DNA of 42,918 nt from Oscillospiraceae bacterium. Its GTDB lineage: Bacteria; Bacillota; Clostridia; Oscillospirales; Oscillospiraceae. A program made the position numbers and the translations under genes. The DNA lies in the NCBI GenBank assembly GCA_009787995.1, contig WQSH01000009.1, positions 1-42,918 of the forward strand, read 5' to 3'. Below the pieces are notes generated by a model, which ran no database searches, had not been told where the DNA came from, and was given only the letters and a program-made list of their open reading frames with translations. This document shows, piece after piece, positions 1-42,918 of this stretch (position 1 is the first letter of the stretch; each line of letters begins with the position of its first letter).

Positions 1-2
1 TA

Positions 3-1061
3 TACTCATTTGTTTTTACTGCATTGTTGCTTGTCACGTTGTCTATTACTCCCATATCGACCCGAGAAGGCTCAACCGCCGCCGCCCCCTATTTTGGCGG
101 CGGCAGCAGACATAGCGGGGACGATGGGCATGTTGCAGTGTGGCATTTTATGCAGGCGCTCAGCGATGGAGAGATGCTCGGAGGATTCGGGACGGTATGC
201 AATATTGACGCCGGGCTGTATGGGGCTTCTGTCTATATCAGCATGACGGACGTGCTCCCAGTAGGTCAGACGCTCGAAGTTGCGGCAATCATCGAAAATG
301 CGGCGGCAGGCCTGCAAAGCACAGTTGCATGGTACATTGACGGCGCCCCCATGCTGTATGCCTTGTTTACGACCGGAGAAGAGCTTCCCACCCTGTCGCA
401 CGATTTTGAGCTTAGTCGGCTGATGCCGGAGTATGCCAATGTTCGTATAGTGATTTTATACGAAACGAGGCAGGGCGAGCGGCAGGAAATCTATGCCCAA
501 GGCAAAGTCCAGTTGCAAAACTACAGCAGGCAGCATTGGATGGAGCTTGAGGCTCCGCGCGTCCTTAGCGAAGTGACTAGCCAATATGGCGGCGACTTTA
601 CGCTTGAGTGGGCGTTGGAGAACGATTTGGACGATTTTGACAAGGAAGTCTGGGTCAATGCACGAGGGTATTCAAGCCGCACAGACTATCTGTTGTGGGT
701 AAGTATCACATACCAGCGGCTCAATGTTTTCAAAGGATATCAAGGAAATTGGGAGCTTACCCAATCTTTTCTCGTGGCCACGGGTGCGCCGGGCAGGGGG
801 ACGAGAAGGGGAGTTACGACCATTCCATCAAGGACAAGGGCGGGCTGGGTCTGGTCGACACACTGGGTCAGGCCGGTTGTGAGGTTCTGGCCCGGAACCG
901 GATTTGCATTTCACTCCAGAATCCTATACCCTCGTTCCGACAATGTGCGCGACGCCACAATAGGCTTTCCCGCTAGCGCAGGCTGCGTCAGAATGTATTG
1001 CGAGGATATTTGGTATATTTACTACAACATACCGGATGGGACTACTGTTGTGATTCATTAA
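3..1061 (+). CDS. L,D-transpeptidase (YkuD-type) family protein, 5' end outside the window
   Basis: Frame is open to the window edge (YSFVFTALLLVTLS hydrophobic N-term). C-terminal YkuD-like pattern GFAFHS...SAGCVRM (His plus SxGCxR catalytic Cys). Confidence 0.75.
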   Translation, partial: YSFVFTALLLVTLSITPISTREGSTAAAPYFGGGSRHSGDDGHVAVWHFMQALSDGEMLGGFGTVCNIDAGLYGASVYISMTDVLPVGQTLEVAAIIENAAAGLQSTVAWYIDGAPMLYALFTTGEELPTLSHDFELSRLMPEYANVRIVILYETRQGERQEIYAQGKVQLQNYSRQHWMELEAPRVLSEVTSQYGGDFTLEWALENDLDDFDKEVWVNARGYSSRTDYLLWVSITYQRLNVFKGYQGNWELTQSFLVATGAPGRGTRRGVTTIPSRTRAGWVWSTHWVRPVVRFWPGTGFAFHSRILYPRSDNVRDATIGFPASAGCVRMYCEDIWYIYYNIPDGTTVVIH

Positions 1062-1073
1062 TGTTGGTAAAAA

Positions 1074-1110
1074 CAACCCACACCGCTGCTTTGCGGTGTG
1101 GGTTTAAGAC
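1074..1110. terminator. Intrinsic terminator hairpin between convergent genes
   Basis: CCCACACCGC-tgcttt-GCGGTGTGGG followed by TTT. Confidence 0.75.
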
Positions 1111-1128
1111 ATTTAAGCCATAAAGGGT

Positions 1129-2124
1129 TTACTTAAAATAAATCTTGCTCTGTTTTTGAATTTCGTCCACTACAACGTCGTCCACGCCTGGGAAGAGGCT
1201 GCCCTCGCCGCCCATCGTCATTGCGGGGATAAAGACTCCGCCTTCGTGATAATCCTTGCAGGCGCGGGCGACTTCTGTGCGAACCATTTCCTCTGTCCAG
1301 TTCGGCACGTCAATTACCGTCACGTCTATACCGCCCATCAGGACAAGCTTCCCATCGGTTTCTTTTTTAATTCTTTGAATGTCGTTCGTAGGCAGGACGC
1401 CCTGCCAGATGTCGAGCCCGATTTCGACCATGTCCTTGACTATTGGCTCGCAGAAGCTGTCGGAGTGGTGCATTGTGACGCAGCCTTTGCTCTTAATCAG
1501 GCTAAAGATTTCCCTCCAGGGCTCCTTATAGAACTCGCGCCACGTGCCCGGCGACATGAAGAGCGAAGTCTTGCTTCCCCAGTCGTCATGCGTCATGAAG
1601 ACGTCGGGCTTCAGCTCGTCTATCATGTATTCGATTTGCGAAAGCTTGAAGTTTTTCATTGCCTCAATGAGGTCGTGCATGGCGTCGGGCTCTTCAAGCA
1701 GGTTCATAAGCGTATCTTCAAAGCCCATGAGGAAGTGGCTCATCTCAAACAGGCCGTTGACATTCCAGACCATTACGAATTTGTCGTCAGCCCGCACTTT
1801 TTCGGCGTCGGCCTTAGCCTGCGTCCAGTCGAGCCCTCTGTCGCGCAGGTCGAAGAACTCAACGTAGTCGCGCCATTTAGTGACGTCCCTGACGACCTTG
1901 GTCTCGTCCGTAACTATCGGCATGGCACCAGGCTCGTCCTCGCCCCAATGAAGGGTGACGCCGAGAGGGTTTTTAACAGGCGGGCCGCCCGGGACAGCTG
2001 GGTTTTGATAATAGAAAACCGGATCCCAAACTTGGGGGAACGGCTTCCACTCGGGGACGAAAGCGTCAGGCTTGCCATCCTTGCCTTTCATGGTTTCGTA
2101 AAAGTTTTCCTTTAATGATAACAT
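1129..2124 (-). CDS. Uroporphyrinogen decarboxylase (URO-D)/corrinoid methyltransferase-like family protein
   Basis: ORF of about 331 aa from MLSLKENFYETMKG with AAGGAGG RBS; URO-D fold motifs (PDVFMTHDDWGSKTSLFMSPGTWREF, LVLMGGIDV). Confidence 0.75.
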   Translation of the reverse strand: MLSLKENFYETMKGKDGKPDAFVPEWKPFPQVWDPVFYYQNPAVPGGPPVKNPLGVTLHWGEDEPGAMPIVTDETKVVRDVTKWRDYVEFFDLRDRGLDWTQAKADAEKVRADDKFVMVWNVNGLFEMSHFLMGFEDTLMNLLEEPDAMHDLIEAMKNFKLSQIEYMIDELKPDVFMTHDDWGSKTSLFMSPGTWREFYKEPWREIFSLIKSKGCVTMHHSDSFCEPIVKDMVEIGLDIWQGVLPTNDIQRIKKETDGKLVLMGGIDVTVIDVPNWTEEMVRTEVARACKDYHEGGVFIPAMTMGGEGSLFPGVDDVVVDEIQKQSKIYFK

Positions 2125-2156
2125 ATTAAGCCTCCTTGTATTTTTCAAGTCACCCC

Positions 2157-2185
2157 ATCATACTACGCCCAACCCGACATGTCAA
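2157..2185 (-). promoter_or_regulatory. Predicted sigma-A promoter of the URO-D-like gene
   Basis: Minus strand: TTGACA-17 nt-TATGAT upstream of the 2124 start. Confidence 0.55.
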
Positions 2186-2240
2186 CAGCGAAGAGCCTTT
2201 GTGTATAATGTACAAATTTCAGGATTTGCTGATTATCCGC

Positions 2241-2270
2241 TTGACAGCATTTCGGATTCTGTGCTACAAT
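2241..2270 (+). promoter_or_regulatory. Predicted sigma-A promoter of the ABC importer operon
   Basis: TTGACA-18 nt-TACAAT immediately upstream of the TTAG-N6-CTAA boxes. Confidence 0.6.
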
Positions 2271-2278
2271 TCTCATCA

Positions 2279-2360
2279 AGTTAGCTTTGGCTAACTAAAT
2301 TTACCCAAGCGAGGTTAGTTGCGACTAATTTTTTTCGCAGCAAAGTTAGCTCAAGCTAAC
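2279..2360. promoter_or_regulatory. Cluster of three TTAG-N6-CTAA palindromic operators
   Basis: AGTTAGCTTTGGCTAACT (2279-2296), TTAGTTGCGACTAA (2315-2328), GTTAGCTCAAGCTAAC (2345-2360), between the -10 and the first gene. Confidence 0.75.
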
Positions 2361-2383
2361 CTGCAATAACCGTTTAGGAGTGA

Positions 2384-3373
2384 TTGAATTTGTTACGCAG
2401 GCAGTGGAAACGCATTACCATCATTGTGATGTTTGTTTTTTTGGCGCTACTGTCACTGGAAATCGGCCCTTTGAGCGATGTTAGCCTCAGCTCATTTATA
2501 TATGGGGATGAGGTTGCACGGCTTGTGTTCCTGCACAGCAGGGTGCCCCGCACTGCCGCCGTCATACTTTCGGCAGCGAGCCTTTCTGTTGCGGGGCTCC
2601 TGATGCAGTCTATCAGCCGCAATAAATTTATGTCGCCGACTACGGCGGGCACTACTGATGCCGCCGCTTTCGGGCTGCTCATTTCGTTTATTTTCCTCGG
2701 GCACAGGTCGGGGGTCGTGCAGGCTTCCTTTGCCTTTGCCTTTGCACTACTCGCCACCATGTTGTTCACCTCGGTAATAAATAAGCTCAAAATCCGCGAG
2801 GTTGTCTATATACCGCTGATTGGTATGATGTATGGCGGGCTTATCGGCGCAATTTCGGCTGCCGTAGCCTTTAGGTTCGAGGCTATGCAGGTTATGCAGG
2901 CGTTTAATTTGGGGAGCTTTGCCCGGCTGGGAAATTTCACCCTTGTTTATATTGTCCTTATCCCGCTGTTCTTTTCGGTGCTCTTTGCCACAAAGTTCAG
3001 CATAATCGGGCTGGGGCAGGATTTTGCGAAAAATTTGGGTGTCAACTACAACAGGGTTGTGTTTTTGGGCTTGATTATCGTTGCGCTTATTAGCGCCTCG
3101 ACCTTTGTCGCTGTCGGCCCGCTGCCGTTTATTGGCCTTATTATCCCGAACATGGCGACTTCGTTTTACGGCGACAACCTCAAGAAGTCAATTTTTGACC
3201 TGATGATATTCGGGGCCAACTTCGTCCTCCTGTGCGATATAGTGAGCCGCTTGGTGATTTTCCCATTCGAGATGAATGTCAGCGTCACCATCAGCGTCGT
3301 CGGCGGGATTGTCTTCATGATTTATCTTATAAGGGGGATGCACAGTGGAAAAAATCGCAAAGCTGCGGCATAA
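2384..3373 (+). CDS. FecCD-family ABC transporter permease (siderophore/iron-chelate import)
   Basis: Polytopic FecCD pattern (RVPRTAAVILSAASLSVAGLLMQSISRNKFMSPTTAG; GPLPFIGLIIPNM). TTG start behind TAGGAG. Confidence 0.88.
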   Translation: MNLLRRQWKRITIIVMFVFLALLSLEIGPLSDVSLSSFIYGDEVARLVFLHSRVPRTAAVILSAASLSVAGLLMQSISRNKFMSPTTAGTTDAAAFGLLISFIFLGHRSGVVQASFAFAFALLATMLFTSVINKLKIREVVYIPLIGMMYGGLIGAISAAVAFRFEAMQVMQAFNLGSFARLGNFTLVYIVLIPLFFSVLFATKFSIIGLGQDFAKNLGVNYNRVVFLGLIIVALISASTFVAVGPLPFIGLIIPNMATSFYGDNLKKSIFDLMIFGANFVLLCDIVSRLVIFPFEMNVSVTISVVGGIVFMIYLIRGMHSGKNRKAAA

Positions 3374-4415
3374 GTTCTTGGAGTTTGCGGGGCAGTCAGG
3401 TTACGCCCCTACCATAAAGCATTCAGGGAGCGGCAAGCGTGCGGTAGTCGTTATAATTATCCTTCTCGTGCTGATTGCGGCGGCGTCCGCCTTGTACATC
3501 TATTCTCGCACATATGCCAAGGCGTTCCGGCTCGGGGTGCCTATGACGCCGCAGGCTTTTGACAGCATATTGTCCCGCACGATACCGCATCTATACGGCA
3601 TGGGAGCCGCAGCGGTCGTCCTTGCTGTCGTGAGCCTTTCGTTTCAGACGATTACGCAGAGCAGGGTGCTGACCCCGTCGATGATTGGTTTCGATTCGGT
3701 TTTTGTAGGGACTCAGACAGTACTTGTGTTCTTCTTTGGCGCACAGCATTTCCTGTTTGCCGACCCTTTCATCAACTACCTCATAACAGCAGGCATCATG
3801 GTCGTGGTTTCTATGCTGATGTTCGGAGCCATTTTGCGCAACCACAGGAACAACATAGTGTTCCTTCTCATGTTTGGTTTGGTTCTGTCCGGGATTGTCG
3901 GGAGCGGGACTAGCTACTTGCAGATTATCATGAACGAGAGCGATTTCTTCCAGGTTGCGGCGGCCACTGCTGTAAATGTAAATAACATGAACGTCGGCAT
4001 CATCAACCTCGCCCTTCCGATAATGGCAGCCGTCGTGGCGCTGACATTGTGGCGGCACAGGCGTTATAACGTGATGACGCTGGGGCCGCAGCAGGCAAAG
4101 GGCTTGGGCGTTGCATATGAAAAGGAGCTAAAGTGGAACCTAATACTGATTGCTGTCGGCATGAGCGTCGCGACAGCCATGATTGGCTCGCTGACCTTCC
4201 TGGGGCTGCTTGCCGTAAATGCTGCGCGCGAGGTACTGAAAACGTACAAGCACCTGCCGCTCTTCATCGGTTCGGCGCTAATGGCGGCTTTAACCTTGAT
4301 ACTTGGGCAGAGCGTGATGGAGCTTCTGCAAGGGGCGATTCCGGTCACGGCGATTATTAACTTGGTGGGCTGCTCATATATTTTCTTTCTGATACTAAAG
4401 GAGAACCGGATATGA
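3345..4415 (+). CDS. Second FecCD-family ABC transporter permease
   Basis: SLSFQTITQSRVLTPSMIGFDSVFVG and GSLTFLGLLAVNAAREVL motifs; overlaps the preceding gene. Confidence 0.87.
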   Translation: MEKIAKLRHKFLEFAGQSGYAPTIKHSGSGKRAVVVIIILLVLIAAASALYIYSRTYAKAFRLGVPMTPQAFDSILSRTIPHLYGMGAAAVVLAVVSLSFQTITQSRVLTPSMIGFDSVFVGTQTVLVFFFGAQHFLFADPFINYLITAGIMVVVSMLMFGAILRNHRNNIVFLLMFGLVLSGIVGSGTSYLQIIMNESDFFQVAAATAVNVNNMNVGIINLALPIMAAVVALTLWRHRRYNVMTLGPQQAKGLGVAYEKELKWNLILIAVGMSVATAMIGSLTFLGLLAVNAAREVLKTYKHLPLFIGSALMAALTLILGQSVMELLQGAIPVTAIINLVGCSYIFFLILKENRI

Positions 4416-5179
4416 TTGAAGTAAGAAGCGTAAGCCAGTCATACAGCCGCGACAAGGAGATACTGAAGGAAGTGGACCTTGTCGTAAGGGAGAGGGAGAT
4501 AACTGCGCTCGTTGGGGCGAATGGGGCAGGGAAGTCAACGCTCCTTGGGGTTATGACGAACCTTCTGCCCGCAAAAAAGGGCGTTGTGATGCTAGATGGT
4601 GTGGATATACGCAAAATCAAAACAAATGAAGTCGCAAAAAAAATTGCTTTCCTGAAGCAAACGCAGCAACTCAGCATACGGATAACTGTCAAGGACCTCG
4701 TAGAGTTCGGTAGATTCCCGCATTGCGGCGGCAGGCTCAGGGACGAGGACAGGGAAAAGGTTGAAGAAGCTATTTACTATATGAAGCTCGAAGACCTGCA
4801 GGAGAGTTATTTGGACGAGATTTCCGGAGGGCAGAGGCAGCGGGCATTCATAGCCATGATTTTGGCTCAGGACACGCCATATATTTTCCTTGACGAGCCG
4901 CTAAACAATCTGGACATCAAGTATTCGGTCGAAATGATGAAGATTGTCACAAAATTGGTCGAAGACCTCGGCAAAACTATTGTCGTGGTTCTGCATGACA
5001 TAAATTTTGCAGCAGCCTATGCGAGCCACATAGTAGCGATGAAGGATGGTCAGGTAATAAAAGAGGGAAGCCCGAAGGAGGTGATTACGCCGAGTGTATT
5101 AAACCCCGTGTTTGACCACGATTTCCACATAGTTGACCACGATGGCAGAAGCGTCTGCCTTTATTATGACCATGAGTAG
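4412..5179 (+). CDS. ABC transporter ATP-binding protein (FepC/YclP-like)
   Basis: Walker A GANGAGKST, signature ISGGQRQR, Walker B IFLDEPLNNLD. Confidence 0.92.
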   Translation: MIEVRSVSQSYSRDKEILKEVDLVVREREITALVGANGAGKSTLLGVMTNLLPAKKGVVMLDGVDIRKIKTNEVAKKIAFLKQTQQLSIRITVKDLVEFGRFPHCGGRLRDEDREKVEEAIYYMKLEDLQESYLDEISGGQRQRAFIAMILAQDTPYIFLDEPLNNLDIKYSVEMMKIVTKLVEDLGKTIVVVLHDINFAAAYASHIVAMKDGQVIKEGSPKEVITPSVLNPVFDHDFHIVDHDGRSVCLYYDHE

Positions 5180-5212
5180 AAAAATAAAAGTAAAACAAAA
5201 GGAGAAAGAAAA

Positions 5213-6364
5213 ATGAAAAAAGCGATTTTAACTCTAGCATTAGCAGCGATGATGATTTTAGCCCTCGCAGCGTGTGGAGGCACGCAGCCGGTAGTTGTGA
5301 GTCCCGGATCGCCGCCCGCAGCCGGCCAGCCGGCAGAGACGGGTGCACAGCCCACTGCGGCCTACGATGAAGAAGAGTACGAAGAGGAATATGTCCCAGA
5401 AGGGCCTGTTTATGTGACAATTACTGACTTTAACGACAATGTCGTTCAAGTAAGGCAAAACCCGACCACCGTGGCAATTTATGACCAAGGCATCCTGGAC
5501 ATGCTCTATTCAGTGGGATTTGAAAGGACGGGCATAGAGAGGCTTATTGTCCCTTCTCCCGACACCATGCCAGACGTTCTAAGCTGGTTTAGGGACGATG
5601 GTGGGGAAGTCACAATCGTCAACGGCGGCACGCTCTTTTACGTGGACTGGGACGTGCTTGACCTTATGGTGCCGGAACTTGTCATACTCGGTGCCCGCTC
5701 GTTTGGCATGAACGCCGCCGGCGACCGCTTGGCCGCTGAGGATGTCGACCAGTTCAGGGCTGATACGGAAGCGAGATACTCCGAGACTTCTTTTATAAGG
5801 CTGACGATTAATGCGCGCAATTCGGACTTGCTCAATGACATGAGGAACAATGCATATGCGCTTGCCCAGATTTTCCCTGCAATCGGCGACGACCTCATGG
5901 AGGAAATCGCAAGCATCGAAAGAGAGATGGCGGCGATAGCCGAGGCGACGTCAAACAGCGGCCTTAGCACCGTATTCGTTATGATGACCACCCCGACGAC
6001 ATTCTCAGTGTTTTTGGAAAACAGCCGTTTTGACATGATGTATGAGGAGTTCGGCTTCATCCCGCTGGAAATGGATTTGGAACTATGGACTGACCAGCAC
6101 GGATTTGATGCACAGTCTGAGTTTCTGCTTGAGCAAAACCCTGATGTAATCTTCCTGCTAGACAGGACTGAGCCCGCCACGGGGCTGGGCGCAGCTACCG
6201 AGAATTTCATGAACGACCCAATAATCGCAAGAACAAGCGCCGCAGTTAATGGGCATATCTACAGCGGCCTTCCGATGGCAGAGTGGTATACCGTCGTTGG
6301 CGGCATCCAGTCGGCGTGGCGGATGATAGAGGACGTAAACCGTTTTGTCAGCAGCATTAGCTAG
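5213..6364 (+). CDS. Siderophore/iron-chelate substrate-binding lipoprotein (YclQ/CeuE-like)
   Basis: Lipobox ILALAACGG; VAIYDQGILDMLYSVGFE...PELVILGARS periplasmic-binding fold; last gene of the importer operon. Confidence 0.85.
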   Translation: MKKAILTLALAAMMILALAACGGTQPVVVSPGSPPAAGQPAETGAQPTAAYDEEEYEEEYVPEGPVYVTITDFNDNVVQVRQNPTTVAIYDQGILDMLYSVGFERTGIERLIVPSPDTMPDVLSWFRDDGGEVTIVNGGTLFYVDWDVLDLMVPELVILGARSFGMNAAGDRLAAEDVDQFRADTEARYSETSFIRLTINARNSDLLNDMRNNAYALAQIFPAIGDDLMEEIASIEREMAAIAEATSNSGLSTVFVMMTTPTTFSVFLENSRFDMMYEEFGFIPLEMDLELWTDQHGFDAQSEFLLEQNPDVIFLLDRTEPATGLGAATENFMNDPIIARTSAAVNGHIYSGLPMAEWYTVVGGIQSAWRMIEDVNRFVSSIS

Positions 6365-6416
6365 CCTCCGCTAGCTGGCGCTCAAGAGTAAGCTGCATAG
6401 TAACTCCCAAAACGCA

Positions 6417-6451
6417 CAACCCGGAAGCCTGCATTGATGGCTTCCGGGTTG
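6417..6451. terminator. Intrinsic terminator hairpin
   Basis: CAACCCGGAAGCC-tgcattgat-GGCTTCCGGGTTG downstream of the SBP gene. Confidence 0.7.
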
Positions 6452-6478
6452 CTGATTTCTCAATTATTTGAGAGCCTT

Positions 6479-7432
6479 TTAAAACTCTGCGCTCCTTAAA
6501 AATTTTCGCACACCGTCGACATTAAACCCTCTGCCTGTCTCAGTTGCTGACGCCGTATCTCGCGGACTTACGCCGTATTCGGCGTACAATTGATTCACAC
6601 CTGCTAAGAGTGGCATCTTCATTGGCTCGTGCACACACATCGACTTGCTCGGGTTTGTGACGAGCCTCGTAACTGCCGCAATTTTCGTAAGCTCCAATTC
6701 AGACAACGATTCTGTCCCCTCAAACGCAGTTCCTTTCACACCCACTCGCCCCATGATCGCCATGATGTTTACGCCGTATTCCCTAGCTCGTATCATCTCA
6801 CGTGCGATTTCATCATACGTGTGTTCGCGCCCGATAGGCTCGACGCAATAGTACAACTCAAGTCCTGCGGATTTTATTGCGTCAAGCGTTTTGAGCCTTG
6901 TCGATTGGGGTATATCCGTATCCTCACCCTCGCGCAGGCGCAGTACATGGTACGCACCGGAAAACCCTGCGGACTTTAACCTCGCAGCATATACTTCATC
7001 AAAATCGCCGATATTTGCGACAAACTGCACACTTGGCGGCACACATTCTCTGACGTCTTTGCCAATCCGTAGGAATTCCTCTTTGTCAAAGTCGTCGGTC
7101 GTCATCAAAAACAGTGCGTCAATCCCTTGTGCCACAACATCATGCGCTTCGGCAGCGACTTGTTCGGCACTCTTCGCAAATTGCGCGTCAACCACAAAAC
7201 TGTCCTGCGCAAGCGAACAGAATTTGCAATTGCGCTCACATGGAGCAGCGTTTATACCGATTTGCGCAAAAACGTAACCTTCCTTGCGGTATTGCTCGCG
7301 CGATAAGGCGTTTGCCTTTGATATCAGCGTATAAAACTCTGCGGATGTGTTGCTGATATTCAGCAACTCGACTGCGTCTTCCTGTGACAGTTCCGCACCG
7401 TCACTGGCTTTTTCCCAGATTTTTTCAAGCAT
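6479..7432 (-). CDS. Radical SAM protein, BioB/HydE-like
   Basis: CX3CX2C motif CERNCKFC; FVANIGDFDEVYAARLKSAGFSGAYHVLRLREGEDT; TIM-barrel-like BioB layout. Confidence 0.8.
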   Translation of the reverse strand: MLEKIWEKASDGAELSQEDAVELLNISNTSAEFYTLISKANALSREQYRKEGYVFAQIGINAAPCERNCKFCSLAQDSFVVDAQFAKSAEQVAAEAHDVVAQGIDALFLMTTDDFDKEEFLRIGKDVRECVPPSVQFVANIGDFDEVYAARLKSAGFSGAYHVLRLREGEDTDIPQSTRLKTLDAIKSAGLELYYCVEPIGREHTYDEIAREMIRAREYGVNIMAIMGRVGVKGTAFEGTESLSELELTKIAAVTRLVTNPSKSMCVHEPMKMPLLAGVNQLYAEYGVSPRDTASATETGRGFNVDGVRKFLRSAEF

Positions 7433-7499
7433 TTTTCGATATCTCCCAACAGTTTAATTTTTGACCGCAATCGTGCATTCAAGCCGTGATTACAAACAA

Positions 7500-8705
7500 C
7501 TATTTGCGGCTATCTGTTTTTGAAAACCTTTCATCTTTCAAAAATAAAATTAAAATCAGTGCTGCAATCAGCGACACAGCGAATCCAAAAGCAAATGGCG
7601 CAGCGGCACTGAATGCATCCCACAAAACCCCTGCCAAAACATTGGCAGGCAGCAATGCGACTCCGGCGACCGCAGATTTCAGTCCCAGCATGGTACCTTT
7701 TAGCTCAGAAGGTGCAATCTCAGCTACAAAAGCGCGTTCTGCTCCAGAAATCATGGCTGTGTGCGCGCCAAACAGCAAAAACATCCCGATTAAAAACGGT
7801 TGGCTTGCGGCAAATGCAAATCCTAAATATACAGCCGAAAACATAATATATCCCGATACCAGCAGTGTTTTTCTGCCGACTCTATCGCTCAGTTTGCCTA
7901 ACGGCAACGCCAACATCGAAGCCGACGCCGTAAATGCGAAAAACAGAAGAATCACCGAGGCATCATCAAATCCTATGGATTGCGCCCTCAAAAGTAAAAA
8001 AACATTTGAGGAGTTTCCAAGGCTAAACAGCAGCACGACAAGCAGATACAACTTCAATCGCCGATCTGTTTTTTTAAAACTTGCGAAGAAAGGAAAGCGC
8101 TTTTTTGATTGCAATGGCTGGTCAGTTTTCCGTTCTTTTACAAAAATGAACATGCACAGCCCCATGATGGCGGGGATAGAAGATATGAGGAAAATGCGCC
8201 TAAAATCCTCTACGCCGCCAATAAGCAAAAAGTACACTATCAAAATCCCAAGGGCGGATCCGGCTTTGTCCAACATCTTTTGCAAGCCAAAAGATGTTCC
8301 CAGTGATTTGCTCCCTGCGCTTTCAGCAATGAGCATATCTCTCGGGGTTGTTCTGATGCCTTTGCCGAAGCGGTCAACCACTTTGGCAAGCAGCACACTA
8401 ACCCATGACCCGGCGGCAACCAATAAGATTTTGTAAAGCACCCCCGTCGAATAGCCGGCAAAAGCTAAGGCTTTCTTTTTTTGAAACCTATCCGATATGA
8501 GGCCGCTGAAAACTTTTAGAAGGTCCGCCAAACTTTCGACAACACCTTCTATAACACCAATCAATGCAGGAGTTACACCAAACACCGCAGTCAAATAGAG
8601 CGGCACAAGAGGATATACCATTTTTGTGCTTAAGTCAGTAAAAAAACTAACTAATCCGAGATATAGGACATTTTTGTTTTTCATTCCATTAGCGTTTGTG
8701 CTCAA
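7500..8705 (-). CDS. MFS transporter
   Basis: About 400 aa, 12-TM-like; RFGKGIRTTPRDMLIAES, GKLSDRVGRKTLLVSGYI MFS loop motifs. Confidence 0.85.
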   Translation of the reverse strand: MSTNANGMKNKNVLYLGLVSFFTDLSTKMVYPLVPLYLTAVFGVTPALIGVIEGVVESLADLLKVFSGLISDRFQKKKALAFAGYSTGVLYKILLVAAGSWVSVLLAKVVDRFGKGIRTTPRDMLIAESAGSKSLGTSFGLQKMLDKAGSALGILIVYFLLIGGVEDFRRIFLISSIPAIMGLCMFIFVKERKTDQPLQSKKRFPFFASFKKTDRRLKLYLLVVLLFSLGNSSNVFLLLRAQSIGFDDASVILLFFAFTASASMLALPLGKLSDRVGRKTLLVSGYIMFSAVYLGFAFAASQPFLIGMFLLFGAHTAMISGAERAFVAEIAPSELKGTMLGLKSAVAGVALLPANVLAGVLWDAFSAAAPFAFGFAVSLIAALILILFLKDERFSKTDSRK

Positions 8706-8747
8706 AAATAATCACCCTCGCCAGATAAAACAGTAGTCACAGTTACT

Positions 8748-8896
8748 TTCAGTGCCAGCCAAGAAAACCTAGTAGTAGGCATTGAGAAGCCTGTACGCTC
8801 ATCGCAGAGAGGGAATTCCGGCTACTGTGTCCGGAACTGACCGAACGTAGAGGAGTGTGCAGGCTTCTCAATGCCGGATTGATAGCAGGCACTGAA
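8748..8896. repeat. MITE-like interspersed repeat, copy 1 (nested inverted repeats)
   Basis: Outer TTCAGTGCC/GGCACTGAA, inner GGCATTGAGAAGCCTG (8778-8793)/CAGGCTTCTCAATGCC (8860-8875). Near-identical inverted copy at 35869-35999. Confidence 0.8.
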
Positions 8897-9027
8897 TAGT
8901 CATCCACGTCACACAGTCTGTCTTTCAATATCTGCCTCTGCCGCAGTCCAGTGTATCATAAATCATTACGGACTTACAGAGCTATTTTAAGAGTGCCTCC
9001 GAAAACCCGCTTCCCGCTTGAACGAGC

Positions 9028-10272
9028 CTATTTGTTTGTGCTGGTCACTGGTCTTGCCATAAATCTCTCTACCAGTTCCAGCAGCATATCCGCCCCGCGT
9101 TCGCCCATGATTGGCAAATGGGTTGCTACTTGCGGGTGTTTCGAGAATGGAAAACTGACACAGACGCCCATATTGTCTTTTGGAGCCACGTGCATAGACA
9201 CATCGTCAGCCAGCAACAGATGGTTATTTATACTTTTTAAGAACATCAGCCTTTCCTTTTCAGTTTCAAAGTAAGTTATGCCTTCGGCCTTGTGCGTCAC
9301 ATCTTTTAAACCGTGGCTGCAAATCATGTTGACGTGCGTGATGCCAGCTTCTTTTAGGAATGCGGAAATGCCTCGCAACAAATCGTAGTCACCCACAATA
9401 GTGGCATTGAATTGGCGTATGCCTCCCATCATGCCCGGCATAAGGTTTTGCCTTGACTCTTGGTCTTTTTGTGCCAGGGTTTCTTCCACAATCTCGTTTA
9501 TGTCCACCCCCAAAGCCACGCCGATTTCTTTCAGCCATGATAATGTTCCGCTGTATCCATATGGCGATCCGTAAACAAAAGGAGTTCCAAATCTATCCTT
9601 TAAAATTTCAGCGCATGGGATGGCCTCAGTTCTTAATGCCACATTTAGTGATGCGCCGCTCATTTGCTGTATCTCTTTTACAGGCGTCTCAAGCCCTAAG
9701 CACACGCCGACACGCAAACCAAAGGCACGGTTGAACAAATCTTTAAGCTCCCACACATCAGAGGTTATTCGATAGCTGCCGGCGGATGCCCCTAGGATAT
9801 TGATTGTCTGCTGTTGTTGCGCACCGTCCACAGGAAGTTGGGAAACGATAGTTTTATATGCTTCACACAGGCCTGTTGCATAGTCTCCCCGCAGACCGCC
9901 CTCACCAACCGAAATGACGTGTGCAGACACTTTTTCCTGTATATGTTTGCAAACGCCATGTATATCTGTGCCGATAACGGATGTAACGCCGGATTCCATA
10001 ACGAAAATAACTTTTGGCTTGAAGCTGGCGTCTAACTCGACAATAGCGTTTTCCAAACGGCTAACGTCGCCCATCACCACATCATCTTCGCTGATGTGCG
10101 TAGTAAACAGCCTGTTTTCATTAGATAGTCCCATGGAGCCAAAAAGCCCCATGCTGTAATGGGTAGTCCCTGCCGGACCATATTCCAAAACTATGGCGTC
10201 CTTTACGCTCATAAGTGTCCACATGACTGCCATGCGGTGCGATGGCGCCGGTAAAAAACGATATAAGCTCAT
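9028..10272 (-). CDS. NifK-like (nitrogenase component 1-type) subunit lacking P-cluster cysteines
   Basis: Component-1-like layout (APSHRM..., YGPAGTTHYS, MESGVTSVIGTDI, NATIVGDYDLLRGISAFLKEAGI). Adjacent to NifD-like and NifH-like genes. Confidence 0.82.
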   Translation of the reverse strand: MSLYRFLPAPSHRMAVMWTLMSVKDAIVLEYGPAGTTHYSMGLFGSMGLSNENRLFTTHISEDDVVMGDVSRLENAIVELDASFKPKVIFVMESGVTSVIGTDIHGVCKHIQEKVSAHVISVGEGGLRGDYATGLCEAYKTIVSQLPVDGAQQQQTINILGASAGSYRITSDVWELKDLFNRAFGLRVGVCLGLETPVKEIQQMSGASLNVALRTEAIPCAEILKDRFGTPFVYGSPYGYSGTLSWLKEIGVALGVDINEIVEETLAQKDQESRQNLMPGMMGGIRQFNATIVGDYDLLRGISAFLKEAGITHVNMICSHGLKDVTHKAEGITYFETEKERLMFLKSINNHLLLADDVSMHVAPKDNMGVCVSFPFSKHPQVATHLPIMGERGADMLLELVERFMARPVTSTNK

Positions 10273-11564
10273 TAACTTGCCCTCTCTTTCTCAAGTTCCT
10301 TTGCCTCAGCAGCAGCACGAGTTAGCTCGCTCAATACAACTTGAGTCACCTCGAAGCCGAGCATTGCGGACGCCTGGTCGGTACGCACCAGCGAAATTCC
10401 TTTTTGCCGCAAGCGCAGGGCATATTCATGCCCCAAATACAAATGCGGTTTCATTTCATCATACACATATTGCAGCGGAGCTATATTAGCAGATTTAACT
10501 ACATAGGGATCGCTATTTTCCAGTATGTAGTCTAAATATTCATGTGGCTTTTCAGGCAACTCCACTGTTTGGATTAGCTGAGGAATCATGCCCATGCTCA
10601 CCATAAATGCGTTAAATTCGTAGGTGGGCAGGGGAGTGTTGCCATAGATGTACCGTACATTTTTAAGGCTTGGTTTTGCGTCGCCGACTGTCTCTACGGC
10701 CTGCTTGTGCAAATCTTCAACTTCACTTGGCAGGCTTGCTTCCAAGTAGCCGAACAACTCAGTATAGGCTTTGAAGATATCCGCTGGTGCGGCAAAACGT
10801 TCAAAACGCACATATGGTGTGCCGAAACTCTCCTTCATGCCTTTTGCAAGCTCCAGAGCGGTTGCATCAACTACTATGTTTACCTTTGCGGAAGCAGCAG
10901 TTTCGATTTGCGAAACTGAGCAGCCGCCCGGCAGAGCCATGCCAACCTCACACCCTGCCTTGGACAGCACCCGAAATAGTTCCGTAGAACTAAAACTGCC
11001 AAAACGCTGCCCCAAAACGTTAATGCCATTGCCTTTTGGCATGTCTTTCATCATGTGCAGGCATGCCGTGACCGCATTTGCAATGCCGGGGATATGGTTT
11101 TCAGATTTGAAATGCTCTGTATGCACGGGAGCAACATGGATGCCGTATTGCTTGCTGAAAGTTTCTGCCATTGCATCTATATCATCGCCAATAATTTCGC
11201 CGAGGCAGGTGCTTATCAAAAATACGGCCTTTGGCGTATATTCTGACATCAGCTCTGCGAAGGCTTCTTCAATTTTTTTGTGGCTGCCAAAGGCTACGTC
11301 GTGGTAATTCATCACCACAGAAAAACATGGGCTGTCCATGCCGCCAAACATGTTGTTCATGGTAGTGGATTTTGTATAATAAGTACATTCTTCTGTTCCC
11401 ACAACCATCATGCAAGCATCCTTAATGCTGCGAACAGCCAGCATCGCCCCCATAAGAGGGCAATGAGGCCCAGGAAAAATAGAATATGTCAACTGCCGTA
11501 TATCTTTTGCGCGTTCAACGTCTCGCAGTTTTTTCATTTGCGAGATTAACTCTTTCCCAATCAT
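10272..11564 (-). CDS. NifD-like (nitrogenase component 1-type) subunit with three conserved Cys
   Basis: GPHCPLMGA, GTEECTYYTK, STCLGEIIGDDID match the three cluster-ligand positions of NifD/E/BchN-type proteins. Start MIGKEL with AGAAGGAAT RBS. Confidence 0.87.
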   Translation of the reverse strand: MIGKELISQMKKLRDVERAKDIRQLTYSIFPGPHCPLMGAMLAVRSIKDACMMVVGTEECTYYTKSTTMNNMFGGMDSPCFSVVMNYHDVAFGSHKKIEEAFAELMSEYTPKAVFLISTCLGEIIGDDIDAMAETFSKQYGIHVAPVHTEHFKSENHIPGIANAVTACLHMMKDMPKGNGINVLGQRFGSFSSTELFRVLSKAGCEVGMALPGGCSVSQIETAASAKVNIVVDATALELAKGMKESFGTPYVRFERFAAPADIFKAYTELFGYLEASLPSEVEDLHKQAVETVGDAKPSLKNVRYIYGNTPLPTYEFNAFMVSMGMIPQLIQTVELPEKPHEYLDYILENSDPYVVKSANIAPLQYVYDEMKPHLYLGHEYALRLRQKGISLVRTDQASAMLGFEVTQVVLSELTRAAAEAKELEKERAS

Positions 11565-11589
11565 AAAAATAATTCCTTCTTTCTTTTTA

Positions 11590-12378
11590 TCACGATATAG
11601 TAGGGGCGAACAGCTCATCGTATACAATTATAGGCCTGCCCCCAACATCAACTACTTTTCCGGTTACTCCCCATACGGCTTTGAGCACATCGGGAGTGAT
11701 TACTTCAGAGGGCGTGCCTTCGGCATATTTTTTGCCTTCTTTCATGGCGATAATACGGTCGCTCACTTCCAATGCATGACCGAGGTCGTGCAAAACCATC
11801 ACAACGCCAATGCCTGTTTCACGGTTTAGCCTTTGCACAAGACGCATAGTCTCATATTGGTGCGCCACATCCAAAAACGTAGTCGGCTCATCGAGAAATA
11901 GTATTTCCGGTTGCTGCGCCAACACCGTTGCAATCCACACCCGCTGCCGTTCGCCTCCGGAGATTTGGAAAATGGACTTATCTCGCATTTCAAAAACTCC
12001 GGTGGCGTTCATAGCCCAGTCAATAACTCGCCTATCTTCTTCGCTTAACCCGGACAGCATTTTTTGGTGTGGCATCCGCCCATAGCTAACCAGCTCGCGC
12101 ACGCGAAAATCCGCCGGGGCGGCATGTACTTGCGGCAAAACGCCAATACACCGTGACAGAGCTTTTGGACGGTACTCTTTCAGCAGTTTGCCGCCCAAGT
12201 ACACCGTGCCTTTTTTGTGTGGGATTAGGCGGGTGATAGCCTTTAGCACCGTGGATTTGCCCGAACCGTTTGGCCCTACTATTGTTGTAATCTCCTTTTT
12301 GTTAATGCGTATATCCATTCCATGCACGACCGTGCGCATGTCATAGGCAATGTCTATTGCCTGTGCCTTAAGTTCCAC
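11590..12378 (-). CDS. ABC transporter ATP-binding protein (FhuC/FepC/BtuD-like)
   Basis: Walker A GPNGSGKST, signature ISGGERQR, Walker B ILFLDEPTTFLD. Confidence 0.92.
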   Translation of the reverse strand: MELKAQAIDIAYDMRTVVHGMDIRINKKEITTIVGPNGSGKSTVLKAITRLIPHKKGTVYLGGKLLKEYRPKALSRCIGVLPQVHAAPADFRVRELVSYGRMPHQKMLSGLSEEDRRVIDWAMNATGVFEMRDKSIFQISGGERQRVWIATVLAQQPEILFLDEPTTFLDVAHQYETMRLVQRLNRETGIGVVMVLHDLGHALEVSDRIIAMKEGKKYAEGTPSEVITPDVLKAVWGVTGKVVDVGGRPIIVYDELFAPTIS

Positions 12379-13450
12379 TAAACCTACCTCGCTTTCTAAG
12401 CATGTACAAAAATGCAGGACCTCCGATAACAGCCATAACTATACCCACAGGGATTTCCATGCCGGGGACAATGCTTCGGCCTACGGTATCCGCAAACAGC
12501 AAAACTGCCGCTCCGAGAAGCATGCTGGTTGGCAGCATAACACGATAATCCGAACCTACCAGCATGCGGGCTACACGAGGCACGACAAGCCCCACAAAAC
12601 CAATCAATCCCACAACTGACACTGTTGCGGCTGCCAAAAATGCAGATACAGCCGATAGCACAATGCGATTAAGATTCACTCTTACTCCCAAATTTTTGCA
12701 CATTTCGTCGCCCAGCTGCAAGGCGTTTGCGCTTTTAATACAAAACAGCGATGCGCCAAGCCCGATGATGCAGTACACAACTACAGTTTGTACATGAACC
12801 CAAGACCGTCCGGATAAGTTTCCGTTCATGAATGCCAGTACACTTGCCAGATTGTCACTATACATCAGCTGCAACAGGCCTGTGTAGCCCCCAAGCACTG
12901 CATTTATCGCCACGCCCGTGAGAATTAGCCGGATGGGGTCGACCCCGCCCTTCCACGCCATGCTGTATATCAACAAGCATGCCAGACCCGCACCGATAAA
13001 AGCAAAAAGTGGAACAGAAAGCGCAAGCGCAGGAAAGAGCAGCAGTATTGTCGTTGCTGCGGTTGCAGCCCCGGCGGAGACCCCGATAATACCGGGATCT
13101 GCCAAGGGGTTTCTCATTACAGCTTGCAATAATGAGCCCGATGTCGCCAGGGCTGCACCGAGTAGCATCGCCAGCAACACCCTCGGCAGGCGCAAGTTGA
13201 GCACAATAACGCTAACAGTGCCCTCCTCCAGGCCAAACAGAGCCCTCAGAACAAGCGCTAGGGGATAGCGGACGCTTCCTATAGCAATTGCCGTTAGCAT
13301 CAGGAACACCAAGACAGCTACTAACACTGTCCACACGAGGCCTGCGCGCAACAAGCTAATGCCTTCCTTTCTCGCCTTGCGCTCGGCTCGCTTATTTTTT
13401 AACACCTCAATCACTCGCTTGTTCTCCCAATAGGCCATCGACAATCTCAA
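12368..13450 (-). CDS. FecCD-family ABC transporter permease
   Basis: ATSGSLLQAVMRNPLADPGIIGVSAGA signature; GLIGFVGLVVPRVARMLVG. Start probably internal (MAYWENKR). Confidence 0.9.
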   Translation of the reverse strand: MRLSMAYWENKRVIEVLKNKRAERKARKEGISLLRAGLVWTVLVAVLVFLMLTAIAIGSVRYPLALVLRALFGLEEGTVSVIVLNLRLPRVLLAMLLGAALATSGSLLQAVMRNPLADPGIIGVSAGAATAATTILLLFPALALSVPLFAFIGAGLACLLIYSMAWKGGVDPIRLILTGVAINAVLGGYTGLLQLMYSDNLASVLAFMNGNLSGRSWVHVQTVVVYCIIGLGASLFCIKSANALQLGDEMCKNLGVRVNLNRIVLSAVSAFLAAATVSVVGLIGFVGLVVPRVARMLVGSDYRVMLPTSMLLGAAVLLFADTVGRSIVPGMEIPVGIVMAVIGGPAFLYMLRKRGRFSGT

Positions 13451-14468
13451 TTAATTCATTAAAAATGTCCACAATGGCAATGCCCGCACTGCTAACAAAC
13501 CGCATGGGCAAATAGATTATTCTGCCATCGTAAATCGCCGGGATGCTGTCCCAATAAGACTGATTGTCGGCAAAGCTGGCTTCCATAAAGGCCTGATGCT
13601 CTTCGGCAGTGGGGGCAGAGCCTACTGCGAAAACCCAATCAGGGTCGTAGTACAGTGCCTGCTCGAAATCTATCATAACCAATGAACCCGGCATTTCTGA
13701 CACATTTGTAAACCCAAGCATCTCAAGCATGCTGCCCAAAAGCGCCATGCTTGTTTGAATATGCGAGTTTCCTTGCAAGACCATCACAGTCATGCCAGCG
13801 GCTCTTTCTTGCACGACGGCAAAATAGTTTTCCAAATCATCAAAGGCCTCTTCCATAGCCTGGCCGGCATCAGCATTTTCCTCATTGCCAAAAGCCTCTA
13901 TGAAGTAGGATGTTTGCATACGTATTGAATCATAAGGCACAACATGGCCTGCCATAACAAAATACACAGGTATCCCTAGCATTTGCAGGGTTGCGCCATG
14001 TGTTTCCGCAAGAGTCATTGGCATAACGACCAAATCCGGATCAAGAGAAACCACCATCTCGATGTCAAAATCATCCGCCATTGCAGATGGAAGCCTCGGG
14101 ACATCTAAGGTGTCGGGATATGTAATCAATCCAGTAGTTGGCACAGCCACGATTCCTACCCCCAGATTGTATAGTGTCATTACCGCACCCACAGACATAA
14201 TAGCGACGCGGTTTGGCACAATATCCAGAATAAGCGGATCCGTGAAGCCCATGGATCGCATATCGGCGGGATATTCAAGGACAAATGGTTCGGGCTCAGG
14301 CTCGGGCTCGGGTTCGAGCGCGGGTTCCGGTGACGGCGCCGGGTCCAGTGCCGGTTGCGCCGTTTGCGGTTGTGTTGCAGGAGTTGAGGCGCCGCAAGCC
14401 ACTAGCATGGAAATAGCGACGATTCCAACCACCATTAACGATACTGTTTTTTCTATTGTTTTTTTCAC
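13407..14468 (-). CDS. ABC transporter substrate-binding lipoprotein (iron/heme/B12-type)
   Basis: Lipobox SMLVACGAS, Pro/Glu linker EPEPEPEPEP, PNRVAIMSVGAVMTLYNLGVGIVAVP...DPDLVVMP TroA-like fold. Confidence 0.85.
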   Translation of the reverse strand: MKKTIEKTVSLMVVGIVAISMLVACGASTPATQPQTAQPALDPAPSPEPALEPEPEPEPEPFVLEYPADMRSMGFTDPLILDIVPNRVAIMSVGAVMTLYNLGVGIVAVPTTGLITYPDTLDVPRLPSAMADDFDIEMVVSLDPDLVVMPMTLAETHGATLQMLGIPVYFVMAGHVVPYDSIRMQTSYFIEAFGNEENADAGQAMEEAFDDLENYFAVVQERAAGMTVMVLQGNSHIQTSMALLGSMLEMLGFTNVSEMPGSLVMIDFEQALYYDPDWVFAVGSAPTAEEHQAFMEASFADNQSYWDSIPAIYDGRIIYLPMRFVSSAGIAIVDIFNELIEIVDGLLGEQASD

Positions 14469-14539
14469 TGCTTTTCTCCTTATAATATAATTTACTGCGC
14501 TTTTGGCTCCGATTGGTGAAGAGATCCCCCACCAATCTG

Positions 14540-15325
14540 TCAGACAACAGATCTTTGGATATCGCCTGAAGTTTGGTTAATTATTTTTTCTGCCAAGTCA
14601 AGGTAAATTTGGTGCATGGGCGAGGTTTCAAGTACCTCAAACACTGTTCCGCCTTTTGATTCAGACGCCTGTATATCAGGACAGCGTGGAATGTACTGCA
14701 TAATTTCCGTGCCGATTTCCGGCAGGGCAGCTTTTACGATGTTCTCTTCATCCTCAATATTCTTTGCATTGAGGATAAGTCCGCTGAGCCTGGCATAACT
14801 GCGGCTGCCAAAATTTCGTATCGCCGCTCCAATGTTGCCGGCGGCATACAGGCTCATCATCTCGCCCGAAGATACAATATACACATCCTTTGCGTATCCG
14901 TTTCTGATGGGCATGGCAAAGCCTCCGCAAACAACGTCGCCCAGCACATCATAAATCACTACATCCGGCCTGAGTTCTTCAAAAACATTTAATGTTTCCA
15001 GCTGCTCAAAAGCCGATATTATTCCGCGCCCCGCACAGCCAACGCCGGGGGTAGGTCCGCCGGATTCTACACATAAGATACCCTTGTATCCCGTAAATAC
15101 AATGTCGTCCAGTGTCAGCTCATCGCCTTTTTCCTTTATCTGATCAAGGACGGTGGTGATATTTTCCCCTCCCATCAAGTTCTTTACTGAATCTGCCTTT
15201 GGGTCACAGCCCATTTGCATTACCCGCAAGCCTTTATGCGCCAAAGCCGCTGATAGGTTGCAAGTGGTGGTACTCTTGCCTATTCCTCCTTTGCCATAAA
15301 TTGCTATTTTTCGCATGTTGCGCAA
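14540..15325 (-). CDS. NifH-like nitrogenase iron protein family reductase
   Basis: YGKGGIGKSTTTCNLSAAL P-loop; both cluster cysteines retained: ESGGPTPGVGCAGRG and VIYDVLGDVVCGGFAMPIR. Confidence 0.93.
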   Translation of the reverse strand: MRNMRKIAIYGKGGIGKSTTTCNLSAALAHKGLRVMQMGCDPKADSVKNLMGGENITTVLDQIKEKGDELTLDDIVFTGYKGILCVESGGPTPGVGCAGRGIISAFEQLETLNVFEELRPDVVIYDVLGDVVCGGFAMPIRNGYAKDVYIVSSGEMMSLYAAGNIGAAIRNFGSRSYARLSGLILNAKNIEDEENIVKAALPEIGTEIMQYIPRCPDIQASESKGGTVFEVLETSPMHQIYLDLAEKIINQTSGDIQRSVV

Positions 15326-15429
15326 AAAATCCCCCCCTTAATTCTGGTTGTTACTGTTGGTTTTCTCAGACATATGAGAATGGGTGCTTTACATTTTCAA
15401 GGTATTAATATATACTCCGATTGTGACGA

Positions 15430-15467
15430 TTAGCGATGACTAACCGCCCGGGTTAGGCAAGACTAAC
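15430..15467. promoter_or_regulatory. Two TTAG-N6-CTAA palindromic operators in the divergent nifH-like/AraC intergenic region
   Basis: TTAGCGATGACTAA (15430-15443) and GTTAGGCAAGACTAAC (15452-15467). Confidence 0.72.
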
Positions 15468-15483
15468 TTTTAGGAAGCATATC

Positions 15484-15573
15484 ATGGATTTGCCGGGATT
15501 ACATTTAATATCTTGCGGCGAATCTCTGATTTCTTGTGGAAGGATGGTATATCGCTATGTTTATGGACTCTGA
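15484..15573 (+). CDS. Possible leader peptide / upstream ORF (29 aa: MDLPGLHLISCGESLISCGRMVYRYVYGL)
   Basis: ATG 6 nt after AGGAAG; stop overlaps the start region of the AraC ORF in another frame. May instead be the frame-disrupted N-terminus of the AraC gene. Confidence 0.35.
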   Translation: MDLPGLHLISCGESLISCGRMVYRYVYGL

Positions 15574-16258
15574 AGTGATTGAGAAATTGTACGATGTGAG
15601 AGGGATTTGCAATGCCGTTATAGGGCGGGACGTGGATTCGGCCATTCGGTTGTTTGATGAGCAGCTGTCTTTTTTGGCAATCCGTTCTGCCTGTGACATA
15701 GAACTGATGAGTGTGTTTCTAAATTCTTTGGATAGGGGCATATATAATCACATTCTGCAGGCTTTTGGAAATGCCTTGAGCATTTGCTCCCTGAACAAAT
15801 GCTGCCACGAAAATTTTCAAACCATAGGCAGCTGCAGATGCTATGGCTGTTTTAGCTGCGCCGGAAAAGAGATAATTGAAAACTATTTCAAAATTGTGCC
15901 CTTCCAAAGCTGCAAAGGTAATGCATATATCGAGCAGGCGAAGGAATACATCGGAAATAATCTGTCCGAGCCGCTTACATTAAAAGGCGTTGCAGAGAAG
16001 GTTTTCCTCAGCGATACGTACCTTTCACACCTTTTTAGAGAGCTGGCCGGGACTACATTTTCAAGTTTTGTGTTGCAGCAGCGCATTGACAAAGCAAAAA
16101 AACTGCTAGAAGCTACAGAACTGTCAGTTTCCGAAATTGCGGGACAGTGCGGGTTTTCCCAGTCGAATTACTTTTCAACGGTGTTTAAGAAGAGTACAGC
16201 CCATACCCCAAGGGAGTATAGGCTGGCTTTTCGCAAGCACGCAAGCAATAGGCATTGA
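15536..16258 (+). CDS. AraC-family transcriptional regulator with Cys-rich region
   Basis: C-terminal AraC double HTH (LSEPLTLKGVAEKVFLSDTYLSHLFRE...ELSVSEIAGQCGFSQSNYFSTVFKKSTAHTPREYR); central CSLNKCC...SCRCYGCFSC. Start uncertain (GTG 15536, ATG 15557 or 15563). Confidence 0.85.
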   Translation: MEGWYIAMFMDSEVIEKLYDVRGICNAVIGRDVDSAIRLFDEQLSFLAIRSACDIELMSVFLNSLDRGIYNHILQAFGNALSICSLNKCCHENFQTIGSCRCYGCFSCAGKEIIENYFKIVPFQSCKGNAYIEQAKEYIGNNLSEPLTLKGVAEKVFLSDTYLSHLFRELAGTTFSSFVLQQRIDKAKKLLEATELSVSEIAGQCGFSQSNYFSTVFKKSTAHTPREYRLAFRKHASNRH

Positions 16259-16270
16259 GAAGCCTACACC
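16246..16270. repeat. Fragment of the interspersed repeat
   Basis: AATAGGCATTGAGAAGCCTACAC matches the inner arm of the repeat at 8778-8793. Confidence 0.5.
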
Positions 16271-16350
16271 CTATTTTAATTTTATCCTTGCTATTGTAGT
16301 GCAGATGTGTTACATTGGGAGGCGAGATTGAAATGAAGGGGGTGAGAGGC

Positions 16351-16572
16351 ATGGAACAATTCAGATTACAATTTTTGGAAGAAGCATTGTCGAGTGATAA
16401 TGTTCTTCTAGGATTTACATTCAAAGCAACGGAAACAAGGGGCGGCTGCGCCCATTTGGCGGTTCTTAACCGTCAACTTGCTCATGGTTTTTCCATTTTA
16501 TGGGGTAGGTCTGCCCATTTTTGTAAGAATGATTGCTTTGAATGCCTGTCACAACATGAAATAGCGGCTTAG
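16351..16572 (+). CDS. Small hypothetical protein / possible leader ORF upstream of ABC-F gene
   Basis: ATG after GGGGGTGAGAGG; MEQFRLQFLEEALSSDNVLLGFTF... ORF of 73 aa with no recognised domain. Confidence 0.3.
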   Translation: MEQFRLQFLEEALSSDNVLLGFTFKATETRGGCAHLAVLNRQLAHGFSILWGRSAHFCKNDCFECLSQHEIAA

Positions 16573-16663
16573 TTTCCGCCCCTTTATGTTTGGGAATCCC
16601 CTGCGCAGGCAAAGCGATCTGCACAGGGTTTTATTGCGTCCAAATATAAAGGAGTTTTTGATT

Positions 16664-18283
16664 ATGATTGATATATCGGCACATGGGCTAAACAAATATT
16701 ACGGCTCAAATCACGTTCTTCGTGGCGTCACGTTAGAAATTTACAAGGGCGAAAAAGTTGGATTATTAGGCAAAAATGGCTCTGGTAAAACAACGCTTTT
16801 CAAAGTAATTGCCGGAGATGAGCCTTATGACAGTGGGAGCATTTCAAAGGCATCGGGCAAAAAAGTAGAAATTCTCGCACAAATTCCTGCATTTGGCGAA
16901 CACGACACGGTAGAGGATATTTTGCGTTCATCTTTTGCGGAAATTGTGGAAACATACGAAGCCATGAAGAAAATCGAAGGTGACGGCACGCCATCGGTTC
17001 TGAAGCGCTACGGCAAGCTGATGGAAGAATACGAACGGCTTGGTGGGTATGAAGTTGAAACGAAAATCGAAAAAATATGCAATGGGATGAATATTGGCGA
17101 CAATATGCGCAACAGCCTATTTCAATCGCTTAGTGGCGGCGAGAAAACGCGAGTAAATTTGGCGCGTATTCTGCTCCGTGATTGCGATATTCTATTGCTT
17201 GACGAACCAACAAATCACCTTGACTTGGCTTCTTTGTCGTGGCTTGAAAATTTCATAAAAGAATTTTCGGGTACAGTTGTTGTTATATCCCACGACAGGG
17301 TCTTTCTTGATAATGTGGTGAGCAGAATTGTCGAAATTGAAGATGGAGAAGCTAATTTCTATTCGGGTAACTATACTTTTTATGTTGAAGAAAAAGAGCG
17401 ACGTTACCAAACCCAAGCAGAGCAATACAAGCAGCAGCAGCGGAAAATTGAGCAGCTGGAAACCGCAATTAAGCGACAGCGTGTGTGGGCAGCCATAAAT
17501 CCGTCAAATACAGGCTTGGCTAAACGTGCGTTGGCTATGGAAAAACGCATTGAGCAGATGGAAAAGGTGGACAGGCCTACCACATCGAGAAAAATGACGG
17601 AGGATTTTAACAGCGGCGGTCATGCGGCGAAGGAGGTTGTTTCGTTTGACTGCGTTCGGAAATCCTACGGTTCTAACGTGTTGCTTAATGATGCAAACCT
17701 CAGCATAGGCAGAAATGACCGCATCGCCCTAATCGGCGCAAACGGTTGCGGTAAAACTACGCTTTTGAAAATGATTATGGGCGAGGATGCTTGTGATAGT
17801 GGCACGGTCAAAGTGAGCAGCAACATCAAAATTGCGTATATGTCACAGATTATCGTATTTGATGATGCAAACGCAACTGTGCTTGATACTCTACGCAATA
17901 TCGCACCGTTTCCCGAAGAAAAACTACGAAGCATACTTGCCCGCTTTCGATTCAAAGCCCTTGATGTGGTAAAAAAGGTCGGAAGTCTTTCAGGCGGTGA
18001 AAAAAGCCGTTTGAAACTATGTTTGCTTATGCAAAATCAAGCTAATTTCTTGATTCTTGACGAGCCTACTAATCATCTTGATATAGAATCGAGGGAATGG
18101 ATAGAGGATGCTGTATCAGATTTTAGCGGCACTATGCTGTTTATCTCCCATGACAGATTTTTCCTAAGCCAATTTGCTTCAAAAATATGGAGCATGAAAG
18201 ATGGCGAAATTACGGCATTTAATGGGGGCTTTGAAGATTTTTTGCAAACAAAATCTGGTGCTGAACAGTTACGATTTGCTTAA
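16664..18283 (+). CDS. ABC-F family ATP-binding protein
   Basis: Two ABC cassettes (GKNGSGKTT, LSGGEKTR, LLLDEPTNHLD; GANGCGKTT, LSGGEKSR, LILDEPTNHLD), no TM segments, charged interdomain linker. ATG behind AAAGGAG. Confidence 0.92.
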   Translation: MIDISAHGLNKYYGSNHVLRGVTLEIYKGEKVGLLGKNGSGKTTLFKVIAGDEPYDSGSISKASGKKVEILAQIPAFGEHDTVEDILRSSFAEIVETYEAMKKIEGDGTPSVLKRYGKLMEEYERLGGYEVETKIEKICNGMNIGDNMRNSLFQSLSGGEKTRVNLARILLRDCDILLLDEPTNHLDLASLSWLENFIKEFSGTVVVISHDRVFLDNVVSRIVEIEDGEANFYSGNYTFYVEEKERRYQTQAEQYKQQQRKIEQLETAIKRQRVWAAINPSNTGLAKRALAMEKRIEQMEKVDRPTTSRKMTEDFNSGGHAAKEVVSFDCVRKSYGSNVLLNDANLSIGRNDRIALIGANGCGKTTLLKMIMGEDACDSGTVKVSSNIKIAYMSQIIVFDDANATVLDTLRNIAPFPEEKLRSILARFRFKALDVVKKVGSLSGGEKSRLKLCLLMQNQANFLILDEPTNHLDIESREWIEDAVSDFSGTMLFISHDRFFLSQFASKIWSMKDGEITAFNGGFEDFLQTKSGAEQLRFA

Positions 18284-18290
18284 AATATTC

Positions 18291-18319
18291 TTGACACTCG
18301 AGTTAGGCTGTGCTAACCT
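18291..18319 (+). promoter_or_regulatory. Predicted promoter overlapped by a TTAG-N6-CTAA operator
   Basis: TTGACA-17 nt-TAACCT with GTTAGGCTGTGCTAAC (18302-18317) across spacer and -10. Confidence 0.5.
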
Positions 18320-18345
18320 ATGAGTAAAGTTAGTTGACGCTAACT
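18302..18345. promoter_or_regulatory. Two TTAG-N6-CTAA operators upstream of DUF2325/exporter genes
   Basis: GTTAGGCTGTGCTAAC (18302-18317) and AGTTAGTTGACGCTAACT (18328-18345). Confidence 0.72.
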
Positions 18346-18361
18346 GCAAGGAGGGATTTAT

Positions 18362-18655
18362 GTGAGCATTGTTATTGTCGGCGGCAATGAGCGGATGGCT
18401 TGTCAATATAAAGCTATTTGCAAAAGCCATGGGTGCAAGGCAAAGGTTTATACCAACGAGCGCGGCTCTCTTAAAAGCAAAGTTGGTTGCCCTGACCTTT
18501 TGATTATACTGATGAGCACTGTGTCACATTCAATGGCGACTACCGCAATGGAAAGCGCAAAGCGCAATAATGTGGACATTGCACATCTGCAGTCAAGCAG
18601 CGCAACTGCGCTGAATAATTTTCTCAAAGATTATCAGGCGCAAATTAGGCTATAG
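18362..18655 (+). CDS. DUF2325 domain-containing protein
   Basis: MSIVIVGGNERMACQYKAICKSHGCKAKVYT...PDLLIILMSTVSHSMATTAMESAKRNN pattern; GTG start after AAGGAGGG. Confidence 0.75.
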   Translation: MSIVIVGGNERMACQYKAICKSHGCKAKVYTNERGSLKSKVGCPDLLIILMSTVSHSMATTAMESAKRNNVDIAHLQSSSATALNNFLKDYQAQIRL

Positions 18656-18755
18656 CATTGCCGCAGTTTCCATGCTATAATCGTTTGGCTGAGTGCGGGA
18701 GCATGATGGATATTGAAACAATTTGGTTATAATGATTCGGGGAGGGGGTCGAGTG

Positions 18756-20585
18756 ATGGGGACATCAACCGGAGAAGCCAAAATTCATTATAACAGGCAG
18801 ACGCAAAGCAGGAATGGGGTTGGGCTGCTCAAAATCATCCGTTACCTAAAAGCTAGAGAACTGCTGCAGGTGCTGACAGTTTTTGCCTTTGCTGTGCTTC
18901 AGGTCAGGCTCGACCTGCTGATTCCGGAGTATATGAGGCGCATCACGCACCTGGTGCAAACTCCCGGAAACCCGGTTAGCGACATAGTTGCGGCAGGTGG
19001 GTTCATGCTGCTTTGTGCGCTAGGCAGCCTTGCCTGTGTTTTCATAATCAGCTTTTTTGCCTCCAAAACCTCTGCGGCGCTATCTATGAGGCTGCGCGAA
19101 ATGCTCTTTACGAAGGTTGGGGATTTTTCGATGAAAGAGTTCTCCCGCTTTTCCGCCTCCAGCCTGATAACCCGCTCCACCAACGACATTACGCAGGTGC
19201 AGCAATTTGCCATGTCGGGCATGCAGATGCTGCTCAAGGTGCCGATTTTGGCGGTGGGCGGAATCATCGGGATTGCGGGCAGCGGGCTTGAATGGACTGC
19301 TGCCGCATCGATAGCGTTCGGATTCGTGCTGGCGGTTGTAGCCATTTGCCTGGCCGTGGTTCTTCCTCAATTCAAGAAGATGCAAGAATTTGTCGACAAG
19401 CTCAGCCTCACCGTGAGGGAAAGCCTCGTTGGAAGGCATGTCGTCAGAGCATATAATGCCGAGGATTTTCACGAAGAGAAATTTGAGGCCGCAAACAACG
19501 GCTTTACGCGCGCAGACCAAGCGACCAACCGCGCGATGGCAGTGATGGGGCCGGTAATGTCGCTCGGTACAAATGGGGTCGTCGTCGCAGTGTACGTCAT
19601 AGGTGCATTTCTAATAAGCGCCGCAGGGCAGACTGCTGCGGCGCTTGCGGTGTTTTCCAACATGGTCGTCATGTCGTTTTACCTTGCGCTGTTGTTTAAT
19701 GCTGTCAAGTTTATAACCAAGGTCGTCCCGAGGATGCCAAGGGCCGCCGTCTCTGCCGCGCGCATAATAGAAGTGCTGGAAACCGAAGCGGGTGAAGATG
19801 GGGTGGTTAACGGAGAGGAGGCATGCAAACATGGGGAGGTTGAATTTAGAGGCGTGAGCTTTCGATACCCCGGAGCGGCGGGCAATGCTTTGGAGGATAT
19901 CAGCTTCACCGCAAAGCAGGGGGAAACAGTAGCCTTTATCGGCTCTACCGGAAGCGGGAAGACCACGCTATTAAATCTGGTTATGCGGTTTTTTGAAGCC
20001 GCAAAAGGCGAGGTGCTCATAGACAGCGTTGACGTCAGATACTACCGTCAAGAAGCCCTAAACAACAAAATCGGCTACGTTCCGCAAAAAGCCGTGCTGT
20101 TTCAAGGGACGATAGGCTCGAATATCGCCTATGGCGAAAACGGAAAAGGCGGGTATTCCCCCGAAGATATCGCAAGGGCGGTCAAAATTGCAAGGGCGGA
20201 GGAATTCGTCAGCAAGCTTGATGGTGGCATAAACTCCGGCATATCACAGCGCGGCGCAAACCTTTCAGGCGGACAGAAGCAACGCATTGGGATTGCCCGC
20301 GCCGTTTGCCGCAATCCGGAAATACTCATCTTCGATGACGCCTTCTCAGCCCTGGACTACAAGACCGACCGGGAGCTCAGGGGTGAGCTGAAAGCGAAAA
20401 CTTCCAACACTACGAAGCTGATTGTGGCGCAGCGCATCGGGACTATAATGGACGCAGACCAAATCATAGTGCTCGATGGCGGCAAAATCGCCGGGATGGG
20501 CACTCATGCGGAGCTGTTGAAATCCTGCCGCATTTACAGGGAAATCGCCGCATCGCAGCTAAGCGAGGAGGAGCTTGCATTATGA
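18756..20585 (+). CDS. ABC exporter half-transporter (TM+NBD), degenerate catalytic site partner
   Basis: Walker A GSTGSGKTT, signature LSGGQKQR, Walker B ILIFDDAFSALD (Asp for catalytic Glu), switch residue Gln (VAQRIGT). Confidence 0.9.
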   Translation: MGTSTGEAKIHYNRQTQSRNGVGLLKIIRYLKARELLQVLTVFAFAVLQVRLDLLIPEYMRRITHLVQTPGNPVSDIVAAGGFMLLCALGSLACVFIISFFASKTSAALSMRLREMLFTKVGDFSMKEFSRFSASSLITRSTNDITQVQQFAMSGMQMLLKVPILAVGGIIGIAGSGLEWTAAASIAFGFVLAVVAICLAVVLPQFKKMQEFVDKLSLTVRESLVGRHVVRAYNAEDFHEEKFEAANNGFTRADQATNRAMAVMGPVMSLGTNGVVVAVYVIGAFLISAAGQTAAALAVFSNMVVMSFYLALLFNAVKFITKVVPRMPRAAVSAARIIEVLETEAGEDGVVNGEEACKHGEVEFRGVSFRYPGAAGNALEDISFTAKQGETVAFIGSTGSGKTTLLNLVMRFFEAAKGEVLIDSVDVRYYRQEALNNKIGYVPQKAVLFQGTIGSNIAYGENGKGGYSPEDIARAVKIARAEEFVSKLDGGINSGISQRGANLSGGQKQRIGIARAVCRNPEILIFDDAFSALDYKTDRELRGELKAKTSNTTKLIVAQRIGTIMDADQIIVLDGGKIAGMGTHAELLKSCRIYREIAASQLSEEELAL

Positions 20586-22417
20586 GCGAACACAACAGCG
20601 ACAAAAGGCTCAAGGGAGCATCTATGGGTACAAACCATTTCGCCGGAGTTGCGGAAGACGTGGGCGGTTATGGGGAGACTTGGAGAAAGCTGGCAGCCCA
20701 TTGCAAAAAACATCTGCCGCTCATAGTGTTTGCGCTTATTTTGGCTGTAGCGGGAAGCATTTTGCAAATACTAGTCCCCGGGAGGCTTCAAGCTTTGACA
20801 GACATCATCCAAGAGGGGATTGCAGGCGGGCTTGACATGGATGCAGTAATAAGCGTGGCTGTTGTGCTTGGCGTCATATTTGCGTGCACTGCGCTGCTTA
20901 GTTTCCTGCAGAGCTATACACTCGCCGGAGCCACGGCGCAGATATCGGAGAACCTGCGTTCCCAAATTTCAAGGAAAATAAACAAACTGCCGCTCAAATA
21001 CTTCGGCAGGGTGAGCCTGGGCAACGTGATGAGCCACATAACCAACGACGTGGACACCGTAGGCCAGGCTCTCAACCAAAATATCGGGACTTTGATGTCA
21101 GCCTCCGCCTTGTTCATTGGTTCGCTTGGCATGATGCTGTGGTCAAACTGGATTATGGCGCTGACAGCCATCTTCGCAAGCGCAATTGGCTTTTTATCCT
21201 CAAAGGCGGTTTTGTCCCACTCAAAAAAGTTTTTCAAGGCACAGCAAAACGGCCTTGGCGCAATAGGCGGGCATGTGGAGGAAGTATATTCGGGGCACAG
21301 CGTCGTCAAGGCGTACAACGGCACAAAAGCCGCTAAAGAGGCATTCGCCGAGCTAAACGGCAGGCTCTATGCAGCTACGTGGAAGGCACAGTTCGTATCG
21401 GGATTCATAACTCCGCTCATGCAGTTCTCCGGCACGCTCGCCTATGTATCCGTCGTTGTCGTCGGTGCTGCCCTCGTCATGCGCGGGCAGATAAGCTTCG
21501 GGCTTATTGTGGCGTTCATCATGTACGTCAATCAGTTCACGCAGGGGCTGACCCACATAGCGGAAACATTCCCGGGGATTCAGAGCACAACGGCGGCAAG
21601 CGAGCGCGTGTTTGAAATATTGGACGAGGACGAGCTTTCTGACGAAAGTCATAAAACGCAGAGGTTATCCAGCGTCAGGGGGGAAGTCACTTTCAAGAAC
21701 TTGAGCTTTGGGTATGACAAGGATAAGACTATAATCCATGATTTTTCCGCAGAGGTAAAGCCAGGGCAGAAAATCGCAATAGTCGGCCCGACGGGCGCAG
21801 GCAAAACCACTCTAGTAAATCTGCTTATGCGCTTTTACGAGCCGGACGGTGGAGAAATCTGCATAGACGGCGTGCCGATAAGCCAAGCCACAAGAGGGGA
21901 CGTGCATAGTCAGTTTAGCATGGTTTTGCAGGACGCCTGGCTCTTTGAGGGCACGGTTAGGGAAAACATCGCATACAAGAACAAGGGTGCGACTGATGAA
22001 AAAATTGCGGAGGTTTGCACTGCCATAGGGCTACACAGTTTTATAGCGTCACTGCCCAATGGGTATGACACCGTGCTCAACGACGAGGCCGCCTTGTCCG
22101 AAGGCCAGAAGCAGCTTGTTACCATAGCCCGCGCGATGATCCATGCTGCGCCGATGCTGATTCTGGACGAAGCCACAAGTTCGGTCGATACGAGGACCGA
22201 GGCTCTAATTCAGGGCGCCATGGACATGCTCATGGAGGGAAGGACGTCGTTTGTCATTGCGCATAGGCTGTCCACAATCAAAAATGCTGATTTGATTGTG
22301 GTTTTGAAGGACGGCAACATAGTAGAAAGCGGCGTGCACGGCGAGCTCCTTCTGCAAAACGGCCCCTACGCAGAGTTGCACCGCAGTCAATTCGAGCTGC
22401 CGGCCCGGCCTGCTTGA
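20582..22417 (+). CDS. ABC exporter half-transporter (TM+NBD), heterodimer partner
   Basis: Walker A GPTGAGKTT, non-canonical signature LSEGQKQL, Walker B LILDEATSSVD, H-loop IAHRLST; ATGA overlap with the preceding gene. Confidence 0.9.
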   Translation: MSEHNSDKRLKGASMGTNHFAGVAEDVGGYGETWRKLAAHCKKHLPLIVFALILAVAGSILQILVPGRLQALTDIIQEGIAGGLDMDAVISVAVVLGVIFACTALLSFLQSYTLAGATAQISENLRSQISRKINKLPLKYFGRVSLGNVMSHITNDVDTVGQALNQNIGTLMSASALFIGSLGMMLWSNWIMALTAIFASAIGFLSSKAVLSHSKKFFKAQQNGLGAIGGHVEEVYSGHSVVKAYNGTKAAKEAFAELNGRLYAATWKAQFVSGFITPLMQFSGTLAYVSVVVVGAALVMRGQISFGLIVAFIMYVNQFTQGLTHIAETFPGIQSTTAASERVFEILDEDELSDESHKTQRLSSVRGEVTFKNLSFGYDKDKTIIHDFSAEVKPGQKIAIVGPTGAGKTTLVNLLMRFYEPDGGEICIDGVPISQATRGDVHSQFSMVLQDAWLFEGTVRENIAYKNKGATDEKIAEVCTAIGLHSFIASLPNGYDTVLNDEAALSEGQKQLVTIARAMIHAAPMLILDEATSSVDTRTEALIQGAMDMLMEGRTSFVIAHRLSTIKNADLIVVLKDGNIVESGVHGELLLQNGPYAELHRSQFELPARPA

Positions 22418-22448
22418 ATGAATGCGGCGCACTAAATCTCTAAATCAA

Positions 22449-23510
22449 TTATTCGCTGCCTATTTGCAGCAACACTTTTTCAAACTCGTCGTGGACTACC
22501 AGAAATAGGTTTACCAAGGTGGGGTCAAAATGTGTGCCCTTGCCGTCCTCTATAATCATTACTGCTTTGCTGTGGGGGAACGCTTTTTTGTATGGCCTAT
22601 CAGTTACTAAGGCATCGTATACGTCGGCAATCGCCATTATTCGACCCAGCAGGGGTATGTCTTCGCCTTTGAGCCCATGAGGGTAACCGTTGCCGTCCCA
22701 TTTTTCGTGGTGAGTTACGGCAAGGATTCTGGCATACTCTAAAAAATCGCTGTCGGTGGTGCTGTCTTTAATGTCCAAAATGATGCGTTCCCCAAAGGTG
22801 GTGTGCTCTTTCATCTCTTCAAACTCCTCGGGGGTGAGCGGGCCGGGCTTTAAGAGTATGGAGTCCTTTATCGAGATTTTCCCTACATCGTGCAATGCGG
22901 ATGATTGAAGCACAAGCTCCACATCAAGCGCAGATATCTCTTTTTCATATACGCCGTATTCTTTTATGGCGCCAATTAGAATTTTTATGTACCGCTGAGT
23001 CCTGTCGATGTGGTTGCCCGTCGTTGCGTCGCGGTGCTCCACAAGCTCTGCCGTGGTTTTGAGGACGGCGTTTTTTAGTGAAACGACCTCTTGCGTCTTT
23101 TCTTTTACCATGCGCATCAAGTTATTGTTGTACTCTACGAGCTGAAGGTGCAGTTCTATGCGCTTGAGTAGCAGAGGAGGCGAAAAAGGCTTTGTAATAT
23201 AATCCACTGCGCCTAGTGAAAGCCCCTTGAACTCGGTTTCTTCACTATTCATAGCCGTAAGGAAAATGACTGGTATGTGTGCGGTGTTTTCATCGGACTT
23301 GAGCCGTTCCAGCACGTCATACCCATCCATTTCCGGCATTTCAACGTCAAGTAGAATCAAATCAGGTGTCGTTTTTTCTAATGCTTGAAACATCCTTGCA
23401 CCGGAATTTACCGTAAAGACATTGTATATTCCGGAAAGTGCAGTTTTTCCCATCACTAGGTTTGACCTGTTGTCATCTACTAAAAAAATTGTTTTGCGAT
23501 CGGCGCTCAT
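22449..23510 (-). CDS. Response regulator with HD-GYP output domain (putative c-di-GMP phosphodiesterase)
   Basis: REC: ILLDVEMPEMDG...PVIFLTAMN. HD-GYP: HDVGKI, HHEKWDGNGYPHGLKGEDIP. Confidence 0.92.
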   Translation of the reverse strand: MSADRKTIFLVDDNRSNLVMGKTALSGIYNVFTVNSGARMFQALEKTTPDLILLDVEMPEMDGYDVLERLKSDENTAHIPVIFLTAMNSEETEFKGLSLGAVDYITKPFSPPLLLKRIELHLQLVEYNNNLMRMVKEKTQEVVSLKNAVLKTTAELVEHRDATTGNHIDRTQRYIKILIGAIKEYGVYEKEISALDVELVLQSSALHDVGKISIKDSILLKPGPLTPEEFEEMKEHTTFGERIILDIKDSTTDSDFLEYARILAVTHHEKWDGNGYPHGLKGEDIPLLGRIMAIADVYDALVTDRPYKKAFPHSKAVMIIEDGKGTHFDPTLVNLFLVVHDEFEKVLLQIGSE

Positions 23511-23559
23511 TATTAAATTCCTCCTATCATAGAATTTTGTAACATAGTTTCAAGTTGCG

Positions 23560-26500
23560 CTACTCGGCAATAGTCTGGTCAATCAACGCTGCGGCATCTT
23601 CAAGCTCGCCACATAGCAGGTGATCGGCAATGCTGCTGAGCAGCGCCTTTGTTTGCTTTGAACAGGACTTTGGGTCGATTGCTTCAAATGCGTTGTCCGC
23701 AGCGTCTATGTCAAAATCGTCGCAGGCTTTCTTAATATCCAGCAGTTGGCTGCGAAGGAGCGATGGGTTTTCATCTTCCTCAGGAGAATCCTGTATGCTC
23801 CTTTTCTCAAGATCCCTGACGACCTCATGCAGTAAATCCAAAAACCTCGGCGTCTCCTCTCGAATAACCGCCATGTCGCCACCACGGCCTGCTGTCTCCA
23901 AAACACCCGCAGTGTCCGAAAGGGCTAATCTGCCAATATTGAATAAAGCGCTTTTCATGGCGTGGGTTTGAATCGTGTACGACTGAAGCGCTTTCTCATC
24001 TAGCTCCTGACGTAGGAAAAGCGGGTTAATTATGTCGATGGACGTTCGGGCGTCGCGCAAAAACGAGTCCACAAGCATGTCGGTCAGAGTGTCCTCATTG
24101 ACATTGCCTATGTCCAAATTATCGGCCTTTGCACGCCTTGCCCTTTCTATGACTTCCTGAGGCTGCTTATCGCGAATAAAACGCAAAAGGTATTTGTCAA
24201 GCTGGTTTAAGTCGACGGGCTTTGATATGAATCCCGAAAAGCCGTTGTCCATAAACATTTGCACTGAGTCGCTCAATGCGTTTGCGGTCAAGGCGACAAT
24301 GGGGTGGTCGTATCCCATGCCCTGAATTATCCTTGTTGCTTCGATGCCGTCCATTTCCGGCATCATGTGGTCCATGAAGATGATGTCGTATACTTCGCCT
24401 TCTTCAATTTTTTCAATAGCCAATTCACCGCTTTCCGCAGTATCGACCGCAAGCTTGTATGGGAGCAAGAACCCCTTTGCCACGTGCAGGTTGGACTCCA
24501 CGTCGTCTACAACTAGCACGCGGCCGTAAGGCATTGGTTCGCAGTTTAGTTTGGATATCTTTTTCATGGATTTTTGGGTGTCATCTAGGTTTTGCATTTT
24601 CTCAACAACCGTCGGCCCCAGGACATCCTGCCCTTTCCTGCGTTGGGGCAGGTGCACCGTAAACGTGCTGCCCTTGCCCAACTCGCTCTCTACAAAAATC
24701 TCGCCGCCCATCATCTTAATCAGTTTGTGTGAAATCACCAGGCCCAACCCGCTACCTTCAATCGCTCGGTTGTCCTTCAAGTTAAATCTGGTGAACTCAT
24801 CACCAAACAGGCTGCCTAGCTGCTCCTCGGACATGCCTTGCCCCATATCGTTGACAGTCGCAACCAAAGTAAGCTCATCGCCCTCGCCTATATCCTCGAC
24901 AACAAAAGACAAAGAGACAACGCCCTCCAAGGTGTATTTAAAAGCATTAGAGATGATGTTGTTTAGTACTTGCTTTACGCGTATTTCATCACCTATCAAA
25001 AATTCCGGAAGGTTCTCATCCACGCTCAACTTGAATTCTATCCTTTTGCTGCCGATGTAGATGAGGTTTAATTGTACGGTATCTATAATCATACTTGCCG
25101 TTTCGTATGGGGCAGGCAGGATTTCCATCTTGCCCGCTTCGACCTTGGAAAGGTCAAGGATATCATTGATGATGGAAAGCAGCAGCCTGGATGAATTGTA
25201 AATGCGAAAGAAAGCCTCTTCGGTTTCGGAAGTGTGGGTGTCTTTTTGAAGCTGCATCTCGGCTATGCCTAAAACGGAGTTCATGGGAGTGCGTATTTCA
25301 TGGCTCATATTAGAAAGGAATTTGGTCTTTGCATTGTTTGCGGCCTGCTCTCTGCTAAGTGATTCCTCAAGCTTGGTGAGCATTTCCTTCTGCTCGCTCA
25401 AATCCCACACATAGGCCATTACAGCATTTCTCCCACCGAGATTTACGCACTCCAAATACACTTGGCAGGGGATAGGTTTTCCTTCCAAGGTGCAGTGCAT
25501 CCACTCACATTCAATCTTGCCTTTTTCAAAGGCCAAGTCCAAAATTTGAGTTACTTTTTCGCGAGTTGGAGTGCCGTCCGGCTGGTACTCGGGGCAAAGG
25601 TCGAAAAAGCGGTCGATATAATATTGCTTGTCAGACAGCCCGAACAGGGTGGCGGCGGCTTGGTTTGCCTCGAGGACTTTATGGTTTTCGTCATAGATTG
25701 CACAAAGTATCGGTGAGGCGTTTAGCATAGCCTTGAGTTTTTGTTGCGCATTTTTTTCAATTTCCTCGAGTTTGTAGCTTTCCCGCAAATCTCGCGCATA
25801 AACAATCGCTACGTACTTGTCGCCAAGCTTCACCCTCTCGAGATAGACTTCGACGGGTATGGTCTCTCCGTCAGAGGATATGTGTATCCATTCGGGCAAG
25901 TACCCCTTGCCTGTTTCAAGCGCATCCAATATTGCCCCTCTAGCCTTCTCCCTCGAAGGTTTTCCGTCGCGCTGATACTCAGGGGAGAGCTCGAAAAATC
26001 TGTCAATGTATTCCTGCTTATTACGTAATTTAAGAATATTGGCAGCCTCTTCGTTGACCTCAATGATATTGAAGTTTTCATCGAAAATTGCGCAAAGCAT
26101 CGGCGAGGCGTCGAGCATGGCCTTGAGTCTTTGCTCCATCATAATGGTATTTTCGGCAAGCGTGTGCTTTACAAAATACACGCAATTGTTGTGGTGGTTT
26201 ATGCCAAGCGCAATGGCTTCCGCCATATCCATACATGATGGGTAACCACAGGCAGAGCAGTCGACATGCTTGTCGTTTTCGCTGAGCTTAAGAAGTTTTT
26301 CCCTGAAAATGGCCTCTATTTCGGCTTCGCTGATAGCATTTTTGTGGAGGGGTTCGGCTTTTTCGTACTCGCACATAAAATCATCAAGCCGCAGATTTTC
26401 AAACCGTTTGTTGAGGCGTTCAAAGCGGTCTGCCGGGGTGAGTGGCATATTTTCGCCTTGATTTCCCATCGATTCAAATTTTAGCTTGCGCAGCGAAGAG

Positions 26501-27498
26501 ACGCTTTGATATGCCACTTTGTAGTTGTTTCCGCTGCGGAACTCGGTACCTGTGCCATAGCTGCAGCCTCTGCTGCAGTTAAGTATGTCAATCAAAACGG
26601 GAATGAAAGCGTCCGGATTGTTTTTGTAGTCGGCAAGGTGTTCGAGGTACTCGTAAGACCTGTTTTCGCCTTCTATTTGCATTACCGAGGATTTGATGCC
26701 CAGATAATATTCAATGTTTTCACCAAGCCCTCCGGGGTTCGGAAAAAGGGCGCCCATGCCAAAATCGAATTTTTCCTTTACGCCGGAATAGTCCGCAAGG
26801 TTAATATTCTCGTTTTTTATGTGCTGCATAAGGGATTTGAACGTGACATTATGCCGAATAAGTCCAAGCCCCCTTTTTGATTCGATTTCGACCTTCTTTG
26901 CGACACAAGGGCTTAAAAAAGCAAGCTCCTCGTCTATGTTTTCGTAACGCTTAAGGTAAATGGCGGTGCACATCATGGGGCTTTGTATCGGCATAATATT
27001 GGGCAATAGCTCATGATGATACATTTCGATATGGCGGACTATCGTGGGGCAAGGCTGCGCCACGTTGCCGTAAGTGTCAGTTTTAGAAATATAGTTGAGG
27101 TAGCCCCAGGTGGTGATATCAGCGCCAAAGCTTGCGAGATAAAATTGTTTGACCCCAAGGCTTTTAAGATAGCCCAGAACATGCTCGCATTCGTCCGGGT
27201 AGTTTAGAAAAAAAGAAGGCGCAATGATTACAGAATAACTTTTGCCCAGCTTTAAGTCTGAGAGAAAAGACCCACAATCATCCCTATAGTGCCTGACATT
27301 GTGGACACAGGTATCAAGGCATGTGCCGCAGAGGATACATGCCTTCTCATCTACACACATGCTGTATTCGCCGTCGCTACTCATAACGGAGACATTTGAC
27401 TCCAATATGGGGCATCCATGAATACATTTGTTGCAGTTTATGCAGCCCTCAACATCTGTATAAATCAAGCCATTGTTGTAGTCTTCAAGCTTTAGCAT
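23560..27498 (-). CDS. [FeFe]-hydrogenase-like (HydS-type) domain fused to PAS-PAS-HisKA-HATPase-REC-HPt hybrid histidine kinase
   Basis: Two ferredoxin motifs (CINCNKCIHGC, CILCGTCLDTC); H-cluster-type Cys in QPCPTIV, SPCVAKKVE, LNCSRGC; CSACGYPSC Fe-S domain; SHEIRTPMNSVLG; IIFMDHMMPEMDG; HAMKSALFNIG. Confidence 0.9.
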   Translation of the reverse strand: MLKLEDYNNGLIYTDVEGCINCNKCIHGCPILESNVSVMSSDGEYSMCVDEKACILCGTCLDTCVHNVRHYRDDCGSFLSDLKLGKSYSVIIAPSFFLNYPDECEHVLGYLKSLGVKQFYLASFGADITTWGYLNYISKTDTYGNVAQPCPTIVRHIEMYHHELLPNIMPIQSPMMCTAIYLKRYENIDEELAFLSPCVAKKVEIESKRGLGLIRHNVTFKSLMQHIKNENINLADYSGVKEKFDFGMGALFPNPGGLGENIEYYLGIKSSVMQIEGENRSYEYLEHLADYKNNPDAFIPVLIDILNCSRGCSYGTGTEFRSGNNYKVAYQSVSSLRKLKFESMGNQGENMPLTPADRFERLNKRFENLRLDDFMCEYEKAEPLHKNAISEAEIEAIFREKLLKLSENDKHVDCSACGYPSCMDMAEAIALGINHHNNCVYFVKHTLAENTIMMEQRLKAMLDASPMLCAIFDENFNIIEVNEEAANILKLRNKQEYIDRFFELSPEYQRDGKPSREKARGAILDALETGKGYLPEWIHISSDGETIPVEVYLERVKLGDKYVAIVYARDLRESYKLEEIEKNAQQKLKAMLNASPILCAIYDENHKVLEANQAAATLFGLSDKQYYIDRFFDLCPEYQPDGTPTREKVTQILDLAFEKGKIECEWMHCTLEGKPIPCQVYLECVNLGGRNAVMAYVWDLSEQKEMLTKLEESLSREQAANNAKTKFLSNMSHEIRTPMNSVLGIAEMQLQKDTHTSETEEAFFRIYNSSRLLLSIINDILDLSKVEAGKMEILPAPYETASMIIDTVQLNLIYIGSKRIEFKLSVDENLPEFLIGDEIRVKQVLNNIISNAFKYTLEGVVSLSFVVEDIGEGDELTLVATVNDMGQGMSEEQLGSLFGDEFTRFNLKDNRAIEGSGLGLVISHKLIKMMGGEIFVESELGKGSTFTVHLPQRRKGQDVLGPTVVEKMQNLDDTQKSMKKISKLNCEPMPYGRVLVVDDVESNLHVAKGFLLPYKLAVDTAESGELAIEKIEEGEVYDIIFMDHMMPEMDGIEATRIIQGMGYDHPIVALTANALSDSVQMFMDNGFSGFISKPVDLNQLDKYLLRFIRDKQPQEVIERARRAKADNLDIGNVNEDTLTDMLVDSFLRDARTSIDIINPLFLRQELDEKALQSYTIQTHAMKSALFNIGRLALSDTAGVLETAGRGGDMAVIREETPRFLDLLHEVVRDLEKRSIQDSPEEDENPSLLRSQLLDIKKACDDFDIDAADNAFEAIDPKSCSKQTKALLSSIADHLLCGELEDAAALIDQTIAE

Positions 27499-27861
27499 CA
27501 CAAAGCACCCCCACACAGTTTGACCCTTTTTGAGCCTATTAAGACGCACCGATAGATTGCCTACCCCACGCGCACATAACATAAGCACCAAAAATCAAAT
27601 CCCACCCAAGCCCAGCTACTTTAACATATTATTTGCCACATATCAAGCGGCTCTGGCAGCTTTAACTTTTTATTTTCACTATATCAGGTTGATTTGTTCA
27701 ATTTGTTCATATCTTATGGATATTATTTATAAAAAAAAGCGTATGTTTTGGTAATAACAGCTTAATTATGTATAAAATATACCGCAATATACGTATTATG
27801 CTTGATAGTGAATACTGTATGTACTAAAATACTACTCCGAGGGATAGAAGGGAGCAGTGAT

Positions 27862-28266
27862 ATGCTTTTTACTAAAGAATGTGACTATGGACTTCGCATT
27901 ATTCGTGCACTTGCAAGTGGCAAAAAAGCAACTGCAGAAGAAATTTGTGAGGCTGAGACAATTCCCGGGCAGTTTGCGTACAAAATCCTCAAAAAGCTGG
28001 AGCGCTCCGGATGGCTGATGAGCAGCAGAGGGCGCGAGGGTGGATATTGGCTTGTAAAGTCGCTTGATTCCATGTCAATTTATGATGTCGTTTCCGCCAT
28101 CGACGAAAACCTATTTATCAATGAGTGTCTGCGGCGTGATCGTTCGTGCTTAAAAAATATCGAAGACCAGCCATGCGTGATACATAAGGAGCTTAGGCGA
28201 GTGCAGGGGACGTTGGTAGATGAGCTGAAACGGAGCAAGCTCAGTGCACTTGTCGCCGTAGAATAG
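27862..28266 (+). CDS. Rrf2-family transcriptional regulator
   Basis: MLFTKECDYGLRIIRALASG...SRGREGGYWL; three clustered Cys (NECLRRDRSCLKNIEDQPC). Confidence 0.87.
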   Translation: MLFTKECDYGLRIIRALASGKKATAEEICEAETIPGQFAYKILKKLERSGWLMSSRGREGGYWLVKSLDSMSIYDVVSAIDENLFINECLRRDRSCLKNIEDQPCVIHKELRRVQGTLVDELKRSKLSALVAVE

Positions 28267-28290
28267 TGTCAGCCTTTGTGCTTTTGCTTG

Positions 28291-28318
28291 CGGCCAGGCC
28301 TGTGGGAACAGGTCTGGT
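28291..28318 (+). terminator. Intrinsic terminator of the Rrf2 gene
   Basis: CCAGGCCTGT-ggga-ACAGGTCTGGTTGTGTT. Confidence 0.55.
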
Positions 28319-28335
28319 TGTGTTGTGCGGCATGC

Positions 28336-28389
28336 GAAAATCCCCTTGAAACTCGTTTTGGAGATGTCCTCGAGCTTCAAGGGGATTTG
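28336..28389 (-). terminator. Long hairpin downstream of tRNA-Pro
   Basis: AAATCCCCTTGAA...TTCAAGGGGATTT with internal CTCG/CGAG pairing. Confidence 0.6.
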
Positions 28390-28390
28390 G

Positions 28391-28464
28391 TCGGAGTGCC
28401 GGGATTCGAACCCGGGGCCTCTTGGTCCCGAACCAAGCGCGATACCAAACTTCGCCACACCCCG
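28391..28464 (-). tRNA. tRNA-Pro (anticodon CGG)
   Basis: Cloverleaf on minus strand: CGGGGTG acceptor, CTTGG-TTCGGGA-CCAAG anticodon arm, CCGGGTTCGAATCCCGG T arm. Confidence 0.93.
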
Positions 28465-28587
28465 ACGATGAAAGCAGCGAAATGTATTTTAAATCACTTT
28501 TATACATATTGCAAGAACTTTTTTTATTAGTTATACTGTAGATAATCCGAATATATCTAACCATATCTAAAATATAGGGGGTTTACC

Positions 28588-29415
28588 ATGAGCGATATAT
28601 ATACTAAGCTCACAAATTGCCTGGAGCAAGTAAAGGCGAAAACTGACTTTAAGCCCAAGGTGGCGCTGGTTCTCGGCTCAGGGCTGGGCGGCTACGCACA
28701 GGAGATAGACGCTGCGGCTGCGATAAGCTATGAGGACATCGGCGGATTCCCGGTCAGCACTGTACCGGGGCATCAGGGGCGCTTTGTTTTCGGCCATGTT
28801 GGCGATGTGCCCGTGGTTATTATGCAGGGGCGGGTTCACTACTATGAGGGCTACGATATAAGCGACGTCGTCCTGCCGATTAGGCTGATGGGGCTGATGG
28901 GTGCGGAAATTTTGATGCTCACGAACGCCGTGGGGTCAATCAACAAGCAGTTTGTGGCCGGGGATTTTATGCTGATTAGAGACCATATATTGTATGGCGT
29001 GCCGTCGCCTCTTATAGGCAGCAATGTCGACCAGCTGGGAACGAGGTTTCCTGACATGAGCGAGATTTATAGGAACTCGCTCTGCGAGGAGATACTGTCC
29101 GCCGCAAAGAGTTTGGACATAAACCTGCACGAGGGCACATACCTCCAGACTTCGGGGCCGAATTTTGAGACCCCGGCGGAAATAAGGGCTTATGGTGCGC
29201 TCGGGGCCGACGTGGTCGGCATGAGCACTGCCTGCGAGGCTGTCGCTGCAAATCATATGGGACTCAAGGTTTGCGGAATTTCATGCGTGTCTAACCTTGC
29301 CGCAGGCATCTCAAAAACACCGCTTACGCACGACGAGGTTCAAGAAATGGCAGACAAAGCCGCCCCGCGCTTTAAGGCACTGGTAACGGAATCCATTAAG
29401 CGGATTGGCGGGTGA
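28588..29415 (+). CDS. Purine-nucleoside phosphorylase
   Basis: VALVLGSGLGGYA, GRVHYYEGYD, LTNAVGSIN, GTYLQTSGPNFETPAEIR, GMSTACEAVAANHMG PNP family motifs. Confidence 0.93.
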   Translation: MSDIYTKLTNCLEQVKAKTDFKPKVALVLGSGLGGYAQEIDAAAAISYEDIGGFPVSTVPGHQGRFVFGHVGDVPVVIMQGRVHYYEGYDISDVVLPIRLMGLMGAEILMLTNAVGSINKQFVAGDFMLIRDHILYGVPSPLIGSNVDQLGTRFPDMSEIYRNSLCEEILSAAKSLDINLHEGTYLQTSGPNFETPAEIRAYGALGADVVGMSTACEAVAANHMGLKVCGISCVSNLAAGISKTPLTHDEVQEMADKAAPRFKALVTESIKRIGG

Positions 29416-31232
29416 CGGCTTTGGATTTTGCGCTTGAGCGCATATTGCAGAGGGTTCAGAGGCCTGCTCGGTATGTCGGCGGGGAGTATGGGCAGGTTGT
29501 TAAGGATAAGGCTGAGGTCGATGTCCGGGTTGCCTACTGTTTTCCCGACACATATGAGATAGGCATGTCCAACCTTGGGCTGCGCATAATGTATGGGGTC
29601 TTTAATGGGCTTGGCGGGGTTTGGTGCGAGCGAGCCTTTGCCCCTTGGGTAGATATGGAAAGCGAGATGCGCAGGTATGGGGTCGCCCTGTATGGGCTTG
29701 AGAGCGGCGACCCTATTAGCGGTTTCGATATAATTGCGTTTTCAATCGGCTATGAGCTTTCGTATACGAACGTGCTTAATATGCTTGATTTGGCGGGGGT
29801 TGCCGTGCGTTCCAGCGACAGAGGGGAGGACGCCCCTCTTGTGATTGCAGGTGGAGTATGCTGCTTTAACCCTGAGCCGCTCGCCGACTTTATCGATTTG
29901 TTTTTCATTGGAGAGGGAGAGGATGCCGCTTGCGAGATTATCGGGCTTTTCCGTGAGTGCGGCGACAAGCGGGACTTTCTGGAGGCGGCATCGAAGCTTG
30001 ACGGCGTCTACGTGCCGTCACTCTGCGAGGCCTTTTATAATGACGATGGCACTGTCGGCAAAATTGTGCCTCGGCAGGGTGTTTCGTTTCCGGTCAAAAA
30101 ACGGATTGTCGCCGACTTGGACTCATCGCCTTTTCCTGTGGATTCTATAGTCCCGTCGACCGGGCTTGTGCATGACAGGGTAGTTCTGGAGCTCTTTCGG
30201 GGCTGTATACGCGGCTGCAGGTTTTGCCAGGCGGGGCATGTGAGCCGCCCGGTGCGTTCGCGCTCCTGCGGCACGCTGGTGGAGCAGGGGATAGAGTCGC
30301 TGAAAGCTTCGGGGTACGACGAGCTTGCCCTGCTGTCGCTCAGCACAAGCGACTATGGCGAGATATTCCAGCTTTGCGACGGACTTATTCAGTGGTGCGA
30401 GCCTAGGAGGATAAACCTGTCGCTGCCGTCGCTGCGAGCTGACAATTTTAGCGTGGAGCTGATGGAGCGCGTTCAAAAGGTGCGCAAGGCAGGGCTGACC
30501 TTTGCGCCGGAGGCGGGCAGCCAGCGGCTGCGCGACATAGTAAATAAGAACCTGACTGAGGGCGAGCTGCTTGAAACCTGCCGCATTGCGTTTGAGGGCG
30601 GCTGGAACAGCGTCAAGCTCTATTTTATGCTGGGCCTGCCATTTGAAACGGATGAGGATGTCGTGGGGATTGCAAGGCTCTCGCAGGCTGTCCTGCACAC
30701 GTGGAAGCAACATGCAAAAAGCAAAAGCAGGGGAGTCCGGATAACCGTCAGCACGTCCTGCTTTATTCCAAAGCCGCACACGCCATTTCAATGGGAAGCG
30801 CAGATTACGATGGATGAGTACCTAAGGCGCGTCGAGCTGCTTAGGGCCTCGATGCGGTCAAAGGCCATAAACTATAAATGGCATTCGCCGGAGCAGGGCT
30901 TTGTCGAGGCAGCTCTGGCTCGAGGGGACAGGCGCTTGGGTGCAGTTATTGAGGCGGCTTGGGAGAGCGGCTCCCGGTTTGACTCTTGGGACGAATGCTT
31001 TTCGCTCCCGAATTGGGCTAGTGCGTTTGAGAAATGCGGCATTGACCCCAAATTCTACGCTAACAGAGAGCGCAGTGACGACGAGGTTCTGCCCTGGAGC
31101 GTTGTTACAGCGGGCGTCAGCGAGGGGCATCTTAGACGGGAGCGGGACGCGGCGCGGGCGGGGAAAAAGACTCCGGACTGCAGGGAGCTCTGCTCAAATT
31201 GCGGTGTGGGGTGTGTTGCCAATGGAAAATAA
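29412..31232 (+). CDS. TIGR03960-type B12-binding radical SAM protein
   Basis: FRGCIRGCRFCQAG radical SAM CX3CX2C; SNLGLRIMYGVFNGLGGVWCERAFAPW N-terminal domain; C-terminal CSNCGVGC. Confidence 0.88.
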   Translation: MTALDFALERILQRVQRPARYVGGEYGQVVKDKAEVDVRVAYCFPDTYEIGMSNLGLRIMYGVFNGLGGVWCERAFAPWVDMESEMRRYGVALYGLESGDPISGFDIIAFSIGYELSYTNVLNMLDLAGVAVRSSDRGEDAPLVIAGGVCCFNPEPLADFIDLFFIGEGEDAACEIIGLFRECGDKRDFLEAASKLDGVYVPSLCEAFYNDDGTVGKIVPRQGVSFPVKKRIVADLDSSPFPVDSIVPSTGLVHDRVVLELFRGCIRGCRFCQAGHVSRPVRSRSCGTLVEQGIESLKASGYDELALLSLSTSDYGEIFQLCDGLIQWCEPRRINLSLPSLRADNFSVELMERVQKVRKAGLTFAPEAGSQRLRDIVNKNLTEGELLETCRIAFEGGWNSVKLYFMLGLPFETDEDVVGIARLSQAVLHTWKQHAKSKSRGVRITVSTSCFIPKPHTPFQWEAQITMDEYLRRVELLRASMRSKAINYKWHSPEQGFVEAALARGDRRLGAVIEAAWESGSRFDSWDECFSLPNWASAFEKCGIDPKFYANRERSDDEVLPWSVVTAGVSEGHLRRERDAARAGKKTPDCRELCSNCGVGCVANGK

Positions 31233-31881
31233 ACTCAGGCTTAGATATTCAAAGGTCGGCAAGTCAAAATACCTCTCTCATCTGGATTTGTCTGCGACTT
31301 TGCGCCGCGCTATGATTCGTGCCGGGGTTTCCTTAAAGTATTCTGAGGGGTTTAATCCACATCCATACATGTCGGTGGCGCTGCCGCTTTCGGTGGGGAC
31401 TGAGAGCGTGTGCGAGCTGATGGATGTTGGCATTGCGGAGGGTTTGGAGCTTGAGGGGCTGCCGGAGAGGGTAAATCGCTGCCTGCCCGAGGGGATAAAG
31501 ATAGCCGAGGCATATTTTCCTTCCCGCAAATTCAGCGAAATAGCTTGGGTTGAAATGAGTGGGTTTTTGTATTATGATGAGAGTGTGCCTTATCGTGCTT
31601 GCGAGAGGCTGAGCGCAAGATATTCATTAGATTGCATAGAGGTAAAAAAACGGACTAAAAAAGGCGAATCTATAATAGATATTGCAAGTTTTGTTTGCGA
31701 TATGGCATTTAGCGAGTCCGATAATATTGAGGTAGCAGCAAAGCTCTCTGCGCAAAACCCCACTATAAACCCGGCTAATGTTATGGACGCCCTGGCAGGG
31801 GAATACGAGGAGCTAGCTCCGGATTTCACAAGTTTTAAAAGGCTTGAGCTATTTGATTCGGGCATGAAGGTGTTTAGGTAA
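31222..31881 (+). CDS. DUF2344 / TIGR03936 radical-SAM-associated protein
   Basis: RLRYSKVGKSKYLSHLDLSATLRRAMIRAGVSLKYSEGFNPHPYMSVALPLSVGTES; overlaps the TIGR03960 gene. Confidence 0.88.
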   Translation: MENKLRLRYSKVGKSKYLSHLDLSATLRRAMIRAGVSLKYSEGFNPHPYMSVALPLSVGTESVCELMDVGIAEGLELEGLPERVNRCLPEGIKIAEAYFPSRKFSEIAWVEMSGFLYYDESVPYRACERLSARYSLDCIEVKKRTKKGESIIDIASFVCDMAFSESDNIEVAAKLSAQNPTINPANVMDALAGEYEELAPDFTSFKRLELFDSGMKVFR

Positions 31882-32014
31882 CTGCGCCATTTGCTGTTGG
31901 TTGCCTTGTCGGGTAGTAAAAAAATAAAATGTAAACATTTTTGACTCTACTTTACTTTGATTCTTCGGTAATGTAACATGTGGGGCGAATCAGTGGGATG
32001 TTAGGAGGTCGTTT

Positions 32015-32338
32015 ATGCCAAGAAAAGAAAAAAATGCAAAGAGGGAAGTTGTTACCGAGATGTACGAGGCAATACTTTCTTTGGAGACGATGGATGAATG
32101 TGTCAGATTTTTTGATGACCTTTGCTCTGTTACAGAGCTGCGCGCGATTGAGCAGAGGTTTCAAGTTGCGCGCATGCTTAACGAGGGGCATGTATATAAC
32201 ACTATTTTAGAATATACGGGTGCTTCGAGTGCGACAATTAGCCGTGTCAACAGAAGCCTAAATTATGGCAAAGATGGTTATGACATTGTCTTTAAGCGAC
32301 TGGATGCGAAAACTGGAATAGTAAAAGCAGATGATTGA
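32015..32338 (+). CDS. YerC/YecD-family TrpR-related protein
   Basis: ELRAIEQRFQVARMLNEGHVYNTILEYTGASSATISRVNRSLNYGKDGY. Confidence 0.88.
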   Translation: MPRKEKNAKREVVTEMYEAILSLETMDECVRFFDDLCSVTELRAIEQRFQVARMLNEGHVYNTILEYTGASSATISRVNRSLNYGKDGYDIVFKRLDAKTGIVKADD

Positions 32339-33215
32339 AATAATTAGTATGGATCAGATTGTAAAGGCCATTTCTGAAGATGGGTTTGTTTCAATATCTG
32401 TCATAAACTCAAAAAGCTTGACTCAGCAAGCAAAGGAAATGCGAAACTGCACTCCGGTTGTGACTGCCGCATTGGGAAGGACGCTTGCGGCGGCCTCGAT
32501 AATCGGCAGCTCCATGAAGAAGGCGGGGGCGTCCCTCACTATTAGGATAGATGGCGGAGGGCCTATCGGTAGCGTAATTGTTGTTTCTGATGACGAGGGT
32601 AATGTGCGCGGATATGTTTCCAACCCCCATGCGGATGTGCCTAAGAGGGCCGATGGGAAGCTTAATGTCGGTGGCGTCGTCGGGAAGGATGGTATGTTGT
32701 CGGTAATCCGAGATTTTGGAGGAAGAGAGCCTTATACCGGTGCTTCTGCGCTTGTCAGTGGCGAGATTGCTGAGGATTTTGCCGCCTACTTTGCCGCAAG
32801 CGAACAGGTGCCTTCGGCTTGCGCTTTTGGGGTGCTTGTCGGCAGGGATAGGTCTGTGCTTGCTGCAGGTGGCTATATTGTCCAGCTTTTGCCCGGCGCT
32901 CCGGGTGGTGTTATCGACAAAGTAGAGAGCAATGTGGGCGCCACTGGGGCAGTGACCGATGTCTTATTTTCCGGTGGCGCTGATGCGCTTTTGGAGTCGG
33001 TCATGTCCGGTTTCTCTCCTAAGGTCATAGAGCGCATGCCCGTGGAATACAGGTGCACTTGCAACCGGGAGCGCTTTTTGACGGCGGTGCTGTCGCTAAG
33101 CAAGGGCGAGATTGATGAAATGGTGGCTGAGGGGGAGCCTATCGAGGTCTGCTGCCAGTTTTGCGACCATGCGTATGTATTTGAGATCAGCGAGCTCGGG
33201 GGGAGCCTACTTTAG
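32331..33215 (+). CDS. hslO: Hsp33 redox-regulated chaperone
   Basis: C-terminal Zn motif CTCNRERF...CQFCDHAYVF and Hsp33 core (TVVGKDGMLSVIRDFGGREPYTG-like). Confidence 0.92.
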   Translation: MIEIISMDQIVKAISEDGFVSISVINSKSLTQQAKEMRNCTPVVTAALGRTLAAASIIGSSMKKAGASLTIRIDGGGPIGSVIVVSDDEGNVRGYVSNPHADVPKRADGKLNVGGVVGKDGMLSVIRDFGGREPYTGASALVSGEIAEDFAAYFAASEQVPSACAFGVLVGRDRSVLAAGGYIVQLLPGAPGGVIDKVESNVGATGAVTDVLFSGGADALLESVMSGFSPKVIERMPVEYRCTCNRERFLTAVLSLSKGEIDEMVAEGEPIEVCCQFCDHAYVFEISELGGSLL

Positions 33216-33255
33216 GGCAGTGATGTTACTATTTTTGGAATTTGTATTTTTCATA

Positions 33256-33284
33256 TTGACAAGGGTTTTGCGTTTTAGTATAAT
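33256..33284 (+). promoter_or_regulatory. Consensus sigma-A promoter of the tRNA cluster
   Basis: TTGACA-17 nt-TATAAT, both hexamers perfect. Confidence 0.85.
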
Positions 33285-33302
33285 GGCTTGGCGCAATGGT
33301 TT

Positions 33303-33378
33303 GGGAGCATAGCTCAGCTGGGAGAGCACATGCCTTACAAGCATGGGGTCACAGGTTCAAGCCCTGTTGTTCCCACCA
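33303..33378 (+). tRNA. tRNA-Val (TAC)
   Basis: Cloverleaf with CATGC-CTTACAA-GCATG anticodon arm; encoded CCA. Confidence 0.95.
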
Positions 33379-33382
33379 TCGG

Positions 33383-33459
33383 GGCCCAGTAGTTCAGTTG
33401 GTTAGAACGCCAGCCTGTCACGCTGGAGGCCGACGGTTCGAGTCCGTTCTGGGTCGCCA
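33383..33459 (+). tRNA. tRNA-Asp (GTC)
   Basis: Cloverleaf with CCAGC-CTGTCAC-GCTGG anticodon arm; encoded CCA. Confidence 0.95.
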
Positions 33460-33485
33460 TCGGGTGTCTTGTGCACCCGAAAAAT

Positions 33486-33561
33486 GCCTCTGTAGCTCAG
33501 TCGGTAGAGCAGTGGACTGAAAATCCACGTGTCGTTGGTTCGATTCCGACCGGAGGCACCA
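33486..33561 (+). tRNA. tRNA-Phe (GAA)
   Basis: Cloverleaf with GTGGA-CTGAAAA-TCCAC anticodon arm; encoded CCA. Confidence 0.95.
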
Positions 33562-33590
33562 AGCGCAATATGTCAGATATTGCGCAATGC

Positions 33591-33666
33591 GCGGGCGTAG
33601 CTCATCTGGTAGAGCGCCACCTTGCCAAGGTGGAGGTAGAGGGTTCGAGCCCCTTCGCCCGCTCCA
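33591..33666 (+). tRNA. tRNA-Gly (GCC)
   Basis: Cloverleaf with CCACC-TTGCCAA-GGTGG anticodon arm; encoded CCA. Confidence 0.95.
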
Positions 33667-33711
33667 TAAGGGGCATAGGCGGGAAACCCCTATGCCCGAA
33701 CTTTTAAGCAA

Positions 33712-33786
33712 GGCGACATAGCCAAGTGGTAAGGCAGTGGTTTGCAAAACCATCATTCCCCAGTTCGAATCTGGGTGTCGCCTCCA
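33712..33786 (+). tRNA. tRNA-Cys (GCA)
   Basis: Cloverleaf with TGGT-TTGCAAA-ACCA anticodon arm; encoded CCA. Confidence 0.95.
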
Positions 33787-33790
33787 AAAG

Positions 33791-33834
33791 ATAACATCCC
33801 CAAAGCGTTGTAGTGGCAAGCTTTGGGGATGTTT
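33791..33834 (+). terminator. Terminator of the tRNA cluster
   Basis: AACATCCCCAAAGC...GCTTTGGGGATGTTTT. Confidence 0.75.
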
Positions 33835-33882
33835 TGGTATATTTGTGCCAGTCTCTTTATGGAAATTGTCCTGCGTTTTGTG

Positions 33883-34683
33883 CTATTGCAGGTTCAGGCG
33901 GTTTTTCAGCATGTATCTTGTGATTAGGTAAAATAATGCGCAAGGTATTGCTGCAAGGGCAATTATTATCCATGTTAACACTTGAGCTTGGCCGAACGAT
34001 GTGAAGCCCAGCACAGCCGTCTCGAAGCTATGCAATGCGCCTGACCATATGCCGACCGCAATAAGGAGCGTAAAGATTATTTGAAGGACCGTGGTTATTG
34101 CGATGTATGCACCGAATGAGATAAGCACGCGGTGTTTGTTGGCAAACAAGCTCAGCGACATGCAAGCATAAATCAGCAGAGTGCTTGCAAAAGCCCCTAG
34201 TATTGTCGCAATCGCAAACTGTGTTGCGAGAAGCGCTATCTGGTGCGGTGCAAACGGAATGTACATGAGTGCGTATGAAAACGCTTCCCGGATTGCCTCG
34301 AGTATATTAATAAAACCTTCGTGCGTGCCTGCCATAATTAATATCGAGCCAAACACCACAATTGAGCTTGCCAAACCCCATATTGCCGCGACGAACAGCT
34401 TGCTGAGTATCAAGTGGTCAGGGCCTAGCGGCAGTGTCATCATCAAATATCCCTCGCTCGACAGCAGATTTGACCAGAACCGCTGTATAGTCAGCAGAAG
34501 CACAATGACCCATATGCCGATTATCAAAATGACAGAAACAGCGAGGCCTATGCCTGCGGGCACGCTAAGCCCTATGCGCCACAGTATGCTGTTGACAGCT
34601 GAGATGATAATCAGCGCTCCGAATAATGGCAGGAAAAAGCGTCCCGTTGCCATGAACTCATATTTCATAAGCTTTCTTAACAT
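33883..34683 (-). CDS. ABC transporter permease-like membrane protein (YtrC/D-like)
   Basis: Polytopic ORF, coupled to an ABC ATPase and a GntR regulator; SEGYLMMTLPLGPDHLILSKL motif. Confidence 0.7.
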   Translation of the reverse strand: MLRKLMKYEFMATGRFFLPLFGALIIISAVNSILWRIGLSVPAGIGLAVSVILIIGIWVIVLLLTIQRFWSNLLSSEGYLMMTLPLGPDHLILSKLFVAAIWGLASSIVVFGSILIMAGTHEGFINILEAIREAFSYALMYIPFAPHQIALLATQFAIATILGAFASTLLIYACMSLSLFANKHRVLISFGAYIAITTVLQIIFTLLIAVGIWSGALHSFETAVLGFTSFGQAQVLTWIIIALAAIPCALFYLITRYMLKNRLNLQ

Positions 34684-35372
34684 CTGAATACCTCCCTGAA
34701 ATGCGCATCCACCGACACCCCATGCTTTTCCCTCAAATCATCCACAGTGGAGCTGAGGGAGATTTCACCGTCTTTGATGAAAACCACATCGTCCAGCACT
34801 TGCTCGATGTCATGAATTAGGTGCGTGGAGATGATGACTGAGGCATCAGGGTTATAGTTTTTGATTATCGTGCTTAGTATGTAATCCCTCGCCGCAGGGT
34901 CAACCCCGCCAATGGGTTCGTCAAGCAGGTATAGCTTCGCTTCGCGCGCCATTACGAGAATGAGCTGAACCTTTTCCTTCGTACCCTTTGAGAGCGACTT
35001 CAGCGAGTCTTTTTCGTCTATGCTGAGATTTTTGAGCATTTCTTTGGCTTTTGCAACATTGAAATCAGCATAAAAGTCTTGAAAAAATGAGAGCATGTGC
35101 GAAACCTTCATCCAATTGTTTAGGTATGTGTTTTCCGGCAGATAAGATACCACCGCTTTTGTTTCTGGACTCGGGCTCATCCCGTCAATCAAGGCCTCGC
35201 CTGACGAGGGGGTCAGCAAGCCGGTGCATATTTTTATAAGCGTCGACTTGCCGCTGCCATTTGGCCCGAGCAGCCCGACTATCCTTCCCGGCTCAATGCT
35301 CAGGTTTACGTTGCTTAGAGCCGATTTAACCCCATAGGATTTTTTTAGGTTCCTGCAATCAAGAATTGCCAT
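34677..35372 (-). CDS. ABC transporter ATP-binding protein (YtrB-like)
   Basis: GPNGSGKSTLIKI, SLSKGTKEKVQL, LYLLDEPIGGVDP; start MAILDCRNLKKSYG. Confidence 0.9.
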   Translation of the reverse strand: MAILDCRNLKKSYGVKSALSNVNLSIEPGRIVGLLGPNGSGKSTLIKICTGLLTPSSGEALIDGMSPSPETKAVVSYLPENTYLNNWMKVSHMLSFFQDFYADFNVAKAKEMLKNLSIDEKDSLKSLSKGTKEKVQLILVMAREAKLYLLDEPIGGVDPAARDYILSTIIKNYNPDASVIISTHLIHDIEQVLDDVVFIKDGEISLSSTVDDLREKHGVSVDAHFREVFRC

Positions 35373-35745
35373 GGTCCTGCACCTCCTTTCCCCTCGTATT
35401 TGCAATCATTGCAGCAGTTTCTTTTCTGTCATAGCCGATTGACGCCATTTTTGACAAAAACGCTTCAACCAGCTCCATAGCCATTTCGCTTTTAGTTTTT
35501 TCAATCACCTTAGTTTCCTCCGTTACAAATCTTCCGCTTGTCCTGTTGGCATAAACCAACCCATCCCGTTCAAGTTCGGTCAATGCCCTCTGCACTGTGT
35601 TTGGATTAACCGACGCTTCCTCCGCAAGCTCCCTCACAGCCGGCAATTTGCCTCCTGGGGGATGCAGTCCCGATATGATTGCCAGCTTTATTTGTTCTTG
35701 AAGCTGCAAATAAATCGGTCTGTCCGGCGTAAAATTCCATGTCAT
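35359..35745 (-). CDS. GntR-family transcriptional regulator (YtrA-like)
   Basis: RPIYLQLQEQIKLAIISGLHPPGGKLPAVRELAEEASVNPNTVQRALTELERDGLVY. Confidence 0.92.
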   Translation of the reverse strand: MTWNFTPDRPIYLQLQEQIKLAIISGLHPPGGKLPAVRELAEEASVNPNTVQRALTELERDGLVYANRTSGRFVTEETKVIEKTKSEMAMELVEAFLSKMASIGYDRKETAAMIANTRGKEVQDHGNS

Positions 35746-35868
35746 CTGACCACCTCCTGTATCATTGTATTAGATGTTCGGTACAATAACACAATAATAC
35801 AGATTATGCTGTTTGTCAAGTTTTTTTTGAGTCATTTTCTGCTCCTGATGTCTCTAATTGTTACTACT

Positions 35869-35999
35869 CAGTGCCTGCTATCAGTCCGCACACTCCTCTA
35901 CGTTCGGTCAGCTGACGTAACAGCAGCCGGAATTCCCTCTCTACGATGAGCGTACAGGCTCTCTCAATGCCTACTACCAGGCTTTCTTGCCTGGCACTG
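35869..35999. repeat. MITE-like interspersed repeat, copy 2 (opposite orientation)
   Basis: Reverse complement matches 8748-8896 over nearly its full length; right inner arm (about 15 nt) missing. Confidence 0.8.
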
Positions 36000-36064
36000 G
36001 TTGCCTCTAATTGGGCTGATGTGAGCAACGGGTCTTGTCGCCCTGCTTGCGAAAAAAACACAGA

Positions 36065-36122
36065 AAACCGCCCGGCATCAGCTAATTTGTTATCTGTGAC
36101 GAGAATTAGCTTATGGGACGGG
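36065..36122 (-). terminator. Large hairpin at the 3' end of the ABC exporter gene
   Basis: GCCCG...AGCTAATT-loop-AATTAGCT...CGGGC just after the stop codon. Confidence 0.45.
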
Positions 36123-36123
36123 C

Positions 36124-37893
36124 TTAGCGAACGAGCCGGTCATAACCGCTCGCCTGCATGTTAAATAGTGACGCATAACGCCCGCCTCGGGCGAGCAACT
36201 CTTCGTGAGTGCCTTGTTCCTGCACCGCTCCGCCCTCTATCAGGACTATGCTGTCCGCATCGCGCGTAGACGACAGGCGGTGCGATATCATTACAACTGT
36301 TTTGTCTTTCGCAGCATGGGCGATGCTACGGTTTATTTCGTACTCGCTTTCAGGATCCAGCGCAGAGGACGGCTCGTCCATTATAACAACTGCGCTGTCC
36401 TTGTACAGCATTCTTGCTATAATCAGCTTTTGCAGCTGGCCTCCCGAAAAAACCAGACCGTCCTCGTCGAACAGCTTGGTGTATTCCGTGTGAATCCCAT
36501 TGCTGCCCTCTAGCACTTTATCTAATAGCCCGACGCGCTCAAGGGCGTTGCGCACCTTTGGTTCGTCAATTGCGCCGCTTTCGCAGCAGGAGACAAATTC
36601 GCTGATGCGCAGCGAATACTCCTGAAATTCCTGAAACACGGACGTCATCGCATTGCGCAACGACAGGATATCGTATTTGCGGACATCGCGACCATTGATT
36701 TTTACACTGCCCTTATCCGGATCATAAAACCGCATCATCAAGCGAACGATTGTAGTTTTGCCTGCGCCGTTTACACCGACCAACGCAAATTTTTCCCCGC
36801 GCCTGATGGTGAAGCTGACATCATTGAGCACATGCTTTTCCGCATTAGGGTATTTAAAGCTGACTTTTTCGAACTCGATGCTTTCGACATTGTGCAGCTC
36901 CACACCTTCAGTGGCTTCAATTTTCGGCTCATATTCAAAGATATCCCGAATATGGCGGATGAACATGCTGCTTTGCTTTATAATCCCTAGGTATTCCGAC
37001 GTGTTTTGGAAAGCGTTGGTCACAAGGGCAAATGAAGCCGCCAAAGCAGTCATGTCCCCGATGGTTATAGTTCCTGCGTACATAAAATACATCAGATACA
37101 TATATGGGATGGACCACGTCAGCAATATGGAAAAGACCGACTCCGACATTGATGCTTTTAAGTTCTTGAGGTTCTGTTCGCGCTGCAGCCCTTGCTGCTC
37201 TGCCAGAGCGTCGTCGTATTTCCTAAAAAGCAATTTGCCTAGCGAGAAATATTGTTTTATGTCCGCCATTGTATCCCTCTGAAAAAAAAGCGCTTTGAAA
37301 TACTGCGTTCGGCGTACAGCCGGAGTGACGGCCTCATTGTACTCGTACTGTTTTTTTGCGCGCCATTGGTTTATTTTAAATGACACAAACGCCATAGCGA
37401 CGGCCAGCACTATGAATAATGGGTTTAGCGCAATAATAATGGCCGCGCCTACCGACAGGCTAACGGCCAATGATGAAAAATTGCTTAACATGCTAACCAG
37501 CGCATCCCCCTCTTCCCCCATTGCCGAAACCGCCTTGGACAGTCTGTCGAACGATTCCGGAGCATCAAAATATTCTGCGTCGAGCTTGGCAGCTTTTTTA
37601 AGCAGCCTGTCGCTGAGGTATCTTTCGAGGCGCATGAGCACAATCGGTCGCCTACGCATATACATATGGTACGATATTGTGTTGGAAAGCAGCATGGACA
37701 AGGCATACGCCAGGGCAATCCCGACAAAAACCGCAAACGGACTCCCATCCGCAACGCCATCCATTACCCATTTTATGAACATTGCTGACATAATAGTGTA
37801 TGGGACCTGCCCCCCGAAGGAAAACAGCAGCCATATAAAATATCTTTTATCCGCAAGCCAGACAAATTTTAAGAAATACAGTACATTTTTCAC
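36124..37893 (-). CDS. ABC transporter ATP-binding/permease protein
   Basis: N-terminal TM domain; GVNGAGKTT, FSGGQLQK, VVIMDEPSSALDP, MISHRLSS. Confidence 0.9.
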   Translation of the reverse strand: MKNVLYFLKFVWLADKRYFIWLLFSFGGQVPYTIMSAMFIKWVMDGVADGSPFAVFVGIALAYALSMLLSNTISYHMYMRRRPIVLMRLERYLSDRLLKKAAKLDAEYFDAPESFDRLSKAVSAMGEEGDALVSMLSNFSSLAVSLSVGAAIIIALNPLFIVLAVAMAFVSFKINQWRAKKQYEYNEAVTPAVRRTQYFKALFFQRDTMADIKQYFSLGKLLFRKYDDALAEQQGLQREQNLKNLKASMSESVFSILLTWSIPYMYLMYFMYAGTITIGDMTALAASFALVTNAFQNTSEYLGIIKQSSMFIRHIRDIFEYEPKIEATEGVELHNVESIEFEKVSFKYPNAEKHVLNDVSFTIRRGEKFALVGVNGAGKTTIVRLMMRFYDPDKGSVKINGRDVRKYDILSLRNAMTSVFQEFQEYSLRISEFVSCCESGAIDEPKVRNALERVGLLDKVLEGSNGIHTEYTKLFDEDGLVFSGGQLQKLIIARMLYKDSAVVIMDEPSSALDPESEYEINRSIAHAAKDKTVVMISHRLSSTRDADSIVLIEGGAVQEQGTHEELLARGGRYASLFNMQASGYDRLVR

Positions 37894-38098
37894 AAGAACC
37901 TCCTATCAAATAGCAGCTGCAGAGCACTTTAACCTTTAGGCCATGTCATATCAGTTATGCGCATTCAATCATTTTTTTACAATTTTGTCAATATTACAAT
38001 GTTGTTTGTGTTAAAATTTATGCAATTTGCACATTGTCATTCGATCAATGCGTTGATAAGCATACCCGCCAGTGCAGCATTTTGAGAACAATTTGAAA

Positions 38099-38132
38099 AA
38101 GGAGCTGCTGCACTTTCCTTAGTGCAACAGCC
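38099..38132 (-). terminator. Intrinsic terminator-like hairpin
   Basis: GGAGCTGCTGCACT-ttcctt-AGTGCAACAGCCCC. Confidence 0.5.
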
Positions 38133-38153
38133 CCGTTTATGCCTTGTCAGCGC

Positions 38154-38513
38154 TTAGTTTTCCATATTGCGTATATCGTTTAGCAGCTTATCTATGTCGG
38201 TAATCGCATGCTCAATGTCGTCAAGCTCGCTGCCCCCATCGATTAGCTGGCGAGCCGACTTGAGGGAAAATAGCGCACGTCTGAACAAATCGAGTGCGCC
38301 ACTGAAATCTCCTGCGTCAATGGCTGCGGCGGCATCCATTATATTGCTGTCTACCGCCAATAGTTCAGCCTCAAAGCTATGCCCATGGTTTCGTTCGTTG
38401 AATCCGTTCAAAAAATTGCCTCCGTACCCCTTACTAAGTGCAATGAATACTCCATTTATTACCATTATACCGACCATGGGATTATTGTCAATAAAAATAA
38501 AAATGCCAAGCAC
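38154..38513 (-). CDS. Hypothetical protein (short helical C-terminal domain, hydrophobic N-terminus)
   Basis: ORF with downstream hairpin; start uncertain; no recognised domain. Confidence 0.45.
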   Translation of the reverse strand: MLGIFIFIDNNPMVGIMVINGVFIALSKGYGGNFLNGFNERNHGHSFEAELLAVDSNIMDAAAAIDAGDFSGALDLFRRALFSLKSARQLIDGGSELDDIEHAITDIDKLLNDIRNMEN

Positions 38514-38525
38514 GACAAAAACTGC

Positions 38526-38553
38526 TTGACAAGCATATGAAACGTGGTAGAAT
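38526..38553 (+). promoter_or_regulatory. Predicted sigma-A promoter upstream of rpoB
   Basis: TTGACA-16 nt-TAGAAT. Confidence 0.5.
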
Positions 38554-38697
38554 GGATTGCTGTGTGTTCGAAAACAAGCATTCCAATACCCTCACCGATG
38601 CACAGTCTAACACCAGATTATAGTAATTGTCAACATGAAGCAGATGAAACGTAACAACACAGCCGTGTGTGTCTCGCGATAAGCGTGCAAAAAAAAT

Positions 38698-42918
<4,221 letters not shown>

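Follow-up and report, generated by a model that had tools for sequence, protein, structure and literature searches.

To our knowledge, the characterised members of the nitrogenase superfamily that lack FeMo-co, namely DPOR, COR and CfbCD, all act on tetrapyrroles. Two other nitrogenase-like enzymes are the methylthio-alkane reductase (Mar) and the isethionate reductase (Isr); beyond N2 fixation, the superfamily is mostly uncharacterised. Among its uncharacterised members are NifEN-like pairs, such as CLM_0808/0809 of C. botulinum and Clos_0313/0314 of Alkaliphilus oremlandii, in which one subunit has three conserved cysteines and the other has none, and which lie beside NifH and an ABC ATPase; the co-location with ABC transporters was noted at the time, and metal transport for cofactor assembly was suggested (Dos Santos et al. 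2012, PMC3464626). It is thus already known that nitrogenase-like genes can lie close to ABC transporters, and the known cases include a three-Cys/zero-Cys pair that has NifH and an ABC ATPase next to it. What is new here is the presence of heme genes in the clusters of relatives (encoding NEAT, HugZ-type and ChaN proteins and IsdE-like substrate-binding proteins, SBPs), together with probable iron control through a palindrome or a Fur box. The known anaerobic routes of heme use depend on other enzymes, namely the radical-SAM protein HmuW with its flavodoxin partner HmuF in Fusobacterium (PMC10404700) and HmuS (PMC12583661), and in the open-access literature, subscription reviews aside, we found no paper that links nitrogenase-like enzymes to heme use.

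The locus studied here lies in a 42,918-nucleotide stretch of DNA from an Oscillospiraceae bacterium (contig WQSH01000009.1), the whole of which we refer to as the window. A sequence-only reading had described a six-gene operon running from 15325 to 9028 on the minus strand, in which the genes for an importer are placed between those for a NifHDK-like reductase. All six open reading frames are present in that order and on that strand, and each of the six proteins scores above the Pfam cut-off for the family given:
14540 to 15325, minus strand: NifH-like Fe protein, putative ATP-driven electron donor (Fer4_NifH, 321 bits)
13407 to 14468, minus strand: importer substrate-binding lipoprotein, class III SBP (Peripla_BP_2, 42 bits)
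12368 to 13450, minus strand: FecCD-family permease (FecCD, 298 bits)
11590 to 12378, minus strand: importer ATPase of the FecE/HmuV/BtuD type (ABC_tran, 104 bits)
10272 to 11627, minus strand: NifD-like subunit (Oxidored_nitro, 209 bits)
9028 to 10272, minus strand: NifK-like subunit (Oxidored_nitro, 217 bits)

The translation of the NifH-like gene contains the P-loop GKGGIGKST and both cluster cysteines (in CAGRG and VVCGG); an ATG near 15316 is more likely to be its start than position 15325. Neighbouring genes do overlap or nearly abut, as had been remarked: the NifD-like and NifK-like genes abut such that base 10272 is common to a stop and a start. (Note that some overlaps hinge on TTG starts.) Searches with Pfam, together with AF2 models and Foldseek, identified a NifH-type Fe protein and two PF00148 subunits, which places the operon in the nitrogenase superfamily. 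All the operon proteins stay below the NCBIfam equivalog cut-offs. The NifH-like protein reaches 331 bits with nifH (cut-off 394) and the same with CfbC (cut-off 402), nifE is the best equivalog model for the NifD-like (108 bits) and NifK-like (127 bits) subunits alike (cut-off 505), and FecE and heme ATPase models top the NCBIfam ranking for the importer ATPase. The downstream radical-SAM gene (6479-7432) and MFS gene (7500-8705) were not counted as parts of the operon because no homologue of either clustered in the neighbourhoods of relatives.

The cluster ligands and the genome content indicate that this NifHDK-like operon does not encode a nitrogenase. Whereas six P-cluster cysteines, three per subunit, are expected of a Mo, V or Fe nitrogenase, there are three in the NifD-like subunit (C56, C81 and C141, which align with the three P-cluster ligands of NifD and are invariant in 53 relatives), and the alignment of the NifK-like subunit and its relatives contains no cluster cysteines at all. 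In the NifK-like subunit E30, P33 and T37 are invariant across relatives, and the position of the BchB ligand Asp36 is occupied by Thr36. The column of the FeMo-co ligand Cys275, checked against NifD, holds Asp in the window's protein and Asp or Asn in the family. Moreover, NifB was found in a positive control genome (G044) and in neither the window's genome (G000) nor four relatives (G822-G825); in each of these four relatives this D/K pair is the sole PF00148 pair. Membership among the Mo, V or Fe nitrogenases, like that in DPOR/COR, CfbCD and Mar discussed below, was rejected on the evidence of HMM cut-offs, the tree, the cysteines and the gene content of the genomes. The D/K pair likely carries a single [4Fe-4S] cluster and an empty substrate cavity, as in DPOR. 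The pairs described in 2012 share with the window's family the three conserved cysteines in the E/D-like subunit, the lack of them in the N/K-like subunit and the adjacent NifH and ABC ATPase genes; they differ in that their description makes no mention of heme genes, iron regulation or a conserved six-gene order. The two are probably the same clade.

To place the subunits, we used a maximum-likelihood tree with rows for NifDKEN, BchNBYZ, CfbD, one MarDK pair (its MarD row recognised from a 468-bit match with the Mar structure 9fmg), NifH-NifE fusions and importer-linked relatives. The NifD-like protein falls in a 27-row importer-linked clade (support 99/97) that excludes Nif, DPOR/COR, CfbD and Mar, although the exact placement of the Bch and CfbD rows is unsure because their branches are long; Mar groups on the Nif side. 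This clade contains the window's own family (support 94/94), a siderophore-linked group (L055, L056, L059 and the Sporomusa plasmid locus L163, with L038) and a Treponema/Methanospirillum group that likewise adjoins FecCD genes. The counterpart group on the K side has weaker support (65/81). The sequence-only reading had named membership of a characterised clade, such as CfbCD or MarHDK, as grounds for abandoning its proposal; the tree instead supports a placement of the subunits outside every characterised clade represented on it. The AF2 models are confident, with pLDDT values of 90.6 (NifD-like) and 91.4 (NifK-like). Among the matches listed, the highest TM-score for the NifK-like model is that with BchB of DPOR (0.83), and the NifD-like model is about equally close to several superfamily members in Foldseek. 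(Note that structure comparison alone cannot separate NifEN, NifK and BchB, and that none of the solved structures comes from this nitrogenase-like family.)

Each characterised enzyme shares some features with the operon and departs from it in others. DPOR (BchLNB) and COR (BchXYZ) likewise pair an Fe protein with a D/K-type pair, which there holds one [4Fe-4S] cluster and lacks FeMo-co, and BchB is the match noted above for the NifK-like model; the operon differs from them in lying outside their clade, long Bch branches notwithstanding, in its Thr36 and in the lack of accompanying bacteriochlorophyll genes, and we rejected membership on the basis of the 99/97 clade. CfbCD is a nitrogenase-like enzyme that reduces a tetrapyrrole, and the NifH-like score does not separate CfbC from NifH. 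However, CfbD is a homodimer that lies elsewhere in the tree, whereas there are two distinct subunits here; the operon proteins score at most 47 of the 268 bits of TIGR03282, F430 genes are lacking and membership was rejected. MarHDK and IsrHDK are also nitrogenase-like HDK systems, and Isr is found beside transporters (PMC11423573), but those systems are accompanied by a radical-SAM protein and C-S substrates. MarD lies outside the importer clade, on the NifD side of the tree, and the operon contains no MarB-type gene, so that membership in MarHDK was likewise rejected. Like HmuW/HmuF and the de-chelatase HmuS, the operon would, on the proposal made below, combine heme import with an oxygen-free release of iron, and HmuWF also has a flavodoxin partner; the operon differs in that the catalytic unit is of the nitrogenase type and no HmuW-like or HmuS-like gene is present in the operon.

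The six-gene arrangement is a conserved unit rather than the product of chance. A whole-genome search returned relatives that are 51-55% identical and have the same gene order, and elsewhere identity is approximately 40%. A profile of the NifD-like protein, run against one genome per species, yielded 79 named loci; with loci from further genomes included, and with those that duplicate named ones (e.g. L045/L068 and L046/L093) counted once, there are approximately 83 distinct loci. The hosts of the named loci are Lachnospiraceae and other Clostridia (many of them MAGs), Epulopiscium, Phascolarctobacterium, Clostridioides, Paraclostridium, Tissierella, Alkaliphilus, Sarcina, two spirochaetes and one Methanospirillum. 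Of the 73 assessable loci, which come from gut and sediment anaerobes, 70 have a FecCD gene no more than 6 kb away from the NifD-like gene, and in 47 of the 73, from other genomes, the exact order NifH-SBP-FecCD-ATPase-NifD-NifK recurs, which argues against chance. The exceptions are L090 (on a short contig), the Vallitalea locus L131 and the Chakrabartyella locus L138 (in which the D gene is broken). The finding of homologues unlinked to the importer, which had been set in advance as evidence against the proposal, is therefore not what the neighbourhood survey returned.

To identify recurrent neighbours, we clustered the ORFs across loci and then named the clusters by HMM. NEAT domains (71-150 bits) are encoded beside the operon in six loci (L051, L103, L104, L108, L109 and L112), whereas a NEAT protein of any kind is encoded in just 4 of 199 genomes from the phylum to which the window belongs. 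(The L103 cluster also contains a sortase gene.) A HugZ/HutZ-like gene, found in 1 of 199 genomes of the same phylum, directly follows NifK in six loci from Clostridium and Peptostreptococcaceae (L116, L120, L125, L126, L129 and L136), and a further one lies near the operon in L086. The probability of two or more such neighbours by chance is approximately 7e-5 for NEAT and 4e-6 for HugZ. In addition, a gene for the haem-binding protein ChaN follows NifK in L076 and L077; in a separate set, 61 relatives of a Phascolarctobacterium genome, ChaN is found in nine and the NifD-like gene in five, and the two genomes that have both carry them approximately 2 kb apart or less. NEAT, HugZ-type and ChaN proteins are different heme proteins from different lineages. 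Heme markers of this kind occur in approximately 15 of the roughly 83 distinct loci, and the window's own operon has none next to it.

The SBPs vary in their resemblance to IsdE, a heme SBP with the ligands Met78 and His229. For the window's SBP, IsdE is the best NCBIfam model, with only 59 bits against a cut-off of 299, and the protein keeps the IsdE Met region but not an equivalent of His229. In several relatives IsdE is the top model with 247, 243 and 190 bits, all below the same cut-off, and the next model reaches at most 82. The SBP of L103 scores 154 bits with Lmo2184 (like IsdE, a heme SBP of solved structure) and 138 with IsdE, the next match being 59, and retains residues aligned with both Met78 and His229. 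In 30 loci the cluster also encodes a flavodoxin (Flavodoxin_3 family), which might supply the Fe protein with electrons or, like HmuF, handle heme or its products; a search of the window's genome for a BilS-like flavodoxin, with a relative's sequence as query, found none. (TonB receptors in Phascolarctobacterium are weak proof of heme, as the usual heme-receptor His is missing and B12 models score nearly as high.)

The sites upstream of the operon bear on its regulation. The features concerned are as follows:
15430 to 15443, no strand: DtxR-type palindrome TTAGCGATGACTAA, upstream of the NifH-like gene
15452 to 15467, no strand: DtxR-type palindrome GTTAGGCAAGACTAAC, one of seven sites in the 2.42 Mb genome
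15536 to 16258, plus strand: AraC-family regulator, divergent from the operon, N-terminal half rich in Cys (HTH_18, 79.6 bits)
2281 to 6364, plus strand: second iron importer (two FecCD-type permeases, ATPase and SstD-type siderophore SBP) with three palindromes ahead
18303 to 18655, plus strand: DUF2325 gene (18362-18655) behind two palindromes

The motif TTAG-N6-CTAA, extended as GTTAG-N6-CTAAC, corresponds to part of the classical DtxR box. Of 78 regions upstream of NifH, 25 contain it, compared with 0.65 expected, and its flanking G and C are conserved even though they were absent from the search pattern. In the window's whole genome the extended form occurs seven times (once for the reversed control). 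Five of the seven sites are inside the window, before the operon, the importer at 2384 and the DUF2325 gene at 18362, and another precedes a gene for a DtxR-family iron regulator. In other lineages a Fur box takes the place of the palindrome (8 of 78 upstream regions compared with 0.5 expected). Taken together, the palindromes, the Fur boxes and the sites before iron genes make it very likely that the reductase-importer operon is repressed by iron. The importer at 2281-6364 is predicted to belong to the same regulon but not to the reductase operon. The AraC-family regulator, a homologue of which adjoins the operon in approximately 40 loci, is unlikely to own the palindrome because these sites are also found ahead of further iron genes and of a gene for a DtxR protein. 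(A DUF2325 gene is also found near the operon in some relatives.)

We propose, with a probability of roughly 0.5, that the operon is an iron-starvation module for the oxygen-free use of an imported iron chelate, of which heme is the most probable. The more specific proposal of a nitrogenase-type, ATP-driven heme reductase, which would give gut Firmicutes a widespread oxygen-free route to iron within a larger clade devoted to imported iron chelates, falls a little short of even odds. The earlier suggestion is supported in part: an imported iron chelate is what the neighbouring genes and the regulatory sites indicate, and heme is the best candidate; that the chelate is also the substrate of the reductase, as then proposed, is here a hypothesis. 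That the cargo is an iron chelate is highly probable; that it is heme at the window's own locus is only slightly favoured, because the window has no heme marker, its SBP match is weak and the sister clade is linked to siderophores.

For the proposed mechanism we infer cargo, substrate, product and cluster type as follows. The iron-loaded DtxR-type repressor would silence the operon; when iron is short, the SBP-FecCD-ATPase importer would take up the chelate. A flavodoxin or ferredoxin would reduce the NifH-like protein, which would hydrolyse ATP and pass electrons singly to one [4Fe-4S] cluster held by the three NifD-like cysteines; the NifK-like subunit would contribute a ligand other than cysteine or leave the site open. 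Electrons would then reach heme in a cavity equivalent to the FeMo-co site of nitrogenase or the pigment site of DPOR. Reduction of the macrocycle would break its aromaticity and weaken iron binding, and Fe(II) would thereby be released. A large gut-abundant clade of the superfamily thus gains a testable substrate class and a physiological trigger. If heme is indeed the substrate, gut Firmicutes, in which heme oxygenases cannot work because they depend on oxygen, would have a new anaerobic heme-iron pathway that differs from heme oxygenase, from ring opening by radical-SAM enzymes and from de-chelation by HmuS. The nitrogenase fold would then have a new chemistry as well, the ATP-driven reduction of heme.

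The best-supported alternative, which we nonetheless consider unlikely, is that a ferric siderophore is imported and that the very low potential of the nitrogenase-like enzyme serves to reduce it and free the iron. In the neighbouring clade (L055, L056, L059 and L163) NifHDK genes stand with two FecCD genes and mostly an ATPase gene; a TonB siderophore receptor is also encoded in L163, and an Esterase (PF00756), of a kind that occurs with catechol siderophores, in both L163 and L059. The window's own siderophore-type importer, moreover, lies behind the same palindrome. However, the recurrent neighbours of the window's family are heme proteins and include no siderophore esterase, and its SBPs resemble IsdE rather than siderophore-binding proteins. 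The sister clade shows what appears to be the same enzyme type beside other iron chelates, which suggests that nitrogenase-type electron transfer may free iron from more than one chelate.

Supply of metal by the importer for the cofactor assembly of the NifDK-like protein itself, as suggested in 2012 (PMC3464626), is in keeping with NifE being the top equivalog model for both subunits. We regard it as improbable, in that the four relatives have neither NifB nor further NifDKEN genes, the FeMo-co cysteine is replaced by Asp or Asn, and iron control and heme genes better fit nutrition. An importer and reductase for a corrinoid or another tetrapyrrole, for example in cobamide salvage, seems very improbable. 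FecCD importers do carry B12, the TonB receptor of L076 scores best with a B12 model, and a cobalamin riboswitch precedes a separate BtuB-like gene in L076; but in neither the window nor eight other loci does such a riboswitch, a possible clue to the substrate, immediately precede the operon, DtxR/Fur sites are found instead, and BtuF models score far below IsdE for the SBPs. A true dinitrogenase or a maturase remnant, which the overall NifHDK architecture might suggest, merits almost no credence given the lack of NifB, NifEN and FeMo-co ligands and a position outside the Nif clade.

Lastly, the sequence-only reading had stated that nifE, nifN and nifB are missing. For NifB this holds across the genome; for the other two it does not extend beyond the locus, as the window's genome has a second, unlinked pair on contig 93, which consists of a NifH-NifE-like fusion and a NifN-like gene.

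With seven sites of the DtxR-type palindrome TTAG-N6-CTAA in 43 kb, versus 0.48 expected, the window has the appearance of an iron-regulated island. These sites and three genes of the window lie as follows:

2281-2359, 15430-15467, 18303-18343: TTAG-N6-CTAA sites
15536-16258: AraC regulator
18362-18655: DUF2325 protein, downstream of two DtxR-type sites
23560-27591: 1343-aa protein

The AraC regulator is possibly a metal or redox sensor; its N-terminal half contains a CC motif that is conserved in several homologues. Read by eye only, the 1343-aa protein resembles a fusion of ferredoxin and an iron-hydrogenase-like domain with PAS, histidine kinase and receiver domains, and may be an H2 or redox sensor. 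In some relatives a DUF2325 gene likewise lies close to the operon. Features at other loci are:

L109:3521-3799: DUF2325 protein near a relative's operon
L040:2616-6150 (contig 93 of the window's genome): NifH-NifE-like fusion (759 aa) and NifN-like gene
L076:1-133 (Phascolarctobacterium faecium): cobalamin riboswitch

The contig 93 genes are a second nitrogenase-like pair besides the operon; the pair, present too at L039 and L041, forms its own, separate clade in the tree.

In the sister clade, siderophore-type importers adjoin the NifHDK-like genes (L055, L056, L059 and L163, a Sporomusa termitida plasmid), whose products are candidate ferric-siderophore reductases. L163 also encodes a TonB siderophore receptor, and esterases occur at L163 and L059.

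Within the family, the Vallitalea NifHDK (L131), which may have a different use, has no FecCD nearby; the adjoining genes are one for a formate/nitrite transporter and one of the SufBD type. The gene that follows the P. faecium riboswitch is BtuB-like; it is separate from the operon and lies upstream of it.
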